The notes under the pieces are model-generated. The model worked only from the letters and a program-made list of their open reading frames with translations, was not told the DNA's origin and did not search any database. The position numbers were made by a program, and so were the translations under genes. This document shows, piece by piece, positions 1 through 64,000 of a DNA stretch of 64,000 nucleotides; position 1 is the first letter of the stretch; each line of letters begins with the position of its first letter. The stretch covers positions 3,906,001 to 3,970,000 of the forward strand of contig JAYXKI010000001.1 of NCBI GenBank assembly GCA_037892935.1. Reading direction: 5' to 3'. This stretch comes from Phlebopus portentosus. Its lineage: Eukaryota; Basidiomycota; Agaricomycetes; Boletales; Boletinellaceae.

Positions 1-1
1 G

Positions 2-248
2 GAAGAGGCTGCCAATTGGTTAGTCGGAGAAGACGGAACAGGTGTCGTAAAGGGAAGAATGAAGTTTTGTCGGCCTGTTTTCTGAGCCGTTTACCGCGCA
101 GAGCCAGTTATCGCCATTAAAACATTTCAGGAGTACAAATCCGAATTTCATCCTATCGCACGCAGATTGATCGAAAAAGTGAGCATTGCTTAACTCATAT
201 GGATGCCCGGATTCCAAAACAGCTCTGCAGGATCTTGGCCTTATTTGA
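2..248 (+). CDS. Leukotriene A4 hydrolase/aminopeptidase homologue, C-terminal end, with in-frame TGA
   Basis: Partial gene running off the left edge. Frame from base 2 reads a segment ending GRMKFCRPVF, then TGA at 83-85, then continues in the same frame with TFQEYKSEFHP. After a 52-bp intron (179-230, GTGAGC...TGCAG) it ends KDLGLI at the stop 246-248. This order matches the C-terminal helical domain of the LTA4H/Lap2 M1 metallo-aminopeptidase family (GRMKF-RP-F, TYQEHK--HP, then KDL at the end), a bifunctional cytosolic zinc epoxide hydrolase/aminopeptidase. The TGA sits where the family has Arg or Lys, so a CGA-to-TGA change is the simple explanation. Downstream similarity and splice signals look intact, so it could be a recent nonsense allele, a sequencing error, or readthrough. 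Convergent with the ArfGAP gene. Confidence 0.7.
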
Positions 249-380
249 ATGCTCTCTGTTCATGGCGCAAACTATAAACCAAATGAATTGAAATGCGGTG
301 TATATCGAGCTATATCCATGGTCTGCGTAGTCACATTATCAGAGTGCGCGGGAGGGAAAAAAACCTAAAATTCGATTCCA

Positions 381-1764
381 TCATTTGAAATCACCCCACA
401 AGTCGCCGAAAACGTCGTCTTTCTTTTGCGCGGTAGACAAGGGCGCGGTCGAACTCCCAAGCGTTGAACCAAAAACATCATTTGATCCACCAGCCCCCTG
501 CGTTCCAAGGCCGCTGGCCGCACCCCATACGTTTTGAGTCTCAAAAATGCTTTGTATGCTCGTCTGCTGTGCAAGCACCGGTGACGTTGTCCCAGGACTC
601 TGGAATCCGCCCCAGACATTCGGCTGGGCAGGCGGCGCGTTGGGTGTCCAACCTGATTGTGCACCCCAAATAGCAACCCCAGATGAACCTATCATAGAGA
701 TTGATTGCGGTTGGACTTGCGATGGCGGCTGTGTCGATCCCGACTGTCCAAACGCTGCAGCCGGAGAGCCAGGCACAGAAGCAGTGTTCGGCGAGGATGT
801 GGAAAAGAGTGAGAGGATGTCGTTCTTGACGTCCTTCTTCGGTGCAGGAGGTTGTTGTGCGGTAGGTGTTGGAGCATGAAAATCAAGAGAGAAAATATCA
901 TTTGGTAATTCGGAAGCGGGGTTCTGAGCCTTTGATGCAGCAGGATCCGTAGCTACAGTAGCCTGTCCCGGCTGAGCTGCTGGTGCACGGCTCGCAACGG
1001 TAGCAGAAAGCAGACGATGAGTTTGAGGCTGTTGAGAGGTCACTCGGGGCGGAGAGGTAGGCGGCAGTGAAGACAGTTCAGGGATATGAACAGGAGCTGG
1101 AGGGTCTGAAGCGTCGGAGGTTGCTGGGATATCTTCAAGGATGGATGGATCTGGAGGCGGCGGACCCCCTCGTGCCCACCTTCTGGATTCGTATTTTGAC
1201 CGGATAAACGAGTCTAACTTGCTGTACCCAGGCTAAGGAATTGGGCCACACGGCAACTCAGAGATTATGCTTACTGTTCTGGCGGCACATGCCCAGGACG
1301 TAGATGGGCTTCCCAGTAAAGGTTTGCGCGATGATTGCCCCACTTCTGGATAGACTGTTCAAAGGATCATTTGCATCTTCATAGTTAGCAGCCGTGTATA
1401 TTGACTTGCCTCCATCTGCTCTGGTGTCCAGGTATCAAGATCTACGGATTTAACTTTGCTGATGTGTGTGCCCATGCTCCGATGAACACCTGAGCAACGA
1501 ATGCAAATGAATACACCGCTACAACTCCAAGGTCAGGCTCGAGGATTCAGTTATTCTCTTCTTCAAGCTCAGACTCACATATTCCATGAGGCCCAGCGGG
1601 CGTCTGCATCATACAATTGTCGTGTCAGAATATCGACATGCGCATGCTGCTTACCACGCACCTTGTCTTTTGCAGTCTGCGCAGGTCTTGTTTTCTGGAT
1701 GCTTAACCAGTTCCCGCAGGATTCGAGAGTGCTTTTCTGTTGTAGCCTTGTCTTGTTTGTACAT
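381..1764 (-). CDS. ArfGAP (SMAP/Age2-type) protein, 5 exons, 385 aa
   Basis: Complement of 381-1221, 1275-1354, 1410-1518, 1579-1603 and 1662-1764; all phases close and give 385 residues. The N-terminal ArfGAP zinc finger is clear: C28, C31, C48 and C51 (CX2CX16CX2C), WASWN before the second pair, and the SGVHR arginine finger near R56, followed by [12 protein letters not shown] and a WGN motif. The C-terminal two thirds are low-complexity, Pro/Ala/Gln/Ser-rich, with SLDF and ILSLF short motifs that could bind clathrin/adaptors (inference), ending in [11 protein letters not shown]. The family stimulates GTP hydrolysis on Arf at Golgi/endosome membranes. Intron 1355-1409 has a GC donor (GCAAGT). 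Exon 2 is only 25 nt. Start chosen because the zinc finger begins 27 residues after this ATG. Shares a 169-bp divergent promoter with the Get2 gene. Confidence 0.88.
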
Positions 1765-1933
1765 CTCTGAAATCTATCGTCGAGCAAGATACAGGCCGAT
1801 AATTTCAAGAATCAAGTTGGTGGTGAGGAATCAAGAAAGTCAAGGGACACGTGACAGGAAGCCTTTGCTACTCTAGTCAGTCTCAAGCTTGTTTCCCCCT
1901 ACATAGTAAACGAACAGAACAGGAACTCAAAGA
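1765..1933. promoter_or_regulatory. Divergent promoter region, ArfGAP / Get2
   Basis: The 169 bp between the two start codons must hold both promoters and 5' UTRs. No clear TATA box was recognised. A CACGTG E-box-like hexamer occurs at about 1849-1854. Confidence 0.4.
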
Positions 1934-3026
1934 ATGTCGTCGGCAGCCGCAAGAGAAGCGCGTAAAAAGGCAATTTTGGGCAGAGGCGGCGACAGGCTGA
2001 GCAAACTCACTACCGCAGCCAGAGGAGAGGATCATCCGGTGTATTCCAATACTGGTGAGCATAACATGATTTTGATTTCTATCCAAATGGAGTAAATAAA
2101 ATAGCAGACATCTCATCTCGCAATGCTCCTACCACCGAGACGTTTGTTGGCGAAGAAAGTATGATGCCCACACCTCCAGTACGGGCCAGTTCATCACCCG
2201 AGCCGCCTCGTGCAGTCAAACCTGGTAGCTCGACTCAGCCATCTCCTTGGACCAACGAACACCAGCAGGAGCTTCTGCGCGCACTTACGTCTGCTCCAGA
2301 CACAAATCGGGCGACGGCTGGGACCTTGAACCCCTTCGATACAAACAATGCACCTTCTGAATCGGGAGCTGGAGGCGATCCGATGTCTGCAATGTTGAGC
2401 GCGCTTTCTCAGATGTCTGGCGGTCCTGGCCAATCGGCTCCTGAGGTCACGGAGGCTGTTCCTCGTTCATTTTTCTCGAAGCTGCGCCCTTTACTCCACC
2501 TACTTGCTTCATGGACCTTACTTGCATTCTTTGCGTTTGTTATGGAGCCGCAAGCTCACGAAGCCGCTTCGGGTTCATTTGCGACAAGTACGTGGGACAG
2601 ATGGTCAGAACTGGCTAAACGCAGTGCTAAACAGCCTTTTGGCGTTCAACCTGTTGTATGTCTATCAACGTGATAAAGTTGGTGATTATCGACTCAAAAA
2701 CGGACAATAGCCGTTCTTCTGGGCCTTTGTTACCTTGCAGCTCGTGTTGCATTCAATACAGATCTTCACAAAATCAGTAAGCGCTTTTAGCACCTTAGTT
2801 CAAGTTTGCCTGACTTAAAAAACGATCTGATGTTCAGGACCCAATTCATCCTCCAACATTGCTCGCGATGGCGCTTCCGTCTCTGCCACCGGCATGGCGG
2901 ACATTAACTACAAATCTACTCGTCTACGCCAGGATGCTGGGAATGCTGCTTGATGACATTGCAGGCTTGGTCGTGGGCATAGGTATTCTGATTTGGATTT
3001 CAGCGCGACCCGCCACTGGACAATAG
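1934..3026 (+). CDS. GET2: Get2/CAMLG-like subunit of the GET insertase, 4 exons, 308 aa
   Basis: Exons 1934-2054, 2105-2655, 2711-2776, 2838-3026 (introns 50, 55 and 61 bp; all GT-AG) give 308 residues. The N-terminus has the basic REARKKAILGRGGDRL stretch typical of Get2 proteins, which in the family recruits the Get3 ATPase carrying tail-anchored proteins. A disordered Pro/Ser/Asn linker follows, then three hydrophobic segments at roughly 168-189, 225-244 and 286-301, as expected for the ER membrane part. FVGEESMMPTPP and the DPIHPPTLLAMALP block before the last helix are family-like. ATG 1934 is chosen because it directly precedes the conserved basic motif. Its stop lies 69 bp from that of the convergent ribosomal protein gene. 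Confidence 0.85.
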
Positions 3027-3095
3027 TCATGTAGTGTGATGTTCCCAATCCAACTGTTCTGATTTTCTAATGTATTCATAAGATCATATAAGTAT

Positions 3096-3674
3096 TTAAG
3101 GCAAGGCAGCGGCAATCCCCTCCTTCGGTGTTGAATGGGGCTGGGTGGAAGGGATGTCTGGTTCCTGTCCGGCAACGCGACGTTCCGCTACATATGCCTG
3201 CCATCTGTCGCCGCCGGCGCGAGCCATGAGCTCCTCGAAAATTGAAGTTGACCATTTATCTGATACGTCCATAGTGGTCCGCGAGCCATTTTCTGCGCGA
3301 ATACTGCTCTAGAGATGACTACAAGTGTAAAAATGATCCACGTACTAAACTCAAGCAGCATCTCCGCCCTCCAGGTGTCTCCTACTGATCGCGGTATTTT
3401 GTCGATCTGAATCTGCATGCCGGGATTTGTATATTGTATACGTGGTAAGTCCTCCTTGATAAAATGCCTTCGACAGGAGTTTTGGTTAGATATTTCTTCC
3501 AACCAAACAAAGAAAAATGACCGTTACTTACCTCGCTCCGAAATGGTCGTTACGAGCTGCGAGCGTGAGCTTTAACGTCTTGAGGGAAGGGAGAACTGGT
3601 TTTGGATGTCGATTAAGATTCTTGAGGACTTGAGAGAGACGCGATGGTCCGAGAGGAGCCTTGGCTCGGGGCAT
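3096..3674 (-). CDS. Mitochondrial ribosomal protein, L51/S25/CI-B8 domain (mL61/Mrp49-like), 153 aa
   Basis: Complement of 3096-3292, 3346-3467, 3532-3674 (introns 53 and 64 bp) gives 153 residues. The protein opens MPRAKAPLGPSRLSQVL, a basic N-terminus consistent with mitochondrial targeting. It continues into a thioredoxin-like L51/S25/CI-B8 core with LPRIQYTNPGMQIQI, WRAEMLLEF, then NGSRTTMDVSDKWSTSIFEEL, the usual order in this family of mitoribosomal and complex I subunits. The C-terminal tail is hydrophilic and ends AAALP. Which member (mL61/Mrp49 or mS25) cannot be settled by eye. Divergent from the YL1 gene with 147 bp between start codons. Confidence 0.72.
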
Positions 3675-3821
3675 CCTTCAAGGTACATGAGTAAGTTTGT
3701 GATACCTTGAAAACGAAAACCTGGAAGATACCGGCACGTGATCTGAACTTTCCTAAAATTCCGAGTCCCACAACACCTGCATTTGACTACCCTCCCTTGC
3801 CTGGAACAATTCGCGACAAAA

Positions 3822-5375
3822 ATGGCCGATGAGGATTCTCTCGTACTGAGGCGCTCAAGGCGCAGTACTGCCGGTAACAGGTACTATCTCTCTTCACTAT
3901 GTCGTTCATTCGTTCCTGCTTACTAGGGATCTGCTCAGGATGGAAGCTGCTCTAGCCGAGATGGCGGCTCTACACCCTGAGCAGGAAATGGAGGTGGATG
4001 ACGATAAGGACTTCCTCGCTCCAGCTGGTGAATCACACTTGGACACACGGTCAGACACAATTTTCTGATATTTGCATATCCAGATGAAGGGGAAGTTTTC
4101 GACTCCGATTTTCAAAGTACGGATGAAGAAGCAGATCAGGAGGACGAATTTGCAGCGGAAAAAGAGCTTGCCGCGGAGGAGAAACAGGCACGTAAGGTAT
4201 GTATTCTCTTTTCAAGATATATCGTGGTACTGACTTATAGCTCTTTTGTTTAGTCCTCCCGTCGTCAGAGTCTTAGAACTACGGAGGCTCGATCGGTCGC
4301 AATACAGCCATCATCAAAGACATCAGCGATCGTACTTCCGCTTCAGAGACGCAGAAAATGGCGAAAAGTGGACGCTGGACAGCTCCGTGATTCTGGTACC
4401 AGAATATCGCTCAGAGAGAGAGGCAAGGCTGTGGTAAAGCGCAAAAGTCAAAGGAAAAGCACGGTCCTTAGCTCTCAGATACTGCACTTACGTCTCAAGG
4501 ATGCGGAGGAGCGGAGAGCTGCCGTACCAAAACGCTCGAAAGAAGCGTCAGTGAGTTATAGTCAGGCCGAACTCCTGGCACGCGCTCTTGATAACGAAGA
4601 AGGAAATATTGTTTCACACCGCAATTATCTCGAAGAAGAGGAAGAAAAACGCAAGCGTGCTCGGGTTGTGAAACGGAAGCTCACAGGTCCCGTTCTCAGT
4701 TGGGTCAGCCGGATTGAAGATGAGACTGTCCAACCAGAGCCAGCGACGTCGGACCTTGTACCGGTATGAACATTTACAAAAAGTCACCAGAGCTCGTGGA
4801 CTAACGTTGCTCTCGGGAATACTGCTGTGGGCACGGATGATGCGAGCATTCACCAGCCATATGGTTCTGCCCCGTTGCCAAGCTCGTATTTTGCAAGTTC
4901 TGCTACTCTTCAGGCTCTTTCTCAGCCTCAAGCTCGGCTCCAAACGACTAAAGTCGAGAGAGTAGTCAAGAATTACTTAACACATAAAGCTGACGAAGGA
5001 ATGCCGAGACCTGGTTGGAGCGAATCGATGAAGGCAATCTTCGGGGATCATGCAGACTGGAATGAAGTGAGAGTATATGTTGGAAAGCACCGTCCTCTCT
5101 GTACGAGTTTCACTCATACTCTACCTGCGATATTCATTCATCTCTGAACAGCCAGACCTATTCGCAAATGCTCTGTCACTGGACGGATGGCGATCTATCT
5201 CGATCCTCGATCAGGAGTCCCTTTCGCAGATGTTGACGCGTACAGAGTTCTTTCGCGCCTCGTGACACACGAATATATCTGGAATGACGGGCTTCGTTGC
5301 TATACGGCCGATGAAAAGGCTGTGCAACTTGAACCGGAATTAGATGATCCAACGGATGGTGGACAGCAGGATTGA
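3822..5375 (+). CDS. VPS72: YL1/Vps72 (Swc2) nuclear protein, SWR1 complex subunit, 6 exons, 416 aa
   Basis: Exons 3822-3880, 3927-4027, 4084-4196, 4254-4763, 4857-5100, 5152-5375 give 416 residues. The N-terminus (LVLRRSRRSTAGNR, then a very acidic stretch with DSDFQSTDEEADQEDEF) matches the YL1 domain that binds H2A.Z-H2B. The middle is Lys/Arg-rich with KRARVVKRK. The C-terminus carries the YL1_C domain: GKHRPLSRPIRKCSVTG, YLDPRSGVPFADVDAY, then HEYIWND. The family delivers H2A.Z to chromatin through SWR1. Exon 4/5 joining is the weak point: the frame has a TGA just after 4763, removed by either a 93-bp intron (4764-4856) or a 27-bp one (4764-4790). The longer is preferred because it contains CTAAC as a branch site. 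Confidence 0.87.
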
Positions 5376-5702
5376 TCCACGCAATGTGGTTTGATTTGTC
5401 CATGTAGCATCGTATCCTAAAGTTGGTCAATTGCAGCTCTTCGTGACAGATAGGTTGGGTACCATGACTGCTGATGGTTACATAAATTTTAAAGAACATT
5501 GTCTCTGCTTGACGCAGAAAATCAAGGCATTCTTACAATGTCCTGTGCCTCTCGCATTGGCCGGCAATGGCATGTGCAATGCTCGCGAATTAAAGCCCTT
5601 TGCTTTCATCCTCGATAAGCAGCACCATCATCATATCTTACCTGGAAATTGGTATTCCTACTGCCTTCTGCCATGTATGATTGTGCTCCGTAGGTGGAAT
5701 GC

Positions 5703-6198
5703 ATGGTGCGGAGCTATATGCGTCCGTTCCTCTCGACGTGTGTGCTTAGCTGCCTTAGGAATATTTCCGGTTTACCGTTAGCTCAGATGTCAGTGGAACA
5801 GGTGTACGCGTTACATTTTATGGCTAAGCACCGATTCGTTGTAGTGCGTATGTATTCACTTTCATCGGCCTGTATCTGATCTCTGTCTCTTGGTCAAGAA
5901 CTTCTTTTGCACGTCCCCTTACGTTTGCATTGTGAATAGCGACCCGCTGCTCCAGGCTTCCACCGGTGTCCAACTCTAATCTAGATTTGCCTCATTGCTC
6001 GTTTCGTTACTTGCAGAACGCGTATTCGGCAACATTACGCGATATGAGTCGGTATTGTATACTTCCTACTATTATTTGGGGCGACATTACTCCAGCACTT
6101 ATCCATCACTCTCATTAGGTCTCATCTCACTCTCACCTCACAGCGTTTTCAAAGCAGGAATAGATGCGGACAATAGCGAAAGTCTAAACAGACGTTGA
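5703..6198 (+). CDS. Unrecognised small spliced ORF
   Basis: Low-confidence model. A frame from ATG 5703 reads MRPFLSTCVL, then LPLAQMSVEQVYALHFMAKH. Plausible introns lead to NFFCTSPYVCIVNSDPLLQ, AYSATLRDMS and VFKAGIDADNSES before a stop at 6196-6198. The best splice junctions are TTGCAG at about 6016 and the intron 6051-6143 (GTATTG...CTCACAG). No domain was recognised. An upstream exon ending near 5650 (with intron 5651-5694) is possible but does not stay in frame with the downstream reading. The minus strand also shows a short spliced-looking reading around 5550-5730, so even the strand is uncertain. Confidence 0.3.
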
Positions 6199-6895
6199 AG
6201 GCGGTGTTTTGGAACTTTCTAAGAGGTTGCGAAGCTACCCGTCACTCGAACCTCTCCGGCCTTGGTCAGTTCCCGCCTGCGCTCCTCACTCTCCTCGGCG
6301 TGCGAAGGGCTTCGATAAATGAGACTACAGACAGCACTGACATGGACAGAAAAGGAGAGAGAACGTGCTTGAACTTACCCTTCTCATATGTGGTTACATC
6401 TCAGTGCCCTTAATTGCATTCATGACACATTTGATCGCCTCAGTTGATTCAATATGAATTATTATTCATTGGAACATATGTATCTGGACTTGCTCTAGCA
6501 TTCTTTAGTCCGATTGTAGCAAATTAGAATAAGGGAAAGAAAGGAAAGTAGACGGAGTACTCGGATGAGTTCTCGATTATCCACTGCACTATAAAGTATG
6601 TACATGTATATGTAAATTCCATGATGTTTCTGTTGGAGTTGGACGTAAAACTCACAAGTGTTATTCATCCGACATCCCTTCATCCATTTTACATACCTCT
6701 CCCTTGGTTCAGCACACTCTCCACTGTCTCATGACCACGCATTTACAAGCAATTAATTCTGTATTTATGTGTGTGCAAGTTTGTACATGCTTATATCATC
6801 ATAGGATATTACGTGATATCTGGGGTGGTTCGTGACCGTGATGAGACGCGTCTTACGATTCCACCTTTCTTGGTGCCTACAACATATCAGTCCGC
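6199..6895. other. Intergenic, no gene recognised
   Basis: About 700 bp upstream of MSH4. It is moderately AT-rich with scattered short frames on both strands and no domain-like reading. It should contain the MSH4 promoter. Confidence 0.5.
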
Positions 6896-9800
6896 ATGCG
6901 CGTAAATTGTTCAGAACTGGCAGGATCAGCTTTGATTCATCAAGCATCGGCTCGCCCTCGATCATCTATATCAGATAGACCACTTACTTCTTATTCAGAG
7001 CCGCGTACTGCTCACTCGACGCGTCCAGCGACCGCTAGGCCACTCACAGCCGCCTCATCCCGTCATGAGAACAGCTTTATTGTCGCCGTAATCGAGTGCC
7101 GCGGCATAGGACGTGAAGTCGGTATAGCAGCGCTCGATAAAGACACCGGCCAAGTCGATCTGATACAGGTACATCTCCTTGTTCTACCTTCTCAGACCAG
7201 AGTCGTTCATACGACGGCTATTCCGCAGCTTACGGACTGCCAAACATATGTCAAGACTCTTCATCATCTTCATCTACACTGTCCATCAGTTGTCATTGTT
7301 CCGGATACATTCTTGTCCGATACTGATGCATCAGTCAACTCGTCCACAAGACATGCAGTAAATGCATCTTTGCTTGTCCAATGCATCCGGTGTGAATTTC
7401 CACACGTGCCTATTGAACCAGTTTTAAGAAAGTACTGGAACGAAGAATCTGGTAAGCAATTCTCAGCGCCATGCTGATTCAAATCAAGATTACCTTGTGT
7501 GTAGGTTTGCATTTTGTCAACCAGTTAACAGCCGACAATGAAAATAGGGCCGCAACTTTATTGGCGACGTCCTCGAAGTGAGCTTTATGATCTCCGAGTA
7601 AACCAAGACTCAGTGAATGCGTAGATATTATGCTCTCTCTGCGGCATGCGCGCTGTTCAAGCATGCCGAGGCAAGACTCAACGCGCGTTACGCTGCGCAT
7701 TCACTTCGTATTCGTTACAGCCCCGTAGAAGGTACAATGCTTATAGATAACGATACTGCAAAGAATCTGGAATTGGTAGGAAACATGATCAACAAGAAGT
7801 CAACTCACTCGTTATTCGGGTAAGTCCTTACAGTACAGAGGTCATGCAGACATAAATATGCCATTCAGGGTTCTTAACCATACATGGACCGCAATGGGCT
7901 CTAGGCTACTCCGAGTCAACTTGCTTGCACCAATCACTGGTAAGACCCTGGGCAATGTATCGCTCTTATGTACTTATTGTCGCTCGGTCGCTCAGCGCAC
8001 TCGGCCATAGAAGCCCGCTTAGATGCAGTAGAAGAGCTTATCCAGGCAGAAGACAAGTTTAATGCAGTCATGGATGGTCTGCGATCCGTGAATAAACTTG
8101 ATTTAGACAAGTTGATATCTTCAGTAAGCTTTGACTGTTGCTTGATGCTTGTGCTAACTGTCTACAGTTTGCAATGTCGGAGGCACGCGTCTCTAATGCG
8201 GCGAGATCTGCAGCTTCGCGCGTGTCTCAGATGCTGCAGCTCCGTGGATTTGTCAAACAAATCCCGACGGTCCGCGATGCAATTAAGGGTTGCCAATCGC
8301 GGCTTCTGGAGGTCGTGTATGATGTGAGTCTCCGGTCGAAGCTCGGGAAATTGAGTCAATTATCTGGCTTTTATAAGATGCTATCCGACGGAAGGTTCGA
8401 AAAGCTAGAAAACCTACTATCACAAAGCTTGAACGATGATGCGATTTCGCAGAAGGTTTGTGCCGTGATTGTACACATAACAGAGGTCTCACTTCATTCT
8501 CCTGCAGGGGGGAGGACTCAACGCGGTGAATGCTCGTGCTTATGCACTAAGAGTGAGCCCCCTATTCCGCTATCAGGAAGCAAGTGAACCACTGTCATTC
8601 ACCTCAGGCCAATCAAAACTGCCTCCTGGATGTTGCACGAGAGACATATAAGGAAAATGTAGCTGACATATTTGATTTGAACCGTTCGTTATCCAGCGAA
8701 CACGGACTCCCCCTGCAACTCGTACACCAGATGCACGGATTTAGCTTCACATTGAGGAAGAGGGATTTTGAGACAGTGGGAACGCCGACACTTCCGAAGC
8801 ATTTCATCAACACGACAGCTAAGCAGGGGAAGTGGTTTTTTGAGACCATTGACTTAGTGTGTGACGTTTTTAACATTTAAGGACTTCATTGATGAATCCA
8901 TTCCGAGCAGAAAAAGAGGAACGCAAGAATGAAAGATGCTCTTGATGAGATCCTTATGATTACTGACAAGTGCGATCAGGCCTATCGTATTTTCTTCGTG
9001 TTTTGATTGAATCATTTTAGAATAATCAAAGAAATGGTTGTGAAAATAGTGGCGGACGTGGGAGCGCTGTATAAGGCGTCCGAAGCTGTGGGTGTTGCAC
9101 CGTACCACCTGGCCTGTGTACCGACTCAGATATTTAGATTGCATTGCTTGACATGATCTGGTCGTTTGCCCATGTTTCTATTCGTACGTGCATAGTCTCT
9201 CGGATGTCTTCGTCAGTGAATAATCTCTGTTGTATAGATCAAAACTACGGTTTGCTTGACATCTGTGTACGACATTCGGCCGAGTTTCATCTTGCTTTTC
9301 CAGTGAGACCCGAATTTACGGGCACTCTGGCTATTAAAGCTGGTCGACATCCCGTCCTTGAGAAGGCTCAAACCGCTGGTTCCTTGGTACCTAATGACGT
9401 ATACTGCTGCGATTCATCCTATTTTCAAATTATTCAAGGACCGAAGTGCGTGTCCAACCCTTTGCCTGGTTTTGCGAGTAGCTAATTGTCACCTGGCGAA
9501 AGTATGTCAGGTACGAGTAGCTCTTCTGGTTCTTCGAGTGCAGCTCAAAGACACAAAATAGGGAAAAGCACATACCTGCGTCAAATCGGGCTTCTAACTG
9601 TTATGGCTACGTGCGGTTGCTTCATCCCAGCAGAATATGCTAGCTTTAGGCAGGCTCGCTATCTTCAGACCCAGACTCTTGCTAAGTGTTTTGATATAGA
9701 ATTCACGATGCCTTGCTTGCCAGACTCTCAAATGACGATAACATCGAACGTGGCCACAGCACGTTTGCGGAGGAGATGTCATCATCCGCGATGATACTTG

Positions 9801-10801
9801 GTTCGCCTATTTTCATACCCATAGTGTTGATCGGATCGAGAGCTTTCGTCCAAGGTCTTTCTACCGGCAATTCAATGGTACTTATCGATGAGCTTGGAAG
9901 AGGTACTTCGACGAGAGAAGGACTCGGCATATCTCATGCGATTGCAGAGCGCTTGATCCATGTCAAGGCTAGCGAGTTCGGCCGTGTTGATTATTCTGGT
10001 GGCTTACTTATTGAATCATACAGGCTTTTGTTTTCTTCGCGACGCAAGTAATTACATCCTGACGTCGATTTGTTTCTAACACACTGCGAAGTCACTTCAA
10101 TGACCTTACTACAACTCTTTCTCGACAACCAGTTGTAGTCAAGTAAGTAGGGACGTGGTTCTCCTATACTATATGATGACACTCTATTCTCAGTCTTCAT
10201 CTTTCAGTCCAGGTATGAGAAGAAGAAAAAACTCGACAAGGATGCTAATAACTGAGGACCTGCAGAGATCGCGTCCTTCCTCATCGAACATGGGAATGAT
10301 TTTCAACTACAAGTGGGGACTAGCATTGATGATATCGGACTCCACGCTAACACCTACTCGCTAGGATTGTCGATGGAGCGCTAGACAACACGGAACATTA
10401 CGGTATCTACTTGTATTCAAACCATTACCTCGCTGACACCAAAAAGGTCTTGAGCTCGCGCGTCTAGCTGATCTCCGGGACGACATTCTTGGAGAGGCAG
10501 GTAGAATCTCATTGCGCTTGTCTGAGCTCGAGCAATTTCGCAAGGAAATTTCGGAGGGCAACCAAGTCGCCCACAGGCGAAAGGCAATGCTTCGAGTATC
10601 ATCACCATCCTAATTTTTATATTCCCGTTGCTTATTCTGACACCTGCTGCGCAGCTCCGCACCCACCTAGCTCAAGCTCTGGATCACTCCTCTCTACCGT
10701 ATCGGGAGCTGATCGAATACCTTGCCCGCATGCAACGGCAAACGGTTCAGGTGCTCCGTGCGAACCTGTGCGAAGCCCCTGATAAAAAGGATTCGGACTG
10801 A
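6896..10801 (+). CDS. MSH4: MutS homologue 4 (meiotic crossover protein), 26 exons, 865 aa
   Basis: Exons: 6896-7168, 7229-7451, 7505-7577, 7625-7819, 7869-7939, 7996-8123, 8168-8323, 8378-8455, 8508-8552, 8608-8856, 8911-8969, 9021-9087, 9138-9183, 9238-9249, 9304-9445, 9503-9510, 9562-9649, 9700-9800, 9855-9967, 10024-10043, 10092-10142, 10194-10212, 10266-10312, 10365-10402, 10447-10595, 10655-10801. Phases close throughout (2598 nt). Landmarks: AVIECRGIGREVGIAAL near the N-terminus; clamp/core region with RLDAVEELIQAED and LDMIWSFAHV; VRPEFTGTLAIKAGRHPVLE; Walker A GPNMSGKST (604-612); SNDDNIERGHSTF; Walker B MVLIDELGRGTSTREG (679 on); ATHF; a C-terminal helical tail. It has no N-terminal MutS I mismatch domain, as expected for MSH4, which with MSH5 stabilises meiotic recombination intermediates. 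Three introns (9650-9699, 9968-10023, 10044-10091) need GC donors. Confidence 0.9.
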
Positions 10802-11237
10802 AATACTTCTAATGCTTGAGGACAACATGCAGAGATGAAGGCAATGTCTTGTAACTGGTGTCGATCTATGATTCTTTATGCTGTTCTTGTCACTGTGAGC
10901 TCTATGCTAGGTGCGATATGTTTGCGATGCAATTTTCACTCGTTCTCTTTCTGGCTTCTCCGTATCGACTTTGTATTGTATCGGCCTACTCACTATAGTT
11001 GCTGCACTGTGCTGAAGGGCAATTTGTAGTGCTATTACAGAAACTGCCTTACTACAAAAACTGTAAACATTATTGGTCGCAAAATAGAAATACTACAATA
11101 GGGCACCTGAAAACATGGACCAACTCATTTCAGTTGTTTACATATAGCTATTTACTGATAGCGGTTTGCAAAAGTGATGGCACTACCAGGATGGCTTTTT
11201 TTATATTACAGTATTCTGCTATTACTGCCTTTCTCAT
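10802..11237. other. MSH4 3' flank, no gene recognised
   Basis: Becomes AT-rich and loses coding character; no open frame with family features. It marks the edge between host genes and the repeat-rich block. Confidence 0.5.
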
Positions 11238-12325
11238 ACAGCTAGTTGCAAAATTGTTGGCAATCATGTGATTTCACCACTTTTCATGTCACAAGTGCCT
11301 CAAAATACAGATAAAATCATATCTCACCCAAAACTCAATGGTTTCACATCATCTAAGTTGCTAAATTCATATTTTCAAAAGGGCTTTTATTTAGAAACAA
11401 AGATTGAGAAAATAGAGCAAAAAATGACCCTGAAATAGTGAAAATATTATTTTTTTGCCTCTTCTTTGCATGTGCATTTTTTTCTGTACTTCCTGCTGGC
11501 CCAGCACCTCCCCAAAGCTGTCCAAAATGATAACATGATTATACTATGAATTTACAGTCTGAATTTTAGTTGAATTGTCTACCAGAATGTACTGTTTTGA
11601 GGCATGCGTGAATTACTCAAAACTTATCATTTCCTCCTAGCCTCCCAAGCACCAGAAAAAATTCTTACAGGTCAGATTCATACATGTAAATTCATTTCAG
11701 ATGTAATAGACTAGGTTTATATATTAGCTAGGGCCTCAGCTGGCACTGGTGAGCTGAGAAGATGCTGTCTAGAATGGTGTGTACAATCAGAACTACTTGT
11801 TCAGCATAGCTCCCCAGTAGATCCTACAGCAATAGGTGGTGCTCAAAGCTCATATATTTAATCTATAGTGAATTTATATACATGAATCTGACCTGTAAGA
11901 ATTTTTTCTGAAGCTTGGGAGGCTAGGGGTAAATGATGAGTTTTGAGTAATTTAGGCATGTCTCAAAGCAGTACATTCTGGTCTACAATTCAACTCAAAT
12001 TCAGACTTTAAATTCATAGTATAATCATGTTATCATTTTGGACAGCTTTGAGGAGGTGCTGGACCAGCAGGGATCACAGAAAAAAAATGTATATGTAAAG
12101 AAGAGATAAAAAACAATATTTTTACTATTTTGGGGTCATTTTTTGCTCTATTTTCTCAATCTTTGTTTCTAAATGAAAGCTCTTTTGAAAATATGAATTT
12201 AGCAACTTAGATGATGTGAAACCATTGAGTTTTGGGTGAGATATGATTTTATCTGTGTTTTGAGGCACTTGTGACATGAAAAGTGGTGAAATCACGTGAT
12301 TGCCAACAATTTTGCAACTAGCTGT
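11238..12325. repeat. Large imperfect palindrome (about 455-bp arms)
   Basis: The left arm (11238-about 11696) and the right arm (about 11872-12325) are reverse complements. The ends read ACAGCTAGTTGCAAAATTG and CAATTTTGCAACTAGCTGT. The inner ends read GGTCAGATTCATACATGTAA against its complement ATATACATGAATCTGACC. Several small indels and transitions separate the arms, so it is not an assembly mirror. The spacer is about 175 bp. It could be a foldback DNA transposon or inverted duplication of an older repeat; no transposase frame lies inside. Confidence 0.88.
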
Positions 12326-12487
12326 AAGTATTGTCACACCTGCATTTCACATGCTCTGACATGTTGGAGCCAAAACAGCAAAAACTCAAGTAAATAGCAA
12401 TTTTCTCTATCAATTCTATGTGTTTCATGCTCAATTAGCACTAAAAAAAGTGCTAGCTTTGATGTGTAGATGTATGTAAAAACAATT

Positions 12488-12835
12488 GTAATTTGTTGTC
12501 TGTGTATGTTGGAACAAAACAAACAGCTTCACTAAGCTATGCTCCAAAGGGTTATCCAGACTGGTCACAAAATTATTCCTCCTCACACAACTCATAATAA
12601 AATTTTCTTCTAGTCCATAAATCAAGTGTATATGCATGTCACCACTCTGGCAAAGTTTTGTGTTATTTTGCATAGTATTTGTATAGAAAACGTTAGGCAA
12701 TCTCATTGGTCCTTGTTCTAGCAAGCCATCTGGACTGTTTATAAAATCATTCCTCTTTACACAAGCTATTACAGTGTTTTCTCTTAGTCTGTAAATTAGG
12801 CCTACATGCTTAGCAATACTCTGATAAGCTTTCAA
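12488..12835 (-). repeat. Diverged direct tandem duplication, about 174-bp period
   Basis: Two consecutive copies (12662-12835 and 12488-12661) align at nucleotide level. Read on the minus strand they encode similar peptides (LIYRLRENTVIACVKRND and LIYGLEENFIMSCVRRNN). The continuous frame spans both units (12431-12835), but no ATG context, splice context or family supports a gene. Possibly a fragment of a repeat-rich element. Confidence 0.6.
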
Positions 12836-14549
12836 TATGTTCTATGTGGCATTTGTATAATAATGCAAGTGTCTTTTATCTTCATGACATTCTCAGGACC
12901 TCTTTCTAGTGCTGTAACTGCCCTGGGACTGTCATTCAAAAGCAACAATTCTAAACTTGCCTATATCTAAAGAAAACATTATGGTATTCATTTCATACAC
13001 TTTGACATGGTACTTCTATTTATGCAATCTACCACTAGAGGCTGTGGCTCACTCCTTACCCACATCAATTTCTATACCTTTCTGTCACATTCTAGTTCAT
13101 TACAATGCTTCTCTGTCATAGCTGGATAGCATCTCCAATCTGCATGAGCAGAATAGGTGGCAGTGAATGCTATAGAGTAATAGAATAGGATAGATGTAGT
13201 TCAAAGATACAGTTTAACAATGAACCCAATAGACTCACCATCCAACCCAATCTTAGCTGTGCCATCATGAACTAAGAAAGTAGTACATACCTTGGCATTT
13301 ACAACCGTATTATATCTACTTATTATTTAATGGTCAAGCAAGTGATAGTGACAACAATATCACTATCTCTTGTGTGAATATTATAGCTATTGCAATCGAA
13401 CTTTCTCTAACAAAGCCCCTGAATCCAATCGCTGCACATTCTATTATCTGCAAGTTGATCTTCTATTCCTACAGGCTTTTCAAGCCCTTACACATACTCT
13501 GCCTAGAATAGAATATACAGCAAGTGAAATATTGTCATGATAGTCTTCTGCTTTCTCTATTCAATTCACCAAGTAGTCTTCTTTGTCTATAATAAAGATG
13601 TGCCTCCATGCTTCTTAAAGACTTGGATGTATTGATAACAGCAACAGTTTAGTAGGCTCAGCATATCTTCCTGTGATCTCATAGACAGATAATCTACATC
13701 AGTATTTATAGCAGACAGATGAAAGGGACATACCAACATCAATGAAGTAACAGAAAGTCATAGGGACTATAGAGTGGCAATAAATATGATGTATGCAAAG
13801 CACTTGCATTGCTAGTAAGCCACATAGGAGCTGCATAAGAGCTAGCTCACAGTTATTATAGATGTACAATCAGCCACTGCTCACCCAGTCTGCAATGTGA
13901 TGAACAATAAGGTGCATCTAGACCAGTCAAAGCTGCCTTATGCCTGAGCATTATTGTAACTTCACCCAGGTTCCTACTAGCTGGATGTCATTCTATTTTA
14001 TTTCTTTTGCCACTAGAAACCTGTTCAAACTTATGGGAATAATCAATACAGTGCATGAAGAGAGGAGCCAAGAGATACAACAGATGAAATAGACACCAAA
14101 AGAAGTAGTTACAGCATGTATATCATGTTATATAAGTATATGATATGATGCCCCTTCTGCTTTGGCACAACATGTCTGTCATAATCTATAGAAAGGCCCT
14201 ATCAAACGATGCTCAACAGATCATACAGAAGCTGTTTAAGGCCAAGGAGTTTAGCATAAACTATCTTTTTGCTCTGACAGGCATCAACTACTAGACAATA
14301 TTCTACATCAACTAGCAGGTTTAGGAGACTGGTAATAGAGAGAAAGATAGTTAGCAGACAGGAAGGCCAAGGAGACTGGAATATCTAGATGTCTATATGA
14401 GCTTCTGAATATATTTGTCACCTGCTGAGCTGCTCATTGTGCTGTCAGTATCTGCTCAGTGCTATCAACTTTTATAGGGATCTGTTTCTCAACAAACTCA
14501 AGTACATATTAGGTAAAGTGTCTGGTAAATTTATCTTAGATTTAATAGT
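12836..14549. other. AT-rich repeat-type sequence without recognisable gene
   Basis: No open frame of note on either strand and few CpG dinucleotides. By position it may include the remaining 3' end or LTR of the chromodomain gypsy whose pol fragment lies at 34066-34903, because the LTR element beginning at 14550 appears to have inserted there. That is inference; no homology was seen directly. Confidence 0.4.
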
Positions 14550-16026
14550 TATTAAAGGTATATGTCCGGAGTTACACTAGTTTTGATCTTTTTGCCTAAG
14601 TAATGGTATATTGTGCAGAGGTGATCTATCTACCCACGTTTAGCTGTACCACGTGGTCTCCTTACTATCCTTCTTAGTTACAGTCCTGGTCAGAGATACT
14701 TTCAGAGACAAGGTAGAGTAAGAGCAGATTGAGATTTTCAAGAGGTGTAGTAGTATAAAGCACACAGTAGATTATATGTTAAGACGATGTCACCAGTGTG
14801 TTAAGACACTGTCACTATGTGTTAAGAGGATCAAAAGATGGGAGAAAGAGAGCCTACTTTTAATGCTATTTATGCTTTTTAGATAATCTGTTTTCTGTCC
14901 TATTTCTTGCTCATCTTCTCTCCACTTTACTCCACCTTGCTCCACTTTGCTCCATTTCTCTCCACCATTACATCACTTCCTTTATCATTCTGCTCCACTG
15001 AGTGCCACTTTGCTCTAATATATCTTCACCATGATGGAATTCTGTGGGGTTGCTGACTGAGATAATAGAGGTGCTGTTCTGGTATAGAAAGCTCCACTGT
15101 CAGTACTCCATTATGACATCAATTTCATCACCAGGTGGGATTGTAGCTCTTGATGCAATGTAGGCAGCTTAATATGTGACTCTTCGCTGTTCATCTTGTG
15201 ATCCGAAGAGTGTAAGCACAACTCGCACATCAGTATTGAGATGTCGGGTTGGTGTAGAGTATGGTCCAATGCATAACATGAACTGTATGAGTTCTGCTGG
15301 GGGATGCAGTTATGTTTAAGTGACTAGTCATGCTTTGCTTAGAAGTCAAATGTCACGAATGTATTGCCATATCCTTTGTTGGAGTACTAGTTATAGTTGC
15401 TTGGTGTCCTAGTTTGTGTTCCTTAGTAAATAAAGGTTCACTTGTACTGTAGAAGCTGGACATGGGTCGTGCAGCTCTGGCTTGTACTATCCTAGTATCC
15501 TCCAAGTTATTAGGTCTGCAGCTTGAGGGATTCGAGTTGTAACAATGAGTTCCTCATGTCACTTGGGTATTATAGGATTTGGTGGATTAGCATGTGACAC
15601 TTCTTGCATGTGACATTAGACTTCAATTTGGCAGTCACACATTTTGCTTGTAGCATGACATACTGTGAAGTATATCTTATAAAGGACTATGTACACTCGG
15701 GCACAAGTCTGACAGTGCTGGAATGCCAGTGATGTCTCCGTTGGGCTTGGATTGAGCCTTTAGACTTTAGTCGTTAGGCGTTAGGCTTTGGTAGTCACAT
15801 TCTGGACTTCTCAGGCTTCTAGTAGTTTGATCACTTCTTGACTTCTTTTGATTGGGTCAGATCAGAAGTTTGGTCAGCAGTGTTAAGGTGACGGTTAGTG
15901 GTAATAAGTCAGCAGTGGTAATTGCTGGTCGGCGGTGTTAAGGTCTGTAGGGTTATGTACTTGTAGTGTGCTTCTTAGGCACCTGTCAATTGCTGTTGAT
16001 GCCTGTGACCATTACCTTGGTCGCAT

Positions 16027-17383
16027 TAAAACTCCAGAGAACTGTCTGATAGCTGAGGAGTGTCACAGTTCTTGGAGGCTGTTTAGTAAGATTAAAACGA
16101 GTGGGAAAGAGAAGGGTGACTTTGGGGAAAACTAAAGAAGGGCTGATACGTCGATCTGGGTTCTGGAGCAGTTCCAGAAGGGATGGAGGAGAAATGGGAT
16201 TGAAGGCTGCTGGATGTATGTGAGGGGGAGATTGGATCAAAGGAGATAGGCAAAGAAGCAAGGTGGGAGAGGTCGAAGCAAGGGGGGTCAGCGGTGGCGA
16301 TGTGAAGGTAATTGATATCCTCACAGGTAATCCCTCAATGGATTCAAACCCTGGAGGTGGAAGACAATGAGACAAAGCTTAGAGAAGGACTTCTCCTAAG
16401 CGCTGATGATACAAAAGTGATCCTTTCAAGGATCTGATATAATATAATGGGTTTCGACCAGTTACAATGGGTTTTGGTGGGTTATAAAACAAAATGAAGC
16501 AATACAATATGAAATGAAGCGATACGCAAGAGACTCAAGTGAGACCTTGCGTAGAGGTGTAAGAAAGAGTGATGAGGGTTTCTGACTTCAACACGGGTCA
16601 AACTGATCACACTGGGCTCAAGTACGACTGCAGAGCAGTAGACTCCAGGCGTATGAGACAGAACTATCATGTATTTATGAAAGATAGAGAGTCGAGGAGG
16701 GTATAGGAAGAGTTGAATTAGTCTCGACTGTAGCTAGAGTGGGTTCCTAGTCTGAACTGAACTTCGGACTGAGCTGTTCCGAGCTAAACTGTCCTCTGCT
16801 CTCCAAACTGGGCTTCTACTACGAGTTGCTCGCCTATTTATAAATTTGTCCAAACCTGAGCCCTTAGAGCATCAGGGAGCATAACGAAAGAAAATCAGAA
16901 GTGATAAGCATAAGGGAATACATAGGAAACAAAAGATGATGTGAGCATATCTGGAAAGTGGCGGGATAATGACCATAGAGCATAATACGAAATGTGAACG
17001 CATACGGAATAGTGAGCATAAGGAATCATAGGGGACAAAACAAAATGTGAACGCATATGGAACTCAAAAGGAAAAAGCCAGAGTGCATCATATCGGGTCA
17101 AAGCTTAGGGGTGTCAGGGGCCGATTGCGGATCCTTCAATTTACCTTTTGTGCCTGGGTTTTAGTAAGATGGGCTAGCTAAGTCAGCCTTTGTAAGTTTT
17201 CGACTGGGTAGCTCGAGCATCCAAAAGTTCTTCCTACACAGCGGTCAAATGTGAGAGGCTACAATAGTCCGTTCCACTTTGAATCGAATTGATCCGCACT
17301 GAGTTCCACTGTTACGATGCGGATTATCACGGAACACGTGTCACGTGCGCGATCTCGAACCTAGTGTGTCGATGCTTCTTACA
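16027..17383 (-). repeat. Element 1 3' LTR (left)
   Basis: 1357 bp; pairs with 28770-30126 and with the Element 2 LTRs. It differs from the other Element 1 LTR by many transitions, unlike the nearly identical Element 2 LTR pair. Confidence 0.92.
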
Positions 17384-17517
17384 TCTCCTGGTTTCTTAAA
17401 ATTGTGACTGTCTGCAGTCACACTTCCAATAGGGTTAGACTCAGCATCTCTAGATTCTTGACACGTAAAACGCAGTTTGCGACGTGTTCCATTCATCTAT
17501 CCTCTCTTCTCTCTGTC

Positions 17518-20500
17518 ATGTCCCAACAACAATAACAACAACAATAGCAGCAACAGCAATAACAGCAACAGCAGCAACAACAGCTGCTGTTCGACAAGAT
17601 CCCTGTCTCAGCGGAGGGCTTCGTGTTCAGCAACATGTGGCTTTATGGTGTTGGGAACCAGGTCCAGATCATTGAGTGTTTGCACGAGAATGTAGATCAG
17701 AGACGGTGAAGAGTAAGTCTGAAGCTTGGGAACGTACGGAGTCGTTACGACCAGTTCCGCGGTGTTCCGACTGGTTTCGCTCGGTTTCGACTGGTTTCGC
17801 TCGAACGAGGGAACTTAGCAAGAACGCCATAGTCCAGATGGCACGTGCACCGTTCTTTGATCGGCCATCAAGACGGGAGAATCACGGCATCGAGTTTGCA
17901 CGCATCGATCACAAGTCTCCAGACCTCGGATCCGCATTCCAGACAAAGAGATTTGACCCTGCAACCTCGTCCTCAGTCCCTCTCCTTTGTTAAACATCGC
18001 GGACTTACTTTGTCAGGCTAGCCAGAGCCCTTCCGAGTCGTTTCCCCGAGTTCCGCTTCGTTCCGCTCAAAGAGACCCGGTTCCGAAGGTTCCGCACATT
18101 TTCTGACCTTTCTATATGTGTCCCCTTTAATCCATTATGCTCTCGTTCCAGACATGCTTAGTATTGTTTCTTTTGACCTATGTGTCCCTTAAACCATTCC
18201 TATGCGCTCCTCTCCTTTGTAGATAGCGATATGCGTTCCCTTTTCTTTATGACGTAGGTTCTCTGACCGCTGGGAGGCTCAGTCTTGGACGTTTAGTATA
18301 AATATAGCACGACTCTCGTAGTAGAGGGGGAGCTTAGTCAGAGCTGAGTGGGAGCTTAGCTTACAGTTCTCACATCGTCTCAAAGTCCCTCGACCTCTAG
18401 TCTACTTGTTCGTAGTGGACTCTCTCGTCTCTATAGTCTAATATACGATATTTCGTGTTCTGTACAGTCGATCGGTGATCTCTCTTCGCAGCAGAGCCGT
18501 TCGTACGTTCGTATAGTTCGCTGTGATCGTACAAAGGCTCCTCTTATTTCTCTCACCCGAACCAAAACCTCCTTACGTGTTCCGAACCGTTTCGCCCGGT
18601 TTCGCTCGTAACCCAGATACTCTGCGTGCCACTTGCATTCGGTCTCACAACACCTTCCCCTCTCCAGTGTCGTCGGGAAAGGACACCATATCACCCCTTT
18701 CCTCCTGACTTTCCACTCTCCGCTTCCTCAAGACCAGCCCGGTGCTATTACGCATCGTTTCGATCGGAAACGGTCGGTTTCATCGTCCCACACGTATCCT
18801 TCGATTCTCTCAGTCCCCTTCCGTCATCGTTTTGCACCTCCATCCCTCGCATCACATTTCGATACACTCAGCAATTGTCTTTCGTCCATCGTATCGCGTT
18901 TCGAATCGTTACGCCGCGTTCCGACACTTTAGACTACGAGTGAGATTGGCTGCAGTCGCTTGCCAGTGTGTTAGCACAGTCGATTAGTCACGTTCGGGTT
19001 GGTGGTTCGACTAGCGTAGCTTAGTTAGTTCAGTTCTTGTGCCTTGGGTTAGTCGGCTTTAGTCCAGAGCTCGCAGTTGAGCCGGAGAGTCGATTTAGCC
19101 TTTGCACCGCCACCGACGATCTCGGGAGAAGCCTACCCTCGGAATTCCTCCTCGAGCGCTTCCCTCATATCCCCGGTTCTCACCAAGCCCTTCCATTGTC
19201 TATCCCTATTTCCCTCTACTCCTTCGTGCCCTTAGCTCGGGTGTAATTCTCTGCTGACTGTTTGAAGGTATTCTAGGGCAGCCCCTTGAACTATACACTC
19301 CCTGTCCGGCATCAGAATGTCCACAGGAGTTTCAATGGTTCACGAGGATGACCGTTGTGCAGTCCATTGAGAGGGTGGAGGAAATGTGTGAGATCCAGGT
19401 GCGCCTTCTTTTCTGTCTTCATCTATTCTCTTCATTCCATTTCGACTTCCTGAATTTCATAGACTGCCAGAAAGAGACTCAAGGACCTTCGGCCCAAGTG
19501 GGTGCCTATCGATATGATGTGGCTGCTGTATGCCGCATGTTTCTAGGCAAAAAGCATGGTTGCACTTGTGGATCGTTGCGCAACCCTCAACATCAACTGC
19601 GACCAGCTCGATGCGCTCAAGGCTTCATATTTTGAGAACGAAAAGCATTCAAAGCCAGACACCAAAGTCTACATTCAGCAATGGTGCACGGGATTGACTA
19701 GTCTAGAAGAGGCGATCGGTCGTCACCGCGATCTGCTACAGCCACTAGTTGGCCATTTCAACGAAAGGAAGGACGAGCTGGAGAATATAGTCATGAAGAT
19801 TGATCTGGACTAGGTGAGTGCTCATTCTCGCTTCTTCTTCAAATCTTGCTAACTGTTGAACTTCTAGCTATGGCGGATATTTTGGGTCAGTTGTCATCCT
19901 CCTGGCATGGAGATTGATGACGTCTGGACCAAATTTGGATGGCTTGCTTGGGTGGAGATCTGGGGAATCCTCCTCTCAGCACTGCTGAAGAGTCACGTCC
20001 ATGAGGCCCTGTGGTGCTGGACTGCATATAAGAAGAAGTGCTGCCTGTGCTCGGTCAAAGCCGCAGATGCCCTTGTTGCACTGCATTCTGATGTGCATCT
20101 CAGCGGATTGGCCCCCTTTTTGTCGGGTATATCCAAATTGACCAAGTCTGCCCTCAGGACGCTGCTGGGTTGTCAAGACTTGAGTCAGGTGGAGCAGGAG
20201 TCCATCATCAGCGAGCTGGAAGATCGTGCAGACCAAGTTTTGTACTTGACCGAGCTGGAGAAGATGGCAAGCATGGTCAGGGTTCCATTGCCGTCTTTGG
20301 ATCATGAGAGAGATGAGAGGCCCACAAAGCAGCCTCAGATTGTTGATTATTCGAGTGATGAGAAGTCGGTAGAGGGGAACTGCAACAACAGCAGTAGCAA
20401 CATTCCTTCTGCTGCCAATGGTTTCTCTTCTGGGGGTCTGGCTGGTGATGACGACTTTGGGGCTTTTGACGACGCACCCCTCTTTCTTCTGGATAGTGCT

Positions 20501-21094
20501 GTCAGCGAGAGCAACAGCAGTAACAGCAATCCTCCAGCTGCGAGCAGGTCTCTGAGTGCAGAACAAATAGAAGAGGACGAGAGAAGCCAAGGTGATGGCG
20601 GGGACTGCAGCAGCAGTAGCAGCAGTAGCAGCAGTAGCAGCAGCAGCAGCAATTTGTCTGCTGCTGGTGGCTGAGTCGTGCATGATGAGGGGTGTGAGAG
20701 GTGTGCAAGGACAGGCCGGGTCTGTGAGGGTTTCCCTGAGCAGGCCTGTGATTACTGCTGCACAAAGGCTAGGCTGCGATGCGAGCTGGCTACACATGGG
20801 AGAGCTGCACGTCACCTGCGGAACGAGCAGGTGGAACGCAAGACATGCGAGGCTCGTCAGCGTGCAATGGCGCAGGTGCTGAGAATGCTGGTTGCACCTG
20901 TCCTCGAGGTGAGTGACATCGAGGAGTTGGTCACCAGGACAGATGAGAGCACCATCCATTTCTGAATGGTGGCCTTAGAGAGATGTGCACACGTGTTGTT
21001 CTATGCTGCAGATCAACTGCGCAACCTGGCAGAGGAGATACTGGCCAAGATCAGTGCACTAGGAAGGGTAGTAAGGGGTGAGGAGGAAGAGTAA
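17518..21094 (+). pseudogene. Decayed antisense accessory gene of Element 1
   Basis: Colinear with the intact gene at 40778-42698 of Element 2. ATG 17518 is kept, but the polyglutamine run contains TAA and TAG codons, and a 1.6-kb solo LTR (17707-19334) splits exon 1. Exon 2 ends in TAG (19812-19814) where Element 2 has CAG. Long stretches remain readable (19907-20674), and the cysteine cluster CERCARTGRVC is still present but frame-broken by a TGA at about 20672. Differences from Element 2 are dominated by CpG loss. Confidence 0.85.
17707..19334. mobile_element. Solo LTR inserted in the Element 1 accessory gene
   Basis: 1628 bp absent from the colinear site of Element 2 (between 40964 and 40965). 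Ends TGAAGAG...GAGTTTCA, flanked by a 4-bp target duplication ACGG (17703-17706) / ATGG (19335-19338, one CpG transition). It has a TATA-like TATAAATATAG at about 18298. No coding domain is inside, so it is a solo LTR left by recombination (inference). Confidence 0.82.
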
Positions 21095-21729
21095 GGAGTA
21101 AGAGGAGTGAGGAGAGGGGGTAGAGTGCATCAAAATGATGCTTTTTCGTCTAGTGTCCCCTCATGGGACGAATAAAAACAAAGAAAAAGAAGAAAAAGAA
21201 AAAAAAATTGGACTTTTGTATATATATAGTTTTTGTGTGTTTTTGAATGTTATGAATTTTTGTTTGCGGTTTTGACGTTTTGGGGTGAAGGTAAAATGAG
21301 GCGAGGTCGAAGAGTAATGGAAGGATGAGGAGTGAGATATGAGAAAATGAGAGATTAGAGAAAATAAGCGGTGATTATTGAGTCGAAAGGACTGAGAGAA
21401 GAAATAAGCTGGTTGCACTGTTTTGCGCAATGTTACGCCAGGTTGCGATTTGCAACTGAGTGTATGAAGGTGAAAATGCAGTTGAACGCATATCTCGGTT
21501 TGCGCAAATACTTTCTGAGGGTCTAAATGCAGTTGAGCACGAATAATTTGAAGGAAGGAAAAATTGAGAGGAAAATCAGGAGGGGAAAGAAAAGAAAAGA
21601 AAAATCGAAAGAGATCTAATAGAAGAGGAATGTCAGTGGTTTGCATAGAGGGTATCACAACTGAATAGTGTTTATGGGTTGAGGTTTTGAGATTCTGACT
21701 GGGCGTCGGAAATGTCATCTTCTTCTGGT

Positions 21730-24700
21730 TTGATTGGGGACGAGGAAAGTAAGGAATCAGGCGAAACACAGCTACTCAAATCTTCGAGACTGATCCGTCG
21801 AGTTCCACAATGACATATGAGCCAGCTTTTGTTTTGCATACTATCACGTAGGGTCCTAGGTATCAGGGCTTCATCTTGCGATTAAGTTCCATTTTGATGC
21901 ACGTATTTCACAACAAAATGAGTCGTCCTGGCTGAAAGTCATAGTCTTTGATTTTGGCCTTGTTGATCTCTTCGAATTGTCATGTGTATGCATGCCGGGC
22001 ATCAGAAACTAGTCTGGCAATTCGATCCAGTTCCTCAGGACACTTCTGGAGCTGCTTTGTGCAGGTTGCAATGAGTTCCGCAGTTGGAACAGGCGTATCG
22101 ACTGGGGGGGCTAAGTACGTAGCTTTGGCGAGGTCAAAAGGTAGAATAGGCTCTACTCCGTGTACCATGTAATACAGGGACATTCCGGTCACTTTCTGGA
22201 TGGTGATTCTTTCTGCCCAAAATACTGAGTAAGCTTGATCACTCTATTGTTTGTCATTACCGTCTACAGCCTTTATCAGGGCTTCCTGCACATTGTAGTG
22301 GCATCTTTCTACAATTCCATTGGCGTGAGAGTTGTATGCTGATATGCGTATGTGATTGATGTGATATCAATCCTTGAGGTAATCGAGTGCTGCGACGAAT
22401 GGTTTCCCATTATCTGTTATGAGCTCGGGACAAGCGCCATATCTGCAAAGGAGGTCTTGGAAAATGAACTGGGCTATTGCTTTGCCGGTTTCTTCGTGCA
22501 AGAGTTGGAATTTGGGGTAACTAGATAAAGTGCATTGGGCTTGTACAATGTAGAGATACCTGCGGATTTGAGCTCGGATCTACTCTATTTGGACGATCTG
22601 ACATGCCAATCATCAGAATGATTGACCTTGACCATATGTGGAAGGATCTGCAGTGTGGATCAGTAGGTTGTGCATTTACGGTTCAGCAGCCTTCTGTTCC
22701 CCTCCATCCAGCCTCACTCTCTATTGTCTACCCCTTTCAGACGACAGGCTGTGATGCAGATGACTTGGTTGGATGTCCATATTTACATTTTATTTGGTTT
22801 CTTTTCTTATTTATCTCCCTGAATCATGTTTCGAGCCTTTGTTGTATGGGTGGCTCACTACTGTATATAAGCCTCCTGTGCCGCTCTAATGAAAAGGGGG
22901 AGCCCCAGAACGCCCCAGTTTCGACTCATATCATCTCCAGTCAAGTTTCCTAGTCTCCCAGCTTCGTCTCAGTCCGTTCCCTCGAGTTCCAGTCCAGTTC
23001 CGACAGTTGCACCAGTTGTGCATATACTCCAGCCCAGCAGATCGTCGATTTTGCTATATCTCCATCAGTTCTCCACCGATCACCTTGGTCCAGCATTCGT
23101 TCGATTTGTCTCATTGTTCTGCATCTTCGAGTATTTTCATCCACGAGTTCTGCAGAGTTCCGCTTCATTTCGCCAAGTTCCGATTTTACAATAGTTTTCC
23201 GATATCTTGTTCAGTCTGTATCTCCCTCATTTCTTATCCGTTCATTGTGATTCTTGATCTGTTAGGATCGTGTCGACGAGTACTTTTGATCTCTTATTTT
23301 ACATCATCGTCTTAGCTAGCTAGTTTTCGACCTCAGAGTAGGTGGCTCAGTTTACACTTCCGACACGGCACCCTTTTGTATTTTGTTTCCCCCTTCTCTA
23401 AGCCATTCCCCTCGACACCAGCATACACTCCTCACATTTTAGACACTCCCTCTTACATTGTACACATCTGGTTGACCCCCAGAGGTCGAACTCAGACCTT
23501 CAGACTGTTAGTTGGCCTTCAGAGCCAGCAGACATGTTTCAACGATGTACTGGTATCCTCCAGACTTTGGCATTACCTTGGTGTTGATGTGTATGCGCTG
23601 GAAAATCAATGGTATTGCTGGTATGACCAGGGGAATTAGAATGTTCTTCATCTGGCAAACTTGGCATTCATGACAGGTGCGCACATAGTATTTGACGTCT
23701 GGTCCAAGGGTAGGCCACCAAAATCATTCTAAGAGTCGAATTTGAACAGAGTATACTCCCTTGTGGCCTAGATTGTCATGCGCTTGCTTTACGAGGTTTC
23801 ATCTGTGTTCTGGTTCGATTATGACCTAGTGTCATCCGTTCCGCACCTTCTTCCACAAACATCCATCTCTAGCGAAGAAATTGGCCGCATATCTGATCAG
23901 TGCTGCATAGCTATGATTGTCTAACTAATCTGGTCACTTCTGGCCAATCAAGAAGCTCTTGACATCATCTAAGTGAGTATCTTTTGGGTTAGCTTTCTCA
24001 GAGCTGAGAAATAAGGTCAACACGATGTCAGTCATCTTCAGGAAGTCAGAGTTGCCATTTCCCTCCCGGCATTTCCCATTCGGTCTCTTGAGGTATCCTA
24101 CCGATCCGAGAGTTGCTTGCGCATTTCCAGGGCTCGATGGGAGTTGTTTCGCTTGGTTGCGTGCACGTAAGTCCACGCAATATGTCGTAACTGGGTTTTT
24201 GATGTAGAATCTATATGTATCATCTATCCACTCTTCGTATCCTTTGTCTGGAGGTGGATCTTCAGGTGCCGGAGGTCGTCGAGAAAGTCCGTTGGTGCAT
24301 TTGAAGTCTGCCACTAGGATGTGGCGAATCTTGAAGTCGAATAGAAGTATCCCGGTGATCCAGCAGTTGATCGTAGCATTAGGTTGTAAGTCCGGGTTGT
24401 TAATCATGCCGTTGATGTATGCTGTGTCCATTTCTATGACAAGCTTGCATACTCCGATGAGAAATAGTTGCATAGCGTGTAACGTACAAAATAGTCTGTA
24501 AAGTTCAATTTTCAGTTGGGAGTATGTTGCTTGCGTGGCATTCTAGTTTATGGAACCGAAGTGATTAATCCTTCTTCGTCCATCTACGTGTTCTTGACCC
24601 AAATACCATCCTACTCCAATAATTGATAAATCCACTGCAAGTACGACTTTGAGTTCCAATTGATAGTCTATTGCGCATAGAGCTAGACACCTAATGACCG

Positions 24701-26192
24701 CTTCCTTCAACTCGTCCATTGATTCCTGTTCTTTGTCTGTCCAATTGAAAATGTTGTTCTTCCAAGTGAGTCGATTGAGGGGGCGTGCGATCTTGGCAAA
24801 ATCCTTAATGAAAATTTGCAGGACTCTCACTGTTCCAAGGAATCCTTTGACTTTGGTTACCGATTGGCATGGTGGCCAGTCCCTGACCTTCTGGACTTTC
24901 GATTCATCTGGCTCTCATCCATAATATGTCAGTTTGTGTCTGAGAAACATGATTGACTCAACGCCGATCTCTATTTTCTTTCCTGAGTACGTTCCTCCCA
25001 CTGCCTTGACTTGCTACAAAATTTGATTTATGTTGCATATATGCTCATAAATAAATCGCCTAATCCCTGGATTCTCTGGCAGGGTTTCATAAGAGCCATC
25101 CAGGAGTTCATAGCGCGTTTTGGGACCTAATCCAGGTAAATCATCTGCATACAGATTGGTACAGTGCAGAATCTCATCTTGTAGAATGAAAGCGACGTCA
25201 TTGTGCATAATCTGAAGGGAATTCATGTATCCCATTGGGAGAACTGTCATTCTGAATGTTCCCAAGGGAGTTTGAAATGTCGTGAGATCTCGAGAGCGCT
25301 CATCTAGAACTCACTGGTCAAAAGCTACATAGAAATTGAGGCTCAAATAACAATTTCATCCGCTGCAATGCTCCGCAATGGTCTCTATATTCGGCAGAAC
25401 GGCTGAATCTTGAATGGAAATGCTATTCATGTCTTGCAGGTTGAGTATAATCTGAAGGGAGACTCCATCCTTCTTGACAAGGCAAAACCATTATGATTGG
25501 TATGAGGAGTTGGACAGTTCAATGGCTCCATTCTTGATTTTCTCATGAATTAGGTGGATGGTACGCTTGAGAATACCCGGAGGAATAGATATGTTCTTGT
25601 GTACCCACAGTACATGTGGTACTATCGGGATGCAAATTGGATCGAAGTATTGCACATCGAAACTACCTCATTCCACTTCTGTTCACGCTAGTGCTCCTTC
25701 CTGCAGCATAAGTAGGTTAGCAACTAGCATCCTTTCCTTGGGCCATTAGAACTGATTCTCGTCAATTTTGAGAACTTCAAACTGTTCCCTCATAAGTCTG
25801 CCTATAGGCGTAAACGGTTTTGGTTTCTTTAGTATTTTGGGTAGTCCTTCGAGTGGGTTCGGATGCCTCCTTCGAATGATCCAAAATTCTTCTGGTAGTA
25901 CCCCGGGGACAGGCCGTACTTTCTGAGCGACGTGTTTATACATGAGGACTGCCGCATCGTCGTCATCTGGGGTCTCTAGAGTACATGATCTATAAGGTCA
26001 ATTTGAATAGTCAGTAGTGAAATGCATAGGGTCTTTTATCAGCTTCCAATGCTGGTTACTAAATAGAGAGGTGAAAGTGTCGGAAACACTGATAGAATAG
26101 ATAGAAAATGCATTATTGAGGCTTGAATATGAATAATCGCCTACATCTCGCTGACGTCTCAGTATCAGTTCCTTGACATCTGCTGAAAACCC
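21730..26192 (-). pseudogene. Decayed pol of Element 1 (RT, RNase H, integrase)
   Basis: Colinear with Element 2 pol. It is split by many stops and by the solo LTR at 22549-23541. Readable pieces include the RNase H/tether part (23934-24473), the RT thumb to RNase H (24543-24830), and the YADD-containing RT core (25014-25265). It keeps CAG at 22196-22198 (minus strand), where Element 2 has a TAG stop. The -1 frameshift heptamer is conserved at 26186-26192. Confidence 0.87.
22549..23541. mobile_element. Solo LTR inserted in Element 1 integrase
   Basis: 993 bp missing from the colinear position in Element 2 (about 44230). Ends TGTAGAGATACC...CATGTTTCA, flanked by ACAA (22545-22548) and ACGA (23542-23545), a 4-bp duplication with one CpG-type change. 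It contains a TATATAAG promoter-like box at about 22863. No open frame with a known domain is present. Confidence 0.82.
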
Positions 26193-28769
26193 TATTGTGC
26201 AACGTTGTGTAATATGTTCTGAATTCCTGTTGTGACCTTACTATGTTGATTCCTGTCATTGGGGTCGGATAGCATTATATGCTGGTCTCCCAAGGTATAA
26301 TCCTTGGTTTCACATTTGGTTACTGCGAAGAAGGGTCATCCGAGCAGCACCTGGAATGGTGCCTGATGAACGACATGCACTTGCAGGGAAAGATCAATCC
26401 CAGCTATCGTAAACTTGGCATTTGGGATCAGTCCTATGGTGGCCGACTTTGCCATGTCTGCCATCTCGACGGTCATGCTCTGGTCCGGCGATAGGGGCAC
26501 TTGAAGCTTCTCCCAAATGTCTTCCCTAATCAGACACACTGCTGTGCCTTGATCAAGTATGCACTCCACTTCCATCACGTCCTCTACTACAGCTGTAACC
26601 ATACAAAGGGGGAGAGTTGCTTCTGCGGTCACTCCTGACATTCCAATGGACAGAATCAAGTCCTCAGGTTGTTGTAATGCAGTTCCACATAGTTGCATGG
26701 CGTAACTTAGTGATTCAACGAGATTCACATCAGCAGTGTTATATCTCTTTGCGGTAGTGAGTTCTTTTAGTTGCTTTTGTAGTTTGGGGGCGATTGATAA
26801 CAGTTCCCTTTGGCTAAGCATAATGCTCGTATCAAGTGTCCGAGTGAGCATGTTAGAGACAGCGTTAGAGTCTTCAACGGGGACTACATAGCAGTATTGG
26901 GGTTGGGGGTTCGAGGGTTTTCTAATATTATCCCACTGCGGTGACGAATATGAAACTGCTGGGGGCTTAGGAATAGGGGGTGGTGACTGCTGCGCCTTTG
27001 AGGCCCCTCTTCCCAGCAGTCCCACCTTAGTTGGAATGACTACTCCATTGAACTTCTGCCTCTTACCAGTTGCCGCTTTCTTCTTTGCCTTGTTGAGCAA
27101 GATTTCTAAATGTTCCAGTTCATAATCGGTTTCTTCTGTCTGATCCTCGCCAATTTCTTGGAGCATAGCTGATACTATTGGCTTGGCTGGGGTTTCCGGG
27201 TGCTCGGCAACTTCAATAATGTTGACTGGATGTGACGGGTTCAGCTTTAGCAAGTTGTCAATTTGCTCTATCAGGTTCTGGCCCGAAACCCTACTTGATA
27301 CAAAGGCTCCGTTCAGCATGACTACTTGTCCGTTCGAGTCACGTAGACACTTCCTGGCCTGGATATACTCGAGTACCTTTGGGCATGACCTTATAAAGTG
27401 GCCGGGATCGCTGCAGAATGCACATCTGGGCATGCGAGCCAATAGGGCCAGTTGCAGACCTGTTGCGATTCGAGGGCCCTGGCCTCTAGTGAGTGATTCC
27501 AGTGTTACCTGAAAACCTTTCAATATTTCTCAAACTTTACTCAAGTCTGTTTCTTCCTTCTTGATGGTCATTTCATGTCCTCCCAATGATGCGCTCATTG
27601 TTGTGCTCATTCCGCTACTCATTGGGTCAGATCTGATCTGATCGACTACGGATCCTGAAAGAATGTACATAGCTGCATTTGCTACTTTCTTGATGTCATA
27701 GGGGTCACCCCTCTCATGGTCTGGGCCTTTGATTTCGAGCCTCTGCAGAATATCCTTCCTAGTCTGGCCCAATATGCCTTGGAGAAACACAAATTTTGAG
27801 TCATTCTTGGTAAGTTTGTTGCTGGCAACGAGATACCTAGCTCTGCATAGGAACTCGTGATGATAAGTGCTGAATTCATCTCTGGTGTGAATACCTTTCT
27901 CACCCCATTTGGTGATGAACTGCTCCAATTTGCCCCTAGAGTATCTCTTGCCGTCTGCCAAACTTAGATAAAGCTTTTTGATGGCCGTTTTAAAATCTCC
28001 GATGCTTGCAGGGGTGGCAGAAACTTTGGGGAGGGTCTCCCATACTTCTGCAACATCAGTCTTTGCATAGTACAGATACCCATGTCTGATCATAGTCGAT
28101 GCATCCCAGTTAGAATCTATTGCGATCACATCCACGTCATCAAAGAAGCAGAACAGTTTCTTCAGATCAGAACCGTTGAATACTGGTGCTCTCTTGTCAC
28201 CTCAAAGAGGCAGTCTAACTGCAGCTATCTGGTTCGATATATGCTGCAACTGCTGATAATTGGTCTGAAGTTGGTTAAGGATCTGCAGATTACTTTCCAG
28301 TCCTTGGAGGTGGTGAGTGAGAGTTAATTTGCTTAGTTGCGACTATTGTGCAAGCGGATCAACTTGGATTGCTTGATTGGAGGTTTGAGGCTGTCTGAGC
28401 CTAGCAGGGTCTGGGTAATCGAGTCGAACAGTGATATCCTCTGGCGACGAGGATTCTTGCTTGGAGAATTCGATAGGTAGATCAGTTTCTTGGAAACTAA
28501 AAGGAGACAATTCGGCTGACACCTCGAATGATGGTAGGGTACTGGACTCAGTTAGAGGTGAAGGTTGAATTACTGAAGAACTTAGCAACAATGCTGTGGT
28601 GCTTCTAGCACTTGCCCTCTGCCTAGGTGTCCGAGGTGTGACTTGGGGTAAGGCTTGATGAACTACGGGGATACAGGCTGATTAGCTACAGGTAGTCCAA
28701 GTACTACCTGGAGTTTGGTTACTCGTTTGGGATGAACAGTGAATTTCCCCCCTTGCCGGGGGCTCCACT
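26165..28769 (-). pseudogene. Decayed gag-protease of Element 1
   Basis: Two long open pieces (27530-28135 and 26336-27523) plus shorter ones match Element 2 gag. The zinc knuckle CAFCSDPGHFIRSC and the protease motif LDQGTAV are still visible. Stops and missense changes track lost CpG sites. Confidence 0.87.
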
Positions 28770-30126
28770 TGAAACTCCAGAGAACTGTCTGATAGCTGAG
28801 GAGTGTCACAGTTCTTGGGGGCTGTTTAGTAAGATTAAAATGAGTGGGAAAGAGAAGGGTGACTTTAGGGAAAACTAAAGAAGGGCTGATGCATCGATCT
28901 GGGTTCTAGAGCAGTTCCGGAAGGGATGGAGGAGAAATGGGATTGAAGGCTGCTGGATGTATGTGGGGAGGGGATTGGATCAAAGGAGATAGGTGAAGAA
29001 GCAAGGTGGGAGAGGTCGAAGCAAAGGGGGTCAGCGGTGGCAATGCAAAGGTAATCGATGTCCTCACAGGTAATCCCTCGATGGATTCGAACCCTGGAGG
29101 CGGAAGACAATGAGACGAAGCTTAGAGAAGGACTTCCCCTAAGTGCTGATGATACAAAAGTGATCCCTTCGAGGATCTGACACGATATAACAGGTTTTAA
29201 CCAGTTACGACAGGTTTCAGTGGGTTACAAAATGAAATGAAGCAATACGATGTGGAATAAAGCAATACGCAAGGGACTCAAGTGAGACCTTGCGTAGAGA
29301 CATAAGGAAGAGTGATGAGGGTTTCTGACTTCAACACGGGTTGAACTGATCACACTGGGCTCAAGTACAACTGCAGAGCAGTAGACTCCAGGCATATGAG
29401 ACAGAACTATCATGTATTTGTGGGAGATAGAGAGTCAAGGAGGGTACAGGAAGAGTTGAATTAGTCTCGACTGTAGCTAGAGTGGGTTCCTAGTCTGAAC
29501 TGAACTTTGGACTGAGCTGTTCCAAGCTAAACTGTCCTCTGCTCTCCAAACTGGGCTCCTACTATGAGTTGCTCACCTATTTATAAATTTGTCCAAACCT
29601 GAGCCCTTGGAGCATCAGGGAGCATAACAAAAGAAAATCGGAAGTGATAAGCATAAGGGAACACATGGGAAACAAAAGACGATGTGAGCATATCTGGAAA
29701 GTGGTGGGATAATGACCATAGAGCATAATATGAAATGTGAACACATATGAAATGGTGAGCATAAGGAATCATAGGGGACAAAACAAAATGTGAATGCATA
29801 TGGGACTCAAAAGGGAAAAGCCGGAGCGCATCACGTCGGGTCAAAGCTTGGGGGTGTCAGGGGCCGATTGCGGATCCTTCAATTTACCTTTTGTGCCTAG
29901 GTTTTAGTAAGACAGGCTAGCTAAGTCAGCCTTTATAAGTTTTCGACTGGGTGGCTCGAGGGTCCGAAAGTTCTTCCTACACAGCGGTCAAATGCGAGAG
30001 GCTATAATAGTCTGTTCCACTTCAAATCAAATTGATCTGCACTGAGTTCCGCTGTTACAATGCGGATTACCATAGAATATGTGTCACGTATGCGATCTCA
30101 GACCTAGCATGTCAATGCTTCTTACA
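28770..30126 (-). repeat. Element 1 5' LTR (right)
   Basis: 1357 bp; begins TGAAACTCC and ends CTTCTTACA on the plus strand. It is followed by the target duplication GCGT. Confidence 0.92.
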
Positions 30127-30874
30127 GCGTGAACAGTAGTTTAGCTCCAGTGACTGCTGGACTGTTACTAGTCAAATTAGGAATACTGATCCTGTTGATC
30201 TGCTGATTGTGTCAATCTTGATGCGAGTTTTTGAGTGGATCCTTTCACTACCCCCCTTCTAAGATGAACTTTCGGAGAAATGTTCATCCTAATCTGTGAG
30301 AAAGCTCAGATAAAGGAGTCGCCTAGTGATAGTTGATATTGCTATCAAACTATCATCATCACTACCCAGTTATGTCCAAAGTCGCTGCTGTCCGCATTGT
30401 TTTTATCATGCTTGTCGCAATTTTCAGTGTGAATCTTTGAATTCTAGAGCACAGGAGGCATAATGAGGTGAGTTCTCTTGCCTCTGTTTGCAGGTTGTAA
30501 CTACTGATAGTCCTATAGGAGAATGATTATGAGATGCAATCAGTTCCTAAAGGGACTGCAGATATTCAGCAGCACGTCAACTGCATTTTCTCTGACCCTG
30601 ATGCGCCTTCTGATTCAGCCAAAACTGTTGATAAAGTGGGTATTTTAGCACAGGAAAGTTGTGAGAAGGGTGTTTGGAAAGTCATTGATATGTAAAGGGT
30701 GGTGGGAAGGGATGTGAATGTGAAATGTGAAATATGCATCATGTAAAGAATTATGATGCAATTTGAAAGTGATAAGAAAGAAAAGTCATAAAGTTATTAC
30801 TAAATGAGTTTTATGTCACTTTGGAAGTGACTTGTCTGGTGTATTGACTGGGCAAGGGGTGATATTTAACTAAC

Positions 30875-32195
30875 TCAATGCACAGCAATAGGTTCACCTA
30901 TGGTTTGCTTGCCTCCAAAGGGGTTTTTCGAAAGTAAAATAGAGTCAGGGTGCCTATTGGCTCCTCTTCCTCTACATAGAAGAAAAAAAAGGGTGCATAG
31001 TGCACTATGTATCACTGGCATGCACAAGAAGTGCAATAGTTGATAGTTGGTTAAACCAAGTAGGCTCCACTCATCCATCAACTTATTCACAACCTGGCAT
31101 TTCAGTGAATATGGTAAATAAATACCATAGCGAGTTGGGAATGATGGTTGTATAAAGGCATAATTTAGTTGGATGGGACCATAGATACCATAGAAAGAAT
31201 AGAATGCATAATTGACCATATCAGGTCGCAATATGGGAAAAGCGTTACATAAAAGAATAGTGAAAAGCTTGCATAAATTATAGTTCTTCACTCTTAGACA
31301 TAGTTTTCTGTGAGTTCATCGGCATAGGTGGTAGTTCGTTAACCTCATCTTCTTCATCTGAATTGGTTTCATCTGATGAACCAAATTCCTCATCTTGCTC
31401 CATGATAGTGAGCATGTTGTCTGGCTGGTAGATCTTGCTTGGATACTGATAGATTGTGATCATCATATCCTCCAGTATTGGATATCTCGTTGCCTGTAGT
31501 CTTTCCCTTGCTTTCTCTTCTCACTCATTGAGTTTCATAAGGTATTGTGGATTGTAGTTGACTATCCTTCCTTTGACTAGGTGTGTGATGTTGTCAATTG
31601 ACAGACCATTCATTTGGCCTATAGATCATCTGGCTCTCATGAGCTCCTGGTATCTAGTACCTTCATAGTACTTTATCATGTTAAGTACCACCATGAACTG
31701 CATAGCATGGGAAGTGTAAAAGGCTGTCTGATTGGCTAGGTAGTTCATGTACTTTATCATATCCATGCTGATAGGATGGTAGTGACTCCATTGCATTATT
31801 TGGTTAAGAGTTGTAATTGTCAAGCCTCGTCTGTAGGTGCAAATTTAAATTGCTGAATGGTAGATACCCATGACATTCTTGTATGTCAGCTTGTAATGTA
31901 AGGCTCATGTCTCAAGTTCAACTGCATAGGTAAGGAATGCATCATTATTGAGTTGTTGGACTGCTGCATCTTGAGGGTTACTGAGTTTAAGCAGTTGTCC
32001 TTCTGGTTGCTTTAGTATCATAAGATCAGATTGTTCTTCAGCTAGGTGATGAACTGCATTCCATTTGTCGAATAGGTCATTGAAGTATTTCCCTAGGTAT
32101 AGGGGTATGATCTCTTCTTCATAGTTCTCTTGATTAAAGTGGTTGCATAGCTGTGGCCATTGATAACATTCGGTAGGTGGCTTTAGTGTGAACAT
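30875..32195 (-). pseudogene. Decayed internal ORF of the non-autonomous LTR element
   Basis: A minus-strand reading from 32195 downwards is largely open, with a few stops (pieces 31905-32195, 31626-31823, 31278-31466, 30875-31291). It includes segments such as YLGKYFNDLFDKWNAVHHL and WSHYHPISMDMIKYMNYLAN, then an acidic stretch SSDETNSDEEDEVNE. No retroviral domain was recognised. It may be a divergent gag-like protein or a captured host fragment. Confidence 0.4.
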
Positions 32196-32494
32196 CTAAT
32201 CGGATGCATCTTCAGATGCACTGAATGCTTGGAGTTCATCGAAGACAGGCATGTCTGAGTAGTAGTTGTCTTTGAGAGATGACTAGCTGTTAGGATTCAA
32301 GTTGATGATCCTTAGGCTCGAGTTTCTTCATCTTTTTATACCATCTTGTTGGTATGTTGCCTCTCTCTTGCCTAATTTGTCTTCTTCTGCTATTACTTTG
32401 AGGTGCCACTGTAATATCATTGCTTGGTAAGGTCATTGGATACCTTACTCATCGTTTCTATTGTAGCTCCATATGTGGCTCTATTAGGTAGAGT

Positions 32495-34065
32495 TGTTAG
32501 AGGTGTAGGTCCAGAGTTACACCAGTTTCGATCCTTTTGCCTAAGCAGCAGTATATTGTGCAGAGGTGATCTATCTACCTACATTTAGCTGTACCACAGT
32601 CCCCTTACTAACCTTCCTAGTCACAGTCCTGATTAGGGATGCTTTCAGAGACAAGGTAGAGTAAGAGCAGATTGGGATTTCTAAGAGGCATAGTAGTACA
32701 AAGCACACAATGGATAGTGAGTTAAGACACTGTCGCTGTGTGTTAAGAGGATTGAAAGATAGAAGAAAGAGGGCCTACTTCTAATGCTATTTATGCTTTC
32801 TAGATAATTCATTTTCTGTCCTATTTCTTACTCATCTTCTCTCCACTTGACTCCACCTTGCTCCACCTTGCTCCACTTCTCTCCACCATTACATCACTTC
32901 CTTTGTCATTCTACTCCACTGAGCACTACTTTGTTCCAACATATCTCCACTATGACAGAATTCTATGGAGTTGCTGACTAAGACAATAGAGGTGCTGTTT
33001 TAGTATAGAAAGCTCCACTGTCAGTGCTCCATGATGATGTTGATTCCATCACCAGGTGGGATTGTAGCTCTTGTGCAATGTAGGCAGCTCAATATGTGAC
33101 TCTTTGCTGTTTGTCTTGTGGTCCAAAGGGTGTAAGCACAACTTGCACATTAGTATTGAGATGTCAGGTTGGTGTAGAGTATGGTCCAATACATACCATG
33201 AACTGTATGAGTTTAGCTGGGGGATGCAGTTGTGTTTGAGTGACTAGCCATGCTTTGCCTGGAAGTTGAATGTTGTGAATGTACTGCCATATCCTTCATT
33301 GGAGTACCAGTTGTAGTTGCTTGGTATCTTAGTTTGCGTTTTTTGGTAAATAAAGGTTCGCTTGTACTGTAAAAGCTGGACATGAATTGTGCAGCTCTGG
33401 CTTGTACCATCCTATTAACCTCCAAGTTATTGGGTCTGCAGCTTGAGGGGATCGAGTTGTAACAATAAGTTCCTTATGTTGCTTGGGTATTATAGGATTT
33501 GGTGGATTGGTATGTAATGTTTCTTATGTGTGATGTTGGACTTTGATCTGGCAGTCACATGTTTTGCTTGTAGTATAACATACTGTGAAGTATATCTCAT
33601 AAAGGACCATGTACACTTGGGCACAGGTCTGACAGTGCTGAAATGCCAGTGATGTCTCGATTGGGCTTGGATTAGCCTTTAGACTTTAGTCGTTAGGCGT
33701 TAGGCTTTAGTAGTCACGTTCTAAACTTCTCAGGCTTCTAGTAGTTTGATTGCTTCTTGACTTCTTTTGATCAGGTTGGATCGGGAGTTTGGTTGGTGGT
33801 GTTAAGGTGACAGTCAGTGGTAATAAGTCAGTGGTGGTAATTGCTGGTTGGTAGTGTTGAGTAGTCCACAAGGTTACATACTTGTAGCATGCTTCTCAGA
33901 TGCTCATATATTGCTGTTGATGCTCGTAACTGTTGCCTTGGTCACATGAACAGTAGTTTGGCTCCAGTGACTGCTGGACTATTACTAGTCACATTTAGAA
34001 TGCTGATCCTGTTGATCTGTTGATTGTATTGATCTTGATGTGAGTTTTTGAGCAGATCCTTTCAG
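32495..34065 (-). repeat. 5' LTR of the non-autonomous element
   Basis: 1571 bp, colinear with 14550-16026 plus 30131-30247. It includes a run of CTCCACTTG/CTCCACC-type short repeats (about 32837-32890, matching 14931-14970). Relative to the interrupted left copy the differences are mostly C/T and G/A. Confidence 0.8.
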
Positions 34066-34903
34066 GAGTGTATGTGATGCAATTATCTCCTAATTTATCT
34101 TCATTCGGCAATCTATTGATTAAGGTTTGGTGGCCTTATCGCCTGAGGGTACCTCTTGTGGAACTCTTCTATCATTTGATAGGAGTTCTTGAGGTTATTA
34201 AGTGGCTTCCATGTTTGCTCTTGGTATCCTTTCCATTGAATAAGATATTGTATCTTATTTTGATGATGTTGTATGTTATGAATTGTCTTCACTTCATATT
34301 CTACTTGGCCCTTCACTTCAATAGGTGGTGACTCGTCCAAAGTGGGTCTTCTAGGGTAGTCCTTTTGCTTGTAAGGCCTGAGAAGACTTGTATAGAATAC
34401 AGGGTGTATTGAAAGAGTTTCAGGTAAGCGTAATCTGAATGACACTTGCCCGACTGCCTTCTCGACTTTATAACAGCCTGCCCATTTCATTGCAAGTTTC
34501 TTTGTCAGTTCTAATCGACTGAGATTTCTCATATCTAGTAACACTTCATCTCCTGGCTTGTACTCTGGCAGTTTGCCTCGATGCAGGTCTGCATAAAGCT
34601 TCATTGCCTCGTTTGCTTGTCTAATTAAATTATAGGCTTCTTACTATACTTGTCGAAGCTCCTCTAGGTGATTTATTGCTTCTGGGATGTTTGAATTACT
34701 GGTCTCCACAATATCTAGGTGAGGGTGCCATCCATACAGTGTATAGAATGGTGACTGATGAGTGGTACTGTGTTTTCGATTGTTGTAGGTGAATTCTGCC
34801 ATATCAATGTACTCTGCCCAATCTGTTTAGCAGTAGGACACATAGCAGCATAAGTACTGTTTGAGTTCTTGATTAAGTTGCTCGGTTTGACTATCAGTTT
34901 GTA
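34066..34903 (-). pseudogene. Chromodomain gypsy fragment (integrase C-terminus)
   Basis: The minus strand reads from an integrase core end (QTDSQTEQLNQEL near 34900) through HSTTHQSPFYTLYG and the C-terminal domain IHPVFYTSLLRPYK to a chromodomain (VEYEVKTIHNIQ, IQYLIQWKGY). The reading ends near 34113. It stops abruptly at 34903, where another element's LTR begins, and at 34066, where the non-autonomous LTR element begins. The rest of this element must lie outside both insertions, probably partly beyond the window. Confidence 0.82.
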
Positions 34904-36507
34904 TGTTAGGACCAGTGTTTTTGGGCAAGGTGGGTAGTCCGAGTGTACCGAAACAAGTTCCTGCTTCCTCCTTCTGTCAATGTATAATTGGAGAGTAGAG
35001 TAGCAAAGGTTAGATGTACTACTAAGAAGCGAGCTATAGGCTCAAGCTTAACCTAGCAGTAGAGCAGAGGTTCAATCAAAGGGGTACAGTTATGATTGAG
35101 AGTACAAAACAATTTTGCTGAGAGACAACACCCCACTCAGCTGGCGCCTTAAATAAATTTTCTACTGAATACTACCGACTACCAAATACTACTGACTATA
35201 CCTTGCCATTGGTCAGGACAATATGTTTCAGCTGGCATCACCACCACTGTCTTGAGGGGTGGTACCACTGACAGTCTTAGTGGCACTACCAACATCCCTA
35301 GTAGCACCATCATCTACTTCCTTCCATATTAGGCTGGCTTTTATTTACCTCCGTTGCTCTGAAGCTTCTTCTATGCTTCTTCTGATTACTATTCCTATCA
35401 CATGTTAATCCTGTCTGCAAATTCTCTCATGAGAGACTTCTTTCATGTGCCTGGATCTTGCTTCTCCTGTGCTCTATTTTCCCAGCTGAGCTTCTGCCAC
35501 TAATCTTCCATCATGGGGCTGACTGTGATCTCAGGGTTCAGAGTCGGCAGTCCCTGCCGATCTTCTGAGGTTAATCTCAGCAGCTGTGTAAACTTGGCAG
35601 ATACCCTTCTATGCCATGTCGCTATGCTGATATCGGAGTACTGTAGTCTGGTGCCCATCATTAACCTGAACCTTTGTCCTAGGTGATTTGTTCCACGCTA
35701 TTCATCTACTGTAATAACCCCTTCTTCTGAGTGTTTTCATGCTTCTAGCATCTATGCTATCACTTTTTCTATAAGATCTTCAACGTCTGTTGGTGCCCTG
35801 TAATATACTGGCCAGTCGACTTCCACTACAGTGTTTTAGCACAAGGTCTGGTGACAATGCTGATTGATTCAAGCTCTTACACTGACCTTCAATGCATAGA
35901 TATCCCTATCTCCGAGCTATATGGACACTTCGTGCTTATATGCACTTATTCCGCGATTCAGCAATGGTTAGTCGAATGTTTGTTCTGAGGGTCCAGGCTT
36001 ATGTCAAATTTTGGTATCAGCTGCCTTCCTTGTTACTAAGTGCTCCATGAAGTTCTTGAGGAGCCACTCTGAAAGAACCCAACTCCTTTGGTAGGCCAAA
36101 TAGCAGTTTGTACACACTAGGCTTTCATGAACAAAGCATCTGGTTGCACCTCATTGATAGCATTTCTTCTGCAGGAGTTCTATGTATCTTGCGATGTTCT
36201 GGTCTTCTATCTGTATGTAGCTTCATTCCAGTGGAGGAGTATGTCCAATATGCATTCTAGATAATCCTTCTTGCAAATTGTATGGGTCCTCCCTCTCGTC
36301 ATGTTTGTCTTTATAATATCATTGACCAGGTTCCTCTGAAATGTCCTTGGCAGCTACCTCCCCAGGTACTTGCTGCACTAGTGGGCGAGAATCGCCTCCA
36401 CTATTCTGTCTCTGAAGCCTTTTAAAATGTTCTTAATTAGGCTGCATAATTCAGTGCGTAAAGTGTCTGATTCTATGTTGCATCAGGTATCCACAATTTT
36501 TGTAACA
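34904..36507 (-). repeat. Element 3 3' LTR
   Basis: 1604 bp, TGTTAGGACC...TTTTTGTAACA. Its right edge abuts, on the minus strand, a polypurine tract (TTAGGGGGAGGAA, 36508-36520) typical of the 3' LTR boundary. Its left edge falls inside the integrase frame of the older chromodomain gypsy. The partner LTR is not visible. Confidence 0.7.
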
Positions 36508-36520
36508 TTCCTCCCCCTAA

Positions 36521-39295
36521 GATCTACTTCGGACTGCAAGGAGAGTGTGGATCCAATTAATTGTGGTAGCCATAATCTTGCTGTTTTGTATAGTTGCTTC
36601 CTAGACCTAATCCTTCTAGTGTACCAATAGCTTATTCCTCTTAACTGGAATAACTGTAGCACTGTACATCCAGAGTCCATAACTTGTTATTGATCATGTG
36701 ACAATTGCTCAATAACTCAAAGCCTTGCTGAGTGTCAGCTTCCAACATACTAGATGCTTCCCCACATGCTAGGAATAGTTTAATGACTTATTCAGGTCCA
36801 ACCCAGGCCTTCCTAAGCCTCGCTGCACTCACTATCCAAGGAGTCAGCCCAAAACCAATCCTTATACGAAGGATTTCCTTTCTCATCCAGCAGATCCCAT
36901 CTACAGACTGGCAGCGCTCTGCTTCAAGTGAATGGCCTTTTTGCAGCTCTCCAATGATGCTTATGCCATTCCGAATACCCAAAGTCGCACTGTTTGATAC
37001 CTGTCTTGCTTTGGTATCTTCTTCGCTTAATTACCCTCTGAGCTACAGACTCTCCTAGTGCTGTACTCAGAAACTCATCATTCTCTTTCTTGATGTCAAT
37101 TACTCTCTGCGTAGAGTCTATAATATCTGCGATCTTCTTTCTGGAGGGAAGATCTATCGTGTTCAGCCAACAATTCCTCTCGTGATACTTTCACAATTTT
37201 TCTAGGGCATTGCGCAGCCCTTCCACAGGTTCCCAGGTATTCTCTTCCTCCAGGTAGCCAAGCCATTTAACCTGATACTCCCATCTATTGTGCCATTTCC
37301 TCATATCCTAGATCACTTCAACCTCGTACTCAGTTTCTCCAGCAATGACTTCTGGTGGTGGTCTTGTTCTCTGTGCCGGATCTTTTCATTCTTGATAGGG
37401 AATTAGTAGTTCTGCATAAAACACTGGGTGGATCCTCAACTCCTTTAGGAGATCCAACTTGTAATTGACTGGCCTATGCTTTGCATTAATTTGATAAGGT
37501 CCCAAGTTTCTATCCCCTAGTTTCCTTGTAGGGACTAGCAAGGTTAGATTCTGACTATCTAACATAACTTTATCGCTAACTTCGAATGAAGGCATCGGGC
37601 CTCAGTGTCTGTCTGCAAACTTCTTCATTGCATCTCATGCCTGTTCTAGTGCCTTTATTGCTTCTTCTTGATTCTTCTTTATCATAGCCACATAGTCTTG
37701 TGTTCCTTAGATTAGAAGCTTGAATCCTAATTCCGGCTGAAATTCATATACCACTTCAAATGGTGTCTTGCCTGTACTAGAGTGAGATCAGCTATTATAG
37801 GCAAATTCTGCCATAGGTAGATGTTCATCCCAATCGTCCTGTTGCAAGTTGGAATAGCAATGTAACAGCTGTTCCATTTTTTGATTTACTCACTCTGTTT
37901 GACTATCTGTTTGAGGATAATATGCCATACTAAGCTTTGTCTTGATCCTGAGGGCCTGGTTCACCTGTTCTGTAAACCGGCTAGTGAACTGAGGTCCTCT
38001 ATTGCTGATTACAGTCTTTGGCATCCCAACCTTACTGTAGACATAATTGATCATTAAATCTGCAGTGGTTTTCGAGTTTGTATTTACTGTAGTAGGTATA
38101 AAAGTTCCCATTTTCAAGAACCTGTCTACCACCACCAGTATCACATTGTTTCCTTTACTCGTCGTTGGGAGTCCAGTGACATAGTCCATAGTAATTTTGT
38201 TGTAGGGCCTTATTGCTATCTGCAATGGTTGCAGAGGTGATTGTGTCTTTCCTCATCGCGCCTTCGTCCTCTGGCACACGTTGTATGTGCGTACATATTC
38301 TTTGACCCATTCCCTCATCTTCAACCACCAGACTCTTCTTTCCAGTTTGTCTATAGTCTTCTGTAACCCCGGGTGTCCTGACGCCAGTGCATCATGGCAC
38401 TGTCATACAATTTCCTTCTTAACTTCTTCATTCGGTGGGATAACCAATTTATCATCCTTCCACCAATATCCTTCTTTAAATGTTCTGATCGCTGGCTCTT
38501 TGGATTGTTCATAGGCATCTCAAATCTTCTCTCCCAGTTCTGGACCCCCTATAAGCTCAAATACCCATACTGTGCACATGGGCAGGTCTGATGTTCTGAA
38601 CAATTGCGGAGAAAGTAGGACTTGTTCTGGCTGGTCCTCTTGGCCCTGTTCATAGTCTGGCCTTCTTGATAATGCATCCACTCGTGAATTCTTGGTTCCA
38701 GGTCGATACTCAATTTGAAATCGAAATCTGCTGAGAAACATTGCCCATCTTGCTTGGCGGCCACTTAGCTTCCTAGCTCCTATGAAATATCAAAGATTAG
38801 CTTGATCGCTAATTACTTAAATTTTGTATTTAGCTCCTTTCAAGTGGTGCCTCCAATTGCTTAAGGCCTTGACAATCACTAGTAATTCCTTGTCCATTAC
38901 TGGATAGTTATTCTCAGTGTCTTGATAGGTGTTCGACCAATATCCAATAGGGTGCAAAATTTCATCTTCCCCGAGCTGCGAAAGCACAGCTCCCATCGCA
39001 AAGTTTGATGCATCAGTTTCCAGCACAAACTGTTTATTGTGATCTGGTTGTACTAGCATTGGTGCAGTGGTGAAAGCTTCCTTGAGCTTCTTAAAGCTTT
39101 TTTGTTATTATTCTCCCCAGGTAAATGTCTTCTTGCCAGACATAAGTTCTGTCAGTGGCCTGGCGATCTTGGTGAAGTTTTTGATAAATTTTTAGTAGAA
39201 ATTTGCAAAACTGATAAACTTTCAAATGTCTTGCTCGTTTGACAAGTCTGGCCATTCTTGAACTGCTTTTACCTTGTAGGGATCCATCTGCATAC
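36521..39295 (-). pseudogene. Element 3 pol, 3' part: RT end, RNase H, integrase, chromodomain
   Basis: From 39295 downwards the minus strand reads GMQMDPYKVKAVQEWPDL (RT end), FVLETDASNFAMGAVLSQ (RNase H), [18 protein letters not shown], the zinc-finger end CHDALASGHPG with a missing second half, TMDYVTGLPTTSKGNNVIL, ISNRGPQFTSRFTEQ (second catalytic Asp changed to Asn), YYPQTDSQTE (third acid), IHPVFYAELLIPYQE and a chromodomain (YQVKWLGYLEEENTWEP). There are more than ten stops. Element 2 separates it from its 5' part. Confidence 0.87.
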
Positions 39296-39299
39296 CCGA

Positions 39300-40643
39300 T
39301 GAAACTCCTGTGCACTGTCTGATAGCTGAGGAGTGTCACAGTTCTTGGGGGCTGTTCGGTAAGATTTAAAACGAGTGGGAAAGAGAAGGGTGATCTTTGG
39401 GGGGAAAACTAGAGAAGGGCTGATGCGTCGATCTGGGTTCCGGAGCAGTTCCGGAAGGGATGGAGGAGAAATGGGATTGAAGGCTGCTGGATGTATGCGA
39501 GGGGGGGGATTGGATTAAAGGAGATAGGCGAAGAAGCAAGGCGGGAGAAGTCGAAGCAAGGGGGGATCGGCGGTGGCGGTGCGAAGGTAATCGATGTCCT
39601 CACAGGTAATCCCTCGATGGATTCGAACCCTGAAGGCGGAAGACGATGAGACGAAGCTTAGAGAAGGACTTCCCCTGAGCGCTGACGATTCGAAGGTGAT
39701 CCTTTCGAGGATCCGACACGATATAACGGGTTACGACGAGTTACGACGGGTTTCGGTGGGTTACGAAGCGAAACGGAGCGATACGACGCGGAACGAAGCG
39801 ATACGCAAGGGACTCAAGTGAGACCTCGCGTAGAGGCGTAGGGAGGAGAGATGAGGGTCTCCGACTTCAACACGGGTTGAACTGATCACACTGGGCTCGG
39901 GTACGACTGCAGAGCAGGAGACTCGAGGCGTATGAGACAGAACTATCGTGTATTTGTGGGAGATAGAGTCGAGGAGAGTACAGGAAGAGTCGAATTGGTC
40001 TCGACTGTAGCTAAAGTGGGTTCAAGCCCGAGCTAAACTGTTTCCTGCTAAAACTCTCGGGCTAAAACTGGGCTCCTACTACAAGTTGCTCGCCTATTTA
40101 TAACTTTGTCCGAACCTGAGCCATCGGAGCGTCAGGGAGCATAACGAAAGGAAATCGGAAGTGAAAATCATAAGGGAACACACGGGAACAAAGTACGAGG
40201 CGAGCATATCTGGAAGGTGGCGAGATAATGACCATAGAGCATAATACGAAATGTGAGCGCACACGGAATAATGAGCATAAGAATCATAAGGAACAAAACA
40301 AAATATGAACGCATATGGGACTCAAAAAGGGGAAAAGCCGGAGTGCGTCGCGTCGGGTCGAAACTTGGGAGGTGTCGGGGGCCGATTGCGGATCCTTCAA
40401 TTTACCTCTCGTGCCTGGGTTTAGTAAGACGAGCTAGCTAAGTCAGCCTTTGTAAGTTTTCGACTGGGTGGCTCGAGCGTCCGAAGGTTCTTCCTACGCA
40501 GCGGTCGAGTGCGAGAGGCTACAGTAGTCCGTTCCACTTCGAATCGAATCGATCCGCACCGAGTTCCGCTGTTACGATGCGGATCACCGCGGAACACGTG
40601 TCACGTGCGCGATCTCGGACCTAGCGTGTCGGTGCTTCTTACA
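39300..40643 (-). repeat. Element 2 3' LTR (left)
   Basis: 1344 bp, TGAAACTCC...CTTCTTACA on the plus strand. The accessory gene starts 134 bp beyond it and reads away from it, so this LTR may act as an antisense-facing promoter (inference). A TATTTATAA box lies at 40094-40102. Confidence 0.95.
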
Positions 40644-40658
40644 TCTCCCGGTTTCTTG
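40644..40658 (-). promoter_or_regulatory. Element 2 polypurine tract
   Basis: Minus strand reads CAAGAAACCGGGAGA immediately before the LTR start TGTAAGAAGC. A purine-rich run here is the expected plus-strand primer of reverse transcription. The match is moderate (CC interruption). Confidence 0.6.
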
Positions 40659-40777
40659 AAATCGTGACTGTCCGCAGTCACACTCCCAATAGGGTTAGAC
40701 TCGGCGTCTCTAGATTCTTGACGCGTAAAACGCGGTTCGCGACGCGTTCCGTTCATCTATCCTCTCTTCTCTCCGTC

Positions 40778-42698
40778 ATGTCCCAACAACAGCAACAACA
40801 ACAGCGACAACAGCAACAACCGCAACAGCAGCAACAACAGCCACTGTTCGACGAGATCCCTGTCTCAGCGGAGGGCTTCGTGTTCAGCGATACGTGGCTT
40901 TACGGTGTCGGAAACCAGGTCCAGGTCATCGAGCGTTTGCACGAGGACGTGGATCAGAGACGGTTCGTGAGGATGACCGTTGCGCAGTCCGTTGAGAGGG
41001 CGGAGGAAATGCGTGAGATCCAGGTGCGCTTTCTTTTCTGTCTTCATCTATTCTCTTCGTTCCGTTCCGACTTCCTGAACTTCATAGACTGCGAGAAAGA
41101 GACTCGAGGACCTTCGGCCCGAGTGGGTGCCCATCGATTTGATGTGGCCGCCGTATGCCGCGCGTTTCTGGGCGGAAAGCGTGGTTGCGCTTGCGGATCG
41201 TTGCGCAACCCTCAACATCAACTGCGACCAGCTTGATGCGCTCAAGGCTTCGTACCTCGAGGACGAAAAGCGTTCGAAGCCGGACACCGAAGTCTACGTT
41301 CAGCAATGGCGCGCGGGTTTGACCGGTCTAGAAGGGGCGATCGGTCGTCACCGCGATCTGCTACGGCCACTGGTTGGCCATTTCGACGAAAGGAAGGACG
41401 AGCTGGAGAACACGGTCATGAAGATCGATCTGGACCAGGTGAGTGCTCATTCTCGCTTCTTCTTCAAATCTTGCTAACTGTTGAACTTCTAGCTATGGCG
41501 GATGTTTTGGGTCGGTCGTCGTCCTCCCGGCACGGAGATTGACGACGTCTGGACCGAATTCGGGTGGCTCGCTTGGGCGGAGATCCGGGGAATCCTCCTC
41601 TCAGCGCCGCTGAAGAGTCACGTCCACGAGGCCCTGCGGTGCTGGACTGCGTATGAGGAGAAGTGCTGCCCGTGCTCGGTCAAAGCCGCAGACGCCCTCG
41701 TTGCGCTGCGTTCCGACGCGCATCTCGGCGGATCGGGCCCCTTTTCGTCGGGTATATCCGAATTGACCGAGTCTGCCCTCAGGACGCTGCTGGGTCGTCA
41801 AGACTTGAGTCAGGTGGAGCGGGAGTCCGTCATCAGCGAGCTGGAAGATCGTGCGGACCGAGTTTCGTACTTGAGCGAGCTGGAGAAGATGGCAAGCGCG
41901 GTCAGGGTTCCGTCGCCGTCTTCGGATCGCGAGAGAGATGAGAGGCCCACGAAGCGGCCTCGGATTGTCGATTATTCGAGCGACGAGGAGTCGGTAGAGG
42001 GGAACTGCAACAACAGCAGCAGCAACATTCCTTCTGCTGCCAACGGTTTCTCTTCTGGGGGTCCGGCTGGAGATGACGACTTTGGGGCTTTTGACGAAGC
42101 GCCCCTCTTTCTTCCGGACGGTGCTGTCAGCGAGAGCAACAGCAGCAACAGCAATCCTCCGGCTGCGAGCGAGTCTCCGAGTGCAGAACGAATGGAAGAG
42201 GATGAGGGAAGCCGAGGCGATGGCGGGGACGGCAGCAGCAGTAGCAGCAGCAGCAGCAATTCGTCTGCTGGTGGCTGGGTCGTGCATGATGAGGGGTGTG
42301 AGAGGTGCGCGAGGACAGGCCGGGTCTGTGAGGGTTTCCCTGGGCAGGCCTGTGATTACTGCCGCACGAAGGCCAGGCGGCGATGCGAGCTGGCTACGCA
42401 CGGGAGGGCTGCGCGTCGCCTGCGGAACGAGCAGGTGGAACGCGAGACGCGCGAAGCTCGTCAGCGCGCAACGGCGCAGGTGCTGAGGATGCCGGTTGCG
42501 CCTGTCCTCGAGGTGAGTGACATCGAGGAGTTGGTCGCCGGGACGGACGAGAGCGCCGTCCATTTCCGGATGGCGGCCTTGGAGAGGCGCGCGCGCGTGT
42601 TGTTCCGCGCTGCGGATCAACTGCGCAACCTAGCGGAGGAGATGCTGGCCGAGACCAGTGCGCTAGGAAGGGTGGTAAGGGGTGAGGAGGAAGAGTAA
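40778..42698 (+). CDS. Antisense accessory gene of Element 2: polyQ, Zn2Cys6-type protein, 3 exons, 600 aa
   Basis: Exons 40778-41023, 41088-41438, 41493-42698; introns of 64 and 54 bp (the second with a CTAAC branch site), both phase 0, give 600 residues. Residues 3-20 are a Gln-rich run. A helical region follows (ERAEEMREIQ, WVPIDLMWPPYAARFW, ALADRCATLNINCDQL), then TKRPRIVDY as a possible nuclear signal, acidic/Ser-rich low complexity, and at 468-497 a cysteine cluster spaced CX2CX6CX7CX2CX7C, which satisfies the fungal Zn2Cys6 spacing. An Arg/Glu-rich, coiled-coil-like tail ends in REARQRATAQ and GEEEE. It lies between pol and the 3' LTR, opposite to gag-pol, and is uninterrupted. It could bind DNA or RNA and regulate the element or host genes, but function is unknown. 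The spliced model is strong because Element 1 keeps the same splice sites. Confidence 0.8.
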
Positions 42699-43272
42699 GG
42701 AGTAAGAGGAGTGAGGAGAGGGGGTAGAGTGCGTCAAAAACGACGCTTTTCGTCTAGTGTCCCCTCATGGGACGAATAAAAACAAAGAAAAAGAAGAAAA
42801 AGAAAAAAATAATTTGAACTTTTGTATATATAGTTTTTGTGCGTTTTTGAATGTTATGAATTTTTGTTTGCGGTTTTGACGTTTGGGGTGAAGGTAAATG
42901 AGGCGAGGTCGAAGAATAATGGAAGAATGAGGATTGAGATATGAGAAAATGAGAGATTAGAGAAAATAAGCGGTGATTATTGAGTCGAAAGGACTGAGAG
43001 AAAAATAAGCTAGTTGCGCTGTTTTGCGCAGCGCTACGCCGGGTTGCGATTCGCAACTGAGCGCATGAAGGTGAACACGCGGTTGAACGCGTATCTCGGT
43101 TTGCGCGAACACTTTTCCGAGGGTCTAAATGCGGTTGAGCGCGAATAATTCGAAGGAAGGAAAAATTGAGAGGAAAATCGGGAGAGGAATGAAATGAAAC
43201 GAATAATCGAAGGGATCTAATAGAAGAAGAATGTCAGTGGTTTGCATGGAAGGTATCAGAACTGAATGGTGT

Positions 43273-46200
43273 TTATAAGTTGAGGTTTTGAGATTCCGAC
43301 TGGGCGTCGGAAACGTCGTCTTCTTCTGGTTCGATTGGGGGGTTGGCGTCGTCCTCAAGTTCGTCATCTGCTGCGTTTACGAGTTTAGTAACGGGTACAG
43401 AGAGATTCGAACGAGGAAAGTAAGGAATCAGGCGAAACGCAGCTACTCGGATCTTCGAGACTGATCCGTCGAGTTCCGCAATGACATATGAACCGGCCTT
43501 TGTTTTGCGTACTACCACGTAGGGTCCTAGGTATCGGGGCTTCGTCTTGCGATTAAGTTCCATTTTGATGCGCGTATTTCGCAACAATACGAGTCGTCCT
43601 GGCTGGAAATCGTAGTCTTTGATTTTGGCCTTGTTGATCTCTTCGAATTGCCGCGCGTATGCATGCCGGGCATCGGAAACTAATCTGGCGATTCGATCCA
43701 GTTCCTCAGGACGCTTCTGGAGCTGCTTCGCGCGAGTTGCGATGAGTTCCGCAGTCGGAACAGGCGTATCGACCGGGGGGGCTAAGTACGTGGCTTCGGC
43801 GAGGTCGAAAGGTAGAATAGGCTCTACTCCGTGTACCATGTAATACGGGGACATTCCGGTCGCCTTCTAGATGGTGATTCTTTCTGCCCAAAATACTGAG
43901 TAAGCTTGGTCGCTCCATCGTTTGTCATTACCGTCTACAGCCTTTATCAGGGCTTCCTGCACATCGTAGTGGCGTCTTTCTACAATTCCATTAGCGCGAG
44001 AGTTGTATGCTGAGATGCGTATGTGATTGATGTGATATCGATTCTTGAGGTAATCGAGTGCTGCGATGAACGGTTTCCCATTATCTGTTACGAGCTCGGG
44101 ACAAGCGCCGTATCTGCAAAGGAGGTCTTGGAAAATGAACTGGGCTATCGCTTTGCCGGTTTCTTCGCGCAAGAGTCGAAATTCGGGGTAACCGGATAAA
44201 GCGCATCGGGCTTGTACGATGTACCGGTATCCTCCAGACTTCGGCATTACCTTGGTGTCGATGTGTATGCGCTGGAAAATCGATGGTATTGTTGGTACGA
44301 CCGGGGGAATTAGAATGTTCTTCGTCTGGCGAACTTGGCACTCATGACAGGTGCGCACGTAGTATTTGACGTCTGGACCGAGGGTAGGCCACCAAAATCG
44401 TTCCAGGAGTCGAATTCGAACAGAGTATACTCCCTTGTGGCCTAGATCGTCATGCGCTTGCTTTACGAGGTTCCATCTGCGTTCCGGTTCGATTACGACC
44501 TGGTGTCGTCCGTTCCGCACCTTCTTCCACAAACGTCCGTCTCTAGCGAAGAAATTTGCCGCGTACCTGATCAGCGCTGCATAGCCACGATCGTCTAACT
44601 GATCCGGTCGCTTCTGGCCGATCAAGAAGCTCTTGACGTGATCCAAGCGAGCATCTTTCGGGTTAGCTCTCTCGGAGCTGGGAAACAAGGTCAACGCGAT
44701 GTCAGTCATCTTCGGGAAGTCAGAGCTGCCGTTTCCCTTCCGGCGTTTACTGTTCGAGCCCTCGAGGTATCCTACTGATCCGAGAGTTGCTTGCGCATTT
44801 CCAGGGCTCGATGGGAGTCGTTTCGCTTGGTTGCGCGCACGTAAGTCTGCGCAATACGTCGTAACTGGGTTTTCGATGTAGAATCCATACGTGTCGTCTA
44901 TCCACTCTTCGTATCCTTTGTCCGGAGGTGGATCTTCGGGTGCCGGGGGTCGTCGAGAAAGTCCGTCGGTGCATTTGAAGTTTGCCGCCGGGATGTGGCG
45001 AATCTCGAAGTCGAATAGAAGTATCCCGGCGATCCAGCGGTTGATCGTAGCGTTTGGTTGTAAGTCCGGGTTGTTAATCATGCCTTTGATGTATGCTGCG
45101 TCCATTTCTACGACAAGCTTGCGCACCCCGATGAGATATAGTCGCATGGCGTGTAACGTACGAAATAGTCCGTAAAGTTCGATTTTCGGTTGGGAGTATG
45201 TTGCTTGCGTGGCATTCCAGTTTATGGAACCGAAGCGATTAATCCTTCTTCGTCCATCTACGTGTTCTTGACCCAAATACCATCCTACTCCGATAATCGA
45301 CGAATCCACCGCAAGTACAACTTCGAGTTCCGATTGATAGTCTATTGCGCATAGAGCTGGACACCTAATGACCGCTTCTTTCAACTCGTTCATTGATTCC
45401 TGTTCTTCGTCTGTCCAATCGAAAATGTTGTTCTTCCGAGTGAGTCGATTGAGGGGGCGTGCTATCTTGGCGAAATCCTTAATGAAAATTCGCAGGACTC
45501 CCACTGTTCCGAGGAATCCTTTGACTTCGGTTACGGATCGGCATGGCGGCCAGTCACTGACCTTCTGGACTTTCGATTCGTCTGGCTCTCGTCCATAATA
45601 TGTCAGTTTGTGTCCGAGAAATACGATTGACTCAACGCCGATCTCCATTTTCTTTCCTGAGTACGTCCCTCCCACTGCCTTGACTCGCTGCAAAATTCGA
45701 TTTACGTCGCATATATGCTCGTAAATAAATCGCCTAATCCCTGGATTCTCTGGCAGGGTTTCGTAAGAGCCATCCGGGAGTTCGTAGCGCGTTTTGGGAC
45801 CTAATCCGGGCGAATCGTCTGCATACGGATCGGTACAGTGCGGAATCTCGTCTTGTAGGATGAAAGCGACGTCATTGTGCATAATCTGAAGGGAATTCGT
45901 GTATCCCATCGGGAGAACCGTCATTCTGAACGTTCCCAAGGGAGTCTGAAATGTCGTGAGATCTCGAGAGCGTTCGTCTAGAACTCGCTGGTCAAAAGCC
46001 ACATAGAAATCGAGGCTCGAATAACAACTTCGTCCGCCGCAACGCTCCGCAATGGTCTCTATATTCGGCGGAACGGCTGAGTCTCGGACGGAAACGCCAT
46101 TCATGTCTTGCAGGTCGAGTATAAATCGAAGGGAGACTCCATCTTTCTTGACTAGGCAAAACCATCGTGATCGGTACGAGGAGTTAGACGGTTCAATGGC

Positions 46201-46866
46201 TCCATTCTTGATTTTCTCGCGAATCAGGTTGATGGTACGCTCGAGAATACCCGGAGGAATAGGTATGTTCTTGTGTACCCACGGTACATGCGGTACCGTC
46301 GGGATGCGAATCGGATCGAAGTATTGCGCATCGAAACTACCCCGTTCCGCTTCCGTCCACGCTAGTGCTCCTTCCTGCAGCATAAGTAGGTTAGCCACTA
46401 GCAGCCTTTCTTCGGGCCATAAGAACTGATTCTCGTCAATCCTGAGGGCTTCAAACCGCTCCTTCGTAAGTCTGCCTATGGGCGTAAACGGTTTCGGTTT
46501 CTTTGGTATTTCGGACAGTCCTTCGAGCGGGTTCGGATGCCTCCTTCGAACGATCCGAAATTCTTCTGGTAGTACCCCGGGGACGGGCCGTACTTTCTGA
46601 GCGACGCGTTTGTACATGAGTACCGCCGGGTCGTCGTCGTCCGGGGTCTCTAGAATACATGATCTATAAGGTCGATTTGAATAGTCAGTAGCGAAACGCA
46701 TTGGGTCTTTCATCAGCTTCCGAAGCTGGTTACTAAATAGAGAGGTGAAAGCGTCGGAAACATCAATAGAATAGATAGAAAACGTATTGTTGAGGCTTGA
46801 ACATGAATAATCGCCTACGTCTCGCTGACGTCTTAGTATCAGTTCCTCGACGTCTGCTGAAAACCC
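43273..46866 (-). CDS. Element 2 pol: reverse transcriptase, RNase H, integrase (one nonsense codon)
   Basis: The frame is entered by -1 slippage at 46860-46866 and stays open to a TAG at 43867-43869. After that it continues in the same frame to 43273. Numbered from the Met at 46713: RT with FILDLQDMNG (198 on) and catalytic YADD (297-300); RNase H with AVDSS (D470), E513 and D538; integrase HHCC finger H754, H759, C789, C792; catalytic D819 (IHIDTKVMP), D877 (VTDNGKP) and E912 (SRANGIVERR). After the TAG comes the GPY/F-type C-terminal domain (RYLGPYVVVRKTKAGS). No chromodomain. The TAG replaces a CAG present in Element 1. Confidence 0.92.
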
Positions 46867-49442
46867 TGTTGCGCAACGTTGCGCAACACGTTCCGAATTC
46901 CAGTCGCGACCTTGCTATGTCGATTCCTGTCGTTGGGGTCTGATAGCGTTATATGCTGGTCTCCCGAGGTATAATCCTTGGTTTCGCATTCGGTTACTGC
47001 GAAGAAGGGTCGTCCGAGTAGCGCCTGAAACGGCGCCTGACGAACGACATGCACTTGCAGGGAAAGATCAATCCCGGCTATCGTAAACTTGGCGTTCGGG
47101 ATTAGTCCTACGGTGGCCGACTTCGCTGTGTCCGCCATCTCGATGGTCGTGCTCTGGTCCGGTGACAGGGGCACTTGAAGTTTTTCCCAAACGTCTTCCC
47201 TAATCAGACACACTGCTGCGCCTTGATCGAGTACGCACTCCACTTCCATCGCGTCCTCCACTACGGCTGTAATCGTACGAAGGGGGAGAGTTGCTTCCGC
47301 GGTCACTCCCGACGTTCCGATGGACAGAATCGAGTCCTCAGGTTGTTGCGATGCGGTTCCGCACAGTTGCATGGCGTAACTCGGCGATTCGACGAGATTC
47401 ACATCGGCAGCGTTATATCTCTTTGCGGTAGTGAGTTCCTTTAGTTGCTTTCGTAGTTCGGGGGCGATCGATAACAGTTCCCTTTGGCTAAGCGTAATGC
47501 TCGTGTCGAGCGTCCGAGTGAGCACGTTAGAGACAGCGTTAGAATCTTCAACGGGGACTACGTAGCGGTATTGGGGTTGGGGGTTCGAGGGTTTTCTAAT
47601 ATCGTCCCGCTGCGGTGACGAACGTGAAACCGCCGGGGACTTAGGATTAGGGGGTGGCGACTGCTGCGCCTTCGAAGCCCCTCTTCCCGGCGGTCCCACT
47701 TTTGTCGGAATGACTACTCCGTCGAACTTCTGCCTTTTACCAGTCGCCGCTTTCTTCTTTGCCTCGTTGAGCAAGATTTCTAAACGTTCTACTTCGTAAT
47801 CGGTCTCTTCTGTCTGATCCTCGCCGATTTCCTGGAGCATAGCTGATGCTATCGGCTCGGCCGGGGTTTCCGGGTGCTCGGCGACTTCGATGATGTTGAC
47901 TGGATGTGACGGGTTCGGCTTTAGCAAGTTGTCAATTCGCTCCATCAGGTTCCGGCCCGAAACCCTACTCGATACGAAGGCTCCGTTTGGCATGACTACT
48001 CGTCCGTTCGAGTCACGTAGACACTTTCCGGCCTGGATATACTCGAGTACCTTTGGGCACGACCTTATAAAGTGGCCGGGATCGCTGCAGAACGCACATC
48101 CGGGCGTGCGAGCCAATGGGGCCGGTTGCGGACCTGTTGCGATTCGAGGGCCCTGGCCTCTAGTGAGCGATTCCAGTGTTACCTGAAAACCCTTCAGCGT
48201 TTCCCAAACTTTACTCAAGTCCGTTTCTTCCTTCTTGACGGTCATTCCATGTCCTCCCGACGACGCGCTCATCGTTGCGCTCGTTCCGCCGCTCATCGGG
48301 TCGGATCCGATCTGATCGACTGCGGATCCCGAAAGAATGTACATAGCTGCGTTTGCTACTTTCTCGATGTCGTAGGGGTCGCCCCTCTCGTGGTCCGGGT
48401 CCTTGATTTCGAGCCTTTGCAGGATATCCTTCCTAGTCTGGCCCGAAATGCCTCGAAGAAACGCGAATTTCGAGTCGTTCTCGGTAAGTTTGTTGCTGGT
48501 AACTAGATACCTGGCTCTGCGTAGGAACTCGCGATGATAAGTGCCGAATTCATCTCTGGTGTGAATACCTTTTTCGGCCCATTCGGCGATGAACTGCTCC
48601 AATTCGCCCCTAGAGTATCTCTTGCCGTCTGCCAAACTTGGATAAAGCTTCTTGACGGCCGTTTTGAAATCTCCGACGCTCGCAGGGGCGGCAGAAACTT
48701 CGGGGAGGGTCTCCCATACTTCTGCAACGTCAGTCTTCGCATAGTACAGGTACCCACGTCTGATGGTAGTCGACGCATCCCAGTTGGAATCTATTGCGAT
48801 CGCATCCACGTCGTCGAAGAAGCGGAACAGTTCCTTCGGATCGGAACCGTCGAATACTGGTGCTCTCTTGTCACCTCGAAGAGGTGGTCTAACTGCAGCC
48901 ATCTGGTTCGATATACGCTGCAACTGCTGATAATTGGTCTGAAGTTGGTTAAGGATCTGCAGGTTACTTCCCAGTCCTTGGAGGTGGTGAGCGAGAGTTA
49001 ATCCGCTTGGTTGCGACTGTTGCGCAAGCGGATCGACTTGGATCGCTTGATTGGAGGTTTGAGGCTGTCTGAGCCTAGCGGGGTCTGGGTAATCGAGTCG
49101 AACAGTGATATCCTCAGGCGACGAGGATTCTTGCTCGGAGAATTCGGTAGGTAGATCGGTTTCTTGGAAACTAAAAGGAGACGATTCGGCCGACGGCTCG
49201 AACGATGGTAGGGTACTGGACTCGGTCAGAGGTGAAGGTTGAATTACTGAAGAACTTAGCGACGATGCTGTGGTGCTTCTAGCGCTTGCCCTCTGCCTAG
49301 GTGTCCGAGGTGTGACTTGGGGTAAGGCTTGGTGAACTACGGGGATACGGGCTGATTGGCTTCGGGTAGTCCGAGTACTACCTGGAGTTTGGTTACTCGT
49401 TTTGGACGAACAGTGAATTTCCCCCCTCGCCGGGGGCTCCAC
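46839..49442 (-). CDS. Element 2 gag-protease
   Basis: 867 codons open from the primer-binding site to TGA at 46839. The N-terminal ~160 residues are Ser/Pro/Gln-rich. A capsid-like region follows (KRAPVFDGSDPKELFRFFDD, then RRGYLYYAKTDVAEVWETL). A CCHC zinc knuckle CAFCSDPGHFIRSC is at about 448-461. An aspartic protease has VLDQGAAVCLI at about 737 and the late ALLGRPFF motif. The first in-frame ATG is only at 48902 (687 residues from there); upstream the frame is open but has no Met, even into the LTR. Initiation may use that ATG, a spliced leader exon, or a non-AUG codon. Fusing protease to gag ahead of a pol frameshift fits Ty3/gypsy elements. Confidence 0.9.
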   Translation of the reverse strand: MEPPARGEIHCSSKTSNQTPGSTRTTRSQSARIPVVHQALPQVTPRTPRQRASARSTTASSLSSSVIQPSPLTESSTLPSFEPSAESSPFSFQETDLPTEFSEQESSSPEDITVRLDYPDPARLRQPQTSNQAIQVDPLAQQSQPSGLTLAHHLQGLGSNLQILNQLQTNYQQLQRISNQMAAVRPPLRGDKRAPVFDGSDPKELFRFFDDVDAIAIDSNWDASTTIRRGYLYYAKTDVAEVWETLPEVSAAPASVGDFKTAVKKLYPSLADGKRYSRGELEQFIAEWAEKGIHTRDEFGTYHREFLRRARYLVTSNKLTENDSKFAFLRGISGQTRKDILQRLEIKDPDHERGDPYDIEKVANAAMYILSGSAVDQIGSDPMSGGTSATMSASSGGHGMTVKKEETDLSKVWETLKGFQVTLESLTRGQGPRIATGPQPAPLARTPGCAFCSDPGHFIRSCPKVLEYIQAGKCLRDSNGRVVMPNGAFVSSRVSGRNLMERIDNLLKPNPSHPVNIIEVAEHPETPAEPIASAMLQEIGEDQTEETDYEVERLEILLNEAKKKAATGKRQKFDGVVIPTKVGPPGRGASKAQQSPPPNPKSPAVSRSSPQRDDIRKPSNPQPQYRYVVPVEDSNAVSNVLTRTLDTSITLSQRELLSIAPELRKQLKELTTAKRYNAADVNLVESPSYAMQLCGTASQQPEDSILSIGTSGVTAEATLPLRTITAVVEDAMEVECVLDQGAAVCLIREDVWEKLQVPLSPDQSTTIEMADTAKSATVGLIPNAKFTIAGIDLSLQVHVVRQAPFQALLGRPFFAVTECETKDYTSGDQHITLSDPNDRNRHSKVATGIRNVLRNVAQQGFQQTSRN
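46860..46866 (-). promoter_or_regulatory. Programmed -1 ribosomal frameshift site (G GGU UUU)
   Basis: Minus strand reads CA GGG TTT TCAG. In the gag frame the codons are CAG GGT TTT CAG, and slipping back one base on G GGT TTT leads directly into the open pol frame (SADVEELIL). The gag stop lies 21 nt downstream. The heptamer obeys the X XXY YYZ rule and is conserved in Element 1 (26186-26192). Confidence 0.82.
49427..49441 (-). promoter_or_regulatory. Element 2 tRNA primer-binding site
   Basis: Two bases inside the 5' LTR end the minus strand reads TGGAGCCCCCGGCGA, which starts with the TGG expected to pair with a tRNA CCA end. The matching tRNA was not identified. Confidence 0.6.
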
Positions 49443-49443
49443 T

Positions 49444-50789
49444 TGAAACTCCTGTGCACTGTCTGATAGCTGAGGAGTGTCACAGTTCTTGGGGGCTGTT
49501 CGGTAAGATTTAAAACGAGTGGGAAAGAGAAGGGTGATCTTTGGGGGGAAAACTAGAGAAGGGCTGATGCGTCGATCTGGGTTCCGGAGCAGTTCCGGAA
49601 GGGATGGAGGAGAAATGGGATTGAAGGCTGCTGGATGTATGCGAGGGGGGGGGATTGGATTAAAGGAGATAGGCGAAGAAGCAAGGCGGGAGAAGTCGAA
49701 GCAAGGGGGGGATCGGCGGTGGCAGTGCGAAGGTAATCGATGTCCTCACAGGTAATCCCTCGATGGATTCGAACCCTGAAGGCGGAAGACGATGAGACGA
49801 AGCTTAGAGAAGGACTTCCCCTGAGCGCTGACGATTCGAAGGTGATCCTTTCGAGGATCCGACACGATATAACGGGTTACGACGAGTTACGACGGGTTTC
49901 GGTGGGTTACGAAGCGAAACGGAGCGATACGACGCGGAACGAAGCGATACGCAAGGGACTCAAGTGAGACCTCGCGTAGAGGCGTAGGGAGGAGAGATGA
50001 GGGTCTCCGACTTCAACACGGGTTGAACTGATCACACTGGGCTCGGGTACGACTGCAGAGCAGGAGACTCGAGGCGTATGAGACAGAACTATCGTGTATT
50101 TGTGGGAGATAGAGTCGAGGAGAGTACAGGAAGAGTCGAATTGGTCTCGACTGTAGCTAAAGTGGGTTCAAGCCCGAGCTAAACTGTTTCCTGCTAAAAC
50201 TCTCGGGCTAAAACTGGGCTCCTACTACAAGTTGCTCGCCTATTTATAACTTTGTCCGAACCTGAGCCATCGGAGCGTCAGGGAGCATAACGAAAGGAAA
50301 TCGGAAGTGAAAATCATAAGGGAACACACGGGAACAAAGTACGAGGCGAGCATATCTGGAAGGTGGCGAGATAATGACCATAGAGCATAATACGAAATGT
50401 GAGCGCACACGGAATAATGAGCATAAGAATCATAAGGAACAAAACAAAATATGAACGCATATGGGACTCAAAAAGGGGAAAAGCCGGAGTGCGTCGCGTC
50501 GGGTCGAAACTTGGGAGGTGTCGGGGGCCGATTGCGGATCCTTCAATTTACCTCTCGTGCCTGGGTTTAGTAAGACGAGCTAGCTAAGTCAGCCTTTGTA
50601 AGTTTTCGACTGGGTGGCTCGAGCGTCCGAAGGTTCTTCCTACGCAGCGGTCGAGTGCGAGAGGCTACAGTAGTCCGTTCCACTTCGAATCGAATCGATC
50701 CGCACCGAGTTCCGCTGTTACGATGCGGATCACCGCGGAACACGTGTCACGTGCGCGATCTCGGACCTAGCGTGTCGGTGCTTCTTACA
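49444..50789 (-). repeat. Element 2 5' LTR (right)
   Basis: 1346 bp, almost identical to 39300-40643. It is followed on the right by the target duplication CCGA. The gag frame stays open about 100 codons into this LTR. Confidence 0.95.
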
Positions 50790-50793
50790 CCGA

Positions 50794-53500
50794 TTGGTTG
50801 ACCACAAATCCTAAATAGTCGAGTTCTTTCTTTCTGAAGTAGCACTTCTCTAGTTTACAGAAAAAGTCTGCTTTCCTTAACCTGCGCAATACCTCTGCTA
50901 GCAGGTCCCAATGTTCCTGTTCCGTTTCTGCATATACTATAATGTCGTCCAAATAAATGAGTATGCCCTGTCCAATCATGTCCTGAAAGAGCTCATTTAT
51001 TGCATGTTGGAATACCGCAGATGCATTCATTAATCCAAACTGCATTATCATCAGCTGGTATACTCCCATGTGAGTCCTGAAGGTGGCATACTTCTCATGC
51101 CCAGGGTGTATTCAAATGTTGTTGTACCCACTTCACAAATCCAGTGTAGAGAACTATTTGGCATGTGCAAGATCGTCTGGGAGCATATGTAGCAGGGGCA
51201 TCAGCTGGTGATCTGGAATGACCACCGCATTCAGTCCTCTGTAGTCGATAACAATTTGATACTCCAGCTTGCCATCCTTCCCTATCATCTTCTTAGCTAC
51301 TATGAATACTGGTGCACAAGTGTTCACCTTTTCTTCAGCTAGTACTTGATTTCCTACAACACAAATCTATCCCTTCTTTAGATCCTCGTGAATCCATTCT
51401 TCTACTGCTCGCTTTTCAGCAGGAGTGAGTGGATATACCGGTCCAGGTTCCAGGAGCTCGATCTTCATATCCCATTGGCTCGAACTAGGTAGCTGCTTAG
51501 CAGCTTCCTTGTCAAACCTATCCCTGAACTCCCATATTTGTTTCAGAAGAATTTCTTCAAGAGATTTATTGCCAGCAGGGTCAGCTTTCTCTTGAGCATA
51601 CTTTTGTGCTATGCTGTTGTACTTGAGAAGGCGTTCTCTCTGTGATGTGACCTGTCGATGTTCTAGATAGCAGATCCAGTGAGGAGGCTTGGGTGGCCTA
51701 CCTCTTCGAGAGGCATCCTCCACATACATCGAGGTAGCAGGCTTGTGTGATCCTAGGGTACCCTTGAACTCCATCTCAGATCTAGCTCTTCTCTCTAGCA
51801 CTTTTCCTTCCACTTTGGGTGGCTGCATGACTGAGTCAATAGGTGTGCACTATCGGTGCCCCTTCTGCCCCTGCGAGAGTCCCTGCTCCATTGCAGCATA
51901 ATTCGAAATGAACCTGTTACCTCTACTATTTGTTTTCCCTATTGGAGCAGGGCCCTGCATTTGGTTATCAAACCGTGGTCTTTATGAGTGCACTTGAGCT
52001 CTCAAAGCTAGCCTACTTGATGATTATGGCATACTAACTTCGGCCCTGTGCTAATTGAGTGAGACTACCCTCCCTTTGGGGTGGACTACTTTTCTAGACA
52101 CTAGCCTACCCTTGAATGACATCTCATGTCTAGTCACTCCTCAGTTTCTCATAGGAGGAGATCTCGCTAGGTGGCTGAACCTAGTATGCTTCGTGGCCTT
52201 AGTTCCACAGCACTCCTGACCCGAAGTACTCTTGCTTGTATCTCTGCTTTGTGTGGTGAAGTTAACCAACTGCTTTTGCACTGCCAGGGTTGAGTCATTG
52301 TGGCCCTCGTGCATGGATGGAGGAGTCCACTCCACCCTAATACTCTTTATAACAGAGTTTGATTCTGTACCACTTCCTCCACTCTTCTGTTGATGCATCT
52401 TGAGTGGATCAGGTGCATAGTGTCTAGGTTTTCCTCCTTTTGGTGGCATACTAGGCTTCTTCCTTCTAACTGTATCTGATCCTTCTGCATTGATTGTCAT
52501 TTGTACTTGTATTTCTTCCTGCACACTTGCTTGTGCTTCTGATGTCATTGGCGAGGCTACTGTTCCTAAGTTTCCTTGAATTGCTAATACCTGGAGATGT
52601 GCCATATACATGCTGCTATATTCATTGAAGAGTTCATTGTGTCTTGCGCCCTTGTCCATATCTCTAACTATAGTGCGGTATACCATTCCATCTGCTTCCT
52701 TGAGACTGTCGAAGTTGTGCCAGTTCTGTTCGTCCTTCGTTATTTGGCACTTGTCCCCAAACCAGAAGAATTTCCATCTCCCTTCTTGTTTGGCAAAGGA
52801 GAGTTCTGGTGGTTTGTGCATGACTTCGTCAAATGTTGCAAGCAGTGCTGTTGATTCCTTTTCTTTTCCTTTCTCGAGTGGTACTATCATAGTTTCTTCT
52901 TTCTCTTTCTGGGTTTCTTGTCCTGAATTGATGTCGCTGTGGTAATAGACCCTGGTTTCCCATTCTTCTTCCTTTTCGTCATCTGCATCCCATTCAGGTG
53001 GAATGTAGTCTGGGATTCTACACTATTTTCTGTGCTTTCGGAGTTTCCTTGGGGCTAGGAATAGCTGTATAGAATGCAAGCGGGCTGTCCTATTAAAAGC
53101 AATTTCCTTTCCACCTTTGCAAAGGATTCCCTTAGTCCAGTCGATGGTTGGCTTATGCTGTTCAAGCTAATCATTTCCTATGAGAAACTTGTCTTTGTAT
53201 GTATCCACCACTGTGATGTCTATTAAACCTCTTGTAATCTCTGTGTCCACTATTGCTCTGACGTTCCGAGTCCATCCACCATGATTAATCGATCCATCGG
53301 CATTTCAGATGGTATAGTTACCTTCTGCAGGCACTGTTCTTAGTCCTAGGCTCTGTACAACCGTAGGGCTAATAGTAGTGATTGCAGATCCGGAGTCAAT
53401 CATAGCCGAGAGATTAACCTTTTTCTGTCCCTGAATGACATCAATGGGTATAGTAGGATGGTTGGAATTTGGTCTAGCAATAGTCCATTAGCGCTTTATT
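50794..53500 (-). pseudogene. Element 3 protease, linker and RT 5' part
   Basis: From right to left on the minus strand: protease with MIDSGSAITTISP near 53400 and FLIGND near 53190; a long hydrophilic linker open at 52141-52890; the pre-RT region at 51367-51828 (YPLTPAEKRAVEEWIHEDL); then the RT with VIDYRGLNAVVIPDHQ, the catalytic YLDDIIVYAET (about 50950) and KKELDYLGFVVNQS, at which Element 2 interrupts. Several stops separate the pieces, so this copy is inactive. Confidence 0.85.
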
Positions 53501-56340
53501 TCTTGTGTGTCCTTCGAGCTCTCACTAGTGTCCAATGTCGACTGGTGGCCCTTCAAAAATCCTCCTCCTCAGAATCCTCCTTGAGGGGATATGAAGCCTG
53601 TTTCTTATGTCTTGGTAACTTTATCTATTTATCCAGTAGTTCTTCTATCTCTGAATCGCTGCTAATCCTAACTTTCTGGCATTTTAGGAAGTGGCCAGTC
53701 TTGCCAGATCGTCTCTTCTGCACCCATCTCTTGTAGTTGGTTTGGTGTCCACAGCTTCTCTATTGTTCTCACCCTACATTGTTGCAGTCCTGTGCAAAGT
53801 GACCTGTTTTGCCGCTGTAGTGCGCCGCACTAACCTGTACCGGTCCAGCGGCACAGGCCTGTAAGGGCGGTACTCCCCTATGCCATACCCAGGACACCCC
53901 GCGTACTATTGTCAGCAAACCAGCCTTCGCCGCCGTTACCCATAATACAGCCTGCTCAGCGGCCGCCGGACCTTCGGCGGCCTAGGAACAGCATCCACGC
54001 CGCCGCCGCCGCCGACCATACGAACCGGCGGCGACGCCTCCACTCCTATCTTATGATCACCTTGTCCTCCCTTCGACCAAATCCTAGTTCCCCTTCTCCA
54101 GCCTCTCTCAAGAACGGTTCCGCCGAATCCGGTGACTCCGGGCTTCGGAAGTGCTCGCACGGCGGCCGGATACGCTGCGGCGGATGTATATCGCGCCATC
54201 GCGGAGGTGTATGCCCGCCGCCGCGCCGGCTGGGTGAACGATAGCCAATCTCAGGTCCATTTCGTTGATTGTTTCATATTCTTATCATCCCACATTGTAC
54301 GCCGAGCGCGGTAGCGCGCCCGGCGGCCGTCCGTATATTCCCCTTTTTAGTTTTATTCGACCCCTTGGCGTTTCAGATCTATATAGAGCGCGCCCTGACC
54401 GATCCGAACGGCCCCGACATTCGACACGACGTACCAGCACTCCGCCGTTCCGATTGGGGCGCCCCCAGGTCTTGGTGGCTTGGCGGCGCATCTCGGCGGC
54501 GGCCCCCGCCGTTGCGGCGCGCCTGTCACGCCTCGCCGCCCGCCGCTTTAAGTGATATTTCTTATCAAGGACTCATAGTATATATAGAGAGCATGTATCT
54601 ATCCTAAAAAGCAGCAGATATACACTCTAGAACGCAGCTACCAGAGACCAACCACAAGTAAAGAAGCCTCCTTCAAGAAACCAGTATATACAAAGAATCA
54701 GACAGCCGGATCGGGCGAACTCCCGGTCACGTGCCCTCGCCGATCCCATCCTGACGGCGTGGCCCTGGATCTCACAGGATAGAAGCCGCCGAGCTCATTC
54801 GCCGCCCTGGTCGTCTCCCCTCTGCGCAGCTGTCACTCGTCTAGTAATCGCTCCGGGAACGTCCCACTCATATCTGCATCGCCGTCTCTCTCTCTCTAGC
54901 CTCCGCCGCCGCTCGAGCCCTGAACATTTGTGATTCTTCCTCAACGCCTCGACGCAGCCGTCACTCTTCTAGGCATCTGTTATACTTCGTCGACGCCTCG
55001 ACGCAGCTGTCACTCTTCTTGTGTTCACCCCTTCCGTCGGCGCCGGCGCCCCTTTTCGACTGAGTCCAGTCTCCCACTTCTCGCCGCCTCCGCCGCCTCC
55101 GCGTCGTTCCACCGCCGACACTACTCCCCTTTTAAGTGGTGTCGACTCTCTCTCTCCCGCACCCTCTCTGTGTCGCTCCGACGTCATCTCCCCGACTACC
55201 AGGCGGAATTGCACTGGTGCGAACCTCCGCCGGCCCCGCACCCAGTCCACCGCTGCGACCCCTTCGCCGGTTCAGTCGGACTCGGCGATCCCTATACAGT
55301 CGCCGAGGCCCGGATCGCCGCGGCGAGTTATTCGAAGGCGCGGCGGATCTGCCCTAACGGCCAGATCCTTGTACATCTGAGCTGAGTGTCGCTTCTGAAA
55401 GCCTGTAGGTAGTCTGTAGATCTGGTAGGACCTCCCCTTTTTCCTCTCGACACCTTTGACATCGCCTCCCTGTGGTCGAATGCCGCCGCCGCCGCCTTTG
55501 TCCCTGTCTAGGAGAGTCTGATAGCCTACACCGCATGCCCAGCATACCCTAGAATTTTCACCTCGGGAACCCCTAGTAAAGCGCCTAGACATATCGATGT
55601 CTATAGGCTCACCCAGAAACTCAGCTGGATGACAAGCTTCTGGGGGCACTAGCATGTACGATACTGCTTGCCCATTTTTAAACATCAGGATGTATTTCCT
55701 ATTACTACCTATTACCTTGGCAGCTATTAGACTGGCCTCTAGATTGCTAGTGTTCTCTTGCCATTGGGTCAGGTCCCAAGTAGGGTGGTCTATATTCATA
55801 AGCAGTGCCTTTAGGATAGCCTGATTGAGTCCTCTTTTGTACTCGTAAATCAGCGCTTGATGATTATAATGACTTAGTAGCCTCATTCTGATGTCATTGA
55901 AGGCCCTGTTATACTACTTCACCCACGCCTGCTCCTGATAAATTGTCCTAATATTTTGCTCGGCTTCTTCTTGAAGTCCAAAAATGCCATTATGGTTGAG
56001 CGCTAGTTCGTTCCATAGGTCGTCCTTGTCATCCCATCCACCCTTCTTGTTAATAACAAGCTCATTGTTTGCATCTCACTTGTAGATGGTGAGTAGTTGA
56101 TTCCTATTTATAGCCCATTTGCCATTAACCCAAGTCTGAGCTTGTCCTCTCAGACATTCTAAAATGATCTTAACCCTCTTTTGTCAGTCACTCGGATGTT
56201 TCTCATTCAACCGACTGATCATTTGGTTCTGAAAGTTTTCAAGTGACTCATAAGGGTTTCCCTTAAATAAGGGATACTTCATGATGTCTTTGTTTGACAT
56301 ATTGACCTAGATGAATTCAATCAACATTTTTTTATGAGTA
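53501..56340 (-). pseudogene. Element 3 gag, split at the zinc knuckle by a solo LTR
   Basis: The minus strand starts MSNKDIMKYPLFKGNPYESL (about 56300) and continues through CLRGQAQTWVNGKWAIN, LLSHYNHQALIYEYKRGLNQ and DIDMSRRFTRGSRGENSRVCWACG. The solo LTR 53816-55530 follows. The knuckle then resumes as GKTGHFAQDC (53770-53811). Joining the flanks gives the CCHC spacing CX2CX4HX4C. Stops are present. This locates the insertion to a few bases. Confidence 0.78.
53816..55530. mobile_element. GC-rich solo LTR in Element 3 gag
   Basis: 1715 bp, TGTAGTGCGCC...AGCCTACA, flanked by 4-bp CCGC duplications (53812-53815 and 55531-55534). It is rich in CCG/CGG, unlike the decayed surroundings. It contains TATATATAGAG at about 54579 and a near-repeat of GACGCCTCGACGCAGC-TGTCACTCTTCT (54945-55017). 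Apparent long frames on both strands are CCG-driven and carry no domain. No RT or integrase is present, so a solo LTR is the simplest reading. Confidence 0.72.
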
Positions 56341-56479
56341 TCACTAAAATTCAGCACATTATAATAATACATAGTTTAGTAGCTAAGTTATCCAGCGAGT
56401 ACCGCCTCTGCTTTTCAACTAGTCACCTTACCCTTCCTGCCTAGTTGGTTCTTGGGCATCTTCCTTCCTCTTAGCAAGC

Positions 56480-58695
56480 TCCCAGCTCTAAACCAAGGCC
56501 TATCTCCTTTATTCCCAAGCTTTGAGTCTTTCTTTGCCACTTTCGTGTTCCTTGCTTTCCTCTTCAGTCTTCCAGTCATTGTTCGCATCAAAGTACTTGT
56601 TGTTTTTGCTGGTTGGCACTTCTACATTGTGACCTCGCACCCATACTACTCTTGTCATGTTCGCTACCCCCTGCATTGGCTGTCCTACTACTACGTTGAG
56701 AAACTCTGGCTGAGCAGGGCAGCTGCTAGAATGCAAGATAGAACTATAAATATAGTCAGAGTCAGGGGAGTACTCACTTGCCGCCTAGAGCCTTTCTTCT
56801 CTCTCCTTAAGCTCACGAGCACTTGGAGTAGGCAATCCTAGTGGTGAGTCCTGGTGCAGGTACTGGATGTTGTTCCTTTTAATGTAGTGGCCGTTCTAGC
56901 CCAGCCGTTGAATTGCTCCTTCAACGAGCTCTCCCTGTTCATTCCACATGAGCTCCCATATACCTGTCCCATAGCCCATAGGTCTCATCTGTCATTGGAT
57001 GGCCAAGGGTGTGGTGACTCAGGTATTACCTCTCTTAGCAATGTTTCAGCTTGCTGGTCCAGGCTTTCAGGTTGTATGTCGGTGGAGATGTAGTCCAGGA
57101 GATCTTCTTTGACCTCGATGCTACCTTCGACTTGCTGTTCCACTTGGGTGAGCACAGCAGGCACTACCAGCCCCTCTTGTGCAACTACTTCTGCAGCATA
57201 GCTTCTAGATGCCTCTGCTGCTTGTTGTCACACTTGTGATGATAATTGTCCATTATGAGTTATCATATTTTCTGGCTCTCTGCTCTGGCAGATGGTCTTG
57301 ACTACTTGATCTACAAAATGTTCGCCTGGAGTGCCTACCAGGTTCGTCTGAGAGATCAGGCCTGGTATCTGGTCGTCATTGGAGTCTGAGCTCATGCTTG
57401 CAAAGCGATTAGCTAGACGCAGGCCTCTATCTTGCAGTAGAGAGTTGGGGCTCAATCTTGCCCCTCCTTGTCTTGCTCACTGTGTGAGGTAGGATTGGCG
57501 AAGCCTGAGAGTTTGCTGCATCTGATGAATACCTTCTGTGATTGAGTACTGGGCGGCGAGTTCTTCCTCTGCATTGCTGATTCGAGCCCAAATGGCTTCT
57601 ACCTGTTCAACCAGATAGCTAGCTTGAGCGTGTAGCTGCAGAAAGTCTACACCGCACATTCAAACGACCTCTTGCTGGGAGTTAACCACCTGTTGGACAA
57701 GGGCTGACTGACTGTCCTGGATAGCTATTGTGACTGCTCTCAGAATTTGAGCTTGCAGTAAACCAAATATGTAGTTGAGTTGTACATCCCATAGTTCACC
57801 TTCCTGTTTGGCATTCGCATTGACTGCCTCAGTGATCTGATCTCCAACGTGACCCAAAACATGTGATAAGAAGTCCCCAAGCATCTCTCCTTCTACTATG
57901 AGGTTCTCTGAATACTGAGAGCCTATGTCATAAAGTCGAGCGACAGTAGCAGTAAGAGTTCGGAGAGACCAATCAATACTTGTAAGTCGGAGATCGAGAT
58001 TGATGACAGCATGTTGGAGGGCAGAGATAACTTCGTTGGGTTGCCTGTTAGCACTGACCATTCTGTCCAGGCATCCATGTAGACTGTTGAGTCGTTCTCT
58101 AATGTGAGCCAGAGCAGATTCTATGTGTTCTCCAGGTCCAGATTGAGGAACTGCCAGTCATTGAGTCTGGAGTAGAAATCTCTGACCGGCACAACGGAGT
58201 GGGAAACTTCCTTCACTGTCTTGCCATTCCAACCACATCCATAGTGTTCCAAAGCCTCGAAGAAGGCTGACTCGACCTTAGAGTTGTTGAGCAATGATGA
58301 ATACCAGGGAAGAAAACCAGATGATGCAGAGTATAAACCAGAGACTAGTCCAACCAGCTTGCCACAGTTCCATCGGTGACATAGCTGTTTCGTGCAAGAG
58401 TAGTTGCCTAAGTATATTTGTAAGAGGACTTGGTGGAGGAAATGTGAATGTTCGAGTAGGGTGTATTCGAGTGCTTTATATTCTTGACATAGAGCGAGTA
58501 GTTCTTCTTCAGTGGGCGTTGGACCTCTAAGTGCTTCCCAGTTGACACTGTGTCCATTTAACAGATTGCCCGCATGTACAAGCAAGAACTTCCTTCCAAC
58601 TCTTCCGTGTCTTTCAGCAGTGATTTGAAGCTCCAGGGCAGATAGTATAACCGACCAGTAGGGTTCTAAGATAGGGGTCTTTGAGTGCTTCTTAC
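56480..58695 (-). pseudogene. Unrecognised ORF region 5' of Element 3 gag
   Basis: A largely open minus-strand region. 58121-58695 reads PILEPYWSVILSALELQITA and TPTEEELLALCQEYKALEY. A frame change follows, then 58061-57228 in one frame (VISALQHAVINLDLRLTSID, LVEQVEAIWARISNAEEELA) with two TGA stops at 57660 and 57477 that look like CGA-to-TGA changes. A likely intron (GTGAGTACTC...TTTATAG) lies near 56740-56785, and a reading with EEESKEHESGKERLKAWE ends at 56509. Heptad-like spacing suggests coiled coils. No domain was recognised. It could be an N-terminal gag extension or an extra element gene. Confidence 0.45.
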
Positions 58696-58953
58696 CTCAA
58701 TAGAAGTTTATTGTGCAAAATGCTGAGTTTACTTCCTCCTCGAATGTATGGAGTGCTCTAACAAAACTCCGATGGAGTGTATAAGCCTGCTTTAGCTGTT
58801 GACGATACACTTATCAGTGATCAGCTAAGTTGTATAACAGGCACAGAAGGAACCCTCCCAGGGCAGAGCAATACTTACTGATCAATAGTGGGTATTGCAC
58901 TATGAAACAGCAAGATTGTTTATCCCAGGATTGGAGCAAAATTATAATGTTAG

Positions 58954-59208
58954 TGTTAGAAGTGTGATTCTGACACTCTTAGTATTTTGTAGTTTATTGT
59001 TCTGTTTATATTCTTCCTTATGTCCGCTTTCTTGATCATGTTTTTAAAGGAATGAGCTTAACGGGTCTTCAGTACGAAGACATACGTACGGTGATACGAG
59101 AGGAAGCGAATCCTTATATTACACGATAGCCTACCAGAGGCTTTTATATACTACTGATACAGCACGTGCTAATGTTACATAATACAAGATAGAGTTTCCG
59201 TCTCAATA
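58954..59208 (-). repeat. Copia 3' LTR
   Basis: 255 bp, plus strand TGTTAGAAG...GTCTCAATA; on the minus strand TATTGAGAC...CTTCTAACA, so the first dinucleotide is TA instead of TG (G-to-A change). The adjoining minus-strand polypurine tract TTAGATTGAAGGGGAG (59209-59224) confirms the boundary. Confidence 0.85.
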
Positions 59209-59250
59209 CTCCCCTTCAATCTAATAAGGTTATATCTTCTTAGATTGTGA

Positions 59251-62200
59251 TTAACCATCGGTCAATCCTATTAACGAATTTAAATGATTGAATTGTTTTA
59301 CATTGAGTGATTTCGTCAATGTATCAGCTCTCTGATTTGTAGTGTTAACATATTCAACTCGAATCGAATGATTTTGAACATAACAATGTACGAATGCTCT
59401 TCTTCGATCTAGATGTTTCGTTCGAATGTCATGAGAAAATTCTTCAGAATTTACTACTTTGATTGCTGCTTGATTGTCTGAATACAATGTAATTGATCGT
59501 TCATTATCTTTCAAATTTAATTCTTCGGTAAAATGCTTTATCCATATAGCTTCTTTAGTAGCATGTTGAAGTGCTTGGATTTCAGCTTCGTAAACTGAAG
59601 CTGGTACTAAATCTTGTCGTTTTGATGACCACGAAAACGATGAGTTTCGAATTGAGAAAATATATCCATTTATCGCTTTATATCCTTCAGTTATTGCTCC
59701 GTCTGAATCGCAATATCCATCTATTATTAGCGGATAGCGTCCTCCAAGCTTTAACCATTTGTCTTTTGTTGTATTTAAATATGACAAAGCATATCTCGCA
59801 GCATTAATATGATTTTTATCTGGGTTTTGTAAATGACGAGCTAACTGACCGGCAACATATGCCACATCGGGTCGTGTTGCGTCAGCTGCATAACGAATTG
59901 ATCCTACTAAACTCATAAACAATTTTCTGTCTTCAAGATTTGGTTCTCCATAATTTGAAGTTAATTTGCTTTTTGGTATCATTGGTGTTTGACGTGTTCT
60001 TTCTTCTTCTATCCCAAATCTCGTTGTAATATCTTCTATATATTTCTTTTGTCTTAATGATATAGTCTGATCGAATCTATTTCTTTTCATCTCAATACCT
60101 AATAACCAATGGATTTCACCATTGTCGGTTAAGTTTACGAATTTTTTGATATCCGATATTAATTTATCTTTTATGCCTTTGGTTTGGCTTATTATTGTAA
60201 TATCGTCTACATGCATAAATGTGATCAAATCTGGTTTTCTTAAAGTCCATCGGTAAAATACCGCATAATCTTCAATTGATCTCGTTAGTCCAGCGGTGTT
60301 TAATATTTCATTAATTTTCTTATACCATCGTCAACCTGATTGTTTTAAACCGTATAATGCCTTTTTTAATCGTAGGACTTGTCCGGGTTTTATGTTTTTA
60401 CAAAAATTTCCCGGTGGTGGTCGCATGTATATGATTTCGTCATCATTTAGTTCTCCATACAAATATGCTGATTTAATATCAATTTGATGAATTTCATAAT
60501 CATTGGCTGCTGCCCAATGTAATAATAATCTCGCTGTTGATAGTTTCGCTACAGGTGCAAATGTGTCTTGCGAAAAATAATCAATACCATCTATTTGGCT
60601 GAATCCTTGTGCAACTAATCTGGCTTTATATTTGTCAATCGTTCCATCAGCTTTATATTTTATATTGTAAACGAATCTTGAACCAACAATATTTGTATTT
60701 GGTGGTGGATATTCATATATCCATGTATCGTGTTCTATTAAAGAATCTACTTCATTTTTCATAGCTTCTCGCCATTTGCTGTGATCAGGTCTTTTGAATA
60801 TGTCTAAGTATGTTATTGGTGTTTTCATACTTTTGTTTAGTTCGAGATTAAATTCAGTTAAGAAAATTGAAATATCTTCTTGTTTTTCTATTGCTAGGCC
60901 AGCTTCTCGTTTCTTACGAGATGGTTCACGATGTCTCTGTAGTCTTTCTTTCATTGTTGTTTCGTTATTCTCATTATCGTTATTAGATGGTTGCTGTTCT
61001 AATATTTCTGATGGATCAATTTTATCTTTCTCCCCTTGAGTTCGAATTTGTTTTGAAATTATGAACTCGACATTTCGTTCTGTTGTAACTTTTGAATCAT
61101 GGTATACGAAAATTCCGTCTTTTGTATTTGAGTCATATCCGACAAATTTCCCTATAATTCCTTTATTTTGTAGTTTATTAACATTTTCTTTTCGATAAAT
61201 GACGTCTTGACCGAATTCATAAAGACCGTCTAAAATATAATTGGCAGTAAATCATTTTTTAAATGGAGTTTCAAAATTTATTGCGCTTTTTGGGGATCTA
61301 TTTGTTATAAATAATGCATGTTGTGCTGCATAATACCATAATCGTTGCGGTAAATTTTTTGCTGTTAGCATTGATCGTACGTGGTTAAAAATAGTTTGAT
61401 GCATTGTTCTGCCACACCATTTTGTTGAGGTGTATCATGTACCGTAAGTTTTCGAATTGTTCCTTGAGAATCGAGATAATCTGTAAAATCTTTTGATAAA
61501 AATACAGAATCATTATCCGATTGTAATGTTTTTATAGTTACTCCATTATGTAATTTTATCTTCGTAGAATATTTTATGTATTCAGTATATGCGTCATTTT
61601 TATGTTTTAATGGTAACATTTCTGACCATCGCGTTGAGTCATCAACTAAAGTTAATAGATAAGATATCGAATTTAATGCCAATGTTGGTGCTGGACCCCA
61701 TATATCCATATGAAAAAGATCACCAAAGTTATTTGCTAATGGCGATTTCCTTTGATGCGGAATTATATTTCGTGAAATGTTTGCTTTTGTGCAATCAATA
61801 CAATTTTTTGTTGTGTTGTCGTCTATAACTTTTTCAGTTATTATCTCTGGATGATCTTTTAACATTTTTCGTATATAACCATAACTTATATGTCCAAGTT
61901 TTCGATGTAATTCATCAATTGTTATTGTGGCGATGATATTTGGTCTTAAATTAGGGTCGTTATAAATTCTGACTTCGTATAATTTTCTTTCCGACCTAAT
62001 TATTGTTCCTAGATGTCGGTTATTTTTTATTATAGTGCAAATATTTTTTTCCGTTATAAATTTGAAGTCGTTATCACACATTACTGCTTGTGAGATCAAA
62101 GTGCATTTGAATTTTGGCGATAAATAGACATTTGACAATTTTATTATCGTACAATTTTCAGACGTGCAAATATTGTTGTTCACTTTGAACAAAATAAGCT

Positions 62201-64000
62201 TCACATCGCCTTTTTGAGAAACGGTGATGGCGGTGTCATCGGCTGTCCTGACTGTAATTGGTTCACAGTCAGTAATGTTCGTTAAAATTTTTCGATATGG
62301 TGTAACATGGATGCTAGCACCAGAATCAAGTAGTGCGTTTGCAAAACTCACCGTTTCAGCATATTCCATTTGCGTATCTTCAGGTATCGTCGTTTCACGT
62401 TCGATAATGTTCACTTGTTTGCCACGTTTGATGGCTGCTTTCCTGATCGTCTCTGGTGATGCTTCGCCTTTGAGGTTGTTAGGGTGAAAACCCATTTCGA
62501 TTAGCGCGTCTTCATTGGCTTTGTACCAACCAAATGTATGACCGCCAGTGATCGGTTCGAGTAGCTGCGGAAGTGATTTTTCGCCATAAAAAACTCCGTC
62601 GTCATCGGGGTCTTGTTCCATCGATAGTTGTCTAAAGAAATCATCGACATAATTTGTGCCGGCTGGTGATTCGGATGCCAGTTGAGTAGCGACAGTTTGT
62701 TGTCGTTTCGCAGGTGGTTCGAACGGATTATTGGATGCTTGCCAGAGTCGAATACGCTTTTGATTCTCGTTAACGTTGTCATCGTCCGAAAGATCAAGCG
62801 TTGTTGGTTGTGGAGTTACCACTGGAAAGTTAGATTCGGGAGACAAAGTCGGTGTACCTGAACGCATTTGAGCCATATTCACTTCTTCGATGCGCGCTGA
62901 GTTAGATGAGGGTAATGCGTAAGAAGGAATGATAGCTTGAGCAGCCGCATTCGGATTCAAATAATTCGCTGGTGCTTGCGTAAGCGAAGATGTTGATCCA
63001 ACGTTGTTTGGACGAGTTTGTCGAATTTTGACTGTTTGGGGCGTAGGTGGCGCACGGCAATCTTTTGATAGATGACCGAATTTCTTGCAATTGAAGCACT
63101 GAGGTGCTCCCGTTATCGCATGCGTAAACGGGGTAAAGGGTTTGTGGCTAAAGTTTGATCGGCCTCTACCTCGTCCACGAAAAGAGTTTCGATCCCAAGA
63201 GCCTTTCCAAAAAGGTGTCGAAGATCCGTGATAATTTGTATTCGAGGGGTGTTGATAATTCGTGCCCCTATTCATGCCGCGTTGGTATTGCGACCGATGA
63301 GAAAAACTTCGTGCTCGGGTGGAAATTGGTCTCCCCCGAAAGGGACTTGGGTGAGAAGACGGTTGTTTCTGCGCCACATAATTTGCAAAAGCCGCACGTA
63401 GTTCGGCGATTAGTTCGTTCGGTGTGATAGACCTAATGGGTTGTCCCGCAGTTCGAGTAGCATTGTAAAAATCTATACGCGCCTGTAACTGTTGAAAAAC
63501 ATAGCTATACTGCGGTGGGGTTGAATTCTGAATAGCCGACAGGTACGTGTCGTCTGTCGGTGTCTTGTTGTGCTGCGCGAGTAGGCCATAAATTTGTTGT
63601 AACTTGTCTAAAGTTTTATCGAATTCGGTAATGTGTCCTCGAACGTTAAATAACTTCGATACTTCTATTGCAGAAGTAACTGTTGTGCGCACGTCAAACC
63701 TTGTTCGAAGATAACCCATAAATAAAATGACGGTTTGAAAACCAATCATATTCGCTAGAATTGTATCGGGTAGTCTCGATTGAAGGACAGAAATAAGTTG
63801 ATCGTTGGTTCGTTGACCGTCTATGTCAGTTGCCTCAGGGGTAGCAATCAAATGATCACCTAACCCCATTGCACGTATCGTTGTGTAAACACGTATGTTC
63901 CACATTTTGAAATTAGAACCGTTCGGTTGCAATTTTTCGATGCCCTTGAATGCTTCGTTAACATCACGGAATTCGAGATCCGGAGTGTAAAAAATGTGGG
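59251..64000 (-). pseudogene. Copia gag-pol with a frameshift and two nonsense codons
   Basis: The frame is open from the window edge to 61365: gag (LQPNGSNFKMWNIRVYTTIR), CCHC knuckle CFNCKKFGHLSKDC (about 63060-63100), protease LLDSGASIHVTP (about 62300-62335), integrase HRKLGH...CIDC finger (61780-61915), catalytic HMDIWGP, LQSDNDSVF and QQNGVAE. A frameshift near 61395 changes frame. A TGA at about 61253-61255 (Trp expected) and another at about 60328-60330 (Arg expected, after YGLKQSG) follow. RT has KARLVAQGFSQ and HVDDITI (YVDD equivalent); RNase H covers 59251-59600. The copy is recent but inactive. Confidence 0.9.

What the first reader, a model, noticed from the sequence alone, without database searches (positions are those of the whole stretch)
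40778..42698. Gypsy retrotransposon carrying a spliced antisense gene for a Zn2Cys6-type protein
Seen: between pol and the 3' LTR of Element 2, on the opposite strand, a three-exon frame encodes 600 residues with an N-terminal polyglutamine run, a TKRPRIVDY basic patch, Ser/acidic low complexity and six cysteines spaced CX2CX6CX7CX2CX7C. Known: this spacing defines the fungal binuclear Zn2Cys6 cluster of transcription factors, and plant Tat-lineage gypsy elements carry an antisense ORF in the same position. Inference: the element may encode its own DNA-binding regulator, possibly driven from the LTR reading inward on the antisense strand, either controlling gag-pol by antisense transcription or acting on host promoters. 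I know of no described function for such a gene in fungal gypsy elements.
Basis: partly seen in the sequence, partly recalled or inferred. Interest (0 to 1): 0.88.

Follow-up and report, generated by a model that had tools for sequence, protein, structure and literature searches.

The report
Spliced antisense zinc-cluster gene in retrotransposon
A family of jumping genes in a bracket fungus carries, on the strand opposite to its own replication genes, an extra intron-bearing gene for a probable DNA-binding protein that selection seems to have kept, which suggests the element regulates itself.

Summary
The gene model is right to the base: exons 40778-41023, 41088-41438, 41493-42698 (+), 600 aa, two GT..AG introns, CX2CX6CX7CX2CX7C near the C-terminus, antisense to gag-pol between pol and the 3' LTR of a young gypsy element. 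It is no chance frame: 13 of 21 family copies keep it open and spliceable, 12 of these with all six cysteines; changes shared between copies are moderately depleted of replacements, copy-private ones look neutral; a second gypsy family in the genome (pol 76-78% identical) has a homologous antisense gene (C-terminus about 32% identical) with the same exon layout and six cysteines, although silent sites are saturated. Predicted homologues occur in three Sanghuangporus species. Pfam Zn_clus is absent or below cut-off, so 'Zn2Cys6-like' is safer. Best reading: a self-encoded, family-specific DNA-binding regulator of the element's own LTR; expression, zinc and DNA binding and the sign of regulation are not shown. 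Antisense genes in this position are known in plant Retand/Grande and in fungal Boty (brtn); this is a new variant of that kind.

The parts
39300..40643 (-). 3' LTR of the gypsy element (element runs on the minus strand); 4-bp target duplication CCGA at 39296-39299 and 50790-50793 read from the flanks
49444..50789 (-). 5' LTR; primer-binding-site-like TGGAGCCCCC just inside (about 49441 downward, tRNA not tested)
40637..40688 (.). 52-bp block at the LTR edge (presumed polypurine tract plus palindrome); best DNA match (85%) to family B in the held stretch from LTR to 3' UTR, apart from simple repeats
40664..40681 (.). palindrome GTGACTGTCCGCAGTCAC; family B has GTGACCGTCCGCGGTCAC; candidate operator or hairpin
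40778..41023 (+). antisense gene, exon 1 (poly-Q start); CT-rich stretch directly before the ATG
41024..41087 (+). intron 1 (64 bp, phase 0)
41088..41438 (+). exon 2
41439..41492 (+). intron 2 (54 bp, phase 0)
41493..42698 (+). exon 3 with basic patch, Ser/Asn/acidic low complexity, Cys6 cluster and C-terminal long helices
41949..41975 (+). TKRPRIVDY basic patch (possible nuclear localisation signal, not tested)
42297..42386 (+). six-cysteine cluster, residues 468-497
42775..42780 (+). AATAAA, 76 bp after the stop codon, possible polyadenylation signal of the antisense gene
   Evidence: read
43273..46713 (-). pol (RT, RNase H, integrase); in-frame stop at 43867-43869 in this copy
46839..49442 (-). 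gag-protease frame (weak zinc knuckle, aspartic protease); true start not determined
39734..39805 (.). LTR array of 12 CG dinucleotides at 5/10-bp spacing (units like GGTTACGAAG, CGAAACGGAG); candidate cis-regulatory array

Best explanation
The element carries its own regulator. A promoter at the inner edge of the 3' LTR (reading inward, antisense) makes a spliced mRNA for a nuclear Zn2Cys6-like protein. The protein dimerises through its C-terminal helices and binds short sites in the element's own LTR/leader (the CG arrays and/or the palindrome at 40664-40681), and so sets the level of element transcription for its own family. Because the genomic RNA is the other strand, the introns are not spliced out during retrotransposition, which explains how an intron-bearing gene survives copying. 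Shown: gene structure, conservation of position, exon layout and cysteines in two families, predicted homologues in three species, past purifying selection. Inferred: expression, nuclear location, dimerisation, zinc and DNA binding, target, sign of regulation (I lean to activation or anti-silencing because of the Q-rich and acidic stretches).
For: Intact start, splice sites and frame in 13 of 21 copies examined, all six Cys in 12 of these 13. With an individual copy (L005) as reference, private changes show a normalised replacement/silent ratio of 0.98 (n=155), shared changes 0.58 (n=60, P=0.022; 0.61, n=58, P=0.039 with L008), against 0.37 (n=29, P=0.006) for the 3' part of pol; the two wrong frames give 1.13 and 1.90 for shared changes. 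Family B: three exons, two introns, all six Cys; 44 of 137 aligned C-terminal residues identical, yet 28 of those 44 codons differ and only 7 of 25 four-fold third bases agree. Gene antisense on the 3' side of 20 of 21 A and 27 of 27 B pol copies listed (one search scored 48 of 884 candidates; one A case is 7.7 kb away). All 90 listed matches of the B C-terminus in the genome are either B-like (67, at least 74% identical) or at family-A places (23). Homologues in S. baumii and S. weigelae are 91% identical to the query in the Zn/C-terminal part; P0005-P0007 are 75-79% identical to P0008 overall. Palindrome: 63 exact sites, 0 for the reversed control, 59 of 63 upstream of one of these genes on the same strand. 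CG pairs at 5-bp steps in the A and B LTRs exceed all 500 shuffles of each.
Against: No transcript data. Zn_clus is absent or below cut-off in every protein or piece tested, and no solved structure matches the model. Selection within family A is moderate: of 14 copies with more than 5 differences from L001 only 5 show a silent excess at P<0.05, and L016-L018 look neutral; the Zn/C-terminal part alone had 11 shared changes and no sign of constraint (ratio 1.15); one otherwise open copy (L019) has lost the third cysteine. The two palindrome forms differ by two CpG transitions, so their symmetry may be decay rather than compensation. The 52-bp block adjoins the presumed primer site of reverse transcription, which alone could conserve part of it. 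CG phasing is also a little raised in the gene (2 of 500 shuffles reach it). No binding of protein to LTR is shown.
Confidence: 0.5

Rival explanations
1. The protein is real and selected but works at a post-transcriptional step (nuclear import or export, packaging, choice of integration site), as a retroviral-style accessory factor; the Cys cluster binds RNA or protein.
For: Same conservation evidence. A review of plant antisense ORFs considers accessory-factor roles (PMC7264820, passages). Zn_clus is below cut-off.
Against: Cluster spacing and predicted helix starts resemble the DNA-binding Zn2Cys6 fold; Q-rich and acidic low complexity are typical of transcription factors (recalled).
Confidence: 0.22
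2. VANC-like anti-silencing: the protein marks its own family's repeats and removes or blocks DNA methylation or heterochromatin.
For: Protein and LTR both diverge much faster than pol between families A and B; the LTRs hold short phased CG-rich arrays. Arabidopsis VANC targets often form tandem repeats that vary between related elements (PMC5735166, abstract and outline only).
Against: No methylation data; no sequence comparison with VANC was made; fast divergence has other causes.
Confidence: 0.2
3. The antisense RNA, not the protein, matters: it makes double-stranded RNA with the gag-pol transcript.
For: Antisense position; antisense transcription is a known feature of retroelements (PMC10186651, PMC7264820, passages).
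Against: Frame-specific constraint, six conserved Cys and conserved exon layout are not explained.
Confidence: 0.08
4. The gene is a recently captured host gene or chance frame without function, open only because copies are young.
For: Many copies are young and some pairs look neutral.
Against: Homologous gene in a second family with saturated silent sites and in three species; the listed genome matches show no separate host copy, though a more diverged one could be missed.
Confidence: 0.03
5. The real gene is the 339-aa frame on the element's sense strand (41601-42620, minus), an env-like frame.
For: Open in this copy and without stops in 14 of 19 copies; shared changes 0.64, P=0.14 with L005, 0.59, P=0.10 with L008.
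Against: Stops in 5 of 19 copies, the five carrying 31-80 differences from L001 in the gene; that frame does not explain the conserved cysteines or introns.
Confidence: 0.02

Closest known systems
brtn of Boty-like gypsy elements (Botrytis cinerea, Sclerotinia); Zhao et al. 2011, seen only as cited in PMC8365987, PMC7264820, PMC4227169
   Same: [quoted passage not shown] a Monilinia transcript resembles BRTN (PMC5987419, passage)
   Different: The Boty-like element in PMC4227169 has a chromodomain; no zinc cluster is mentioned in the passages seen; the BRTN sequence was not compared here
Plant Retand elements with TRP28 antisense ORFs (PMC11963269); Grande gene23 and others (PMC7264820)
   Same: [quoted passage not shown]
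   Different: TRP28 is another domain, not found here; plants; splicing was not part of the passages seen
HTLV-1 HBZ and APH proteins (PMC10186651, passages)
   Same: Antisense gene driven from the 3' LTR, spliced form, transcription-factor-like, acts on its own LTR
   Different: HBZ is a bZIP factor, not a Cys cluster; animal retrovirus; no homology claimed
Fungal Zn2Cys6 (Pfam Zn_clus PF00172) transcription factors
   Same: Cys spacing; helix starts at Cys1 and Cys4; long helix after the cluster
   Different: Score below Pfam cut-off; cluster near the C-terminus; family A's best match lies in the second half of the profile; no DNA target known
VANC anti-silencing proteins of VANDAL transposons (PMC5735166, abstract and outline)
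   Same: Element-encoded, family-specific divergence, targets often repeats
   Different: Transposons of plants; function here is untested and no homology was tested

Membership tests
Gypsy (Ty3) LTR retrotransposon | LTRs with TG..CA ends, gag, then protease-RT-RNaseH-integrase order | tested here: met
   order on the minus strand gag-PR 46839-49442, RT-RH-IN 43273-46713
Retand/Grande/Boty-type antisense additional ORF (aORF-3R) | long frame antisense to gag-pol between pol and 3' LTR | tested here: met
Retand/Grande/Boty-type antisense additional ORF (aORF-3R) | present in all or most copies | tested here: met
   20 of 21 A and 27 of 27 B pol copies listed
Retand TRP28 (PF04195) | TRP28 domain | tested here: not met
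   no PF04195 row at E<=10 for exon 3 or four whole homologues
Fungal Zn2Cys6 (PF00172) | CX2CX6CX5-12CX2CX6-8C | tested here: met
   family A CX2CX6CX7CX2CX7C, family B CX2CX6CX7CX2CX6C
Fungal Zn2Cys6 (PF00172) | Pfam score over 21 bits | tested here: not met
   8.4 bits (A), 12.6 and 13.1 bits (B pieces); no row for whole proteins
Fungal Zn2Cys6 (PF00172) | binuclear fold with helices starting at Cys1 and Cys4 | tested here: inconclusive
   model helices at 10-15 and 28-72 with Cys at 9, 12, 19, 27, 30, 38; pLDDT about 61-71 there; no PDB match
Fungal Zn2Cys6 (PF00172) | binds two zinc ions and CGG-type DNA | not testable with these tools
   needs protein
brtn (Boty) | sequence homology to BRTN | not tested
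   paper not held

The most novel reading that the evidence does not exclude
A retrotransposon lineage of Sanghuangporus carries an intron-bearing, self-encoded zinc-cluster anti-silencer or activator that recognises only its own family's LTR arrays; protein and LTR co-diverge between sister families while pol stays alike, a retrotransposon counterpart of the plant VANC system.
Probability: 0.2. Interest if true: 0.85.

Novelty: new variant of a known kind. Interest (0 to 1): 0.6.

Why it matters
[quoted passage not shown] the review and the survey seen in passages say so (PMC7264820, PMC11963269). This case has a small, testable module (six conserved cysteines plus C-terminal helices), two diverged families in one genome, candidate sites in the LTR, and open young copies. 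That makes the question 'does the antisense protein regulate its own element, and is it family-specific?' directly testable with binding and reporter assays.

Tried and rejected
the first copy comparison was invalid because minus-strand loci were not reversed; redone. First family-B splice models used a wrong intron-2 junction, and the letters sent carry it; copies L062 and L063 show donor GGAGTCAC|GTAGGT, while L061 has lost that donor; the search used the C-terminal region only. The profile search with A1 found only P0004; searches scored only the 7984 and 7995 candidates sharing most words (poly-Q words probably crowd the list), so absence elsewhere is not shown. AlphaFold of the whole exon 3 was poor (pLDDT 47). 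Foldseek gave no PDB match and VIA had one chain to align, without a match; the 13 viral-library hits are all at E>=4.9. PDB sequence search: best row E 0.23 and with the profile 0.28; two fission-yeast regulators (one named Pho7, recalled to be a zinc-cluster factor) appear at 4.8 and 6.3, not significant. The TFIIA match of P0006 (31.1 bits, cut-off 36.2) I take as low complexity. Covariation of the palindrome was considered as proof of constraint and set aside: both changes are CpG transitions, and single-step forms exist (5 of 42 B-assigned sites). The sense-strand 339-aa frame was rejected as the gene. Host targets: 4 of 63 exact palindrome sites were not assigned to a gene of these families and were not inspected; sites with mismatches were not searched in the genome. 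In one search, 95 of the 99 rows were used (4 short fragments left out), and only 17 of the 33 family-A rows have an exact palindrome. The bacterial promoter/terminator scan says nothing for a fungus. PMC2864245 (passages) shows a figure-legend mention of an additional ORF of unknown function in Tcn1-like gypsy elements; not followed. Paper searches on this question; one search was on VANC.

Full report
What is there. The window lies in a 38.4-Mb genome in 23 contigs; the closest public protein is hypothetical protein ACEPAF_1598 of Sanghuangporus sanghuang at 93% identity, so the organism is a Sanghuangporus, probably S. sanghuang (inference). Element 2 is a gypsy retrotransposon on the minus strand: 3' LTR 39300-40643, pol 43273-46713, gag-protease 46839-49442, 5' LTR 49444-50789. 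The LTRs differ by one mismatch and two gap openings in 1346 columns and are flanked by CCGA on both sides, so the insertion is young. pol of this copy has an in-frame stop; of the 21 family-A pol copies listed, 8 have no stop in the part matched, this copy among them because its stop lies just past the query. In the 3' part of pol 15 of 19 copies have no stop.

The gene. On the plus strand, between pol and the 3' LTR, exons 40778-41023, 41088-41438 and 41493-42698 give 600 aa. Intron 1 starts GTGCGC and ends TCATAG, intron 2 starts GTGAGT and ends TTCTAG; both are phase 0. The ATG is 134 bp inside the LTR edge, preceded by a CT-rich stretch; AATAAA lies 76 bp after the stop (read). The cluster cysteines stand at 468, 471, 478, 486, 489, 497. 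The public model P0004 (577 aa) is spliced differently in exon 1, so exon 1 is a prediction.

Not chance, not neutral. The search listed 21 copies that cover nearly all of the exon-3 query. In 13 of these 21 the start, both introns' ends and the whole frame are intact; 12 of the 13 keep all six cluster cysteines, and L019 has lost the third. A test that keeps base and CpG spectrum separates private changes (mostly after insertion) from shared ones (mostly while the lineage was active). With copy L005 as reference, private changes give ratio 0.98 (57 silent, 94 replacement, 4 stop), shared changes 0.58 (30, 29, 1; P=0.022). The 3' part of pol gives 0.85 and 0.37 (P=0.006). Wrong frames give 1.24 and 1.13 (frame+1, private and shared) and 0.88 and 1.90 (frame+2). 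With L008 the shared values are 0.61 (P=0.039) and 0.40 for pol (P=0.014) (19 copies, L001-L019). Columns where the reference held a minority base were skipped (3 and 5 for the gene), and L010 was left out of the pol test because its alignment there breaks down (21 gapped codons; 426 differences). Individual copies vary: against L001, 5 of 14 copies with more than 5 differences (L003, L010, L012, L013, L015) show excess silent change at P<0.05, and L016-L018 look neutral. The Zn/C-terminal part alone shows no constraint within family A, but on only 11 shared changes.

A second family. A protein search of the genome with the C-terminus found, besides family A, many weaker hits at about 25-36% identity. 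They go with a second gypsy family (B) whose pol is 76-78% identical over RT-RNaseH and 73-77% over integrase. In B the gene sits at the same place: 27 of 27 listed B pol copies and 20 of 21 A copies have it antisense on the 3' side (the list holds 48 of 884 candidates). By the coordinates of L061, B has three exons of 261, 375 and 1554 bp including the stop, with two phase-0 introns; exon 2 of A has 351 bp; ARK..LE..RP follows intron 1 in both. The intron-2 donor is seen in L062 and L063, and L061 has lost it. All six cysteines are kept. Of 137 aligned C-terminal codons 44 encode the same residue, 28 of them with different codons, and only 7 of 25 four-fold third bases agree: silent sites are saturated, so the match reflects selection on protein. 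The N-terminal half is barely alignable, so this gene evolves far faster than pol.

Other species. Predicted proteins of family-B type exist in S. sanghuang (P0005, P0006, P0009), S. baumii (P0007) and S. weigelae (P0008). P0005-P0007 are 75-79% identical to P0008 overall, and the S. baumii and S. weigelae proteins are 91% identical to the query in the Zn/C-terminal part. All are named only hypothetical proteins. No match outside Sanghuangporus was listed in three searches, but the word filter and candidate caps limit that statement. Within the genome, the 90 listed matches of the B C-terminus are 67 B-like and 23 at family-A places: no separate host gene is listed.

Is it Zn2Cys6? Spacing fits; Pfam does not call it: no Zn_clus row for exon 3 or whole homologues at E<=10, 8.4 bits for the A piece and 12.6-13.1 bits for B pieces over a match that spans all six Cys, cut-off 21. 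The genome's 27 listed Zn_clus hits at E<=0.001 do not include these genes. AlphaFold on the C-terminal 141 residues (6 sequences) gives helices at 10-15 and 28-72 with Cys at 9, 12, 19, 27, 30, 38, then a second long helix; the cluster has pLDDT about 61-71. No PDB match. I therefore call it Zn2Cys6-like.

Candidate targets. Apart from simple repeats, the best DNA match between A and B in the held LTR-to-3'UTR stretch is a 52-bp block at the LTR edge, 40637-40688 (85%), followed by shorter matches in the LTR and 3' UTR, one of them inside the CG array. It contains the palindrome GTGACNGTCCGCNGTCAC. The genome has 63 exact sites, none for the reversed control; 59 of 63 lie upstream (272-3914 bp) of a listed C-terminal hit of these genes on the same strand, the T..A form with family A (17 of 17), the C..G form with B (37, plus 5 mixed forms), and 4 of the C..G form unassigned. 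The B form contains CCG-N4-CGG, the everted pattern known for Leu3 (recalled). The forms differ by CpG transitions, and the sites presumably descend together, so this is a lead, not proof. The LTRs of both families also carry CG dinucleotides phased by 5 bp (A: 96 pairs against 34.4, sd 5.6; B: 69 against 36.7, sd 5.6; 0 of 500 shuffles reach either). The effect is weaker in the gene (106 against 79.4; 2 of 500) and in pol (93 against 80.4; 44 of 500).

How it most likely works. An inward promoter at the 3' LTR edge gives a spliced mRNA; the protein enters the nucleus, dimerises and binds element DNA. The antisense position lets introns persist, since the genomic RNA is the opposite strand. 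Family-specific divergence of protein and LTR against a stable pol is what a self-recognising regulator would give. Sign of regulation is open; Q-rich and acidic stretches make activation or anti-silencing a little more likely than repression. This paragraph is inference.

Known relatives. Antisense additional ORFs are known in plant Grande, RIRE2, Retand and in Boty of Botrytis (PMC7264820, passages; PMC8365987, passages). Retand elements have TRP28 proteins with predicted DNA-binding residues (PMC11963269, abstract and passages). HTLV HBZ is the tested precedent of an antisense LTR-driven regulator (PMC10186651, passages). In the searches made I saw no listed paper on a zinc-cluster antisense gene in a fungal gypsy element; most listed papers were seen only as titles and abstract starts, and subscription papers, the brtn paper included, are mostly not held. 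Verdict: new variant of a known kind, interest 0.6.

Noticed in passing
about 16020-30200: Element 1: an older, degenerate copy of the same family (antisense gene has lost its start codon and has 10 internal stops; locus L021); boundaries approximate, from the repeats.
   Followed up: partly
39734-39805 and 40530-40561: LTR arrays of CG dinucleotides at 5/10-bp spacing, phasing also significant in the family-B LTR; possible binding arrays or methylation-related.
   Followed up: partly
43867-43869: In-frame stop in pol of this young copy; 15 of 19 copies have no stop in the 3' part compared.
   Followed up: partly
11237-12326: Nested inverted repeats (219-nt arms 96% and 242-nt arms 88% complementary).
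   Followed up: no
14656-15942 and 32599-33861: Diverged direct repeats (84-88%) spaced about 17.9 kb that flank Element 1; perhaps repeats of another, older retrotransposon into which others inserted.
   Followed up: no
L061 969-970: This family-B copy has lost the intron-2 donor that L062 and L063 keep.
   Followed up: yes
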